Virus record (IMG/VR): IMGVR_UViG_3300002460_000048
Location: 1-41,190 of that record
Length of the DNA stretch: 41,190 nt
Reading direction: 5' to 3' (one strand)
DNA from: a virus
Part shown: piece by piece, positions 1-41,190 of the stretch
Numbering within the stretch: position 1 is the first letter of the stretch
Layout of the letters: every line of letters starts with the position of its first letter
The notes under the pieces: model-generated
Told to the model about the DNA's origin: nothing
The model's input: only the letters and a program-made list of their open reading frames with translations
Database searches by the model: none
Position numbers and translations under genes: made by a program

Positions 1-330
1 ATTAGTTCTGGAGCTTTAGGATTTAAGTCTTTTGACCAGAACTGGCCTCCTAATTCTCCTTGCCATGTTCAAGGTCATAACTACTTTGGCTTAGCTGGCT
101 GGCTCAGGCCAAAGAAATTGGTAGCCTCGAAGCCAAGACCTAAACCCGCTACCAAACCTACAACTTCAGCAGTTTATTATACAGTTAAAGGTGGGGACTC
201 TTTATCCGCAATAGCGAATCGCTTTAAAGTACCCATGTCTAAGTTAATTACTTTAAACAAGGCAAGATACCCTACCATTGTTAAGAATCCTGGTTTGATT
301 CAAATAGGTTGGAAATTCAGGATCAAATAA
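1..330 (+). CDS. endolysin, C-terminal part with LysM domain (5' truncated)
   Basis: The frame is open from base 1, so the start lies outside the window. About 38 visible residues end a probable catalytic domain (SPCHVQGHNYFGLAGWL). A Lys/Pro/Thr linker follows, then a LysM repeat of about 50 residues (YYTVKGGDSLSAIANRFKVP through WKFRIK) ending at the stop. LysM binds N-acetylglucosamine-containing peptidoglycan, and the protein stands directly before a holin-like gene, so a cell-wall hydrolase acting at lysis is the natural reading. Too little of the catalytic domain is present to name the bond it cuts. The LysM part is certain; the endolysin role is inferred. Confidence 0.7.
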   Translation: MSSGALGFKSFDQNWPPNSPCHVQGHNYFGLAGWLRPKKLVASKPRPKPATKPTTSAVYYTVKGGDSLSAIANRFKVPMSKLITLNKARYPTIVKNPGLIQIGWKFRIK

Positions 331-331
331 G

Positions 332-445
332 ATGGCAAAATACCCAGGGTTTAGAAAGTTAATGAGACCATTTCGCCGACTAAAGAGGAAATATAATCCT
401 AACAAAGCATTAAATCTATTTATCAGGAAAGGAGGTGTTAAATAA
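332..445 (+). CDS. small basic protein, 37 aa, in lysis cassette
   Basis: An ATG one base after the endolysin stop opens a 37-residue frame, MAKYPGFRKLMRPFRRL to KGGVK. Arg and Lys make up about a third of it. Its stop TAA directly abuts the next ATG at 446, and the ribosome binding site AAAGGAGGTG of the next gene lies inside its last codons, so the two are translationally linked. I recognise no family. Position suggests a lysis accessory peptide or simply a coupling ORF. Confidence 0.5.
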   Translation: MAKYPGFRKLMRPFRRLKRKYNPNKALNLFIRKGGVK

Positions 446-661
446 ATGGACCCACTAGTAACAGGAGCAATTATAGCCGTGACAGAAGCAATTAAAAGGG
501 CTTTACCAGGTAAAATTGAAGGTCTTGTAACTATAGTTGTAGCTGCAGTTCTTGGTATTCTTTATGCGGTATACCAAAGTGGCGATGTAGTTCAAGGTGC
601 TCTAAATGGTTTATTGGCCGCAGGTATAATCACTACAGCTAAAGCTATCTCAAGTAAGTAG
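446..661 (+). CDS. putative holin (two-TM small membrane protein)
   Basis: 71 residues with two hydrophobic segments, roughly residues 25-44 (LVTIVVAAVLGILYAVY) and 51-66 (ALNGLLAAGIITTAKA), separated by a short polar turn. Size, two membrane helices and a place directly after the endolysin fit a class II-type holin that opens the inner membrane for lysis. A strong Shine-Dalgarno AAAGGAGGTG at 427-436 fixes the start. No specific holin family is recognised, so the role rests on topology and context. Confidence 0.6.
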   Translation: MDPLVTGAIIAVTEAIKRALPGKIEGLVTIVVAAVLGILYAVYQSGDVVQGALNGLLAAGIITTAKAISSK

Positions 662-666
662 GACTC

Positions 667-675
667 TGTTATACT
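667..675 (+). promoter_or_regulatory. extended -10 promoter, near-leaderless start for 685
   Basis: TGTTATACT has the TGN extension and TATACT hexamer at 670-675. The ATG of the adaptor gene is 9 nt further on and no ribosome binding site is present. An ATG at 680 is closed after four codons. Confidence 0.6.
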
Positions 676-684
676 AGAGATGGT

Positions 685-1893
685 ATGGCTTTGAGAATCC
701 GTGTGAAAAATCCTGACATTAGTCAGGAAGAAATTACTAATGTTTCCTCGGACTATTCTAGTGGAACTACACTAACTGTTCAAAGCAACGATGATATTGC
801 TGCTAATGATTACCTAGTGGTAGGCAACCCTGGTGAAGAAGGAGCTGAACTAGGCAGAGTGTCCTCAATAACTGGCAACACTACAGTTACCTTAAATGCA
901 ACTTTGAAATTCTCTCACGCTACAGGTACTCCAATCTTCCGCAGTTTATATAATCAGATAGCCGTTGAGAGAAAACCCTCCGCAGGAGCATACGCTTTAA
1001 TAGTTGAAGGTAACATAGAAATAGACTTTGATGCCCCAGATGGTTTTACTATTGTAAGTGTGGCGGCAGGAGCCACTACCGACACTTACAAGTGGCGATT
1101 CTACAACGTAGCCTCTGGCTCTTACTCTACTTACTCAGATGAGCTGGCTGGTACAGGACTTACCAGAAACAGCGTAGGCTACATGATTTCGGAGTTTAGG
1201 GTTCTCGCCTCTGTTCCAGACCATCAATCTTTACCTGATGAACAGATAATTAAATGGTTTAATGATTGTCATGATAGGATAGAAGCCAACAATGACAGGT
1301 GGTGGTTTCTTTTAACTGAAACGGACAACTCCACTACTGCTTCCGACTACACCTATGGACTTCCCTCTGACTTTGCCAGAATGGAGGCAGTAATTTTTAA
1401 TGATGGAGATATTACTTTCAGGCTTCACTACGTTCCTTTAGCTGAGTTTGACCAACTGAGAATTGATAACAGTTTTCCAGACGATGACACTTTGACTTAC
1501 TGGACACTTTTGCCACCTGATTCTACCAACACTAAAGGATACGTTGGAGTATTTCCTACACCAGAGACAGCCAGTCTTACCCTAACTTTCCGTTACTACA
1601 AAGAGATGGCGGTGCTGGATAGCTTTGGTGATACTTCCCTAGTACCATTCCCAGAAGTGGTAATTAACTACGCTCTGTGGAGATATTACCAGAGCAGAGA
1701 AAACGTGGAACAGCAGACTGTGTATAAGACTTACTACCTTGAAGGTATAGACATGATTAAAAGGATGCAAAGACGTGAGGTTGGAGAAAGTGCCACTATC
1801 AAGAGGTGGCTAGGACACAGAGGTAGAAGTAAATTGTTTGGAGCAAGGGTAGGGTTGTACTCAGACACATTACGAGAGAATTTCTGGAATTAA
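685..1893 (+). CDS. head-tail adaptor/connector-like virion protein
   Basis: 402 residues. The first ~150 are a Ser/Thr/Gly-rich beta-type region. From about residue 165 on the protein looks like a phage head-completion/adaptor protein (P22 gp4-type or T7 gp11-type position): YGLPSDFARMEAVIF, a middle with GYVGVFPTPE, and a helical C-terminus rich in Tyr, Arg and Glu. Such proteins form the ring between portal and tail. It directly precedes the gp10-like gene with a 3-nt gap, and its own promoter is at 667-675. The adaptor call comes from general sequence character and gene order. The function of the N-terminal domain is unknown. Confidence 0.6.
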   Translation: MALRIRVKNPDISQEEITNVSSDYSSGTTLTVQSNDDIAANDYLVVGNPGEEGAELGRVSSITGNTTVTLNATLKFSHATGTPIFRSLYNQIAVERKPSAGAYALIVEGNIEIDFDAPDGFTIVSVAAGATTDTYKWRFYNVASGSYSTYSDELAGTGLTRNSVGYMISEFRVLASVPDHQSLPDEQIIKWFNDCHDRIEANNDRWWFLLTETDNSTTASDYTYGLPSDFARMEAVIFNDGDITFRLHYVPLAEFDQLRIDNSFPDDDTLTYWTLLPPDSTNTKGYVGVFPTPETASLTLTFRYYKEMAVLDSFGDTSLVPFPEVVINYALWRYYQSRENVEQQTVYKTYYLEGIDMIKRMQRREVGESATIKRWLGHRGRSKLFGARVGLYSDTLRENFWN

Positions 1894-1896
1894 ACT

Positions 1897-2157
1897 ATGG
1901 CTGAAAAACCATTTCCCATCTTCGATTTTAGTCGAGGCATACAAAGAAAGACGAGTAAGTTTTTGCAAGAGGATAATCAAGTTTCATTAGCCATTAACGC
2001 TGATTTTAGCCGTATTGGGGCGGTGCAAAAGCAAAAAGGTTACTCGCAAAAAGGTAATGATGTCCCGACAGCAGGGGCCACTAGTACCACCTCTACTTCT
2101 ACATCCACCTCAACTTCCAGTACTACCACGAGCAGTTCCTCCACAACCACTCCTTAA
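1897..2157 (+). CDS. N-terminal part of a split gp10-like tail protein with Ser/Thr-rich tail
   Basis: 86 residues. Residues 1-55 (FPIFDFSRGIQRKTSKFL, then NADFSRIGAVQKQKGYSQKG) match the opening of P22 gp10-like packaged-DNA stabilisation/tail proteins, which normally run on for several hundred residues. Here the frame enters a Ser/Thr-only tract from about residue 62, ends in TTTP and stops at a double TAA TAA. The rest of the expected protein follows in another frame at 2175 with its own promoter. The mucin-like tail resembles the tail of the gene at 24924. It starts 3 nt after the adaptor stop at TAAACTATG without a ribosome binding site. Confidence 0.65.
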   Translation: MAEKPFPIFDFSRGIQRKTSKFLQEDNQVSLAINADFSRIGAVQKQKGYSQKGNDVPTAGATSTTSTSTSTSTSSTTTSSSSTTTP

Positions 2158-2162
2158 TAAGT

Positions 2163-2168
2163 TATACT
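2163..2168 (+). promoter_or_regulatory. -10 promoter element for leaderless gene 2175
   Basis: TATACT lies exactly 6 nt before the ATG at 2175, directly after the double stop of the upstream half-gene. Transcription would begin at the A of the ATG. No ribosome binding site is present. Confidence 0.55.
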
Positions 2169-2174
2169 TAGAGT

Positions 2175-3668
2175 ATGGCAGGCATATTTGGACTTGGGAG
2201 TTTGGACACGAGCGGTGGAACAGAGAAGTTAGTAGCCCTTAAAGACAGGCATTTTTGGGTCTGGAATTCTTCTAATAGTAACTGGGAACTTCAGACTGGA
2301 GCAGGTAAATATTTAACTGCTTCTACAGTAACTTACCATGAGGAGTTTCTTGACCATCAATTCTGGGTAAATGGTGTGGATGGCAACCGAACTTACAATG
2401 GCAGTTCTTGGTCGGCTACTACAAACATCTCTGATTCCCCTATTGGTACATACATCAAGCTGTTTGACGTCAGACTTTACTTGGGTAACCTCCAGCTACA
2501 AGTTCCAAACAATGCTAACTTGTCTTTTGCTTCAAGAATTTGGTACTCCAATCTACCCGAACAAGACGCTAACGGCAACTGGAGAATATCCTGGGATTAT
2601 GAAGCTGGTAGGGATTTGGTATCAGATGGAACTAACGATGTAACTTCGGCTAGTGCTACTTTTGTTACTAATGGTATCCAAGTTGGCGATCCTTTATACA
2701 TTATCAGCGGGGCTAACACAGGAAAGTATAGAGTTAGAGCAGTGGTAGACGAGACTAGCCTTACTTTGACTGAGGATGTAACTACTTTAACTGGACAGAA
2801 GTATTGGGTTGGCGGTAACTGGTTGGATTTGGATTTTGATGATGGCGATGTAATCACAGGTTTGAGTGAAAACTTTAGCAGACTCTTAATATTTAAACAA
2901 AATTCACTTCATGTTTGGGACGGGCGAGGATCGGATAAAATTAAAGGAGTTCCAGGAACAACCTCTCAACGCTCTGTGGCTTCCGTGAGGGACGCTACTT
3001 ACTATTTCCACCCTACAGGTATCTGGAGATTTAATGGTGTTACAGCCGAACTTATTAGCGAGCCAATTTGGGATGTGATTGAAGCTATATCTAGTTCCAA
3101 CTACGCTAATGTAGTTGCCTGGACTGATAACGCAAGGTTTGTAAAGTTCTACGTTGGCAATACTTCCGCTAACCTAGCGACTGACCTTCCTGCCATAACT
3201 AATTGTGTACTTGTGTACGATCTTACCTTAGATGCTTGGTCTTTGATGAGCCTAGCCCACACAGTTTCGGTTACTGCTCCCTGGATCGAAAGCTCGGCTC
3301 ATAAAATATACGCAGGCTTCTCAGACGGCCATGTCTACCAGCTTGAAACAGGAAATAGTTTTGACGGGACAGATATACCTTTTAGGTTAAGAACTAAAAC
3401 TTATTATCCTGTAGCCCCTCAGGTTACTATCAACGGCACGAGAATTGAGGAGTTTGCCAACGCAGGTCAAAACTTACAGATAGGCTACCGAAGAATTAAA
3501 CAACCTTACCCAGATGATAAAGAGTTTCGTCCTATTGGCGGTGCCTTTTCAGTAGCAGAGAGAGAGTTTAGAGGGTTGCAGTTTGAGATGACTGAGAGTT
3601 CTTCTAACCCTAGCTTTCTTTTAGAAGGTCTTACTGTATATTATGACGGAGCAAAGATTGAGCGATGA
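2175..3668 (+). CDS. gp10-like tail / packaged-DNA stabilisation protein, main part
   Basis: 497 residues, beginning MAGIFGLGSLDTSGGTEKLV, which is the point where gp10-like proteins continue after the GAVQKQKGY segment. The body has repeated Trp/Tyr-rich beta blades (FWVNGVDGNRTYNGSSW, RLLIFKQNSLHVWDG, YYFHPTGIWRFNG), typical of the phage tail hub/stabilisation family that closes the portal channel. The start is leaderless. The reading frame has a TAG immediately upstream of the ATG, so it cannot be fused to the 1897 gene by read-through. It overlaps the next gene by four bases (ATGA). Confidence 0.7.
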   Translation: MAGIFGLGSLDTSGGTEKLVALKDRHFWVWNSSNSNWELQTGAGKYLTASTVTYHEEFLDHQFWVNGVDGNRTYNGSSWSATTNISDSPIGTYIKLFDVRLYLGNLQLQVPNNANLSFASRIWYSNLPEQDANGNWRISWDYEAGRDLVSDGTNDVTSASATFVTNGIQVGDPLYIISGANTGKYRVRAVVDETSLTLTEDVTTLTGQKYWVGGNWLDLDFDDGDVITGLSENFSRLLIFKQNSLHVWDGRGSDKIKGVPGTTSQRSVASVRDATYYFHPTGIWRFNGVTAELISEPIWDVIEAISSSNYANVVAWTDNARFVKFYVGNTSANLATDLPAITNCVLVYDLTLDAWSLMSLAHTVSVTAPWIESSAHKIYAGFSDGHVYQLETGNSFDGTDIPFRLRTKTYYPVAPQVTINGTRIEEFANAGQNLQIGYRRIKQPYPDDKEFRPIGGAFSVAEREFRGLQFEMTESSSNPSFLLEGLTVYYDGAKIER

Positions 3669-4198
3669 GCATACTAACTGAAGATGAGATAGAGATAATA
3701 ACCCAGAATAAGGTTACTTATAAAGACAAGGGTTTTAGTAATTCTCTGCACCGATATTTTCCTGAACCTTACAGGTCTCCAGATGAGTTAGGTACAACGA
3801 ATACAAATGTTGGCAGGAAGATACCAGTCGTAAGATTTGATCCTAGAGAATTTATTGAAAAGTCTGATGTGGCTATTGTATCTTTTACTCTGCCTGCTAA
3901 CCTTCGGGCTACAATTACGATGAGGTTGGATTTAAAGTTTGAAGGTTTGACTATTGCGATCCCTCGCTGGTCTATTTACTCTTCAGTAGCAGGGGTAGAA
4001 ACTGAGATAACCGCTCCGCCGTTAGGTTTAGACTATACAATCTTTCCTACTGCACAGAATTATGAAGCCACTAAGGATTTAGACAATACGCATATATTAA
4101 AGGTAGGAGTTAGAGAAGATATTGGTTCAGACCAGGACTTTGTTTTCAGGGGAGAGTGGGTGTTCATTGGAGACTTAGTTGGAGGTGGGGCTGCATGA
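3665..4198 (+). CDS. hypothetical virion protein, 177 aa
   Basis: Starts on the ATGA overlap with the gp10-like gene and ends on an ATGA overlap with the next, so it is translated as part of the tail operon. Residues 55-177 are hydrophobic/beta-rich (VAIVSFTLPANLRATITMRL, FVFRGEWVFIGDLVGGGA) with no recognised motif. Context argues for a small tail or appendage component. Confidence 0.5.
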   Translation: MSILTEDEIEIITQNKVTYKDKGFSNSLHRYFPEPYRSPDELGTTNTNVGRKIPVVRFDPREFIEKSDVAIVSFTLPANLRATITMRLDLKFEGLTIAIPRWSIYSSVAGVETEITAPPLGLDYTIFPTAQNYEATKDLDNTHILKVGVREDIGSDQDFVFRGEWVFIGDLVGGGAA

Positions 4199-4371
4199 AA
4201 AGAGTAATCATAAATAAAAAGACAGGTGAATACTTGGGGGAAATAAAAACTGGCGGGGGTAATCAGTTAGACATTGTAATTGAGGATCAAAGCGGTAAAG
4301 ATATAATCAGCCAGATAATCAAAGCTGATGAAGCGGAATACAAAAAATTAAAGAAAAGCAAACAGAAGTGA
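4195..4371 (+). CDS. hypothetical small protein, 58 aa
   Basis: The ATG at 4195 overlaps the previous stop as ATGA. The product begins MKRVIINKKTGEYLGEI and ends in a Lys-rich tail KKLKKSKQK. No family recognised. It is the last gene of the tail operon before the inverted DUF559 gene. Confidence 0.45.
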   Translation: MKRVIINKKTGEYLGEIKTGGGNQLDIVIEDQSGKDIISQIIKADEAEYKKLKKSKQK

Positions 4372-4398
4372 GTTATAAGGAATCATAGTTCGCCGTTT

Positions 4399-4728
4399 TC
4401 ATATAAAAGTTTTTATTGTGGTGATTACTTGTTCTATATCATTATAAACTTCTTTATTTTCAAATCTAATTATAGTGATATTCCTGAATCTTTTTAATAG
4501 TTGGTCTCGCCATTTATCATAATTTTTATTATGACCCCTACCATCTAATTCAATTCCTAATAGTTTCTGGGGACAATAAAAATCTAAAATAAAGTAAACT
4601 TTTGGACTTTGCCGACGAAATTTTACTCCTAATTGTTTTCTACGAATTCTATCCCATAAAATCTTTTCGGCTTTTGTTGCATTTCTACGAAGACTACGTG
4701 ATCTTAATTTTTTTGTCTCCTTATCCAT
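4399..4728 (-). CDS. DUF559 domain nuclease-like protein (Vsr/PD-(D/E)XK type)
   Basis: 109 residues on the strand opposite to all neighbours. It has the standard DUF559 order: RSLRRNATKAEKILWDRIR, then GVKFRRQSPKVYFILDFYCP, then LGIELDGRGHNKNYDKWRD and a closing basic strand ITIIRFENKEVYNDIEQV. The Asp of ILDFYCP and Glu of GIELDG are the presumed metal ligands. The family is related to very-short-patch-repair endonucleases and is often carried by mobile genes. Inverted position between two structural genes and AT-rich sequence suggest an inserted free-standing nuclease gene. Confidence 0.8.
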   Translation of the reverse strand: MDKETKKLRSRSLRRNATKAEKILWDRIRRKQLGVKFRRQSPKVYFILDFYCPQKLLGIELDGRGHNKNYDKWRDQLLKRFRNITIIRFENKEVYNDIEQVITTIKTFI

Positions 4729-4766
4729 ACTATTTTAGTTTGTCAAGTGGGTTTTGGTTTGTCAAG

Positions 4767-4776
4767 GTGTTATACT
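4767..4776 (+). promoter_or_regulatory. extended -10 promoter for leaderless gene 4783
   Basis: GTGTTATACT ends 6 nt before ATG 4783. It supports that ATG over an in-frame ATG at 4747, which lies upstream of the promoter. Confidence 0.6.
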
Positions 4777-4782
4777 TTAAGC

Positions 4783-5670
4783 ATGGCCACAGTCTTAGGC
4801 GGTGGGAAAATACGAATAGATAAAGGTGATACTCTCTGGGGGTTAGCAGAACGATTCCTAGGTTCAGGTGCTAGGTGGAAGGAACTCGGCTATGGAGGCA
4901 ATCCTAATACTATTCCAATCGGTACGGTTATTACACTACCTAGTGCTAAGAAAACTTCCTCTAAGAAAAAAGCAAAGGCCAAACCTGCTACTTCTGTTGG
5001 TGAAGCCGCCGCCAACCAACTGATAGCCGCTAATAAAAAGCTGTTTCAGGAACAGATTTCTTTGTACAAAAAACTATTTGTTAACGATCCTATGGCCATA
5101 GATAAAGGTATGACTGAGCGAGCGTTAACTACCGCAAGAGAGAAACTTAACCCAGAATATGAAAGGGCATTGGGACAATTCACCCAAGATGTAGGGATTA
5201 AGTTAGGTTCTTTAGAGGATAGTAGGAGATTGCTAGAAGATTTAGGTGGGGCTACTGAAGGTGTGGCAGGAGCAAGCAGACGTGAATACGACAGGGCTAT
5301 CAACGCTGCTAAAGAAGGGCTTGCGGCGGCTGGTACTTATTTTGGCGGGACAAGAGGATTAGGAGTGGCAGAAGGTGAGAGGCAAGCTCAACTGGAACAA
5401 GCGGGAACAGGTATAAGTAGACAATTTGAGGAGTTTGGTAGAGCTAGAGAAGAGGGTGTTGCGGCTCAAGCAGGCAGAGACATAACCAAGACTTTAGGCC
5501 AGGAAGGTTTCTTAAAGTCTTTAACTTCCTTTGGACGCAACCTGCCTAAAACTCAAGCAGAATTTCAATCAGGGTTTGGTAACTTAATTAATACATTCTT
5601 ACCAGCTTTGCAGGGTGGTGGAGTAGAGTTACCGCAACCATTTAAGTTTAGCGGTAACATAGGATTATAA
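4783..5670 (+). CDS. LysM-containing internal/ejected virion protein
   Basis: 295 residues. Residues 8-50 form a LysM domain (IRIDKGDTLWGLAERFLGSG, ending IPIGTVITLP), followed by a Lys/Ala linker (KKTSSKKKAKAKPATS). The rest is a helical, Ala/Gln/Glu-rich body with no Cys, ending in a Gly/Phe-rich stretch. It is the first of three consecutive alanine/glycine-rich proteins after the tail genes, the place of internal ejection proteins in T7/P22-like phages. LysM would hold it on peptidoglycan during DNA entry. The start is set by the promoter 6 nt upstream. Confidence 0.6.
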   Translation: MATVLGGGKIRIDKGDTLWGLAERFLGSGARWKELGYGGNPNTIPIGTVITLPSAKKTSSKKKAKAKPATSVGEAAANQLIAANKKLFQEQISLYKKLFVNDPMAIDKGMTERALTTAREKLNPEYERALGQFTQDVGIKLGSLEDSRRLLEDLGGATEGVAGASRREYDRAINAAKEGLAAAGTYFGGTRGLGVAEGERQAQLEQAGTGISRQFEEFGRAREEGVAAQAGRDITKTLGQEGFLKSLTSFGRNLPKTQAEFQSGFGNLINTFLPALQGGGVELPQPFKFSGNIGL

Positions 5671-5672
5671 GG

Positions 5673-5690
5673 TATAATACATAGAGGAGG
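5673..5690 (+). promoter_or_regulatory. TATAAT element plus ribosome binding site before 5714 gene
   Basis: TATAAT at 5673-5678 is followed by the strong Shine-Dalgarno GAGGAGG at 5684-5690. No ATG, GTG or TTG occurs at normal spacing in the gene's frame. The codon at normal spacing is ACG at 5699. Confidence 0.5.
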
Positions 5691-5713
5691 ATATTTTTAC
5701 GCCAACAGAAGGA

Positions 5714-6556
5714 TTGCCAAGTGATGTAATACAGGCTAGAGAAGCCGCAGGAAGAGCCGCAGGAAAGGCGGGGGAGTTCTCTAGTGCTTTACCTACCATT
5801 GGTGACGTGCTTCGCCAAAAGGTAACTAAAGCTTTCAATGAAAATAAGGATATAATTAATCAGTTTGGACAATCAACTACCGCTTTGGCGAACGCTCCTT
5901 TTGAATCCTTTGGTTTGTTTGAAGGTGTAGAGAATCCATTTGCCAGAGAGAGGCTGCAATCACAGTTTGTGACTACTCAAGCCTTGCCAGCTATCACTCA
6001 AGGTATGCAGCTTGGACAGAGGATTGGAAGCATAGCTGATATTGTGGGACAAGGTACTAATCTCTTTCAAGCCCAAGCACAGGCATCTCTCACAGCGGCA
6101 GAGCAAGCCCGTCAAAGATACCAGGACTTGTTTAATGAGTTCACCACTATGCAACAGTTAGCTGCAGCAAGACAACAAGCGGCAGCGGCAGCTCAAGCTA
6201 GTAGTCCCTTAGATATTATATCTGCCCTATTAGGAGGAGGGGAAGCAGGTGGTGGTAAGCCCCCCAATTTAGACGTAACCAGTGCCTTCAAAAAAATAGT
6301 TCAAGCTACAGGGGGTAACTACAATCAAATAGTAAAAGCTATCAACCAGCTACAAGGATTAAATAAAAAAGAAAAGACTAACTTACTTGATAGGGCAAGG
6401 TTAGCTTACGGGCCAACTAAAGAAGGAAGTAAATCATCTTCCTTTGCACCAAGTACAGGTGTACAAGCTAGTCTTTTAAGCCCTCTTAAAATGTTAGGTC
6501 AATTAGGTCAGGGAGCGTCCAGTTTGTGGGATAAAACACTTGGATCGTTTTTTTAA
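5714..6556 (+). CDS. putative internal virion protein, 280 aa
   Basis: Ala/Gln/Gly-rich helical protein (QAQAQASLTAAEQARQRYQD, QQAAAAAQAS) without recognised domains, between two similar proteins. Probably one of a set of internal virion or ejection proteins. The first common start codon is TTG at 5714, but the Shine-Dalgarno at 5684-5690 is 23 nt away from it. The frame stays open upstream to ACG 5699 (residues PTEGL would be added) and ATT 5693. The true start is therefore uncertain and could be the ACG at 8 nt spacing. Confidence 0.55.
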   Translation: MPSDVIQAREAAGRAAGKAGEFSSALPTIGDVLRQKVTKAFNENKDIINQFGQSTTALANAPFESFGLFEGVENPFARERLQSQFVTTQALPAITQGMQLGQRIGSIADIVGQGTNLFQAQAQASLTAAEQARQRYQDLFNEFTTMQQLAAARQQAAAAAQASSPLDIISALLGGGEAGGGKPPNLDVTSAFKKIVQATGGNYNQIVKAINQLQGLNKKEKTNLLDRARLAYGPTKEGSKSSSFAPSTGVQASLLSPLKMLGQLGQGASSLWDKTLGSFF

Positions 6557-6559
6557 ACT

Positions 6560-8464
6560 ATGGCTATTACACAAGAAGAATTAAATAGAGTATTAGGTGG
6601 AATACAAACTTCACAAACTCAACAACAGGCGTTGGGTAGTTTTGGTGGTGGAGCACAACAACCACAACAAGGATTCTTGGAAAGGTTTAATATTCTTCCT
6701 TTTCTTGGAGCTTTAGGTGGGGGAGCTTTAGGAACATTAGGGTTACCTGGTGTAGGAACTGTTGGTGGGGCAGCAGCAGGCTCAGGATTAGGAGAGTTGC
6801 TTGAACAATTTATTACAGGTAAACCTAACATTAAAGGGCTTGCGGCAGAAACAGCTCTTGGTGGGGCTGGTGGTGCGGCAGGTAAACTTTTGGGCGGTGT
6901 TACCAGAGGAGCGCTGGGAAAGCCAGGTGGACAAGTATTGAAAGGGGCTCTTGGTGAGGCACCAGAACAATTAAGTAAGCAATTTGCAGGTGAGACTATA
7001 AAACAAGCTGGTAAAGTTCCAATCAGCCAAGCTACAAAAGATATGGGTAGAGTATTCAGAAACGCTGTCTTCAATGTTAAACAGGTAACTAGAGACCCTA
7101 TGCGAGCTGCTAGAATAGATAAAATACTAACTACCGCCCAGAAATATAGTGGTTCTGCTTCCAACATTGAGAAACAATTAGCGGGAGATTATATCTCACT
7201 TCAAAGTCAGATACAAAACAGACTTCCTCAGATAACCAATACTGTGGGTTTGAAGCAGGTAATAAGTTCTGTAGACGACTTAGGTAAAAGTGTGATAGGT
7301 CACTCCAAACCAGAATTTCAAGGGATTATGACAGAACTTAAAGGTAATCTTACTAACTTATCAAGAAAAGGAAAAGTTACAGCAACAAATCTTTATGATG
7401 AGATAGTGAGAGCGGATAGTCAACTCTCGGGTGTTTACCGAAACGCTGCCTTAGGTAAGGGCATACCAATAGAAGGAGACGCAGTAAAAGTTTATCGTGA
7501 AGGGTTAGATAGAATTTTAGCGAGTAAGTTTGAACCTATTAAGAATCTTAGATTAGATCAAGCTGCTTTGCATGACTTATCTGAAGGTGTGATGATAACT
7601 GCCGAAAAAGGCTTTCCAATAAACGTGTTAGGCCTACCATTAGGCAAAGTAGCTGCTCGACCTCTAGGGTTTGGAATGGAACGAGCAGGTGCAGGACTAG
7701 AAGCTCTCGGTGGTGTTCAAGTACCAGAAAAACTAGCTCAGTTTGCAGGAGCAGTACCAGGACAGGCAGCAGGTCAAGTAGGGGCTCGTGCTTTAACTGG
7801 AGGGTTTGGTGGAGGAGCTGAAACAGCACCAACTCCAGAAGAACAGACACTTGGAACTTTTAGTACTCAAGCGGCAGGCGGGGAGACTTTAACACCACCT
7901 GCTACTCAAGAATCACCTCTTGGTTTAACTCCTGACAAACTAATTCTTGCCATGTTAGCTGATCCTGAAAACGCTAGTGTCTACGGCAAAATTCTTACTT
8001 ATGTAAATCAACAACAAGGTGGTGGAGAAATGACTGCCTCGCAAAGAGATAAGTTGACAGCTTTATCCCAAGCCGAGGCATTGGTTAATCAATACGAACG
8101 GTCGTTAAATGAAGTAGGGTTAGAGGAATCTGCTCCTGCCGCTCGTGTTGGAGGAACATTACAAAAGTTTGGTTCTAGTTTAGGGTTAGCTTCTCCACAA
8201 TTAAGAAGTTTCTTGGCACTAAGAGGGGGTACTGCTAACATTTTAAGTAAGTCCTTTGGTCAAGTAGGTAACTTGTCTGATCGAGATATTGCTTTGGCGG
8301 TAGCCTTGATACCTGATATAACGGATTCAAAAGAAGAGTCCTCAAGAAAACTTCAACAGTTAAGGAATATTATTGCAGAGGCAAAAAGTGGTGTACATAG
8401 TTCTACTGGCCCTGTAACAGGAGGAACATCCTCTCAGGAACAATTCTCCAATTTTGGTTTTTAG
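6560..8464 (+). CDS. putative internal virion / DNA ejection protein, 634 aa
   Basis: Longest of the three internal-type proteins. Residues 43-80 are a glycine-zipper hydrophobic stretch (LPFLGALGGGALGTLGLPGV, TVGGAAAGSGLGELL) and residues 95-130 a second Gly/Ala-rich run, which suggests membrane insertion. The remainder is helical and Gln/Ser-rich, ending in a low-complexity SSTGPVTGGTSSQEQ tail. In short-tailed phages such proteins leave the capsid first and form the DNA conduit. This role is inferred from composition and order. It starts 3 nt after the previous stop at TAAACTATG, without a ribosome binding site. Confidence 0.55.
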   Translation: MAITQEELNRVLGGIQTSQTQQQALGSFGGGAQQPQQGFLERFNILPFLGALGGGALGTLGLPGVGTVGGAAAGSGLGELLEQFITGKPNIKGLAAETALGGAGGAAGKLLGGVTRGALGKPGGQVLKGALGEAPEQLSKQFAGETIKQAGKVPISQATKDMGRVFRNAVFNVKQVTRDPMRAARIDKILTTAQKYSGSASNIEKQLAGDYISLQSQIQNRLPQITNTVGLKQVISSVDDLGKSVIGHSKPEFQGIMTELKGNLTNLSRKGKVTATNLYDEIVRADSQLSGVYRNAALGKGIPIEGDAVKVYREGLDRILASKFEPIKNLRLDQAALHDLSEGVMITAEKGFPINVLGLPLGKVAARPLGFGMERAGAGLEALGGVQVPEKLAQFAGAVPGQAAGQVGARALTGGFGGGAETAPTPEEQTLGTFSTQAAGGETLTPPATQESPLGLTPDKLILAMLADPENASVYGKILTYVNQQQGGGEMTASQRDKLTALSQAEALVNQYERSLNEVGLEESAPAARVGGTLQKFGSSLGLASPQLRSFLALRGGTANILSKSFGQVGNLSDRDIALAVALIPDITDSKEESSRKLQQLRNIIAEAKSGVHSSTGPVTGGTSSQEQFSNFGF

Positions 8465-8514
8465 TCTAAAGCCCCAACTTTTCCGCTACTAATTCTCAAT
8501 CTATATTACTATGG

Positions 8515-8663
8515 GATAGGTAAGATGGCGGGGTAGAGGAGACTTCCTTGCTATCAGTCGTACTCAGAACCTTCTCACACATTCTGAGCCGTTGCCCTAT
8601 TCTCCTCTACCCCTAGACTAGCGTGGACTTGCGGCTGGTGGCAGGAAGGTGCTATCCACGCTG
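8515..8663. ncRNA. highly structured non-coding region between convergent genes
   Basis: A perfect 13-bp inverted repeat (8530-8542 with 8601-8613, GGGGTAGAGGAGA) encloses a 7-bp hairpin CTCAGAA/TTCTGAG (8563-8569, 8582-8588). An 8-bp hairpin AGCGTGGA/TCCACGCT (8620-8627, 8655-8662) follows. There is no U-tract, so these are not simple intrinsic terminators. The area is clearly richer in G+C than neighbouring genes. It could be a small RNA from either strand or the 3' part of the minus-strand mRNA ending at 8675. No known RNA family is recognised. Bases 8465-8514 and 8664-8674 show nothing else. Confidence 0.4.
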
Positions 8664-8674
8664 AGTCTTCTCCT

Positions 8675-8875
8675 TTATTCCGCCAATGTTGTTTCTTCTA
8701 TCCGCCAAGAAAATCCTGGGTTCATCCCTGAGCGTTGGAGTCTCTGAAGGACTGGCTCAAAGACCCTAATGTCTCGGCGATAGATTTCCAGACGAACAGA
8801 TTGAACCAGATGACCGCCCAGGGAATTACGCAACACCAGACGTATCACCTGATCGTCTGGATTTTGGGCAACCAT
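8675..8875 (-). CDS. hypothetical protein, 66 aa
   Basis: The start at 8875 (MVAQNPDDQVIRLVLRNS) is chosen because AAGGAGG lies 6 nt upstream of it. A longer in-frame version from 8962 has implausible Arg/Ser-rich sequence. The product is regular and charged, ending RIEETTLAE, with no family recognised. It overlaps the end of the 9020 gene by about 50 nt in another frame. G+C is higher than in neighbouring genes. Confidence 0.5.
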   Translation of the reverse strand: MVAQNPDDQVIRLVLRNSLGGHLVQSVRLEIYRRDIRVFEPVLQRLQRSGMNPGFSWRIEETTLAE

Positions 8876-9020
8876 CAGGTTCCTCCTTTGCCTGGTGGAT
8901 TTTCTGGCCGTTGATCCATAACGTGAAATTGTGTTCTTCGGCGGATGCCTGGAACATCTCAATCACGTATTTAGGGATCTCAGAACCAGAAACCCATACT
9001 TCGCTCTGTGTCTGATTCAT
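8826..9020 (-). CDS. hypothetical protein, 64 aa
   Basis: ATG at 9020 is preceded by AGGAGGG at proper spacing. The product MNQTQSEVWVSGSEIPKYVI is regular up to about residue 47. Its last residues (PKSRRSGDTSGVA) are read in the region that also encodes the start of the next gene. The pair may be two overlapping genes, which is preferred because of the second Shine-Dalgarno, or one gene broken by a frameshift. Confidence 0.5.
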   Translation of the reverse strand: MNQTQSEVWVSGSEIPKYVIEMFQASAEEHNFTLWINGQKIHQAKEEPDGCPKSRRSGDTSGVA

Positions 9021-9051
9021 TTGATCCCTCCTTGAATTTAATCTCTCGTTA

Positions 9052-9093
9052 GGCTAGGCGTTCCTAGAACTTAGGTCGACCATCTACCTAGCC
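9052..9093 (-). promoter_or_regulatory. stem-loop in leader of the 9020 gene
   Basis: A 7-bp inverted repeat GGCTAGG/CCTAGCC (9052-9058, 9087-9093) encloses a GTTC-tag-GAAC hairpin and the palindrome GGTCGACC. It lies just upstream of the gene starting at 9020. No U-tract and no good promoter are visible. It may be an operator or RNA leader. Confidence 0.3.
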
Positions 9094-9103
9094 CAACCAA
9101 AGA

Positions 9104-9256
9104 TCAATCTAAATAGTTATCTATTAAATCTTTAATATTTCTAAGTGCCTCGTCTCTCCTCTTTTTATCTTTCCACCAGAACATTACATTCCACATGTCC
9201 TTGATAATATAATTATACAGCTCTTCCTCAATAATTTCTGATTTCTTCTTTGCCAT
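9104..9256 (-). CDS. hypothetical small protein, 50 aa
   Basis: ATG at 9256 opens MAKKKSEIIEEELYNYII, continuing through a Trp/Lys-rich middle (MWNVMFWWKDKKRR) to NYLD. It overlaps the 3' end of the resolvase-like gene by 29 nt and is probably read from the same mRNA. AGAGGG upstream of the start can serve as ribosome binding site. Family unknown; helical and charged. Confidence 0.5.
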   Translation of the reverse strand: MAKKKSEIIEEELYNYIIKDMWNVMFWWKDKKRRDEALRNIKDLIDNYLD

Positions 9257-9533
9257 TGGCCCTCTTTATATGGTACTTTATACCTATAAATGGGGGAATG
9301 AAAGGTCTGATTTCTTTTATCTTTCTTACCGTCTCAGTTTGAGCACGTCCCACTGCGCAGGCAATGAGTAGGAACGTATCATTTTTCGTAGCAACGATGT
9401 CGGATATACCCAATAGGTCTTGTTTCCCGAACCTGCTTTTGACCATTCGATGCGTACGGAAACCTTTAGCCTGGTACTGTTTTTCGACTATCTTTTCATA
9501 TTTAGTTCCTATCCTCAGTGTAGAATTTGCCAT
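9228..9533 (-). CDS. Holliday-junction-resolvase-like / PD-(D/E)XK nuclease family protein
   Basis: 101 residues. The order KYEKIVEKQYQAKGFRTHRM, KQDLLGISDIVATKND and TFLLIACAVG is that of small archaeal-resolvase-type or VRR-like nucleases, with an N-terminal helix, a basic strand, Asp in GISDIVA and a following hydrophobic strand. The expected Glu-X-Lys of the second strand is replaced by ACAVG, so activity is uncertain. A role in DNA branch processing or packaging is plausible. Confidence 0.5.
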   Translation of the reverse strand: MANSTLRIGTKYEKIVEKQYQAKGFRTHRMVKSRFGKQDLLGISDIVATKNDTFLLIACAVGRAQTETVRKIKEIRPFIPPFIGIKYHIKRANGKEEIRNY

Positions 9534-9585
9534 ATCACCGCCCCGATCATTACTCCAGTTACAATCTGATACTTTAATATATATA

Positions 9586-9614
9586 TTGACAAATAACTAA
9601 CAGCTTGTTATTAT
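9586..9614 (+). promoter_or_regulatory. consensus sigma70 promoter of a small RNA
   Basis: TTGACA (9586-9591), exactly 17 nt, then TATTAT (9609-9614). Six nt after the -10 element is G9621, the first base of the hairpin RNA described next. No protein gene starts downstream on this strand. Confidence 0.7.
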
Positions 9615-9620
9615 GCAGGT

Positions 9621-9687
9621 GGAGTTACTGGGTTACGTATCCTGCGACTAATGTCGCACGGGGCATTGACCCAGAACCCAGGACTCC
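9621..9687 (+). ncRNA. compact hairpin small RNA of unknown family
   Basis: The predicted transcript begins exactly at the 5' base of closing stem GGAGT/ACTCC (9621-9625, 9683-9687). Inside are stem CTGGGTTA/TGACCCAG and apical hairpin TGCGAC-TAAT-GTCGCA. The 3' side carries a second copy of the pairing partner (AACCCAG), which can replace TGACCCAG, so two alternative folds exist. A T-rich stretch (AAGTTTTTA) follows near 9700. It is not a tRNA: no T-arm and no anticodon arm geometry. Family unknown. The remainder of 9534-9761 shows no gene. Confidence 0.55.
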
Positions 9688-9761
9688 ATTAAGTTTAAGT
9701 TTTTATCCATCCTTTTTTAATCAACTCATTATTTTTTGGTCTAAATAACCAGATGTTAAAC

Positions 9762-9944
9762 TTAGTGGATTTTGCTATGTAGTAATTTTTGCCAAATATG
9801 TTGACATTTTAATGAGCAAACTATTCTTCTCTTACGATCTTTATTCGATAACCTAGTTGAGATATTAAATTCTCTACTACAGATTAAACATTTTTTTACT
9901 AGAGAAATCCTGCTTGTTTTGAGCATACAGGCCAAGCATACCAT
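9762..9944 (-). CDS. zinc-finger protein resembling an HNH endonuclease N-terminus
   Basis: Up to 60 residues with CLICSREF and a second knuckle VCSLKCQHIWQ, the CxxC...CxxxC arrangement common at the start of free-standing HNH/homing nucleases. No HNH core follows, so it is either a fragment or a small zinc-binding protein. It overlaps the end of the transglycosylase gene in another frame. The start is unsure: ATG 9944 or 9926, and neither has a ribosome binding site. Confidence 0.35.
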   Translation of the reverse strand: MVCLACMLKTSRISLVKKCLICSREFNISTRLSNKDRKRRIVCSLKCQHIWQKLLHSKIH

Positions 9945-10462
9945 GACTGATTATCATAAATCAACTTAGCTACTTTTATATTATTGACAGGATTAAATAA
10001 ATACTGAGCAGAGTATCCATGACTATCGGCCACTTGGAAAATTCCATAGTTGTACTGGTTATGTGAGGCATCATAACCTACTGCCTTGGGTCTAAATCCT
10101 GACTCGCAATTAATGAGAGTTGCAAATCTAGCATCAGGCCAGAATGTCTGGTACACCATAGCTAGTATCTCCCTATGGTTAGGTTGGGTGAGCGGTGTAG
10201 TGGGGTTTGAGGAGGCTTGTAGAGTGGCTTTAGAGGCTAACTGTTGCTTGAGTCGCTTACTCTCAAGTTTCTTGTTAAGTTGTTTTATCTTCTTATCCTG
10301 ACTTTCTATCTTCTTCTCTTGGTCTTTCAGTTCTTGTTCTTGTCTTTGAATGTCAGATTCCTTAGTTTCATTGATACTACCTACATTCCAAGTAATGCTT
10401 GCTAACCATATAAGAAGAATTGAAAGTGCAACGACAATTAGATATATCCAATGCTTATTCAT
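9899..10462 (-). CDS. membrane-anchored lytic transglycosylase-like protein
   Basis: 187 residues. Residues 5-25 are a single N-terminal membrane segment (IYLIVVALSILLIWLASITW). Residues 33-75 are a Lys/Glu/Gln coiled coil. The C-terminus is a lysozyme-like/SLT fold with the catalytic-Glu motif LINCESGFRPKAVG, then NYGIFQVAD and a closing WYAWPVCS. It would face the periplasm or cell exterior and cut peptidoglycan. Lying in the early-type minus cluster, away from the main lysis genes, it could act in entry, superinfection or as accessory lysin. Its own promoter and a structured leader are upstream. Confidence 0.7.
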   Translation of the reverse strand: MNKHWIYLIVVALSILLIWLASITWNVGSINETKESDIQRQEQELKDQEKKIESQDKKIKQLNKKLESKRLKQQLASKATLQASSNPTTPLTQPNHREILAMVYQTFWPDARFATLINCESGFRPKAVGYDASHNQYNYGIFQVADSHGYSAQYLFNPVNNIKVAKLIYDNQSWYAWPVCSKQAGFL

Positions 10463-10607
10463 ATTGGCACGATTTAAGCCGTGCCATGCTTGAATAATAT
10501 CTAAACTACGACCCGAAGGATTGCCCTAGTTCGTAGTTTAGTATCTGCCTACCATCTAACAGAATGTCCTGCCCGTACATTACTGCCATAGGTGATGATA
10601 GGCAAGT
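10463..10607 (-). ncRNA. structured 5' leader of the transglycosylase gene
   Basis: Three stems lie between the predicted start near 10607 and ATG 10462: TGCCTA/TAGGCA (10546-10551, 10599-10604), an 11-bp stem CTAAACTACGA/TCGTAGTTTAG (10501-10511, 10531-10541), and GGCACG/CGTGCC (10476-10495). There is no protein frame. It may be a cis-regulatory leader or a separate RNA processed from it. Confidence 0.45.
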
Positions 10608-10613
10608 AAAGAA

Positions 10614-10642
10614 ACTTTACTCCTAGCTTTTTTGTTTGTCAA
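10614..10642 (-). promoter_or_regulatory. sigma70-type promoter for the 10462 leader and gene
   Basis: On the minus strand TTGACA (10642-10637), 17 nt, TAAAGT (10619-10614). The -35 overlaps the last bases of the upstream gene ending at 10639. The -10 lies inside a 7-bp inverted repeat AGTAAAG/CTTTACT. Confidence 0.55.
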
Positions 10643-11142
10643 ATTTTATCCTTTTCCTTGAGGTAGTTTATAATTTCATTTATTTTAACTGCGAGTAGCT
10701 GGTCATCTACTGACTTACCTTCTTCATTAACAAACCTTCCCCATTCTTCATTGTCCTGTTTCCATTCTAACTTCTCAGGTAAAGAGGCTTTGGTTGATCC
10801 ATTAAAATGTCTTACTGACTGTTGACACTCTGCACATTTAAAATCACATCTAGTTGTAATTCCTGCCTCTCTTAATGTTGTGGATTGTGGTTCCTCTTTG
10901 GTTGGTTCTTCTTTACACGCTACACAATTCTTCTTATGTGCATACATATCTTCAATTCCCTTGTTTATTTCCTCTAGCTCCCTTTTAGAGTATTCTTCCT
11001 TAATTGGTTCTTCTTCTTTGATGGTGTGCTTATCTACTAGTTCCACTATTTCTTCATCAAAAGTATAACGATGTTTATTAAAGTAAGCAGCAAGGTCAAC
11101 TAAGAATTTAGTTGTATTCAGCCGTATGATTTTTTGTTTCAT
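10639..11142 (-). CDS. hypothetical protein with two CxxC motifs, 167 aa
   Basis: Acidic, Glu/Lys-rich protein with NCVACKEEP (about residue 73) and CDFKCAECQQS (about residue 99), a likely zinc ribbon. The N-terminus KIIRLNTTKFLVDLAAYFNK is helical. No family recognised. It is the last gene of the minus operon that begins at the 13060 promoter or further upstream. Confidence 0.5.
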   Translation of the reverse strand: MKQKIIRLNTTKFLVDLAAYFNKHRYTFDEEIVELVDKHTIKEEEPIKEEYSKRELEEINKGIEDMYAHKKNCVACKEEPTKEEPQSTTLREAGITTRCDFKCAECQQSVRHFNGSTKASLPEKLEWKQDNEEWGRFVNEEGKSVDDQLLAVKINEIINYLKEKDKI

Positions 11143-11164
11143 AAATCTCCCAACAAAGCTTCGT

Positions 11165-11440
11165 CTAAATCAGTTTACTTTGTCCTTCTGCTTGTGGTTT
11201 AGGTTGCCTGTTATCAGGGTTCCACTCATAATCTATAAGGTCATAAGATTGATTCATAAACTTGCTTTCAATCCTTCTGCCATTCGGTATTCCTTTATCT
11301 AAATATTTGTAAGGAATTGTCATTACTTTGCCGTCGTATACAACCTTTAAGCTTTCACCTTTATCATCAGCTCTTTTGACAATATAGTCTCGGATACTTA
11401 CATACTTACCCAGATACAACTTCTTGACTTCAGTTTGCAT
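11165..11440 (-). CDS. hypothetical protein, 91 aa
   Basis: The N-terminal half is beta-rich (LYLGKYVSIRDYIVKRA, GKVMTIPYKYLDKG) and the C-terminus is polar and Pro/Gln-rich. Its start overlaps the end of the HTH-like gene by 11 nt. No family recognised; possibly a nucleic-acid-binding accessory of the neighbouring nuclease. Confidence 0.45.
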   Translation of the reverse strand: MQTEVKKLYLGKYVSIRDYIVKRADDKGESLKVVYDGKVMTIPYKYLDKGIPNGRRIESKFMNQSYDLIDYEWNPDNRQPKPQAEGQSKLI

Positions 11441-11687
11441 TTATAACCTCACTTACTTTTAGGTGGCTTCTTTCAAAGTGATACTCTCCTTGCGTCTTCA
11501 GCCCCTCAATAACATCCTCGATGATTCCTTCCGTTAAAGCGTACCTTTTAGGGGCATGGAGAACTTTTGGTAAGGACAGCCTGCCATTTCTTTGCATTTT
11601 CCATAACCACACTTGGGTATGAGGTAATCCTTCTTCTTTTAATCTAACTAATAGTTTGTTTAGTCCGTAGTATTTATTCACCTTCAT
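11430..11687 (-). CDS. putative HTH/MerR-type DNA-binding protein, 85 aa
   Basis: The sequence YGLNKLLVRLKEEGLPHTQV, then WKMQRNGRLSLPKVL and RYALTEGIIEDVIEGL follows the layout of small winged-helix/excisionase or MerR-like proteins, with a helix-turn-helix preceding a wing containing Pro and Arg. It overlaps the upstream gene by 14 nt. A role as a phage regulator is inferred. Confidence 0.4.
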   Translation of the reverse strand: MKVNKYYGLNKLLVRLKEEGLPHTQVWLWKMQRNGRLSLPKVLHAPKRYALTEGIIEDVIEGLKTQGEYHFERSHLKVSEVINAN

Positions 11688-12114
11688 CTCCTACAAACTC
11701 ATCGGCTGCTTCTGCCATTTCCCTGTCTTTATCTACCTCTGTACCTTTCCAAGTACCATTCCATACCCAGTAATATAGATTATTAAGGGTTGTTTGATGG
11801 TTTAGTTTACCTTCACTATGTATTATTAGTTCTCTTAGTGCCGACGTGGCTAAGTTACTTCTTAACTCTCTCTGGAGTCTCACATCAAATCTTTGGGAGG
11901 TACGCTGTTCCTTTTCTTCCCATTCTTCCTTAGTCATTTTATATGGGTCTGCTTTGGGGTCTGTTGTTTTGGTTTCAGTTTGTGCTGGCTTGTCCCTTCC
12001 ATAGCACATATTAGAGAAGTCTGAGCTACCTTCTTCAATCCAATGGTAAGGTATGTTTTTATTCTTGGTTCTTTTATTCAATTCCTTGCCTTCATGTATT
12101 GAGCAAACTATCAT
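11674..12114 (-). CDS. hypothetical protein, 146 aa
   Basis: Begins MIVCSIHEGKELNKRTKNKN, with an N-terminal Cys/His-containing segment up to SNMCYGRD, a polar Lys/Glu linker, and a helical, acidic C-terminus (REMAEAADEFVGDEGE). It overlaps the RecB-like nuclease gene upstream by 23 nt and the HTH-like gene downstream by 14 nt, so it is co-translated with them. Function unknown; the neighbours suggest DNA metabolism. Confidence 0.45.
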   Translation of the reverse strand: MIVCSIHEGKELNKRTKNKNIPYHWIEEGSSDFSNMCYGRDKPAQTETKTTDPKADPYKMTKEEWEEKEQRTSQRFDVRLQRELRSNLATSALRELIIHSEGKLNHQTTLNNLYYWVWNGTWKGTEVDKDREMAEAADEFVGDEGE

Positions 12115-12859
12115 TTAACCTCCTTTGGTTTACTTCGGGCTCTTTCGAGCACCATGATAAATACTGATTCCATGTCTCATCTCGATGGAATGTTTTATCC
12201 CAAGAGGTGCATCTAAGCGGTATCCTCTTTTTAGCCATTGTTTCCACTAATACTGCCTCATCAACAATCTCCTGGGCTAACTTTGGATCATACTCCCCAG
12301 TAAACTCTCCAATTCTAATAATTGTCCTCCCGTTAGCCATTTCTGGATTCTTTCTTTCGTAGAGAAACTTCCTATGTGAATCATCAAAGCACTTGGCTAT
12401 ATATATAATCCTGAAAGTATCGGCTACGTTTTCTTTTACTTTCTTCAACATCCGAACATAATTAGTAGCCTGTTTAATGTGTTCCTCTTGAGGTTTACCT
12501 TCTTTAAGTATCATATCCAAGCCGTAGTCTTTAACGCTCTTAAATTCATTAACTACTAACTTCCCATCTTCTGTTGTAACTTTATCTATATGACCGATGA
12601 AATGCTCATCTTCCAGTTTGATTTCATCTTCCCCCTCTAACTTGTTTTGTAGGTATAGATGAAAGTAAGTACCATAGTCAAAGGTTACTAAAGATTCAAA
12701 CGTAGGTGGGTTATCTGGTTCTACTTTCCATAGTTTTAGTTGCCTATGAAGAAGACAGCCTGTGTCTGACACCGACAGCTTGTCTCTTAACCTCTCTTTA
12801 TAGTTTTTTTCAAGGTGCTCTTTTAAGTTAGTTTCTAAGTATTTGGTTTGTGTCCACAT
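12092..12859 (-). CDS. RecB/Cas4-like PD-(D/E)XK exonuclease
   Basis: 255 residues with the nuclease core in order: His67 in FDYGTYFHLYLQ, Asp92 in FIGHIDKV, then Glu105-Phe-Lys107 in LVVNEFKSVKDYG, and a QATNYV helix after it. Cys35 before the core and two Cys near the C-terminus (RCTSW, SWCSKEP) resemble the iron-sulfur cysteines of Cas4/AddB nucleases, but the expected set of four is not complete. It probably resects phage or host DNA ends. The start codon overlaps the preceding stop (TAATG). Confidence 0.75.
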   Translation of the reverse strand: MWTQTKYLETNLKEHLEKNYKERLRDKLSVSDTGCLLHRQLKLWKVEPDNPPTFESLVTFDYGTYFHLYLQNKLEGEDEIKLEDEHFIGHIDKVTTEDGKLVVNEFKSVKDYGLDMILKEGKPQEEHIKQATNYVRMLKKVKENVADTFRIIYIAKCFDDSHRKFLYERKNPEMANGRTIIRIGEFTGEYDPKLAQEIVDEAVLVETMAKKRIPLRCTSWDKTFHRDETWNQYLSWCSKEPEVNQRRLNDSLLNT

Positions 12860-13020
12860 TAGAATTCATGTTCCACCGCATATTTCAAGTTATCAATAGC
12901 GGTTCTAATAAACCTTTCCTTGCCTTCGGGGACTTTACCCATCTTGTAGTTATACTCTAACGCTTTCATGTAGTACTCTAGTCTTTTATTGTGTCTTAGT
13001 CTTTCTTGTAAATCTTGCAT
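12859..13020 (-). CDS. hypothetical small helical protein, 53 aa
   Basis: First gene after a strong minus promoter. ATG 13020 opens MQDLQERLRHNKRLEYYMKA, and the gene ends on a TAATG overlap with the nuclease gene. Charged, helical, no family recognised. The ATG lies 10 nt after the -10 element, so the leader is very short and holds no ribosome binding site. Confidence 0.55.
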   Translation of the reverse strand: MQDLQERLRHNKRLEYYMKALEYNYKMGKVPEGKERFIRTAIDNLKYAVEHEF

Positions 13021-13030
13021 ATATATTTAT

Positions 13031-13060
13031 AGTATATAATGATTTGTTATCGTTTGTCAA
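13031..13060 (-). promoter_or_regulatory. consensus sigma70 promoter of the nuclease operon
   Basis: Minus strand: TTGACA (13060-13055), 18 nt, TATACT (13036-13031), 10 nt, ATG 13020. It drives the operon running left through the RecB-like nuclease. Confidence 0.7.
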
Positions 13061-13062
13061 TA

Positions 13063-13272
13063 CTACCCTTTCTGTTCATACAACGCTCCACAACTATCAC
13101 AAGTTCCATGTTTAAACCAGTGAGCTTCGTCAATTTGATCTACTTCCCATTTAATGTTACCGCCGCACTTACCTGCAAGTATAGGCTCACCTTCCTCACC
13201 AGGTTCATATTGGTTTGCATCGCATGAATACATAGTTTCCTTTTCTTCAATCATAACTATTGGTATGCTCAT
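13063..13272 (-). CDS. hypothetical zinc-ribbon-like protein, 69 aa
   Basis: Contains YSCDANQYE, GKCGGNIKWE and GTCDSCGALYEQ, so Cys pairs suited to zinc. ATG 13272 follows directly on the TAA of the preceding gene, whose last codons contain GGAGGTG as ribosome binding site. It ends just before the promoter at 13031-13060. Role unknown. Confidence 0.5.
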   Translation of the reverse strand: MSIPIVMIEEKETMYSCDANQYEPGEEGEPILAGKCGGNIKWEVDQIDEAHWFKHGTCDSCGALYEQKG

Positions 13273-13425
13273 TTATTTATTCACCTCCATTCCAGTTGTT
13301 TCTAGTAACTTTTTACCTATATTAACCAGTTTCGCCCTGTTGTATTTTTCTTGGAAAGAATCAAGTTCTGTTTGGTTTAAGAACCTTTCAATAATTTCTC
13401 TGCGATACCATCTTGTTTGTTTCAT
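13273..13425 (-). CDS. hypothetical small basic protein, 50 aa
   Basis: MKQTRWYRREIIERFLNQTE, ending LLETTGMEVNK. The stop TAA touches the next ATG. Helical and basic at the N-terminus. AGA-rich sequence upstream (GGAGAACTATT) can serve as ribosome binding site. Confidence 0.5.
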   Translation of the reverse strand: MKQTRWYRREIIERFLNQTELDSFQEKYNRAKLVNIGKKLLETTGMEVNK

Positions 13426-13446
13426 AATAGTTCTCCAATCTTTACC

Positions 13447-13474
13447 CTCCGCTCGCCTATTACAGCGAGCCGAG
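13447..13474 (-). terminator. intercistronic GC hairpin
   Basis: GCTCGC/GCGAGC (13451-13456, 13465-13470), extended by three more pairs across one mismatch, between the 13504 and 13425 genes. There is no U-run, so it may be an mRNA processing or stability element instead of a terminator. Confidence 0.3.
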
Positions 13475-13503
13475 GATAAGGAATGGGCTCTCTCTCCTTC
13501 CGC

Positions 13504-13719
13504 CTATTTGATCTCCTCTTTAGTCTCGTAAAGAAGCGAGCAGGATACCTTGTTTTTTATACACACGTTCACTTCTTCTTTTGTATCTCTCGGTACTGGC
13601 ATGAGTACGTAGTTTTTGTTAAACCACACTCCGCCATAGGTAATTATTCCTAGTAACAGAACAATTATGCCTAGTAGTACGATCTCTCTAACTTTGGGCA
13701 AGTTCATCTTTGATTTCAC
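13504..13719 (-). CDS. single-pass membrane protein, 71 aa
   Basis: Residues 10-32 are a membrane segment (REIVLLGIIVLLLGIITYGG). The C-terminal part is polar with two Cys (VCIKNKVSCSLLYE), probably exported. It is preceded by GGAGGTG. One of four tiny membrane or helical proteins in tandem; function unknown. Confidence 0.5.
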   Translation of the reverse strand: MKSKMNLPKVREIVLLGIIVLLLGIITYGGVWFNKNYVLMPVPRDTKEEVNVCIKNKVSCSLLYETKEEIK

Positions 13720-13722
13720 CTC

Positions 13723-13845
13723 CTAACTGAGTAAAATATAAATAATAGCCAGTATCGGTATTCCCAGGATTATTCCTAACATTAGGTAGTGGTTATCGCC
13801 TGGAAACATATTTAGTTTAATCTTGCTTTCGTGTTTGTAGTTCAT
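13723..13845 (-). CDS. small membrane protein, 40 aa
   Basis: MNYKHESKIKLNMFPGDNHY followed by a membrane helix (LMLGIILGIPILAIIYILLS) at the very C-terminus. Ribosome binding site AAAGGAGG is 4 nt before the ATG. It overlaps the previous gene by ATGA. Confidence 0.5.
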   Translation of the reverse strand: MNYKHESKIKLNMFPGDNHYLMLGIILGIPILAIIYILLS

Positions 13846-13997
13846 TTAGCCTCCTTTAATATATCTATAGCACCGTTATGATGGGCGATTGCCAGCTCTT
13901 TAGCTATATACTCAACTAACTTATCATCTGGATTGTGGTTTAACCATTTTTTTAAGTCTTTAAGTAACTCTTCGGCTTCTTTTTTATAATCTTTCAT
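13842..13997 (-). CDS. hypothetical helical protein, 51 aa
   Basis: MKDYKKEAEELLKDLKKWLN through ILKEAK, a strongly amphipathic charged helix protein. ATG 13997 directly follows the TAG of the preceding gene (TAGATG). It ends on ATGA with the next. Confidence 0.5.
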   Translation of the reverse strand: MKDYKKEAEELLKDLKKWLNHNPDDKLVEYIAKELAIAHHNGAIDILKEAK

Positions 13998-14129
13998 CTA
14001 GCAAACCTTCCCCACAACTGTATCTGGAATCTTCACAGAACAGCTTGTGTTTTTACCTACCTCATTAAATAAGGCTAAGACTCCTAAGATTATAACTATA
14101 CTTAAAATTGTAATGATTATGTTTTTCAT
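13998..14129 (-). CDS. small membrane protein, 43 aa
   Basis: MKNIIITILSIVIILGVLAL is an N-terminal membrane anchor or signal-like segment. The remaining 23 residues hold two Cys (TSCSVKIPDTVVGKVC), possibly a disulfide outside the membrane. Function unknown. Confidence 0.45.
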   Translation of the reverse strand: MKNIIITILSIVIILGVLALFNEVGKNTSCSVKIPDTVVGKVC

Positions 14130-14171
14130 ATATTCCTTAAAAACTAAATACTTGGCTAGAGATTTAATAAA

Positions 14172-14438
14172 TTATAATTTTGGCAATTCGTTTGAAAGCC
14201 AACTTGCTGTTATTTCCTTCCTAACTGTTCCCCTACCCTCGCTTGGGTAGCCCTTTTCGTGAGCAATCTCGAACACAACACGCCCTCGATTGTTGTAATA
14301 AACTTTAATATAACAATCAGTAAAGCGGTTGTTTTCTTGGTCATTAACTCGAACGTTCATAAGGTTTAAACCACCCCATGATTTGTTTTGAGCTTCTATA
14401 AGTTGATTTTTTGAGATTTTTACAATTTTTGTTTGCAT
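14172..14438 (-). CDS. hypothetical protein, 88 aa
   Basis: MQTKIVKISKNQLIEAQNKS, then beta-rich NRFTDCYIKVYYNNRGRVVF and a Trp/Leu C-terminus. First gene of the minus early cluster behind a strong promoter and a 150-nt structured leader; AGGAGG precedes the ATG. No family recognised. Confidence 0.5.
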   Translation of the reverse strand: MQTKIVKISKNQLIEAQNKSWGGLNLMNVRVNDQENNRFTDCYIKVYYNNRGRVVFEIAHEKGYPSEGRGTVRKEITASWLSNELPKL

Positions 14439-14585
14439 AATATTTGCCTCCTACTCTTTATCGTAGAGTAAAACGTCTCTAAGCCAAGTATTCAAGTTTT
14501 AAAGTGCAAAGACTAAGGCTTATCAGTTACGGACTGATTTAATCCTACCCAGTTAAGGAACCTTAGTCTTTTAATGTGCGTTACA
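14439..14585 (-). ncRNA. structured 5' leader of the 14438 gene
   Basis: An 11-bp stem AAAGACTAAGG/CCTTAGTCTTT (14508-14518, 14561-14571) encloses hairpin ATCAGT/ACTGAT (14522-14527, 14533-14538). A hairpin ACTCT/AGAGT sits next to the AGGAGG. The arrangement is riboswitch-like, but no known family is recognised and no upstream ORF is seen. Confidence 0.4.
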
Positions 14586-14591
14586 TAAGTA

Positions 14592-14620
14592 ATGATAACA
14601 TATAATAACTACCTTGTCAA
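14592..14620 (-). promoter_or_regulatory. sigma70 promoter of the minus early cluster
   Basis: Minus strand TTGACA (14620-14615), 17 nt, TATCAT (14597-14592). It is divergent from the small-terminase promoter about 110 nt away, with no gene between them. Confidence 0.65.
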
Positions 14621-14726
14621 GTATGGGGTATATGAAATAGGTTGATACAGCAAGCAGAAACATAGGTATAAATTATGCTTTGTTATTATAGTCAATAAGC
14701 AGAGCTTGCGAGCTACGCCCTAAAAT

Positions 14727-14734
14727 GGTATATT
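14727..14734 (+). promoter_or_regulatory. extended -10 promoter for 14744 gene
   Basis: TGGTATATT-type element, hexamer TATATT at 14729-14734, 9 nt before the ATG. No separate ribosome binding site beyond AAGG. Confidence 0.45.
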
Positions 14735-14743
14735 TTAAGGTAT

Positions 14744-15214
14744 ATGCCAAAACTCTTCAAACCCACAATGAAAATGAAGGTATTTGCCAGTGAGTATGTA
14801 AAAAGCAAGTTCAACGGCAAAAAAGCCGCCCTCGCTTCTTATAATGTTAAGGGTGAAGTACAAGCAAGAAAAATGGCTTGGGAGAATTTACAGAAACCAA
14901 TGGTTCAGTCATTGGTAGAAAAGGAATTAGACAAAGCTGGATTAACAACTGATTATACTGATTTAAAGTTAAGGAAGTTAATAGAGGCAGCAGAAAAGAA
15001 TATAGAACAGACTAAGCCTGAAACTATGGTAGCAGCTATTAGGTTAATTAACGAGCTAAGGAATAGGTTTCCAGCAAGTAGGAATATAATAGCTAACATT
15101 GATCTTAACAAACTATACGAAGATAAGTCAGTAGATGACCTCAGTGCAGACCTCAAAGCCCAACAGAAGCTAAACAAGAGGCTTCTAGACACACTCAAAG
15201 AGCTTAAACACTAG
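14744..15214 (+). CDS. terminase small subunit (Terminase_2-like)
   Basis: 156 residues. The N-terminal half (KMKVFASEYVKSKFNGKKAA, then LQKPMVQSLVEKELDKAGL) has the helix-turn-helix and AAL-Y layout of Terminase_2 small subunits that recognise packaging sites. The C-terminal half is helical and charged for oligomerisation. It is separated from the large subunit by 3 kb of small genes, which is unusual but known. Start is near-leaderless. Confidence 0.65.
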   Translation: MPKLFKPTMKMKVFASEYVKSKFNGKKAALASYNVKGEVQARKMAWENLQKPMVQSLVEKELDKAGLTTDYTDLKLRKLIEAAEKNIEQTKPETMVAAIRLINELRNRFPASRNIIANIDLNKLYEDKSVDDLSADLKAQQKLNKRLLDTLKELKH

Positions 15215-15275
15215 TATTATATATATATATGTATACTAGGCACGAATAGACACGGCGTACAATGATGATTGTGCG
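15211..15275. repeat. AT-rich inverted repeat and second hairpin
   Basis: CTAGTAT/ATACTAG arms (15211-15217, 15233-15239) enclose an alternating TA run and overlap the small-terminase stop. At 15256-15275 an 8-bp hairpin CGTACAAT-gatg-ATTGTGCG follows. There is no U-tract. Candidate operator, packaging site or mRNA end. Bases 15276-15409 contain a further TGGTATAAT-like element near 15346 but no gene. Confidence 0.4.
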
Positions 15276-15409
15276 ACATAGTGATATGAGGCTAGATTAG
15301 GTTCCCTACATTGACCCCCCATACACCCTTCCCCTTTGGTATAATGTAAAGGTTAATACCCTCAGAAATACGTGATATATTTTCCAAATAATTGATACAG
15401 AACTACAGC

Positions 15410-15438
15410 TTGACATAAGTACAGATATATGGTAATAT
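15410..15438 (+). promoter_or_regulatory. full consensus promoter for leaderless gene 15445
   Basis: TTGACA (15410-15415), 17 nt, TAATAT (15433-15438) with TGG extension, then 6 nt to ATG 15445. The clearest case of a promoter that places the transcript start on the start codon. Confidence 0.75.
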
Positions 15439-15444
15439 GTATTT

Positions 15445-15711
15445 ATGGGTAAGACTAAGATGACTGTAGTGGTGGATAAAGAAAAATACTTAAAGCTTAG
15501 AGGTAGGTTATTGGCAGAAGGGTTGTTTGTTAGTGAGTGGGTAGGGAAAATGATTGATAATAAACTAATTAAGGATGTAGAGTACATCCCTGAAATAAAA
15601 AATCAGGTCAAGGAAATAACAGGTATTGATATTACCGAACACAAGGAAATAGCAAACAAAGCCGTAGATACATATTTTAAACCTGTCCCAAAATTTGGAA
15701 AAAAGAAATGA
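15445..15711 (+). CDS. ribbon-helix-helix (CopG/Arc-like) DNA-binding protein
   Basis: 88 residues. The first 45 have the RHH pattern: strand KMTVVVDKEKYLKL, helix RGRLLAEG, then FVSEWVGKMIDNKL. The C-terminus is polar and Lys-rich. Such proteins are dimeric repressors. Imperfect palindromes around its own promoter (for example near 15344-15366, GGTAT...ATACC) are candidate operators, so autoregulation is plausible but inferred. Confidence 0.6.
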   Translation: MGKTKMTVVVDKEKYLKLRGRLLAEGLFVSEWVGKMIDNKLIKDVEYIPEIKNQVKEITGIDITEHKEIANKAVDTYFKPVPKFGKKK

Positions 15712-15732
15712 AGGAGATATGAGGGAATTGAT

Positions 15733-15969
15733 ATGAAAGAAACGAAACATTTTAATCTTTGTCCAATATGTAATGAATTAGGTGATAAGCCCTTAATTAT
15801 AGTTCAAATCACCAGACCGATACCTAGTGATGCTTTAAATACCTATGATGAACTTATTTGTGAGGATTGTTATGAAAAAGCTCTTACTAAACAACCATTA
15901 AAACCAGCTACACCATCTGATCCTCCAGGCAGTATATTTAAAGATAATCCTAGGAAAAGAATATTTTAA
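15733..15969 (+). CDS. small zinc-ribbon protein, 78 aa
   Basis: Two Cys pairs, LCPICNELG and ICEDCYEKAL, about 35 residues apart form a probable zinc ribbon. The C-terminus is Pro/Lys-rich (PATPSDPPGSIFKDNPRK). It overlaps the next gene by one base (TAATG). Function unknown. Confidence 0.55.
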   Translation: MKETKHFNLCPICNELGDKPLIIVQITRPIPSDALNTYDELICEDCYEKALTKQPLKPATPSDPPGSIFKDNPRKRIF

Positions 15970-16109
15970 TGAAAAACTCTAAAGAATGGAAAGGTTTCGA
16001 CATTTATACAACCAAACCAGGAGAACACCTTCACATGGAAGCAGATGGAACTATAAAAGCAGTGGAGTCATATTATAACCCTGCACCTAAACCTGGTAAA
16101 AAGAAATGA
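15969..16109 (+). CDS. hypothetical small protein, 46 aa
   Basis: MKNSKEWKGFDIYTTKPGEH to PAPKPGKKK. Start on TAATG, end on ATGA with the next gene, so it is embedded in a small operon. Family unknown. Confidence 0.5.
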   Translation: MKNSKEWKGFDIYTTKPGEHLHMEADGTIKAVESYYNPAPKPGKKK

Positions 16110-16249
16110 ACAACGAAGAAGTTTATCCCGACTCAGTCGGGGAAAAACAAAATGATGGTTGTTTGAATTGCCTAGGCTGTCTGTTCATAATCTTCCTGCT
16201 TACAGGCGGGTTTGGGATGTTCATGGCTTGGTTAGGTAAGTGGTTTTGA
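16106..16249 (+). CDS. small Cys-containing membrane protein, 47 aa
   Basis: A polar N-terminus, a cysteine cluster (DGCLNCLGC), then a membrane helix (LFIIFLLTGGFGMFMAWLG) ending KWF. Its TGA stop overlaps the TGA-TATAAT promoter of the next gene. Function unknown. Confidence 0.5.
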   Translation: MNNEEVYPDSVGEKQNDGCLNCLGCLFIIFLLTGGFGMFMAWLGKWF

Positions 16250-16255
16250 TATAAT
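16247..16255 (+). promoter_or_regulatory. extended -10 promoter for RNase H-like gene
   Basis: TGATATAAT with hexamer at 16250-16255, 9 nt before ATG 16265. The TG is part of the previous stop codon. Confidence 0.55.
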
Positions 16256-16264
16256 ATAGGTATA

Positions 16265-16750
16265 ATGAAGACTTACCATGTAGATGGGGGAGCCCGTATT
16301 GAACCCCCAAACTACAAACCTCATGATAGTTATATCACTATAGTTGATGATAAAAATAAACTAATCCACCACAGCAAAATTGGAGATGTTTGGAGTTTTA
16401 TTGCGGAATTTTATTCTATTAAGTGGGTAGTAGATAATGTAAAAAAACGACCGCTTAGAATTACCTCTGACTGCACAACTGCAATTTCTTGGTCACAAAA
16501 AGGTAGCTCCCCCAAATCTTCTTTCCAAACACCGCCCTTGAACCTCACAGATATAACTTTAGAATATCAACACAATAATCTAGCGGATCAGTATAACGCT
16601 AGATTTGTCTCTCCTAAATACGATAAAGCCTACTACGTTCAAAGGTGGTTAGAAACTGGGAAGAAAAGTAAAGCCTTGCGGAAGTTGGAAGCCCGAAAGT
16701 CTAGAATAGATCCTGAGCGAGGCGGAAAACAAGAGTTAAAACTCTTTTAA
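16265..16750 (+). CDS. RNase H-like fold protein
   Basis: 161 residues. Four acidic residues stand where RNase HI places its metal ligands: Asp7 (YHVDGGARI), Glu48 (FIAEFYSIKWVV), Asp69 (LRITSDCTTAISW) and Asp108 (HNNLADQYNARF). The C-terminal 45 residues are basic (KKSKALRKLEARKSR), perhaps for nucleic-acid binding. It could remove RNA primers or act on R-loops. Sequence is divergent, so activity is not certain. Confidence 0.6.
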   Translation: MKTYHVDGGARIEPPNYKPHDSYITIVDDKNKLIHHSKIGDVWSFIAEFYSIKWVVDNVKKRPLRITSDCTTAISWSQKGSSPKSSFQTPPLNLTDITLEYQHNNLADQYNARFVSPKYDKAYYVQRWLETGKKSKALRKLEARKSRIDPERGGKQELKLF

Positions 16751-16754
16751 GGTC

Positions 16755-16995
16755 TTTAAACGCTGGGCAGCATTTTTCTCTATGAGCGGTTGCAACTGCT
16801 GACTGTAAGTAGGTGCCTGTCGGAAACCTACCCCCCGCTACCCCCACAGTAAGGTAATTGCGGATTTAGCTACTGTCTGAACGAGTCCTTCGCTCGGTCG
16901 GTAACTATTTCAACCCTGGTCTTTATTAAGAGGTTTCCTTGTCCTCTCGGAGGGGTTGAGCTTTCGCCGAAGTCTCCGCCAAGTAAACTTGGATG
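16755..16995 (-). ncRNA. multi-stem structured RNA of unknown family
   Basis: About 240 nt with no protein frame and many stems. Read on the minus strand these include TCAACCC/GGGTTGA (7 bp) around an AGAGG/CCTCT hairpin, CGAG/CTCG, ACAGTA/TACTGT (6 bp) and GTAGGT/ACCTAC (6 bp). A promoter at 17001-17029 would start it near 16994. On the plus strand GCT-gggc-AGC plus ATTTTT at 16762-16776 may weakly terminate the RNase H-like gene. No tmRNA, RNase P or group I signature is recognised. Confidence 0.45.
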
Positions 16996-17000
16996 TTATC

Positions 17001-17029
17001 ATCCTAGCTGGTTAAAAGTTGATTGTCAA
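17001..17029 (-). promoter_or_regulatory. promoter for the 16755-16995 RNA
   Basis: Minus strand TTGACA (17029-17024), 17 nt, TAGGAT (17006-17001). The only thing downstream is the structured region. Confidence 0.5.
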
Positions 17030-17046
17030 TACAGAAGATATTGTGG

Positions 17047-17232
17047 TTAGTGTTTCTTTCTTCTACTAGATCTAGTAGGCTTACTACTGCCTGCAATAAA
17101 ACCAAAGAATCGTTTTTGTTTAGAGGTTAGAGGGTGTCCTTTTACAGATTTATCTTTCAATATCTTTTTAGCTTTTTTAGAGGATAGTTTCTTTGCCATA
17201 AGACTGGGTAAGGAAGAACGAGTCATTACCAT
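17047..17232 (-). CDS. small basic phage protein, 61 aa
   Basis: The core KKAKKILKDKSVKGHPLTSK and KQKRFFGFIAGS is of a small basic protein type that recurs near packaging genes of many phages (LT-KQ-FFG-IAG motif). ATG 17232 overlaps the previous stop as TAATG. ATG 17226 or 17199 are alternatives. Function unknown; highly basic, so nucleic-acid or capsid association is possible. Confidence 0.6.
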   Translation of the reverse strand: MVMTRSSLPSLMAKKLSSKKAKKILKDKSVKGHPLTSKQKRFFGFIAGSSKPTRSSRRKKH

Positions 17233-17318
17233 TATTTCTTCCTTTTACTCTTGGCTTTTTTGTAGGCGACAATTCCTTTTTTAGTGTAGGGGTACTTTTT
17301 ACCTTTCCATGTTGGCAT
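17232..17318 (-). CDS. very small basic phage protein, 28 aa
   Basis: Begins MPTWKGKKYPYTKKGIVAYK and ends KSKRKK. The KKYPYTKKG pattern recurs in tiny phage proteins next to packaging genes. Coupled to the next gene by TAATG. Confidence 0.5.
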   Translation of the reverse strand: MPTWKGKKYPYTKKGIVAYKKAKSKRKK

Positions 17319-17337
17319 GTACTAAGTATATCAAAAC

Positions 17338-17367
17338 TTGACAATCTCTGTTAAATGTACCTATTAT
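17338..17367 (+). promoter_or_regulatory. sigma70 promoter of packaging operon
   Basis: TTGACA (17338-17343), 18 nt, TATTAT (17362-17367). The transcript would start near 17374, downstream of the ATG at 17355, which favours TTG 17376 as start of the first gene. Confidence 0.55.
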
Positions 17368-17375
17368 TAGGTAAG

Positions 17376-17660
17376 TTGAACAAACCAGCCGTAACCCATC
17401 CCTGGCGAAATTACGCTAACAGAACTGCCGTTAAAGAAAACGGACATACTAGACCTAACTACAGGCCTTTGCATACTGTCCTCCAAGAAATCATTGATAA
17501 CTGGAATCATAATCAGATCCCTGTGAAGTACCACGGTAAGTTTGACAATTACTTTCTTATGGAGCTTCCCGACAACATTACCGCTGTTTGGCTTATTAAA
17601 TTTCTAAGGAGGTACACTTATGCCTCTCAAGAAGAAGATGACTTCTTTGAAGACGACTAA
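17376..17660 (+). CDS. hypothetical protein of packaging operon, about 94 aa
   Basis: The product from TTG 17376 begins LNKPAVTHPWRNYANRTAVK and ends in an acidic tail EEDDFFEDD. An in-frame ATG at 17355 would add seven residues but lies before the predicted transcript start. Contains a Trp/Pro-rich N-terminus and the segment PDNITAVWLIKFLRR. It overlaps the next gene by 41 nt. No family recognised. Confidence 0.5.
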   Translation: MNKPAVTHPWRNYANRTAVKENGHTRPNYRPLHTVLQEIIDNWNHNQIPVKYHGKFDNYFLMELPDNITAVWLIKFLRRYTYASQEEDDFFEDD

Positions 17661-18189
17661 ACTTGAAGAAGAAAAGGCAGAAAAGAAAAAGAGAGCTGAG
17701 GACATAGAAGAAGTTTTGACGACAGGACAGGAATCCTCTCGTAAAGGTTCCAGGGCGGTTATTGAGATTGAAAAAGATAAAGTGAAGAAAGAATACGATG
17801 CTCTTTCCGATATTCTTACTAACACAACAAAAAAAAGGAAAAGGACTGACAAGGAGTATTTACTGGCGGTGAGAGATGCCGCAGTTGATTACCTAGTTAC
17901 CTTAGATGGAAAAGACTACCCTGGATGGAAGCTGAAGTTTTTTGTCACCGATGGCTCAATTATTGCTTTGGATAAGCGGCCTTTCAAGACAAGTAAAGGG
18001 TTACTGGCGGTTGTTATCTCTCCTGACGGGGAACACTACGCCAAAGGCATGACTGCTTCCTTTGACCCTTTAGTAGATGTGGGGGCGGCTAGGAACTTGG
18101 CTTATGCCGTTGAAGACAGTTTGGATTACTTTACAGGTCAAACAGCCAGTGAGGAGAAACCTAAGATATGGATCCCAAAGAACAACTAA
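17620..18189 (+). CDS. hypothetical protein before TerL, 189 aa
   Basis: Strong AAGGAGG before ATG 17620. Residues 1-75 are a charged Lys/Glu coiled-coil region and residues 80-175 a compact domain (EYLLAVRDAAVDYLVTLDG, GLLAVVISPDGEHYAKGM). Overlaps TerL by 22 nt. Its position next to the terminase suggests a packaging partner, but a small terminase candidate already exists at 14744. Family unknown. Confidence 0.5.
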   Translation: MPLKKKMTSLKTTKLEEEKAEKKKRAEDIEEVLTTGQESSRKGSRAVIEIEKDKVKKEYDALSDILTNTTKKRKRTDKEYLLAVRDAAVDYLVTLDGKDYPGWKLKFFVTDGSIIALDKRPFKTSKGLLAVVISPDGEHYAKGMTASFDPLVDVGAARNLAYAVEDSLDYFTGQTASEEKPKIWIPKNN

Positions 18190-19652
18190 TAACCAGCCTG
18201 GAAGACCAAAAGAAGACTACCAGGGAAATCCAGCGGGAAATCTACAAATATCGTTTCTACGAGTTCAATAAAGAGATTGTTGGCTGGAGAGACCTTTATG
18301 AACCTTTGCACAAACCTCTCTGCGACTGGATACAGGAAAGAGCAGGCCAGAAACAGCTTTTGGTGGAACTTCCCCGTGGTACTTTTAAGTCTTCCACAGT
18401 TACCATTGGCTACACTCTTTGGAAGATGGTTAATAACCCCAACGTCCGTGTCTTAATTGTGAACGCTACCTACGAGATGGTTAAGAAGTTTGTTGGTCAG
18501 CTTCAGGATCATTTGCGCAAGAACCAAAACCTAATTGACATTTATGGGGATTTGGCTAAAGATGCTGAACTTTGGAGTGCCGACACTATAAAGTTGAAAA
18601 CAGATAAAAGTTACGAAACCAAAGAACCGACTGTGTTTGGTTACGGGATGCAGGGAAACCTGGTTTCCACCCACTTTGACGTAATCATCCTAGATGACTT
18701 GGTAAACTGGGATAACATTAGCACGTCAGAACAGGTGCATAAGGTAATCTCTTTTTACAAATCCACTCTCGATCTGCTTGACCCAAACGGGGAGCTGATT
18801 GTGATTGGAACGCCATATTCTTACGCCGACCTTTACGCTTGGATAGAAAACTCCGAGAACGAGATACACGAGCATTTCGATATTTACAGGAGACCTGCTT
18901 TTACTGGGGATTGGTTTACAGGTGATTTACTTTTTCCTACCAGGCTTGATTGGGACAGATTGAAGAAACTGCGTTCGGCTGAAGGGCCTAGTCACTTTGC
19001 TAGCCAGTATATGTTAACGCCAGTCCTTCCAGAAGACGCTATCTTCAAGTATGACTTCAAGTACTACGATGAGACAGACCTAAGAGGTGTGGACCTTCTG
19101 ACCTTTATGACAGTTGACCCTGCTCTCTCGACTGCCTCTGATGCCGACCAGACAGCGATGGTAGTGGTTTCGGTTGATGTAGATGGTAACTGGTATGTCA
19201 GGGATTTGCTAGTGGGAAGATACGGGCCGATGGACTTAATAAAGGAACTGATTTACATGGACGAAAAGTGGAAGCCTTTGTCTATTGGGATTGAGGAGGT
19301 TGCCTTCCAAAAGGCATTGTCTATCTTTCTCCAGGAAGAGGTTAAAAGGCGCAACAAGAAGCCAATGCCGATTAAAGCTTTGAAGCCTGAGAGGGGTAGA
19401 ACTACAGGGATGTTTCTGCCAAGGCAGTACAGAATTCAGTCCTTAGAGCCAAGATACGCTGAAGGTCAAATACTGCACAACCAGAGTCTCAAACACAACT
19501 ACCTGCTGGAAGACCAACTGAGGAGGTTCCCAAGAAATGACCACGATGACGTAATAGACGCTCTTGCTTATATGGACGTGCTAGCTTTTCCGCCTCGTCA
19601 GAGGGGTGAAAGAAGTGAGCGGGAAGCAAAAGGAAGAGAGTATTTATATTGA
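18168..19652 (+). CDS. terL: terminase large subunit
   Basis: 494 residues with both domains. ATPase: Walker A-like ELPRGTFKSS (67-76), Walker B VIILDD (172-177), coupling motif VIGTPYSYAD. Nuclease (RNase H fold): Asp317 in FMTVDPAL, Glu376 in IGIEEVAF and the C-terminal DDVIDALAY Asp. It cuts the concatemer and pumps DNA through the portal, whose gene follows directly. Length is normal for the family. Confidence 0.92.
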   Translation: MDPKEQLITSLEDQKKTTREIQREIYKYRFYEFNKEIVGWRDLYEPLHKPLCDWIQERAGQKQLLVELPRGTFKSSTVTIGYTLWKMVNNPNVRVLIVNATYEMVKKFVGQLQDHLRKNQNLIDIYGDLAKDAELWSADTIKLKTDKSYETKEPTVFGYGMQGNLVSTHFDVIILDDLVNWDNISTSEQVHKVISFYKSTLDLLDPNGELIVIGTPYSYADLYAWIENSENEIHEHFDIYRRPAFTGDWFTGDLLFPTRLDWDRLKKLRSAEGPSHFASQYMLTPVLPEDAIFKYDFKYYDETDLRGVDLLTFMTVDPALSTASDADQTAMVVVSVDVDGNWYVRDLLVGRYGPMDLIKELIYMDEKWKPLSIGIEEVAFQKALSIFLQEEVKRRNKKPMPIKALKPERGRTTGMFLPRQYRIQSLEPRYAEGQILHNQSLKHNYLLEDQLRRFPRNDHDDVIDALAYMDVLAFPPRQRGERSEREAKGREYLY

Positions 19653-19656
19653 AAGG

Positions 19657-19665
19657 TGTTATACT
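19657..19665 (+). promoter_or_regulatory. extended -10 promoter for portal gene
   Basis: TGTTATACT, hexamer 19660-19665, 9 nt before ATG 19675; no ribosome binding site. Confidence 0.6.
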
Positions 19666-19674
19666 TAATTACAG

Positions 19675-21906
19675 ATGGCAGCTGATCCAATAAAACGTAA
19701 CGAAAACGCAGAAATACGCTCAGTTTATGTTCCTAACGAGGAACAGGAGAAATGGCTTAATCACGTCTATCAACGCAGAACTGATATGGACGAAGTTAGG
19801 TCTAGACACGTTGCGCTTTGGGATAAATGGGAGAAGCAGTATGAGGCTTGGAAGCCTCCTAAGGACGCAACTGATTGGCAGAGCAACATTGTCCCTCCTT
19901 TCACCACTTCTGTAGTGGAAGCGGAGCTTTCTGAGCTGGTGGATCAAACTCTCAGACCTAAAGTTACTGCTCGTGGCCCAGAAGATAAGTCAAAATCCAT
20001 AGTTTTGAATCATGTTCTTGACTACACTTGGGAGATTGGTAACGCCGACATTGAGCTCTACAAGGTAATTAAGGATTCTTTGGTGTTTGGAACAGGAATT
20101 GTCCAGGAGTATTACCTCAAAGATACTAGAAAAGTCCAAACTTTGATTAAATATGACCCGAAAACAGGCAAGGAAGAGTATGAAGAGCGGGAAATCAATG
20201 ATTTTGACGATGTTTTCATGGAAACAGTCAAACTTCAGGACTTCTACATTGATGAAAACGCCAGAAGTGTTAATTGGGGGCCTTATAAGGCGAATGATTG
20301 TATTCGCAGGTTCGTAATGCCCACAACTACTTTCAAACAAGTCTATCAGGGGCCAATTTGGGATCAATTCAATAATGTACGCTACGTTAAAGCTGGTGGA
20401 GATACCAATTACTACGAATTTTACCAACCGCCGCAGGGAATGAAGCGGGATATGGTTGAGGTTCTTTGGTATTGGAGTCGAAACCCAGATAAGTTGGTAA
20501 TTGTGGCTAATGATGTAGTTATTCGTAGCAGTCCAAACCCATATAACCACAAACAGCTTCCTTTTGCTCAGGCAATAGATGTAATGCGTCCCCACCAGTT
20601 TTACCACAAAGGTGAGCCAGAGCTTCTCGAGTCCATACAGGAAGAGTTGACTACGTTACGTCGACAGCGTGTGGATCGGGCTCATCTTGATATTGATAAG
20701 ATGTTTTTGGTTTCTAATCGGGAAGTTTTGACAGATCAGGACTTAATTGCCGAGCCACACAAAGCGGTGTATGTAGACGACCCGACAGCCTCAATAGTAC
20801 CTTTGGAATACTCTCAAACGCCCCAGACAGCCTATTTGGAGGAGGACAGACTTAAAGATGATGGTATTGGCGTTACGGGTATGGATGTGCGTATGCAGGG
20901 AGTGAAAGAGTCTGGTTCGGCGACAGAAGCGGCAATCTTGAAAGAGTCTACCCTCCGCCGTCTAAGATTGAAGATTTGGCTTCTTTCCAGGACACTACTT
21001 ATGGATTCCACCAGGCTTAGAGTGGCAAACGTAATCCAGCACTATTCACAGCCTAAATTGAAGTCGATACTAGGTTCAAAGGAAGAGGAACTGGCTCAGA
21101 GGATTTCCGAAGGTAATGTTTTGACTATAGACAACCAAACTTTTGAAAAACAGCCCCGACTTATTCGTACTACAGATGTAGAGCTTAAAAGGACACCATT
21201 GGGGAGCATAGAGGAACTAGACAAAAAAGGCGAGAATTTCTTTGAGGTTCTGCCCGAAGACGTAGTTCCCTCGAAAGGAAGTTTTGATATTAAGCTCTCG
21301 GCGGAACCGACCTTCTTTGTGTCGAAACCTTTGCTTCAGCAGAAAGTAAATGATCTAATGAGCCATCCAGTATTTCAAGCAGGCCTGCAAACTGGAGCGA
21401 TTGATCTTAAAAAATCTTTGGATAAACTTCTGGAAATTAACGACTTTGATCCAGATGATTTCTCGGTTAGACAGGAAAGACAACCTGCTATTGATGTGCA
21501 AACAATGGTTAACTTAGCCTTCCAGGAAAACGAGATGATGGCTTCAGGAAACGAAGTTGGGTCAACTCCTTACGCTCCGAGGGAACACACGGAAATACAC
21601 CTTAGTTTCTTGGATAGCAATGATTTCAAAATTGCCTTTAGGCGTGATCCTAATATAATAAACATCTTTATTCAGCATATAATAGGAGAAGAAGAAGCAC
21701 AGATGAACCGTCCAGGAACCCAAGTTCAAGCGGGGCCAGTACCAGGAGCACCTGAGGAGGCCAATATTCCTGCTGCGGCTGCGACCTTCGGCGGTCAACA
21801 AAGAAGTGGATCGGCGGCGGCAGGAGTATCGGCTTCTGAAGCTCAGGCTGCTCAACCTGCAAGAAGAGTTGGGCCTGGATTTGAGACAGAAGGTATTGCA
21901 GGTTAG
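19675..21906 (+). CDS. portal protein
   Basis: 743 residues, in the length range of long podovirus portals (P22-like). After a polar N-terminus come DWQSNIVPPFTTSVVEAELS, SLVFGTGIVQEYYLKD and QEELTTLRRQRVDRAHLDID, all typical of portal cores. A helical stretch and a Gln/Ala/Gly-rich C-terminus (low complexity from about residue 690) finish it. It directly follows the terminase and forms the dodecameric vertex through which DNA is packaged and ejected. Confidence 0.85.
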   Translation: MAADPIKRNENAEIRSVYVPNEEQEKWLNHVYQRRTDMDEVRSRHVALWDKWEKQYEAWKPPKDATDWQSNIVPPFTTSVVEAELSELVDQTLRPKVTARGPEDKSKSIVLNHVLDYTWEIGNADIELYKVIKDSLVFGTGIVQEYYLKDTRKVQTLIKYDPKTGKEEYEEREINDFDDVFMETVKLQDFYIDENARSVNWGPYKANDCIRRFVMPTTTFKQVYQGPIWDQFNNVRYVKAGGDTNYYEFYQPPQGMKRDMVEVLWYWSRNPDKLVIVANDVVIRSSPNPYNHKQLPFAQAIDVMRPHQFYHKGEPELLESIQEELTTLRRQRVDRAHLDIDKMFLVSNREVLTDQDLIAEPHKAVYVDDPTASIVPLEYSQTPQTAYLEEDRLKDDGIGVTGMDVRMQGVKESGSATEAAILKESTLRRLRLKIWLLSRTLLMDSTRLRVANVIQHYSQPKLKSILGSKEEELAQRISEGNVLTIDNQTFEKQPRLIRTTDVELKRTPLGSIEELDKKGENFFEVLPEDVVPSKGSFDIKLSAEPTFFVSKPLLQQKVNDLMSHPVFQAGLQTGAIDLKKSLDKLLEINDFDPDDFSVRQERQPAIDVQTMVNLAFQENEMMASGNEVGSTPYAPREHTEIHLSFLDSNDFKIAFRRDPNIINIFIQHIIGEEEAQMNRPGTQVQAGPVPGAPEEANIPAAAATFGGQQRSGSAAAGVSASEAQAAQPARRVGPGFETEGIAG

Positions 21907-21910
21907 ATAA

Positions 21911-21916
21911 TATAAT
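21911..21916 (+). promoter_or_regulatory. -10 element for 21925 gene
   Basis: TATAAT, 8 nt before the ATG, directly after the portal stop. Confidence 0.45.
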
Positions 21917-21924
21917 ATGTAGTT

Positions 21925-22203
21925 ATGGCTAGAAATAAATGGAGCCAGAAAGTTACTGGCATAAAAATATCTGAAGTTGATCTTGAGGCTTTATCAGAGC
22001 TTTCCTCATCTCCTTTTTTTCCACTTCTTTTGCGGACATCTACTAAACTAACAGCTTTATGGAAAGATCAGTCTTTTAAGCTAGACGAGCTTGATCCAAA
22101 CTTCCAACTGAAACACCAAAGGTTTGTGGAGAGAGCTATTGGTATTCGTATGTTCCTGCGCTTTATTGAGGAATCGGGAAAGAGATTAGGAAGTGAGGAA
22201 TAG
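21925..22203 (+). CDS. hypothetical protein between portal and scaffold, 92 aa
   Basis: MARNKWSQKVTGIKISEVDL, then SPFFPLLLRTSTKLTALWKD and a C-terminal amphipathic helix. Small helical protein; no family recognised. The place suggests a head-assembly factor. Confidence 0.5.
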   Translation: MARNKWSQKVTGIKISEVDLEALSELSSSPFFPLLLRTSTKLTALWKDQSFKLDELDPNFQLKHQRFVERAIGIRMFLRFIEESGKRLGSEE

Positions 22204-22208
22204 GAATA

Positions 22209-22275
22209 TGTTATACTTAATACGAGGGTACGGATTTAACCATTCCCCCACAGGAGACCTAAGGAGCTCCCGAAT
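22209..22275 (+). promoter_or_regulatory. promoter and short leader of scaffold gene
   Basis: TGTTATACTTA with hexamer at 22212-22217, then about 55 nt of leader with Shine-Dalgarno TAAGGAG (22260-22266). GGAG/CTCC pairing around it could partly hide the site. Unlike most copies of this motif, this one has a true leader. Confidence 0.5.
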
Positions 22276-22998
22276 ATGGCAGATAAAAAAGATAAAGATG
22301 TAGAAAAGGCAGAGTCCGCAGAAACCACAGAGGCTACCTCAGAAACCCAAGAACAAAAAGAAGGAGAACAGCTTTTAGCAGGTAAGTTTAAGGATGTCAA
22401 TGAACTTGCCAGCTCTTACGTTGACCTACAATCTAAACTTGGCGAGATGGGTGATAAACTAGGGACAATGGAGCAATATATGGCTAATACTAATTCCATA
22501 TTGCAAAACCTTAATAGTAGAACTCAGCCTCAGGAGCAAAGCACTACTTCCACTGAAGCAACTACCGAAGAAGTCAAAACTGATCCCAGAGTTGACCAAA
22601 TGGAGCAAACTTTGCGTTACCAGTCAATACTGGATTATATGAAAAGACATAACATCCCAGAAGATAAAGCTCAGGAAACAAACGCTAAAGTTGGTAAGGA
22701 ATTGCAAAGTTTAGGATATGATGTTAGAACTGCTCCAGTAGATATGCTTCCAGGATTGCTGGACAGAGGTTACAAGCTAGCTTATGGAAGCGAGCAGTCT
22801 GAGAACTCCAGACAGGAAGGAGCGGCTCAAACTATGGCTAATATGCAATCTTCCTTGCCACCTCAGGGTAGCGGTAATGTTAATGAAGAAGGAAAAGTGG
22901 AATTGACACCGCAGCAGAAAGAGTGGCAGAAGAAAATAAATCCTAATATAGACGAGAAAAGACAAAACGAGTTACTGAAGAAGTATCCAGAAAAGTAG
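22276..22998 (+). CDS. putative scaffolding protein
   Basis: 240 residues, acidic and Gln/Glu/Thr-rich, with a central coiled-coil (LASSYVDLQSKLGEMGDKLG) and a basic C-terminus ending NELLKKYPEK. Composition, charge pattern and location between portal and capsid genes are those of phage scaffolds, which bind capsid protein by their basic C-terminus and leave before maturation. No sequence family is recognised. Confidence 0.65.
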   Translation: MADKKDKDVEKAESAETTEATSETQEQKEGEQLLAGKFKDVNELASSYVDLQSKLGEMGDKLGTMEQYMANTNSILQNLNSRTQPQEQSTTSTEATTEEVKTDPRVDQMEQTLRYQSILDYMKRHNIPEDKAQETNAKVGKELQSLGYDVRTAPVDMLPGLLDRGYKLAYGSEQSENSRQEGAAQTMANMQSSLPPQGSGNVNEEGKVELTPQQKEWQKKINPNIDEKRQNELLKKYPEK

Positions 22999-23038
22999 GC
23001 TGTCAAGTCTTTAGACCTGTTTTGAACTCAAAGTACCG

Positions 23039-23068
23039 TTGTGAAATTTGGCAAACGTATGCTATACT
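23039..23068 (+). promoter_or_regulatory. promoter of capsid operon
   Basis: TTGTGA (23039-23044), 18 nt, TATACT (23063-23068) with TGC extension. Confidence 0.55.
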
Positions 23069-23098
23069 AGATACAGACAATAAAAAATGTAATATGTA

Positions 23099-23131
23099 AA
23101 ATGTAGGGACTTATAAAGCCCTGCATTTTTT
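23099..23131 (+). terminator. attenuator-like hairpin in capsid leader
   Basis: A 10-bp stem AAATGTAGGG/CCCTGCATTT (one G-T pair) with 10-nt loop and six T residues lies between the promoter and the ribosome binding site AAGGAG (23135-23140) of the 23147 gene. It has the form of an intrinsic terminator inside a 5' leader. Confidence 0.55.
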
Positions 23132-23146
23132 GTTAAGGAGAACTTT

Positions 23147-23692
23147 ATGGCAGGATTTCGTTACAGAAAAAACCTAGACGGCTCAAGCCAAGCACCGACT
23201 AACCTAAACTTAGTTGGTGCCAACTCAGTTGTATTTCAAGTAGGAGATTTGATTCGTGTAAACACCACAGGTTTTGCAGCTCTTGTTGTTGCAGGTGACT
23301 TGGTTCTTGGAGTGGTAACTGGTGTAACTACATCAGCAGGAGCTCCCGTAACTCCAGATGCAAATACTACCGATATTTACACGATGGCTGCGGATAACCA
23401 GACTGTTGCTCTGAAGAAAGTTCATTACATTCCAGCTTTACCAAACTACTTATTTTACAATGATTCAGATGACACTTTGGCACGAACCAATCTGTTTCAA
23501 TACTTTCCAGTTAATGATGAAAATGATGTTAATGGTTCAAGCTCAAGTGACACTGTAGTAGATACTGTTAGACTTATTGAAATTGATCCAGATGGAGACG
23601 GAGATGCTTCCAAAGGTCTCTGGCAAATTACAGAATCTTTCTTTGCACAATCGGGAGGAGGCACTCAAGATACCAGTGGTATCGAGGCTTAA
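23147..23692 (+). CDS. head protein, probable decoration/capsid accessory, 181 aa
   Basis: Beta-rich, Thr/Val/Asp-rich protein (NSVVFQVGDLIRVNTTGFAA, LVLGVVTGVTTSAGAP) immediately before the major capsid gene, 6 nt between stop and start. This matches the usual position and size of decoration proteins that strengthen the capsid shell. Assignment rests on context and beta character. Confidence 0.55.
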   Translation: MAGFRYRKNLDGSSQAPTNLNLVGANSVVFQVGDLIRVNTTGFAALVVAGDLVLGVVTGVTTSAGAPVTPDANTTDIYTMAADNQTVALKKVHYIPALPNYLFYNDSDDTLARTNLFQYFPVNDENDVNGSSSSDTVVDTVRLIEIDPDGDGDASKGLWQITESFFAQSGGGTQDTSGIEA

Positions 23693-23698
23693 TAAACT

Positions 23699-24619
23699 AT
23701 GCCAATGATTAGAGCGAACTTTCAAGACCAATTAGACCCAGCGATAAGAACCAGCTTCTTTGACCGATACGAGTTGGAGTCCGAAGTTAGGCCAACTGTA
23801 TTTAACGAAGTTACTTCTGGTAAGAACATTGAGGAAGACACTGGTGTAACAGGATTGGGTCTTTTGACCGAGACTTCCGAACTAGGAGCATTGGACTACG
23901 AAGACGCTCTGCAACTATTCAAGACAACCTATACTCCCAAGAAATACACTAAAGGTATTAAGATCTCATCTGAGTTAGTAGAAGATGACCAGCAAAATGT
24001 GATTTCCAGGCTTCCGCAAGCATTGGCAAGAAGTACTACTAGAACTCAGGAGTTCCACGCTGCAAGCGTGTTTAATAACGCATACAACACCGCTTATACA
24101 TCTTATGGTGATGGGAACCCTTTAATATCTACTAGTCACGATAGAATAGACGGTGGGACTGCTCAGAGCAACGCTAGTTCAACCAGTATTACTTTGACCG
24201 ACCCAAACCTTGAAACAGCTAGAGTTGCTTTTAGGAAGCAATTAGATGATAAGGGTATGAGGATTATGACTACTCCTCGAACCTTGCTTGTACCTATTGA
24301 TCTTGGTAAGACAGCAAAAGTTATTGTTAACAGCAACCTAAGAAGCAATACAGCCGACAACGATGTGAATATATATAACGGGATGTTCAGCATTGTGGAG
24401 TGGGAGTTTATAACAAGTACGACTGCTTGGTTCTTGCTTGGAGCTAAAGGCGAACATTTAGTTACCTGGATGTGGAGAGTGAGACCGCAGTTTAAGCAGG
24501 ACAACAGTTTTGATTCAGATGCCGCTCTTTGGAAAGTTAGAACCCGCTTCAGCTTTGGTTGGAGTGACTGGAGAAGCTCTTGGGGTTCCAAAGGTGACGG
24601 TACATCGTACACGGACTAG
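23699..24619 (+). CDS. major capsid protein
   Basis: 306 residues with the general order of HK97-fold/Mu gpT-like capsid proteins: an N-terminal arm, FKTTYTPKKYTKGIKISSEL (typical E-loop/spine region), a helix with many Asn/Ala, PRTLLVPIDLGKTAKVIVNS and a Trp-rich C-terminus (VTWMWRVRPQF). It lies after scaffold and decoration genes and before a strong terminator, fitting the most expressed virion gene. Confidence 0.8.
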   Translation: MPMIRANFQDQLDPAIRTSFFDRYELESEVRPTVFNEVTSGKNIEEDTGVTGLGLLTETSELGALDYEDALQLFKTTYTPKKYTKGIKISSELVEDDQQNVISRLPQALARSTTRTQEFHAASVFNNAYNTAYTSYGDGNPLISTSHDRIDGGTAQSNASSTSITLTDPNLETARVAFRKQLDDKGMRIMTTPRTLLVPIDLGKTAKVIVNSNLRSNTADNDVNIYNGMFSIVEWEFITSTTAWFLLGAKGEHLVTWMWRVRPQFKQDNSFDSDAALWKVRTRFSFGWSDWRSSWGSKGDGTSYTD

Positions 24620-24642
24620 AATTTTAATAGGTAAAAAAGGTC

Positions 24643-24705
24643 AAAAATGGGAGCCTGGGGCTTAGGTAACACTCCTAGCTCCTCAGAAGCTCTCATTTTT
24701 GTTAG
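24643..24705 (+). terminator. intrinsic terminator after capsid gene
   Basis: A 12-bp stem AAAAATGGGAGC/GCTCTCATTTTT (24643-24654, 24689-24700) with a further paired inner segment (GCTTAGG/CCTAGC), ending in five T residues. It would separate the abundant capsid mRNA from downstream genes, with some read-through to 24708. Confidence 0.75.
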
Positions 24706-24707
24706 TT

Positions 24708-24911
24708 ATGGCAACTAGATATACAAGATCAGATACACATCTAAGTAACCTAGCGGGAGCGGTAAGAAGAATCCCTGGTGTTCCTCGCATCACTCTTACT
24801 GAACCTAACGAGCATATTGTGGGTGCTGTAACATACGATGGGACAAACGAGAGACTTTGGGTAAATGTAGGTGGTACAGCGCACACTTGGAGGTATATTA
24901 CTCTTACTTAA
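24708..24911 (+). CDS. small virion protein, paralogue of the 24924 gene
   Basis: 67 residues from ATG 24708 (a TTG nine bases earlier is within the terminator). It aligns with the first 65 residues of the next gene: RSDTH, a Gly-Val-Arg turn, YDGTNERLWVN, then a Trp-Arg-Tyr end against RTDTH, TTNSRLYIN and a Trp-Lys-Tyr end. Short beta-strand protein, perhaps a small head or tail surface component; no Ser/Thr tail here. Confidence 0.55.
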   Translation: MATRYTRSDTHLSNLAGAVRRIPGVPRITLTEPNEHIVGAVTYDGTNERLWVNVGGTAHTWRYITLT

Positions 24912-24923
24912 TAAGGATTATTT

Positions 24924-25262
24924 ATGGGCGTTGATCGAACAGATACACATTTTTTAAGTTTAGGGGGCAATATCAGAAGCGGGGCAGGACACCCGAATAC
25001 TTTTATTACTTCCGATGATGACACTGAAACTGGTGATTTGTTTCTTGATACAACTAACAGTCGTCTTTACATAAATACAGATGGTACCACTTCTGGTTGG
25101 AAATACTCAGCTTTAGTTACTACTTCTACTTCCAGCTCAACATCTACTTCTAGCTCAACTTCAAGTTCTACATCAACTACTAGCTCAACTTCCAGCTCAA
25201 CATCTACTTCTAGCTCAACTTCAAGTTCTTCATCTACATCTTCTTCCACAACTACACCATAG
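24924..25262 (+). CDS. small virion protein with mucin-like Ser/Thr tail
   Basis: 112 residues. Residues 1-65 match the preceding paralogue. Residues 66-111 consist only of Ser and Thr, closing with TTTP. The coding DNA of the tail contains an exact 42-nt direct repeat. The stop is followed at once by TGTTATACTTA and the leaderless 25279 gene, the same arrangement as after the 1897 gene. A Ser/Thr-only tail is a potential O-glycosylation substrate for the enzymes encoded downstream (inference). Confidence 0.65.
   Translation: MGVDRTDTHFLSLGGNIRSGAGHPNTFITSDDDTETGDLFLDTTNSRLYINTDGTTSGWKYSALVTTSTSSSTSTSSSTSSSTSTTSSTSSSTSTSSSTSSSSSTSSSTTTP
25128..25229 (+). repeat. 42-nt direct repeat, 60-nt period, inside Ser/Thr tail
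   Basis: Bases 25128-25169 recur exactly at 25188-25229. The unit begins ACTTCCAGCTCAACATC. It indicates recent growth of the low-complexity tail by duplication. Confidence 0.8.
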
Positions 25263-25263
25263 G

Positions 25264-25272
25264 TGTTATACT
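25264..25272 (+). promoter_or_regulatory. extended -10 promoter for leaderless gene 25279
   Basis: TGTTATACT, hexamer 25267-25272, exactly 6 nt before the ATG. Confidence 0.65.
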
Positions 25273-25278
25273 TAATCT

Positions 25279-25680
25279 ATGGCGGATGTTGATGTTACTA
25301 GCTCGGAATCACAATTAGGTGCAGTTCAGCGTGAATGGGAAGCTCACAAAGTATATGACGATGCTTCTGTCGATGAAACCACTTCTCCAGCAATAGATGT
25401 AAGAAACGCCCGTTCTGTTTCCTTATTCGTAGAAACTGGCATTGGTGTTAGTGGTGGAGTAGTTCAGCTTCAAGTAGCGATGAACACGGCAGGGCCTTGG
25501 ATTTTAGTAGATAGTATAACTACTTCAGCCGCTTCTACCGCTTATCAGGTGGTTACAAGCGATGCTCTGGACGGCAATACTAACACTACTGTAGGACTGC
25601 CAGCTAAGTACGCACGATCTAGGATTGAAACTGTAATTTCTGGTGGAACTATAGACGGCTATCTTGTTATTCAGAAGTAA
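25279..25680 (+). CDS. virion structural protein, 133 aa
   Basis: Beta-sandwich-like sequence (RSVSLFVETGIGVSGGVVQL, TAYQVVTSDALDGNTN, ending GGTIDGYLVIQK), typical of small phage head or tail surface proteins. Leaderless start. Specific role unknown. Confidence 0.5.
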   Translation: MADVDVTSSESQLGAVQREWEAHKVYDDASVDETTSPAIDVRNARSVSLFVETGIGVSGGVVQLQVAMNTAGPWILVDSITTSAASTAYQVVTSDALDGNTNTTVGLPAKYARSRIETVISGGTIDGYLVIQK

Positions 25681-25695
25681 TAAAAATTATTTAAC

Positions 25696-25965
25696 ATGGA
25701 AAATGTAATAGAAGATTTTGAAACCTCAGATTTAGTTCTTGCTTCCACTTTAGCTACTCTCAACTATCCAATGAAGAGCCTGAAACCTACTGGAGAGAGG
25801 TTTATTTTTATCTTTGCTGGGGATGATTCTATCTCAGATGTAGTCTCTCAATTTACAAAGGATAAACTCCTAGTCGAACCAAAGCGATTTTCTTATTATT
25901 ATCGCCATATTAAAAGAAAGCTGTTTGATACCATGCAGCAGAAAGGGGATATTCCGTATGGCTAA
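25696..25965 (+). CDS. DUF5659-like protein, 89 aa
   Basis: The pattern FETSDLVLASTLATLNYPMK, ERFIFIF and YYYRHIKRKLFD agrees with the DUF5659 family of short phage and bacterial proteins (Asp-Leu-x-LA, a central F-x-F strand, and a final helix K-x-x-L). Function of the family is unknown. It overlaps the next gene by 8 nt. Confidence 0.5.
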   Translation: MENVIEDFETSDLVLASTLATLNYPMKSLKPTGERFIFIFAGDDSISDVVSQFTKDKLLVEPKRFSYYYRHIKRKLFDTMQQKGDIPYG

Positions 25966-26407
25966 ATGGGTGGTGAATCCACAAAAGTTTTACAATCAGG
26001 AGTTTAAGCGGGAGGTAGATACTGCCGACATTATAGATTATCCGATTGCAGAGGCTCTGAAAGACTCTGAGGGTATACCAATCAGGGATGACGCTATGGG
26101 TACTTACCGCACTACAGGCAGAACAATGGAGTTTACTATTAAACGTGGACAGGCAGTAGAACTGGAAGACTACGTAGCCGACATCCTCCTAGATAGGTAC
26201 GAGTTTCTTGGAGTGAGAACCAGCAAGCCTAGAACTATTCCCAAAGAGGACATTAAAAGCGGTGAGGAGGCTTCGCATAAAGCTGGAGTGAGGTGTCCTG
26301 AATGCGGTCAGTCGTTTAGAGGGTACATTCAGGCAGGTTCCCACATAGGGGCTAGACATCCTTTTCTGTTGAATGTAAACAAACCAAATGAGCCAAAAAC
26401 AGAGTGA
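25958..26407 (+). CDS. C2H2 zinc-finger-containing structural-region protein, 149 aa
   Basis: ATG 25958 is chosen because it overlaps the previous stop and avoids a 14-codon intrusion into the prior gene. Residues 111-131 form a finger RCPECGQSFRGYIQ-GSHIGARH (CxxC...H...H). The N-terminal part (VVNPQKFYNQEFKREVDTAD) is unassigned. May bind nucleic acid or act in head/tail completion. Confidence 0.55.
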   Translation: MAKWVVNPQKFYNQEFKREVDTADIIDYPIAEALKDSEGIPIRDDAMGTYRTTGRTMEFTIKRGQAVELEDYVADILLDRYEFLGVRTSKPRTIPKEDIKSGEEASHKAGVRCPECGQSFRGYIQAGSHIGARHPFLLNVNKPNEPKTE

Positions 26408-26687
26408 GAAAGACATTCTTAAAACATTTGAGATTGGCGACTTGGAAGAGAAGAAAGAATTAGAATCTGAAGACTACGAGGTGATAGATTCTAAACCAGT
26501 AATTAAAAGTCCTCAGGAAATGATGGTGGAAACTGCCAAAAGAATTGCTGAGGCCAAGATAAAAAAAGCTACTCTTGAAGGAAAGATAAAACAGGATTAT
26601 GATAGGACAATAGGAAGGGAGACAGCTAATAAAAACTACTTTTATGGGTCTGGTACAGAGGATACTGGATCGGATGAAGAAATATAA
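26388..26687 (+). CDS. hypothetical acidic helical protein, 99 aa
   Basis: Glu/Lys/Asp-rich (SEKDILKTFEIGDLEEKKEL), with a helical middle and a Gly/Ser/Asp C-terminus. It overlaps the previous gene by 20 nt. Its stop codon overlaps the promoter of the glycan operon. Function unknown. Confidence 0.5.
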   Translation: MSQKQSEKDILKTFEIGDLEEKKELESEDYEVIDSKPVIKSPQEMMVETAKRIAEAKIKKATLEGKIKQDYDRTIGRETANKNYFYGSGTEDTGSDEEI

Positions 26688-26688
26688 T
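26683..26688 (+). promoter_or_regulatory. -10 element at head of glycan operon
   Basis: TATAAT 5 nt before ATG 26694, overlapping the upstream stop codon; no ribosome binding site. Confidence 0.5.
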
Positions 26689-26693
26689 GTAAA

Positions 26694-27995
26694 ATGAAAA
26701 AAATTGGCATCTTGAGTACGTTCTCAAATTTAGACCCCGCCTATTCCCTAGTTACAGTAGTTCTCCAGCAGTTGCAGATGTTAAAAAGAGGTGGCTATGA
26801 TCCTGTTCTGTTTGGTTTAACTAACTTTCAAGATCAGGATAAAGTTCCTGAAGGGGTCGAACTGAGAGCAGTTATCCCTCAGTGGATTCTTGAACCTTAC
26901 GGTGCTACAGGATCACCACTACCTTCTGACTTTGAAGATAACGTTAACAAAACAGTGGAAGTGTTTGAGAGAGAATTTGCTGACTTAGACTGCCTGATTG
27001 CTCACGACATCTGTTTTATCAACTCTTACCTTATTTACAATGTGGCCTTGAAAAGGGCAAAGCTAGATAAGCTACCTATGCTTCACCAGATTCATTCCGC
27101 CCCTAGCATGAGAGTAGATTTTCAACCTCCCTGGAATGAGCTTTTTGGTCTTCCCCATCCAAACAACTCTAAGTTAATATATATGAATTACTCTGAGCAG
27201 GTAGCGGCAGGTGAGATGTATGGCATTTGGCCTAAAGACGTAAAAGTGGTGTTTAACCCAATGGATATTAGGGAAATGTATAACTTCTCTGATCTTACCA
27301 GGGAACTGATAGACGCTTACGATTTGATGAGTGCTGATGTTATCTGTGTCTACCCAGTATCTTCTACCAGGATGATGGACGATGGCAAAGCAGTTAGGAA
27401 GGTTATTGCTGTTATGGGGTACTTGAAGGCGTTAGGACAGAAAGTAAAGCTAATTATTCCAAATGCTCACGCCAACGCTGAAAGGGAAAAACAAACGATT
27501 GCCGATTTTCTTACTCAGGCTAATCAGAGAAACTTAGGAGCCGACGAGGTTATATTTACGTCCTTGTTCAAGCCACCAGAGCACGAGCAAGGGATTCCGC
27601 ACCAAAACGTAATTGAACTTTTCCAGCTTGCCAATTTATTTATCTTTCCAAGTTTCTCAGAAAATGCTCCGCTTATTCTACTTGAGGCGGCGGCTACAAA
27701 AAACCTGTTGGTACTTAACGAAGATTTCAGGCCGATGCTTGATTTCTTAGGGCCTGAAGGCAGTTTCAACTTTCGCTTTAGAAGCAGGCTGGTAGGAGAA
27801 ACTCAATACGCTAACGGGGAAGAAACTTTTTATGAGGACATCGCCAAGATAGTATTATCTGATCTTAATAGCAATAAAGTGATGAAAGCATTTACAACTG
27901 TACGAAAGAAGTTTAATTTAGACTGGATTGCTCACAACCAGTTTATACCCGCAATCGAGGAGGTTATAGATGGAATATCAAGAGAACGAGCCTAA
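26694..27995 (+). CDS. GT4-type glycosyltransferase (GT-B fold)
   Basis: 433 residues. The N-terminal Rossmann half starts KKIGILSTFSNLDPAYSLVT. The C-terminal half has the retaining GT4 signature FIFPSFSENAPLILLEAAA, with the paired Glu seven residues apart that bind the nucleotide sugar, followed by NLLVLNEDF. It transfers a sugar from a nucleotide donor, acceptor unknown. First gene of the 13.5-kb glycan region, leaderless. Confidence 0.8.
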   Translation: MKKIGILSTFSNLDPAYSLVTVVLQQLQMLKRGGYDPVLFGLTNFQDQDKVPEGVELRAVIPQWILEPYGATGSPLPSDFEDNVNKTVEVFEREFADLDCLIAHDICFINSYLIYNVALKRAKLDKLPMLHQIHSAPSMRVDFQPPWNELFGLPHPNNSKLIYMNYSEQVAAGEMYGIWPKDVKVVFNPMDIREMYNFSDLTRELIDAYDLMSADVICVYPVSSTRMMDDGKAVRKVIAVMGYLKALGQKVKLIIPNAHANAEREKQTIADFLTQANQRNLGADEVIFTSLFKPPEHEQGIPHQNVIELFQLANLFIFPSFSENAPLILLEAAATKNLLVLNEDFRPMLDFLGPEGSFNFRFRSRLVGETQYANGEETFYEDIAKIVLSDLNSNKVMKAFTTVRKKFNLDWIAHNQFIPAIEEVIDGISRERA

Positions 27996-28632
27996 AAACT
28001 ATCCTGGGATTGATCGAGCCTTAGAGAGATGGAGGTTGAAAAAGGTTGTTATTCCGCCTGAACAGCGTAAGATTTACGAGGTATTGGCGACCACTCATCA
28101 AGGAAAGACTTTTGTAGACATTGGTTCTAGCTTTGGTGTAGGTTCTAATATTTTAAGCCACCGAGCATTGGGAGTTTGGGCAATAGACAAAGAGCAAGAG
28201 TTAATTGACTTTGGTACAGCCTTGTTTGCTTCCCCTCGGCTGAAGTTTGATATATATGACCTCCTGAGCCCCCCAAATCGTCCTACAGCCACTTTTGATG
28301 TGGTAGTGATGCTGGAGGTACTTGAACATTTGGTTAGGGATCAATGGGAGGCTGCTCTGAGTAACATAAAGAGATTCTTCAAAGAAGGTACGATTGGTTA
28401 TATTTCTACACCGAATCGTAGTGCTCCAGAATTAACTGGAGATCATCCTCAAAATGAACTTCATACTTACGAGGCTACGGCAGGAGAGTTTTACGAGATG
28501 ATGACTAAACATTTTAGAGCAGTGACGCTTTTCAGCGTACCTAAGTTGAAAGAGTTTGCTCAAGAGGAGACTTGTGATGGCAGTACTACTGAAACACCTT
28601 TAATAGCCAGATTAGAAGGAGGCGTTATATGA
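27970..28632 (+). CDS. class I SAM-dependent methyltransferase
   Basis: 220 residues. Motif I KTFVDIGSSFGVGSNIL, acidic post-I AIDKEQE, motif II FDVVVMLEVLEHL typical of Methyltransf_11/23 proteins. It overlaps the GT4 gene by 26 nt and is coupled to the next by ATGA. Within a glycan operon it probably methylates a sugar hydroxyl or carboxyl; substrate unknown. Confidence 0.75.
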   Translation: MEYQENEPKNYPGIDRALERWRLKKVVIPPEQRKIYEVLATTHQGKTFVDIGSSFGVGSNILSHRALGVWAIDKEQELIDFGTALFASPRLKFDIYDLLSPPNRPTATFDVVVMLEVLEHLVRDQWEAALSNIKRFFKEGTIGYISTPNRSAPELTGDHPQNELHTYEATAGEFYEMMTKHFRAVTLFSVPKLKEFAQEETCDGSTTETPLIARLEGGVI

Positions 28633-29516
28633 GTAAGATTTTATTAACGGGTTCGGCGGGATTTATCGGGCGTAACTTGCTGGTGGAGCTACTCAACCGA
28701 GGACATGAGGTTACTTCCCTTGATCGTCTGTTTGGTGCGGATTTATCTGATCGGGAGACTATTGACCAAAATGTAAAGATAGTAGATCAGGTGATCCATT
28801 TAGCCGCCATTGCTGACCTTAATTACGCTCGAGAACACCCTGAACAAACATTTAAAACTAATATTGAAGGGACTTGGAACATAGCTGAGTTTAGTGCTAA
28901 ACATAACAAGAGATTGCTCTATGCCTCTACATGTTGTATTTACGGTGATCAGGATTTTGAGAAGTATCCAGAAACTACAGAAGAGTCGCCACCTAATCCA
29001 AATGAAATTTATGCTTACTCTAAATATATCGGTGAGCTAATTATTAAAAGTTTTAACTTTACGCACGGGTTAAATTATGTAAACATGAGGTTTCCAACCA
29101 CTTTCGGTGAGCCAGGACAAAGAGAGGTCTTAGGTGTCAAGATATTCTTTCGACAAGCGATGGAGGGTAAGCCCATTACAGTTCATGGAGACGGCTTACA
29201 AACCCGAACTCTTACCCACATATCAGACTTGGTTGAAGCGGTGGTTAGGTTAGTAGAAAAGCCAGACTTAAACAATTTTGCTATTAATCTCTCTACCGAA
29301 GAAAGCGTATCGGCTAACGATATGGCAGAACAGATCAGGACTATTACAGGTTCGACTTCTCCAATTATTCACGTTGGGCAAAGGCCAGGCCAAACAATGA
29401 AAGAAGCAATTAAATCTACAAAGGCTAAAGAGTTACTTGATTGGGAAGCTAAAGTTAAGTTTGAAGATGGGCTTAATCAGTGCTATGAAGTTTTACTGAA
29501 GGAGAAAAGTAAATGA
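28629..29516 (+). CDS. NAD-dependent epimerase/dehydratase (extended SDR)
   Basis: 295 residues. Nucleotide motif GSAGFIGRNL (9-18 region), HLAAIAD, catalytic Ser/Thr in YASTCCIYG, Tyr-x3-Lys in YAYSKYIGE, and downstream RFPTTFGEPGQ. All catalytic residues are present. Family includes UDP-glucose 4-epimerase and dTDP/GDP-sugar reductases; which sugar nucleotide is used cannot be read. ATGA overlaps on both sides. Confidence 0.8.
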   Translation: MSKILLTGSAGFIGRNLLVELLNRGHEVTSLDRLFGADLSDRETIDQNVKIVDQVIHLAAIADLNYAREHPEQTFKTNIEGTWNIAEFSAKHNKRLLYASTCCIYGDQDFEKYPETTEESPPNPNEIYAYSKYIGELIIKSFNFTHGLNYVNMRFPTTFGEPGQREVLGVKIFFRQAMEGKPITVHGDGLQTRTLTHISDLVEAVVRLVEKPDLNNFAINLSTEESVSANDMAEQIRTITGSTSPIIHVGQRPGQTMKEAIKSTKAKELLDWEAKVKFEDGLNQCYEVLLKEKSK

Positions 29517-30286
29517 CTGTTGGGATATGCGGATATGGAAAAGTAGGCCAAGCAGTAACTAGCCTTTTCTCAAAAAACGGTACTATTCCCCGTGTGTATG
29601 ACCCTCCATTGGAAAGAAATGATTTAAATACTTTTAAAAGTGATTACTTGTTTATTTGTGTACCTACCCCACCTAACCCGAATGGCAGTTGTGATACAAG
29701 TATTGTAGAAGCTACTTTAGCTAAATCTGAGGCTAAAATAAACATTATCCGCTCGACTGTTTGGGTTGGGTTTACTGATTTTATGAAGGATAGGTTTATG
29801 AAGGAAATGAAGCGTATTGTGTTTATGCCAGAGTACGGGCCTTCAGAGTTTCCAAACCATCCTTTTAACGATGTTAGTAAGATTCCCTGGGCTGTGGTTG
29901 GTGGAACACCATCTGATACAGCCGAAGTAGCAGACTTATGGGAAAAACTGCTTTACAATGTAAAAGTATTTCAAACCCAGGCTAGGATCGCAGAGTTATT
30001 AAAGTTGGTTGAAAATGCCTATTTTTACTCTAAATTAACTTTCTTTAATCAGGTTTACGATATTTGCAAAGTCTATAGTATTGACTATGATGATCTGCGC
30101 ATGATGCTTACAGAAGACCCTAGAATTGATTCAGACCACACTTTTATTCATGACAATAACAGAAAGATAGGTGGACGCTGTTTGCCTAAAGATATGGATA
30201 ATTTGATTCATGGCGTGAAACAGTACAATAATATTAGTGTGGAGTTCTTGGAATTATTAAGGAGCCTAAATGAGAAACGAAAGTAA
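29513..30286 (+). CDS. UDP-glucose/GDP-mannose dehydrogenase-like, C-terminal domain absent
   Basis: 257 residues against about 430 for typical Ugd. NAD-binding GYGKVGQA (7-14), FICVPTPPNPNG, RSTVWVG (80-86), the central dimer helix LLKLVENAYFYSKLTFFNQV and the catalytic Cys223 in GGRCLPKD are kept, but the C-terminal UDP-binding domain is missing. It may work on a different substrate or need a partner protein. In the pathway it would make a uronic acid donor. Confidence 0.75.
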   Translation: MTVGICGYGKVGQAVTSLFSKNGTIPRVYDPPLERNDLNTFKSDYLFICVPTPPNPNGSCDTSIVEATLAKSEAKINIIRSTVWVGFTDFMKDRFMKEMKRIVFMPEYGPSEFPNHPFNDVSKIPWAVVGGTPSDTAEVADLWEKLLYNVKVFQTQARIAELLKLVENAYFYSKLTFFNQVYDICKVYSIDYDDLRMMLTEDPRIDSDHTFIHDNNRKIGGRCLPKDMDNLIHGVKQYNNISVEFLELLRSLNEKRK

Positions 30287-31214
30287 TCTTGATATATTGC
30301 AAGACCAGCTAGAAGAGTTGCTAAGGAAAGAGGCTGATAAAGTTAAAGGGTTACCTTTAGCCTTATCAGGCGGTGTGGATAGCAGCCTTTTGGCGGCTTT
30401 GGCTGAACCAAGATATGTGGTGAGTGTAGGGTTGCCAGTAGGTAAACACAACGAGACTGATTATTCAAAGAAGGTGGCAGATCATCTAGGGATTGAGCAA
30501 ATTATAATTTACCCTGATGATGACAAGTTTGATAACTACTTTGAAAAGGCTGTAAGGGCGATTGGTAGGCCGATACCTCACTTCAACATTTTTCCTTTGT
30601 ATTGTATGTACGAGTACTTATCTTCAAGGGGTGAGTTGGCTTTGGTGTTAGGTGATGGGCCAGATGAAACAATGTGCGGGTATGGCAGGAACTTAATAAT
30701 GGAGTACCTTTACAGGATTTACAACTTTGATGCCTTTGAAACTTACAAACCAACTATTGATAAGGTACTGCCAAACTTTCTGGAAAGTTACCTAAAGGTG
30801 TTGGGCAAAGAAGATGCAGTGCTACCTAATCTTGAAGGTTTAAGCCGTGATCAGATAATGTGCCGTTTGGATATGGATTTGATGAGGCCAGACATGGACG
30901 ATATGAGCAACAAGATAGCTGAATCCTTTGGTATCACCAACATTAGGCCATATCAAGATAACCAAGAAGTTGATAACTTTATGTACGAGTTACCTTTAGA
31001 AGCAAAGATTCATGGAGTGGAATATGGCAAGTACCTATTGAGGAGAATTGCTGAGAAGTATCTTCCAAAGGAGATTGCATGGAGAAAAGCTAAAGTTGGT
31101 GGGCCTGTATTTAATGTAAACATATTTAAAGGTTGGGATAAAACTGATGGGGAATTTGGAAAAAAGACTTACTTAGAGAAACAGCAGAAGATACTAAATA
31201 ATGACTACAATTAG
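30270..31214 (+). CDS. asparagine-synthetase-like amidotransferase without glutaminase domain
   Basis: 314 residues. ATP-pyrophosphatase loop LALSGGVDSSLLAAL (about 31-45), then LVLGDGPDETMCGYGRN, the AsnB synthetase-domain signature, and a C-terminal GKYLLRRIAEKYLPKEIAWR. The N-terminal Cys-dependent glutaminase of AsnB is absent, so it must use ammonia or a separate amidase. Related proteins amidate sugar carboxylates in surface glycan loci; next to the dehydrogenase this would make a uronamide (inference). Confidence 0.75.
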   Translation: MRNESNLDILQDQLEELLRKEADKVKGLPLALSGGVDSSLLAALAEPRYVVSVGLPVGKHNETDYSKKVADHLGIEQIIIYPDDDKFDNYFEKAVRAIGRPIPHFNIFPLYCMYEYLSSRGELALVLGDGPDETMCGYGRNLIMEYLYRIYNFDAFETYKPTIDKVLPNFLESYLKVLGKEDAVLPNLEGLSRDQIMCRLDMDLMRPDMDDMSNKIAESFGITNIRPYQDNQEVDNFMYELPLEAKIHGVEYGKYLLRRIAEKYLPKEIAWRKAKVGGPVFNVNIFKGWDKTDGEFGKKTYLEKQQKILNNDYN

Positions 31215-31905
31215 TGTAATTGTTACCCACTGGGCTCAAAATGATCTCCGTTCAGAGACTATGCGAACATGTGTACTGTCTCTGATAAATACCACTAAAG
31301 ATACTCCATGCGAGATTATTGTAGTTGATAATGGGGAAAGCTATGAGGACTCTGTTTGGTTACTGCAACAGGTTAATAGGAAGAATATACATCACTACAT
31401 CAGAAATAGCGAAAACCTCTATTTTGGTTACGCTCGTAATCAGGCCATAAAGCTGTCTATGGGGGACTATATTGTGGTAAGTGATAATGATATTGAGTAC
31501 AAACCTGGTTGGATTGAGGAGTGTGTAAAAATACTTGAGGCTTTTCCAGAGGAGAAGCTATTGGTAACTCCATTGAAAACAGATAGGGAACACCGATCAG
31601 AGAAGTATTGGAGAGGGATTCGTACAGTTGAAGGTAAGAGTTACTTGTTAAACGCACGGGCTGGGTCTAATTCCTGGATGATGAGGCGGGAAACATTTGA
31701 GGAAGTAGGGAGGTTTGTAAACCATAGGATTGCAGGTTCTAAGTGGATTGTGGCGGCTAATAATAAAGGTTATAACGTTGTTACTATGGAAACTGAGCCT
31801 TTAGCTGTCGATATGGGTTTTACCAAAGGGTACAATTTTAAGGAGACACCAATATTGAAGAAAGTTCTTACGGACGGATCAGAAGTAATATTAAATGAAG
31901 GATAA
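31201..31905 (+). CDS. GT2-type glycosyltransferase (GT-A)
   Basis: 234 residues. SVIVTHWAQND, then EIIVVDNGESYED, the NxGYARN-type helix (LYFGYARNQAI) and the metal-binding GDYIVVSDNDIEYKPGW. A later SNSWMMRRETFEEVGRF is the GT2 acceptor-region motif. Overlaps the amidotransferase gene by 14 nt. Donor and acceptor unknown. Confidence 0.8.
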   Translation: MTTISVIVTHWAQNDLRSETMRTCVLSLINTTKDTPCEIIVVDNGESYEDSVWLLQQVNRKNIHHYIRNSENLYFGYARNQAIKLSMGDYIVVSDNDIEYKPGWIEECVKILEAFPEEKLLVTPLKTDREHRSEKYWRGIRTVEGKSYLLNARAGSNSWMMRRETFEEVGRFVNHRIAGSKWIVAANNKGYNVVTMETEPLAVDMGFTKGYNFKETPILKKVLTDGSEVILNEG

Positions 31906-31907
31906 AG

Positions 31908-32594
31908 ATGAACTCTTTAGCAATCAATTTAATGACCTATCAAGCAGAATATCTTTTGCCATTTGTTTTAAAAGCAGTTCTGCCTTTTGTGGAAGAGGCT
32001 CATGTAATAGACACAGGCTCAACTGATAAAACAATGGAAATATTAAAAGAGATTAAAACGTCATATCCATTTTTAGAGTATGAACAATTTGATGTCCAAC
32101 ATTTAGGGAGGACTTGGGTAGATGATGCGAAAAATGTAGCTTTAACTGAACTGTTAAATAAATTGAGAACTAAGACTAAATCTGAATGGATACTAAAAAT
32201 TGATGATGATGAGGTCTTTCCTGATTTAACTATGCAAGACATACTTGACTTAGAACCGCCTCCAGATCGCCTTGTTTATTCCTGTTATTTTTATCACTTA
32301 GAAGGCGACCATATTCTTAACCCCTACTATCATAGGGGTTTCCATCCCATTAGGCTACTTAAAAATATTCCAGAGATAACTTGGGAAGGTAACTTTGGTT
32401 ATGAAGTTGTTGCTTACAAAGGGCATAGATTAAGTTCAAGAAGGTATCAAGGAGTTAGACATCCGTTTCTTCATGTAGGCGAGTTGAGAACTGGAATTTG
32501 GAAACATGATTACCGATTTCATGCACCTGGACATTGTGGTATTCCGATTCCAGAGGAGTACAGAAAATACTTACCCACAAAAAATAAACTATGA
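31908..32594 (+). CDS. GT2-type glycosyltransferase
   Basis: 228 residues. AINLMTYQAEYLLPFVL, HVIDTGSTDKTMEIL and the metal motif EWILKIDDDEVFPDL place it in GT2 (WaaE/KdtX-like TPR-less group). More AT-rich than its neighbours. Overlaps the HNH gene by ATGA. Confidence 0.78.
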   Translation: MNSLAINLMTYQAEYLLPFVLKAVLPFVEEAHVIDTGSTDKTMEILKEIKTSYPFLEYEQFDVQHLGRTWVDDAKNVALTELLNKLRTKTKSEWILKIDDDEVFPDLTMQDILDLEPPPDRLVYSCYFYHLEGDHILNPYYHRGFHPIRLLKNIPEITWEGNFGYEVVAYKGHRLSSRRYQGVRHPFLHVGELRTGIWKHDYRFHAPGHCGIPIPEEYRKYLPTKNKL

Positions 32595-33067
32595 AAAAGA
32601 TTATGTTTTCTAAAAATAAGTTTGCTATTGTAGATGATGATAACTTTTTGGAGTTGGTTAAATTTAAATGGAGCTACAGTAATGGTTACGTCTATAGACC
32701 CATTAAGAATTTAAATAAAAAACAGTTTAATATTTTGATGCACAGGCAGATAATGGGTTTTCCTCGAAATAAGCAAATAGACCACATTAATCACAACACT
32801 TTAGACAATCGCAAAATAAATTTAAGAATTTGTAGTTCCGCAGAAAATGTAAGAAACCAAAGGCTACATAAAGATAATACTTGGGGATTCAAAGGAGTTA
32901 GTTGTAGCAATGACAGAAAAAATAAAAGATTTATTGCCAGGATTGTGTTTAATAGGAAACAAATATTTTTAGGAAGATTCTATTCAGCAGAAGATGCAAC
33001 TGTAGTATATGACCAAGCAGCTAAAAAGTATTTTAAGGAGTTTGCGTATGTACCAAACCAAACTTGA
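32591..33067 (+). CDS. HNH homing endonuclease with AP2 domain
   Basis: 158 residues. The HNH core MHRQIMGFPRNKQIDHINHN, LDNRKINLRICS and an AP2-like C-terminus (GFKGVSCSNDRKNKRFIARI, LGRFYSAEDATVVYDQAA) are the classic phage free-standing homing nuclease. Such genes spread into cognate sites by double-strand break repair. It lies between two GT2 genes, overlapping both ends, and is AT-rich: a recent insertion. Confidence 0.88.
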   Translation: MKKIMFSKNKFAIVDDDNFLELVKFKWSYSNGYVYRPIKNLNKKQFNILMHRQIMGFPRNKQIDHINHNTLDNRKINLRICSSAENVRNQRLHKDNTWGFKGVSCSNDRKNKRFIARIVFNRKQIFLGRFYSAEDATVVYDQAAKKYFKEFAYVPNQT

Positions 33068-33734
33068 AGTAATTGTTCAATCTAAATATCAAGCTATTCT
33101 TGATGAATTTCTGCTTGGGTTTAAACCAACAACTGAAAAGTTTGCTAACTTAAAACTCCATGTTTTACAAGGAACTGACTTTGGGGCTCCAGCAATCAAT
33201 CCAATTCTAATAGATGCCTACAAGTCTGGAACTTTCGCTCTTGGTGTGTTAAATGACGATCTTTGGTTCGTTGAAGGATGGCTGGAAGATGTAGTAAATA
33301 AACTGCAAACTTATGATGCGGTATCTCCTGGCTATGTGGAAACAGATAATTTTGATAAGTTCTTACAGGCTATCGAGAAAACGGAAGAAGAAGATGGAGT
33401 GGTTGAACATTTCTATGGCCCTTGTGGTTTCTTTAAGACAAAGATATTTAGGCAAATTGGAATGTTTGATGAGCAATTTAGCTGGAGTTGTGATGACTTA
33501 GATTTAGCTTGGAGGATGAAGTTGAATGGGCTGAAGTCAGTAACTAGCAAAAAGATTACTACTGGACATTTAGTTGGAGCAACTAGAAATAAAAGTAACG
33601 AAAGTATATCGGCGTGGAATGTCGCTTCGGATAAAGCTAAACAGCAGTTTTACGACAAGCATGGATATCAATCTTATCGTGATATAAGGAAAGAATATAA
33701 AAAGGCTCATCAGTATTTCGTGGAATTTAAATAA
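33048..33734 (+). CDS. GT2-type glycosyltransferase
   Basis: 228 residues from ATG 33048, which has AAGGAG 8 nt upstream; an in-frame ATG at 33009 lies inside the HNH gene. VLNDDLWFVEGWLEDV (metal motif), FYGPCGFFKTKIFRQIGMFD and the Asp-Asp motif SWSCDDLDLAWRMKLNG are the GT2 acceptor/catalytic motifs. The usual N-terminal strand is short. Confidence 0.72.
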   Translation: MYQTKLEVIVQSKYQAILDEFLLGFKPTTEKFANLKLHVLQGTDFGAPAINPILIDAYKSGTFALGVLNDDLWFVEGWLEDVVNKLQTYDAVSPGYVETDNFDKFLQAIEKTEEEDGVVEHFYGPCGFFKTKIFRQIGMFDEQFSWSCDDLDLAWRMKLNGLKSVTSKKITTGHLVGATRNKSNESISAWNVASDKAKQQFYDKHGYQSYRDIRKEYKKAHQYFVEFK

Positions 33735-33735
33735 T

Positions 33736-34320
33736 ATGAGACTTAATATTGGTAATATAGTCAAAGCACACAGCCCACTAGGATTAGATTCATTGGTTAT
33801 AGATTGTGGTGGTTATGAAGGGGAATATTCACAAGAGATTCACGATAAGTGGAATCCAAATATTATTATTTTTGAACCCGTGCCTAAATTTTACGAGCTC
33901 TGTAAAGAAAGATTTAAAAATGATAATAAAGTTAAAGTTTTTCCTTATGCTCTCGGCAATGAAGTTGGGATGAGAAAGCTTTATGTTAATAAGGATGGTA
34001 CTTCTTTTTATCAAGAATGGGCTAAGTCTGATGATTCCATTGAGGTTAATGTCGTTAAATTGAGTGATTTTATTAAGGATAAGCACGTTGATATTCTTGC
34101 GATGAATTGTGAGGGAGCAGAATTTGATATTTTGCAGGATCTCCACAAAAATAATTTAATGCCTAATATTGAGGAGATATTGGTTCAATTTCATAGAGTA
34201 CCAGAGGTATTTGATGAAAAGTATGATCTAACAATTGATATTCTTAAAAAGACACATAATGACATATTTGATTTCAAAGAAAAATTTTATTTCAAATGGC
34301 AATTATGGAGGAAAAAGTGA
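33736..34320 (+). CDS. FkbM-family methyltransferase
   Basis: 194 residues. DSLVIDCGGYEGEYSQEI (motif I), IIIFEPVPKFYELC, and the family motif ILAMNCEGAEFDIL. FkbM enzymes methylate sugar hydroxyls in glycans and macrolides. Clearly AT-rich relative to the gmd and terminase genes, which suggests separate acquisition. Confidence 0.8.
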   Translation: MRLNIGNIVKAHSPLGLDSLVIDCGGYEGEYSQEIHDKWNPNIIIFEPVPKFYELCKERFKNDNKVKVFPYALGNEVGMRKLYVNKDGTSFYQEWAKSDDSIEVNVVKLSDFIKDKHVDILAMNCEGAEFDILQDLHKNNLMPNIEEILVQFHRVPEVFDEKYDLTIDILKKTHNDIFDFKEKFYFKWQLWRKK

Positions 34321-34805
34321 AAATAAATGTGGGAAGTGGAAAAAGGTATATTACAGGATTTCTAAACATTGATGTAGAAGAACGCTACCATCCTGACGTC
34401 ATAGCAGACTTCAGAACTCTGACGTATTCTGATGTTGAGGAAATCCACGCTCGACATTTGCTGGAGCATTTCGGTAGGGATGAGGCAATCAGGGTGCTGA
34501 AACAATGGCACTCCTGGTTAAAACCTGGTGGAACCCTTTTACTTGAAGTACCAGACTTTGAAGGGATTGTGGAGGATTGGAATAGCAATGACAAATATTG
34601 GTTGGTCAGGCACGCTTATGGTTCACAGGGAGAAGATGATTGGGCCTACCATAAAGATGGTTGGTATGAGGATAAGTTTAGGGAAGTTTTACCACAAGTA
34701 GGCTTTGAGATTGTAGATATGAAAAAGACACGTTCCCGTGTAAGAATTTCTCCAACAGAGAAGTATGCTTTACCAAACATTACTCTAGTAGCGAGGAAGA
34801 AATGA
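34317..34805 (+). CDS. class I SAM methyltransferase
   Basis: GTG 34317 is taken as start because GGAGG (34307-34311) lies 5 nt upstream and GTGA overlaps the previous stop; ATGs at 34296 and 34305 are further in. 162 residues: KINVGSGKRYITGFLNIDVE (motif I), IHARHLLEHFGRDEAI, WLKPGGTLLLEVPDFEGI. A glycan-cluster methyltransferase type; substrate unknown. Confidence 0.75.
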   Translation: MKINVGSGKRYITGFLNIDVEERYHPDVIADFRTLTYSDVEEIHARHLLEHFGRDEAIRVLKQWHSWLKPGGTLLLEVPDFEGIVEDWNSNDKYWLVRHAYGSQGEDDWAYHKDGWYEDKFREVLPQVGFEIVDMKKTRSRVRISPTEKYALPNITLVARKK

Positions 34806-35431
34806 ATGATCAACCGTACTGGGATTCCGTGTGGCAAAAGTTTCGTTATGATGATAGAAAGGATGTTTTAACTGCAATGGCGGATAGAGCAAATTCTTCT
34901 GGTTATTGGGATTCTTTATGGAATAGCCCAAAACGTAAGGTTGAAAAATATTCAATGCAGTGGGCTTGGTGGAGGATTCAAGAGTTTGGAGCTAAGTCTG
35001 TCTTAGATGTAGGTTGTGGTAATGGCAGACTTTTGTATGGGGTAAAAGATACTTGTGAGGTATTTGGTATTGACATATCTCCCGTAGCCATAGAAAGAAT
35101 GAAAAAGGAATACGGTATAGATGGATTGGCTATGGATGTTTACGAGATGGATAAATTAGACCGCAAGTTTGATTTCGTTGCGATCAACCATACTCTTGAG
35201 CATTTATGGCGTGATGAAGATATAGTGAGATTGTCATTTAATAGGCTTAATGACGGGGGTCATTTATTTGTAGCTGTTCCAAACAATATATCAGGGCCAG
35301 ATGAGACTGAGGAGCATGTTAGAAAGTATGATAGTACTATGTTGACACACTTGCTAACAAAGATTTTTGGTAACTGTACCATTAAAGTAATAGGTACACA
35401 CCTGATAGGGACAGCGGAAAAAAATGCTTAA
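34802..35431 (+). CDS. class I SAM methyltransferase
   Basis: 209 residues. An extra N-terminal 60 residues (YWDSVWQKFRYDDRKDVLTA) precede motif I KSVLDVGCGNGRLLYG, then VFGIDISPVAIERMK, FDFVAINHTLEHLW and DGGHLFVAVPNNI. All SAM motifs are intact. ATGA overlap with the previous gene, 8-nt overlap with the next. Confidence 0.8.
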   Translation: MNDQPYWDSVWQKFRYDDRKDVLTAMADRANSSGYWDSLWNSPKRKVEKYSMQWAWWRIQEFGAKSVLDVGCGNGRLLYGVKDTCEVFGIDISPVAIERMKKEYGIDGLAMDVYEMDKLDRKFDFVAINHTLEHLWRDEDIVRLSFNRLNDGGHLFVAVPNNISGPDETEEHVRKYDSTMLTHLLTKIFGNCTIKVIGTHLIGTAEKNA

Positions 35432-35951
35432 AATTTGTTGCCATGACGTTTTACAATCTAGTCATTTTAGTTCAAGTCAGTTGAAAGCTTTTGAAATAAA
35501 GTCTCCATTTGAATGGTTTAAGGAAGCTACAGAAAAGTGGCAAGACTACCCCCTTGTCTTAGCGGTAGTGGTAGAAGGAGTTAATCAATACCCAGAGTGG
35601 ATTAAATACATTGGAGACCACCCCAAATGGACTGTTCAGTCTCATGGGTTACATCATTGGAACTATAAACATCTTACTTATAATATGGCGGTTGATGAAT
35701 TAACTTTATCGAAAAAGTTGCTAGAAAAAACCTTTGGTCAAAAAGTTACTGAATTTTACCCTCCAAGGTTAGCTTATAATGACTTTACTCAACAGGCTGC
35801 TAAAGAAGCAGGGATGGTTGAAGTCAGGGAGAATTTTAGACCTAATCATTGGCTTAATGATAGAAGTATTCCTTCAATCTATTTTCATTATTGGAGCGGG
35901 GGTAATTTAAAGTTAATGGAGAAAGTATGCCAACTATTGCAAGAAAACTAA
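35424..35951 (+). CDS. polysaccharide deacetylase-like (NodB/CE4-type)
   Basis: 175 residues. KICCHDVLQSSHF at the N-terminus supplies the His-Asp pair, QSHGLHHWNYKHLT the SHxxHH metal motif, and EFYPPRLAYND the Pro/Arg motif of the CE4 fold. It would remove N-acetyl groups from an amino sugar. Smaller than secreted NodB proteins and without signal peptide, so it acts in the cytoplasm. Confidence 0.7.
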   Translation: MLKICCHDVLQSSHFSSSQLKAFEIKSPFEWFKEATEKWQDYPLVLAVVVEGVNQYPEWIKYIGDHPKWTVQSHGLHHWNYKHLTYNMAVDELTLSKKLLEKTFGQKVTEFYPPRLAYNDFTQQAAKEAGMVEVRENFRPNHWLNDRSIPSIYFHYWSGGNLKLMEKVCQLLQEN

Positions 35952-36403
35952 TAAACAGATCAATAGAAGAATATTCTAAACAGGTAAAAGGTAAAGTCCT
36001 CTTTGTTGGAGTGAATCATCAATGGCAGGATCATTATGCCAAATTGTTTGATGAGTTTGTAACAATGGATATAAGGAAAAATGTAGTAAAACCTGATATT
36101 TATGGGGATATTCAAAACTGTCCAGAAATACCAAAAGAGTCTTTTGATGGTGTAATTATGACTGGAGTTTGGGAATTACTTAAACGTCCATCAGAAGCAA
36201 TGTATGAAATCAACCGAATACTTAAATCAGATAATTTAGCTTTAATTTGTGTTCCAGGAGTAATGTTTTACAAAGATAAGCCTACTGTAGATTTAGATAA
36301 TTTAACTTCTACTTTTTATCCAATGAGAGTGGAAGAAGTAAGGGTTATTTATTATAAATCTAATGACCCCTTTTATTTCGCAGTCATAGCGAGGAAGTGC
36401 TAA
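35927..36403 (+). CDS. methyltransferase-like protein (Methyltransf_11-type)
   Basis: 158 residues. KGKVLFVGVNHQWQDHYAKL is a degraded motif I (Gly-rich turn replaced by GVNHQW), then FVTMDIRKNV, FDGVIMTGVWELLKRP, ILKSDNLALICVPG. Activity is doubtful because of the altered SAM loop. Overlaps the deacetylase by 25 nt. AT-rich. Confidence 0.6.
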   Translation: MPTIARKLINRSIEEYSKQVKGKVLFVGVNHQWQDHYAKLFDEFVTMDIRKNVVKPDIYGDIQNCPEIPKESFDGVIMTGVWELLKRPSEAMYEINRILKSDNLALICVPGVMFYKDKPTVDLDNLTSTFYPMRVEEVRVIYYKSNDPFYFAVIARKC

Positions 36404-36416
36404 GTTTGGTATACCT

Positions 36417-37079
36417 ATGGACAAGAAAATGACAATAACTTCACATACTATTGTGCGTAACGGGATGCCTTTTATCATCCCCGTTTTAAAGGCAGTTTCA
36501 CCTCTTATGACCAAAATGTTTATCACTATCTCCGAAAAGTCGGATGACGGAACTAAGGAGGCAATACTGGCATTGAACGATCCTAAGATTGAAATTGAGT
36601 ACGAGAATGTAGCCAAGCCTGGCGATCTTACTTATGAACGACAGAAGCAAGTTAATAAGACGGATACAGAGTGGATTCTCTTTTTAGATGATGATGACTA
36701 TTGGGATCAGTACGAGCTAGATAAAGCTATCCATGAGCTTGATTCAGATGTAGATGGGCTGGCTGTTAATCCTTATCAGCTAATAGATAAAGAAAATTAT
36801 GATTCTAGTTGGTGGAATAAATGGTTTACTAAGTTCTTCAGAAATGAAAATATCAACTATCGTGGGCCTTGGCCGAATGATTGGATTTACAAAGGGGATG
36901 AGATTCTTTACTGGAAAAAGAATCCAAGAATAAAGAAAGTTCCCTATCGGTTCTTTCACTTAGCAAATGTGAAACCACATTCCTTCCGAAAGGATGAGTT
37001 AACAAATTACAAGTATAATATAGGTCAGGCCGCACTTTTAGATCGGTCTTTACCTACCGAAATAGGAGGTTTATTTTGA
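36417..37079 (+). CDS. GT2-type glycosyltransferase
   Basis: 220 residues. TSHTIVRNGMPFIIPVL, KMFITISEKSDDGTKEAI and WILFLDDDDYWDQYELD (metal motif) place it among the short GT2 enzymes. The C-terminal half (PYRFFHLANVKPHSFRKDEL) is like that of the 31908 gene. Starts 13 nt after the previous stop; TTGA overlap with gmd. Confidence 0.75.
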   Translation: MDKKMTITSHTIVRNGMPFIIPVLKAVSPLMTKMFITISEKSDDGTKEAILALNDPKIEIEYENVAKPGDLTYERQKQVNKTDTEWILFLDDDDYWDQYELDKAIHELDSDVDGLAVNPYQLIDKENYDSSWWNKWFTKFFRNENINYRGPWPNDWIYKGDEILYWKKNPRIKKVPYRFFHLANVKPHSFRKDELTNYKYNIGQAALLDRSLPTEIGGLF

Positions 37080-38050
37080 AGGCTCTAATTTTAGGAATTT
37101 CTGGTATGGATGGAAGCTATTTAGCGGAACTACTCTTGGAGAAAAAATATGTAGTTCATGGAATGATTAGACGTTCCAGTACTTCTGGAATGGGTAACAT
37201 TAAGCATTTAGTAGACCAAGAAGCTATCTTTAACCGCAAGTTCTTTATCCATTATGGAGACTTACTTGAGCAAGGCAGCCTTGAGCAGATAATTAAGAAA
37301 GTTAAACCAGATGAAATTTACAACTTGGCAGCTCAAAGTCAAGTAAGGATTAGTTATGATATACCTGTTTACACAGGAGAAGTAACGGGGCTTGGGTTTG
37401 CTAGATTACTGGAAGCGGTCAGAAACTCTGGACTAGAACCTAAGATTTATCAGGCCAGCTCAAGTGAGATGTTTGGTAAAGTTAAAGAAGTACCTCAAAA
37501 TGAGGAGACTCCTTTCAATCCTAGAAGTCCCTACGGCTGTGCCAAAGCCTATGCTTATTATCTAGGTAGATGCTTTAGAGATGGTTACGGAATGAAAGTA
37601 TACAATGGCATACTTTTCAACCATGAGAGTCCAAGAAGAGGCGATCAATTCCTTAGCAAGAAAGTAGTTAAAGCGGCGGTCAGGATTAAAAAGGGATTGC
37701 AGAATAAACTGTACTTAGGCAATTTGGATGAGAAAAGAGATTTTGGCTACGCCAAAGAATATGTCTACTGGATTTGGAAAATAATGCAGTATCCTACGCC
37801 TGATGATTTTATCATTGCAACTGGGGAAAATCACACTATTCAGGAATTTGTAGAGGAGACTTTCAAGTATCTGGACATGAATTGGAAGGATTATGTAGAA
37901 CTGGATAAGACTTTCATGCGACCAGTAGAAACGACTACTTTATTAGGTGATTATTCTAAAGCTAAGAAATTGCTAGGATTTGAGCCAAAAACTAAATTCA
38001 AAGATTTAATTAAAATAATGATAGACCATGAAAATTTATTGCATCGGTGA
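37076..38050 (+). CDS. gmd: GDP-mannose 4,6-dehydratase
   Basis: 324 residues, slightly short for the family. GISGMDGSYLAELLLEKKYV, HGMIRRSS, the catalytic SSSEMFG and Tyr-x3-Lys in YGCAKAYAYY, FNHESPRRGDQFLSKKV and GNLDEKRDFGYAKEYV are near-diagnostic. It converts GDP-mannose to GDP-4-keto-6-deoxymannose, precursor of fucose, rhamnose, perosamine and related sugars. TTG start within the TTGA overlap. No fucose synthase is next to it. Confidence 0.9.
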   Translation: MKALILGISGMDGSYLAELLLEKKYVVHGMIRRSSTSGMGNIKHLVDQEAIFNRKFFIHYGDLLEQGSLEQIIKKVKPDEIYNLAAQSQVRISYDIPVYTGEVTGLGFARLLEAVRNSGLEPKIYQASSSEMFGKVKEVPQNEETPFNPRSPYGCAKAYAYYLGRCFRDGYGMKVYNGILFNHESPRRGDQFLSKKVVKAAVRIKKGLQNKLYLGNLDEKRDFGYAKEYVYWIWKIMQYPTPDDFIIATGENHTIQEFVEETFKYLDMNWKDYVELDKTFMRPVETTTLLGDYSKAKKLLGFEPKTKFKDLIKIMIDHENLLHR

Positions 38051-38690
38051 CAGTCATGCCCATTTCTTTGGTGGTAAATCGAGACTTCGCAATTGGCAGA
38101 AAGAGAGACGATATCCTAGATGGTGTATTAACCGAATACCAATCTTTGAGGCGTTAATTGTGGGGGATGCTACTGCTTATAACCTACACAAAACAGGAAG
38201 TACTAGTCAAGGAAGGGAAAAGTTATTGGCTGCGGTAGAAGGTCTACCTAAAGGTAGCAAGATAATGCTGGTATTTGGGGAGATAGACTGTCGGGTTCAT
38301 TTGCTTAAACAAGCAAAGTTACAAAATAGACCGATTGAAGATGTTGTTAGTGAGTGTGTTGGTTGGTATATATCTGTCTTTTTAGAGCTGAAGAATAGAG
38401 GGTTTGAAATGATTGTTTGGGCGGTTACTCCAACAGCATTATTTGAAGGGGCAAAAGAATTTACAATTTACGGGACTTGGGAAGATAGGTTGTATGTAAC
38501 CCGACTATTCAACAAATACCTGAAAGAAATGGCAGAGCATAGTGGAATTAAGTTTTTATCTATTTTTGAGGAGTTGTTGAATGAAGATGGTCTACCTAAT
38601 CCAGATAACTATTCTGATGGTATACACCTAAACCAATATGCAATGCCTATTGTTCTAGCCAAAGTAAAAGAAATATATGAAAGAGGATGA
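38028..38690 (+). CDS. SGNH/GDSL hydrolase-like protein
   Basis: 220 residues. Block I KIYCIGDSHAHF (nucleophile Ser), block III MLVFGEIDCRVHLL, block V NYSDGIHLNQYAMP (Asp and His). This family includes glycan O-acetylesterases and acyltransferase-coupled esterases, so it may remove or place an acyl group on the glycan. Overlaps gmd by 23 nt and the cupin gene by 14 nt. Confidence 0.72.
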   Translation: MKIYCIGDSHAHFFGGKSRLRNWQKERRYPRWCINRIPIFEALIVGDATAYNLHKTGSTSQGREKLLAAVEGLPKGSKIMLVFGEIDCRVHLLKQAKLQNRPIEDVVSECVGWYISVFLELKNRGFEMIVWAVTPTALFEGAKEFTIYGTWEDRLYVTRLFNKYLKEMAEHSGIKFLSIFEELLNEDGLPNPDNYSDGIHLNQYAMPIVLAKVKEIYERG

Positions 38691-39069
38691 ATTTAGAATA
38701 AAACAGTTCGGTCATACTGATGATAGAAGACTATTACAAGAATGGTTTAGTGATAAAAATATCTCTATCCATAACCTTAAATCCCTCCATGCCAAGAAAA
38801 ACGCTGTATTAGGAAACCACTATAACACCAAGGCCACTGAATACTTTTATTTAGCTCACGGTACTTGTGATTGGATAAAACTGGTAGATGTAAGAACAGG
38901 TGAGAAATTGACTATAAGGAGTGTTTGGAAAGGCAACGCTTTTGTAATTCCTCCATTTATAGCTCACGCATTTAAATTACGCAAGGGAGCTATTTTAATT
39001 GAGGGGATGACAGAAGTTTATAACAAAGAGGGGGAAATAGAGTATGAAACAAACAGACTTCGACCCTAA
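38677..39069 (+). CDS. sugar-type cupin (WxcM/FdtA or RmlC-like)
   Basis: 130 residues, single cupin barrel with AVLGNHYNTKATEYFYLAHG and KGNAFVIPPFIAHAFKLRKG holding conserved His residues. Related cupins isomerise or epimerise dTDP/GDP-keto-deoxysugars, so it could act on the product of gmd. The exact reaction is open. It overlaps the next glycosyltransferase gene by 26 nt. Confidence 0.65.
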   Translation: MKEDEFRIKQFGHTDDRRLLQEWFSDKNISIHNLKSLHAKKNAVLGNHYNTKATEYFYLAHGTCDWIKLVDVRTGEKLTIRSVWKGNAFVIPPFIAHAFKLRKGAILIEGMTEVYNKEGEIEYETNRLRP

Positions 39070-40213
39070 TGGCAACGTGGAGTTAGAGATAATAATAGGG
39101 TCGAGAAACGAATCTCACGATTTAATCTCGACTATCCATTCCTTGATTCACGATCTTGAACTTACTCTATATAGTTGGCGAATTTTAATTATCGATAATG
39201 GTAGTGAAGATTACTCTTCTAGGTATTTACTGGAAGATAGGTTAGGCAGACCTTCGGTTAGAGGGTTGGTAGCGAGAGGGTATGTTAGGGTTTATTATTA
39301 TCCTTGGTTGGCTAATGTTGGTTGTCGTGATTGGGCGGTCAGACAAGTAGCAACTGCTAAATATATTCTTTTCTCAGATGCTCATATTCAGGTTACTCCT
39401 GGAACAATTACCTCTATGATTGAGACTTTGGAAAAACATGGAGCTTCGATGGTGCATTCGACTATGGATTACTGGGGCTCACCAATGATAAAGCAGGGTG
39501 TCCAGTATTCAATTAAGTTTGGCGAGAAAGGGATTTATGGAACTTGGACAAACATTAGAGCTTTTGATACTCCTTTTTGGATTGGGGCTTTAGGTCATTG
39601 TTTCGTGATGATGAAAAGGGATGAGTATTTAAAGATTGGTGGCTACAACTCCTATTTTAGAGAGTATGGTGGAGGCGAACTTTCCCTTTGTTTAGGATCA
39701 TGGATGTTAGGAGAAGGGTGTATGGTTGATACAAATGCTCATGTTTATCACTCTATGTTTGGCAGGGGGTACAACTACAACTCGCTCAATTTGATCCATA
39801 ACTACTTCCTGGCTACTTACCTTATTGGCGGGGATAAATACACTATATCTGCATTGATGACTTACTATCAGCAGAAGCCAGAAGGCAAACCTTTATGGAA
39901 GCAGATGTATGATGAGGCGATGAAAGAAGCTCAGGAGCACAGGCAATTTATATTAGAGAATCAGAAATCTAGCTTTGACGATTTAATTGGCTTAGGAAAA
40001 GAACCTGATTGTGATGGGACTTGCCGAACTGATAAAGTAGGCGGCCCACACGTTAGACGAGCTTGGGATAAGAAAAATGACGAACTTTACGGTAAGCATT
40101 TATCCTTTGTTCGTGAGTTTGAATTAAAAGAAGAAAATGGTAGAGTTTTTATAGGCAATTTGGAAATAAACGACCCTAGTGCTCTAGCACTCTACCAAAC
40201 TATCAAATCGTAA
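39044..40213 (+). CDS. GT27-like glycosyltransferase (polypeptide GalNAc-transferase-like)
   Basis: 389 residues. A GT-A fold starts ELEIIIGSRNESHDLISTIH, then RILIIDNGSED. The metal motif is Asp112-Ala-His114 in ILFSDAHIQVTPG, in place of the Asp-x-Asp of ordinary GT2 enzymes. A Gly-Gly-Gly-Glu at 209-212 with a Trp at 220 (EYGGGELSLCLGSWMLGEG) and His233/His236 follow. Asp-x-His, GGE...W and a late His are the three signatures of polypeptide N-acetylgalactosaminyltransferases (GT27), which glycosylate Ser/Thr. Last gene of the glycan operon. GT-A membership is sure; protein O-glycosylation is inferred. Confidence 0.65.
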   Translation: MKQTDFDPNGNVELEIIIGSRNESHDLISTIHSLIHDLELTLYSWRILIIDNGSEDYSSRYLLEDRLGRPSVRGLVARGYVRVYYYPWLANVGCRDWAVRQVATAKYILFSDAHIQVTPGTITSMIETLEKHGASMVHSTMDYWGSPMIKQGVQYSIKFGEKGIYGTWTNIRAFDTPFWIGALGHCFVMMKRDEYLKIGGYNSYFREYGGGELSLCLGSWMLGEGCMVDTNAHVYHSMFGRGYNYNSLNLIHNYFLATYLIGGDKYTISALMTYYQQKPEGKPLWKQMYDEAMKEAQEHRQFILENQKSSFDDLIGLGKEPDCDGTCRTDKVGGPHVRRAWDKKNDELYGKHLSFVREFELKEENGRVFIGNLEINDPSALALYQTIKS

Positions 40214-40218
40214 AAGTA

Positions 40219-40227
40219 TGATATACT
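40219..40227 (+). promoter_or_regulatory. extended -10 promoter for HNH gene 40235
   Basis: TGATATACT, hexamer 40222-40227, 7 nt before ATG 40235; two in-frame GTG codons before the ATG lie at or before the predicted transcript start. Confidence 0.5.
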
Positions 40228-40234
40228 TGTGGTG

Positions 40235-40582
40235 ATGACAGACTCCAAGCAACATTATGCCAAACATAGAAATTACCAATTAGCATACGCAACCTCTAAT
40301 AAATATCAAATCCGTTCGAGAAATAGAGAATACTACAAAAAGTTAAGGAAAGAAATAGTTTCACAATTAGGGGGAAAGTGTGTTAAGTGTGGTTTTTCAG
40401 ATAGTCGGGCTTTGCAGGTAGATCATATCAATGGCGGGGGTAGTATTGCAAAGAAATCTTCAACTAGAAGTTATTATTTGTTAGTTTTAAGAGAACTAAC
40501 AGAAGAAAGTCCTAAATATCAGTTACTTTGTGCTAACTGTAACTGGATTAAACGATATGAAAAAGAAGAAATACGTAAGTAA
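40235..40582 (+). CDS. HNH endonuclease (zinc-finger type)
   Basis: 115 residues with basic N-terminus (SKQHYAKHRNYQLAYA), CVKCGFSDSRALQVDHINGG (first Cys pair and HNH His) and LLCANCNWIKRYEKEE (second Cys pair). A stand-alone HNH nuclease of mobile type. Carries its own promoter and stands between the glycan operon and the appendage gene. Confidence 0.8.
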   Translation: MTDSKQHYAKHRNYQLAYATSNKYQIRSRNREYYKKLRKEIVSQLGGKCVKCGFSDSRALQVDHINGGGSIAKKSSTRSYYLLVLRELTEESPKYQLLCANCNWIKRYEKEEIRK

Positions 40583-40587
40583 TTTTG

Positions 40588-40596
40588 TGTTATACT
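40588..40596 (+). promoter_or_regulatory. extended -10 promoter before mini-ORF 40603
   Basis: TGTTATACT, hexamer 40591-40596, exactly 6 nt before ATG 40603. Confidence 0.55.
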
Positions 40597-40602
40597 TTAT
40601 GT

Positions 40603-40662
40603 ATGTCAAGACAATTAATGCCAAATAAGGTAGGAATTAAGGAAGGAGGGTATCTAAATTAG
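40603..40662 (+). CDS. 19-aa leader mini-ORF
   Basis: Leaderless ATG 40603 to TAG 40662 gives MSRQLMPNKVGIKEGGYLN. Its end contains the Shine-Dalgarno AAGGAGGG (40643-40650) of the following gene and its stop overlaps the following start triplet. Its opening residues MSRQL mirror ISRQF at the start of the next frame. It could be a regulatory leader peptide or the remnant of an older start. Confidence 0.4.
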   Translation: MSRQLMPNKVGIKEGGYLN

Positions 40663-41190
40663 CAGGCAATTTTGGGCCGAGAGTTTATCTTGGGCAACGG
40701 CTGATGGTACAGCCGTAAACACAACTACAACCGAAACTATTGTATTTCCTAACGTAACTATTCCTGCCAACTATATGCAGGATGGTCGTGCATTAAGACT
40801 AACTGCATCAGGCAGATGGAGTACAAGTGCTAACGGGACGCTTACTTGGGCAATTCGATGGGGTGGTGTATCAGGTACAGTATTATGTACTACTCCAGCT
40901 TCAATTATGGCGGTTAATACCAATGCACAATGGAGACTGGATGCTATACTACAAACCCGTTCTAATGGTGCGACAGGGACAATATTTGCTCAAGGCACGA
41001 TGACTAGCGGTACTGCAACTTTACCAACGATGGGAACAGTTGCTAACTACGGTATGATTCAAATGATGGGTTCAGCAGGTATAGCTACCCCTGCTGTTTC
41101 TGCTGCAATTGATCTAACTGCCGATACCGCTCTTTCCTTTACCATAGATCCAGGTACATCCAATGCAAACGATGGTTGTACTGGTCATAT
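40658..41190 (+). CDS. virion appendage/tail protein, N-terminal part, ATT start (3' truncated)
   Basis: The frame opens at ATT 40658 directly after an in-frame TAA and stays open to the window end (177 complete codons). AAGGAGGG lies 7 nt before the ATT. The product is beta-rich with regular strands (TETIVFPNVTIPANYMQDGR, LTWAIRWGGVSGTVL, DLTADTALSFTIDPG), of the jelly-roll type common in small phage tail and head-surface proteins. An unrecorded start codon (AUU) or a base error are both possible. It is the last structural gene seen. Confidence 0.6.
   Translation, partial: MSRQFWAESLSWATADGTAVNTTTTETIVFPNVTIPANYMQDGRALRLTASGRWSTSANGTLTWAIRWGGVSGTVLCTTPASIMAVNTNAQWRLDAILQTRSNGATGTIFAQGTMTSGTATLPTMGTVANYGMIQMMGSAGIATPAVSAAIDLTADTALSFTIDPGTSNANDGCTGH

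Follow-up and report, generated by a model that had tools for sequence, protein, structure and literature searches.

By homology, two adjacent genes (ORF1 and ORF2) encode a podoviral nozzle of the P22 gp10, SU10 and T7 gp12 type as a two-chain variant, in which the N-terminal platform arm is a small protein of its own that ends in a Ser/Thr-only tail, and the nozzle body follows from a separate start. Nozzle proteins close the DNA channel of short-tailed phages. The genes lie in the window, the whole stretch of 41,190 nt analysed here, which is part of a virus record of 47,993 bases (labelled G000). That the nozzle is split we consider practically certain. In the complete reading that we favour, with a probability of about 0.57, the split nozzle would reassemble, the Ser/Thr tail would stand on the flank of the tail and probably be glycosylated, and a promoter-like box would start the body.

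Table 1. Features of the window discussed in the text
Feature	Position	Strand	Basis or remark
-10-like box, GTTATACT, before the adaptor ATG (685)	668..675	+	Sequence
SU10-type head-tail adaptor gene	685..1893	+	Pfam SU10_adaptor, E 1.8e-18; directly upstream of the nozzle genes
ORF1 (86 aa), putative platform arm of the nozzle with Ser/Thr tail	1897..2157	+	Translation; profile match to fused N-termini
Arm domain within ORF1, homologous to fused-nozzle residues 1-60	1897..2079	+	Alignment/profile
Ser/Thr-only tail, 24 Ser/Thr and then Pro	2080..2154	+	Translation
Double stop TAATAA	2155..2160	+	Sequence; single TAG in relative G001
GTTATACT at the split	2161..2168	+	TATACT 2163-2168; same box in L009
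TAG in the ORF2 frame	2169..2171	+	One codon before the ATG (TAG-AGT-ATG)
ORF2, putative nozzle body (beta-propeller plus C-terminal platform), 497 aa	2175..3668	+	phrog_3287, E 1.2e-10; AlphaFold model of fused homologue
Inserted domain in ORF2, ~65 aa	2619..2810	+	Alignment; L210 sequence; phrog_1980 match
Next gene	3665..4198	+	Overlaps the ORF2 stop by 4 nt
Small protein without Ser/Thr tail, paralogue of 24924-25262	24708..24911	+	37% identity over 60 aa, E 2e-13
Second Ser/Thr-tailed small protein, 112 residues (46 Ser/Thr), near the capsid gene	24924..25262	+	Translation
GTTATACT directly after the second Ser/Thr-tailed gene	25265..25272	+	6 nt before ATG 25279
Glycan island, ~13.5 kb	26694..40213	+	Pfam matches

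ORF1 and ORF2 are homologous to the two parts of one nozzle

Direct reading of the sequence confirmed the layout described in the initial annotation, with a Ser/Thr-only tract, TAATAA and a TATACT separated by six nucleotides (TAGAGT) from the ATG of ORF2. The ORF1 protein consists of MAEKPFPIFDFSRGIQRKTSKFLQEDNQVSLAINADFSRIGAVQKQKGYSQKGNDVPTAGA, 24 consecutive Ser or Thr residues and a Pro, and its C-terminal end reads ATSTTSTSTSTSTSSTTTSSSSTTTP. A TAG had been placed directly before the second ATG; it is indeed in the frame of ORF2, but an AGT codon stands between the two. With this TAG in place, no read-through or single frameshift would join ORF1 and ORF2 in this phage, and from separate frames, the second with its own start, two chains are expected; both points had been claimed. 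The nozzle genes come after the head-tail adaptor gene in the window, the same order is found in the relatives, and an adaptor homologue precedes the nozzle in 15 of the 15 records used for an adaptor tree. The gene that follows ORF2 had no Pfam or PHROG match.

HMMER found no family below E 0.07 for ORF1 alone, and an HMM search of solved structures by sequence gave no match. Since a PHROG scan with ORF1 and ORF2 joined returned a match no longer than that obtained without joining, a profile-profile test was used, in which the profile of the split arms matched that of the N-termini of fused nozzles (hhalign 99.0%, E 2.9e-18). In the alignment, ORF2 lacks exactly the part that ORF1 supplies. 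The fused homologues have the same arm and body, as expected if ORF1 is the opening and ORF2 the continuation of a gp10-like protein, and alignment with full-length homologues puts the cut within one gene, inside a continuous protein. Against the named phages, tblastn of ORF2 gave no match at E 1e-3; at a relaxed cut-off the matches were weak, the best (E 5e-3) being a single-chain "phage stabilization protein". ORF1 aligns with the N-terminus of this protein. Genome contigs searched with ORF2 and with the terminase gave no match, and therefore no host was assigned. The inserted domain of ORF2 matches the N-terminal part of the phrog_1980 tail fibre family; it is present in the aligned split nozzles and in the fused nozzle of L210, and absent from G030, G013 and the other fused relatives.

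The fused homologue of record G030 was modelled with AlphaFold from an alignment of 22 rows, in which the arm and the body of the window were separate rows. The model (pLDDT 87.1, pTM 0.86) predicts a platform plus a seven-bladed propeller for the fused protein with which the split arms and bodies align; ORF2 of the window modelled alone, with two sequences only, had a pLDDT of 32. The first matches of the G030 model in a Foldseek search against the PDB were nozzles of short-tailed phages: the Pa223 tail (TM 0.80, the best), Vibrio phage VP1 (TM 0.74), the SU10 nozzle (E 2e-17) and P22 gp10 (E 1e-15), as well as Sf6 gp8 and T7. The two parts are thus not always separate genes with unrelated folds, the case named in the initial annotation as speaking against a divided protein: L210, G030 and G008, among others, have them fused, and a single nozzle fold is predicted for the fused protein.

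The N- and C-terminal parts of the SU10 nozzle together make up the platform, which touches the adaptor; from the N-terminal platform part the chain runs into blade 1 of the propeller, and blades 1-3 lie away from the channel (PMC9509320). Judged from the alignments, the cut separates the N-terminal platform arm from propeller blade 1. Because this corresponds to the platform-to-blade 1 passage of SU10, far from the tail axis, the Ser/Thr tail should, by analogy, leave the tail on its proximal flank, near the adaptor, and not at the virion tip, where it had originally been located.

The split recurs among related phages

The nozzle family was collected with a degenerate Ser/Thr pattern in IMG/VR, followed by profile searches of the matched records. 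Most of its records were found in this way via their Ser/Thr tracts, which is an ascertainment to be kept in mind when they are counted; the last scan was blind to Ser/Thr. In the closest relative (locus L009 of record G001, 50,148 bases) the order is the same: adaptor, arm with Ser/Thr tail, TAG, GTTATACT, ATG and body, with identities to the window of 68% for the adaptor, 81% for the arm gene and 68% for the body. The arrangement of arm, Ser/Thr tail and restart was found in 11 further loci. In all 13 split loci the nozzle, from platform arm to C-terminal platform, is encoded by two ORFs instead of a single polypeptide, and each ORF2 starts at the same alignment position. A split at the same site with a Ser/Thr tail is present in records G000, G001, G019, G036, G014, G005 and G045, and the nozzle is fused in seven (G030, G023, G008, G010, G044, G006 and G038). 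The Ser/Thr-blind scan yielded 12 loci, 11 of them split, each with a Ser/Thr tail (11/11), and a fused one (L210) with no tail. The junction in L210 reads GYAKKGGSISGNLPILGAGSLNTSAGTNKLIAF, and its counterpart in the window is GYSQKGNDVPTAGA, the Ser/Thr tract and the stop, followed by MAGIFGLGSLDTSGGTEKLVAL in the second chain. As a minor observation, the body in two close relatives, L204 (at 3001) and L205 (near 1988), apparently starts with ATA, with no ATG at the aligned position; the ATA of L204 is preceded by GGAGG with a spacing of 5 nt.

A tree of 22 nozzles grouped the five fused members of the outgroup in one clade and nested the fused L210 among the split ones. Monophyly of all split nozzles was rejected (p-AU 0.006), with L210 falling inside. 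Re-fusion and repeated fission would both fit this tree. The nozzle of G013 (L197, 2650-3975) is fused at the arm site, and TAATG divides it at a second position close to the C-terminal part; its second chain comprises a folded domain, ~130 Ser/Thr-rich residues and then the rest of the C-terminal nozzle. Since this cut also comes with a Ser/Thr tract, fission accompanied by such a tract has, as far as the alignments tell, happened at two places of the same nozzle protein. Two close sisters inside the split clade, G045 and L206, have a beta-rich domain of ~215 residues after the Ser/Thr tract; that of L206 matches phrog_553, a minor tail protein family (E 4e-9).

The Ser/Thr tail is conserved as protein

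Every one of the 13 split arms has a Ser/Thr tract of 21-76 residues that begins at arm residue 57-64, and no tract was seen at that position of the arm in any of the fused relatives examined, which do carry Ser/Thr tracts elsewhere in their records. Between the window and L009, 21 of 23 tail residues are identical, compared with 6 of 23 codons. A switch between the TCN and AGY families is seen at 4 of 9 serines. Because the residues are conserved while the codons differ, the tail must be translated, with its residue order kept, and is under purifying selection at the level of the protein. The DNA of the Ser/Thr tracts is complex while the protein is not: in ~1,650 tract codons from two genomes all ten Ser/Thr codons are used, and the commonest 18-mer occurs only twice. 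Slippage of simple-sequence DNA, considered as a source of such tracts, is ruled out by this codon usage and by the near absence of repeated 18-mers. The term "mucin-like", applied to the tail at the outset, is fair for its Ser/Thr content and less so otherwise, as there is no proline repeat and glycosylation is suggested by the gene island only.

Start of the second chain

A Shine-Dalgarno sequence can scarcely be written in Ser/Thr codons, and a gene that immediately follows such a tract must therefore start by other means. A leaderless promoter had been postulated at the start of ORF2. As a motif, GTTATACT with one mismatch is not over-represented in the sequence (45 found, 47 expected). 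Its position, on the other hand, is far from random: TATA(A/C)T precedes the ATG by 4-10 nt in 12 of 68 genes of this phage, against 0.46 expected from other ATGs, and in 10 of 65 genes of G001, against 0.39 expected, giving 22 genes in both phages (window span 668-40605 and G001) where ~0.9 would be expected. The distances from box to start are 5-9 nt in this phage, and the rest of the 40 nt preceding its gene starts contains no box. As in leaderless promoters, -10 hexamers thus occur some 6-9 nt before the start more often than by chance. With a spacing of 6, the usual start site of a -10 box falls on the A of the ATG, and with 8-9 it leaves a leader of 2-3 nt. A weak -35 candidate for the box at the split is TCCACA (2140-2145). 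The promoter-like box therefore belongs to a real near-leaderless class, and we infer from the sequence that it is active as a promoter; together with the double stop, it does not, as had been supposed, define the split. Of the 13 split loci, just two (G000 and G001) carry GTTATACT at the junction; in the other 11 the distance from stop to start is -1 to 10 nt, with no box. The body would then be started by stop-start coupling in most relatives, and by a near-leaderless promoter in these two. Genes 16265-16750 and 40229-40582 also have a -10-like box just before the ATG; the latter resembles, by eye, a small HNH-type protein.

A glycan island accompanies the Ser/Thr genes

Between the second Ser/Thr-tailed gene and a Ser/Thr-rich gene at 44605-46317 lies a glycan island, which takes up ~13.5 kb of a phage genome of ~48 kb. 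It encodes a GT1 and four GT2 transferases, the sugar-nucleotide enzymes NDP-sugar epimerase, GDP-mannose 4,6-dehydratase (E 7e-119) and UDP-Glc/GDP-Man dehydrogenase, two methyltransferases, a GDSL acylhydrolase and an asparagine-synthase-like gene. At least two GT2 matches are present in each of the 19 nozzle-family records that reach 33 kb, and three family fragments (4, 14 and 32 kb) have none. The controls were ten named phages, a small set from other habitats, of which two had GT2, with one match each; the epimerase was found in 15 of the 19 family records and in 0 of these 10. The island and its distribution in the family support a probable O-glycosylation of the Ser/Thr tracts by enzymes of the phage itself. 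No protein-acting O-glycosyltransferase was identified among the candidate phage enzymes, and the glycosyltransferases may instead modify DNA or the host surface. Moreover, since the fused relatives also carry glycan genes, along with Ser/Thr tracts elsewhere, the island is not specific to this tail.

Proposed mechanism and alternative explanations

In the mechanism that we propose, gene fission cuts one nozzle protein between the platform arm and the first propeller blade, and the arm of ~60 aa would dock non-covalently onto the body, completing the platform as in the one-chain homologues. A podoviral nozzle is a hexamer that sits beneath a dodecameric adaptor and seals in the DNA; here, six such two-chain protomers would form on the adaptor ring. 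A stable two-part propeller needs the arm to find the body in the cell. The new C-terminus created by the cut would let the arm carry a Ser/Thr-only tail that leaves the tail flank near the adaptor, where it may serve as a flexible brush or stalk, probably O-glycosylated through the phage's own glycosyltransferase island. The extra terminal domain of two relatives suggests that an adhesin-like module could be displayed at the same site. The near-leaderless -10 box of this phage and its nearest relative would give the body a start of its own.

The split as such withstands the explanations that would do away with it. As the source is a metagenome contig, an assembly or sequencing error could in principle have broken an intact gene, but the same layout in an independent contig, at 68-81% protein identity, and in 11 more loci makes this barely conceivable, and the error allowed for in the initial annotation is ruled out. 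It is also highly improbable that programmed frameshift, read-through or bypass makes a single chain of the ORFs and that only this chain matters. The ORF2 frame is open across the Ser/Thr tract in a few relatives, as expected from composition, because the +1-frame codons of Ser/Thr tracts begin with C or G and are never stops; the 13 split loci include all three relative frames (0, 1 and 2), a mixture on which frameshift and read-through were rejected, the window has a TAG ahead of ATG 2175 in the ORF2 frame, and every ORF2 has its own start at the same place of the alignment. Equally hard to sustain is the idea that the nozzle gene is complete in itself and that ORF1, a small protein encoded before it, is unrelated. 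It would agree with the failure of HMMER to place ORF1 alone, but not with the profile match to fused N-termini, with the fused genes found at the same place after the adaptor, or with an ORF2 short of precisely what ORF1 provides.

We consider it unlikely, while taking it seriously, that the split nozzle bears a bare, unglycosylated Ser/Thr spacer or entropic brush, and that the island serves the host surface, DNA or other virion proteins. A Ser/Thr tail would be flexible without any modification, tracts of this kind also join folded domains in G045, L206 and G013, and the fused relatives too have glycan genes; yet a generic spacer would also permit Gly, Asn, Pro and Ala, whereas the Ser/Thr-only composition, and an exact Ser/Thr order that is retained while the codons change, speak more for a modified substrate, as do the several GT2 genes found across the family. 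Considerably less probable is a tail that has no function and is left over as a linker after loss of a terminal adhesin domain like that of G045. Such a history could be read from G045 and L206, which have the order arm, Ser/Thr tract, domain, while the other 11 split arms end after the tract; but this pair is nested in the split clade, so that a short tail is as likely to be ancestral, the tail is under purifying selection, and small virion-type proteins elsewhere end in the same way. We thus prefer the reassembled nozzle with a probably glycosylated tail. A broader proposal, which we put forward tentatively and at somewhat less than even odds, is that some uncultured environmental phages form a class covered by an O-glycan brush of their own making, and that fission repeatedly makes chain ends for the brush or for adhesins. 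Its Ser/Thr tracts would range from the 24 residues of the nozzle arm described here to ~1,565 of the 1,606 residues of an ORF in a related record, and fission would have opened the nozzle, a tail protein that is otherwise closed and folded, at two or more sites.

Relation to known systems

The fused homologue shares its predicted fold (TM up to 0.80) with the nozzles P22 gp10, SU10 gp17, T7 gp12, Pa223 and VP1, and the family has in common with podoviral nozzles the place after the adaptor gene and the order of platform plus propeller. In contrast to the solved nozzles that were matched, which are single-chain, the platform arm is here a separate gene with a Ser/Thr tail. Long Ser/Thr tracts are carriers of O-glycans in mucins and in glycosylated serine-rich repeat adhesins; the tracts described here are likewise long, but have no proline-rich repeats, are encoded by a virus and would be glycosylated only by inference. 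Virion glycosylation by phage-encoded enzymes was reported for mycobacteriophages Che8 and Rita (Freeman 2023, as cited in PMC11256854). Phage-encoded glycosyltransferases are a common trait, represented here, as read from the genes alone, by the GT1 and the four GT2. According to that citing account, the Che8 and Rita glycans are on the major capsid protein, whereas here there are Ser/Thr-only tracts, a full sugar-nucleotide island and a split that creates the tail. The mitochondrial cox2 gene, split into complementary genes, is described as a case of insertional gene fission (PMC5374615). As far as that description goes, it is alike in that one folded protein is supplied as two gene products, and differs in that we deal here with a phage structural protein, a conserved low-complexity tail on the new end and putative fission at two sites. 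In the open-access literature, a scope that mostly leaves out subscription papers and makes absence weak evidence, we found no report of Ser/Thr-tailed split nozzles. The two-chain nozzle family would represent a way of attaching an appendage inside a folded machine part without internal insertion. Taken with the glycan island, it would also open to test the idea that uncultured phages make their own glycan coats.

Other Ser/Thr-tailed proteins

The same reading would explain Ser/Thr-tailed small ORFs that are otherwise dismissed as low-complexity noise. The second Ser/Thr-tailed protein of the window and its tailless paralogue (24708-25262) sit downstream of the major capsid gene and are possible decoration proteins. 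The gene at 44605-46317 of G000 (L023, beyond the window) encodes a protein of 570 residues, ~87% of them Ser/Thr, and has GTTATACT before it. An ORF of 1,606 aa in L140 (2756-7573) has ~1,565 aa in one Ser/Thr tract. L088, L141 and L148 contain rows of 2-3 consecutive small ORFs (~70-190 aa), each with a terminal Ser/Thr tail, and several of the next starts in these rows lie within ~15 nt of the preceding stop.
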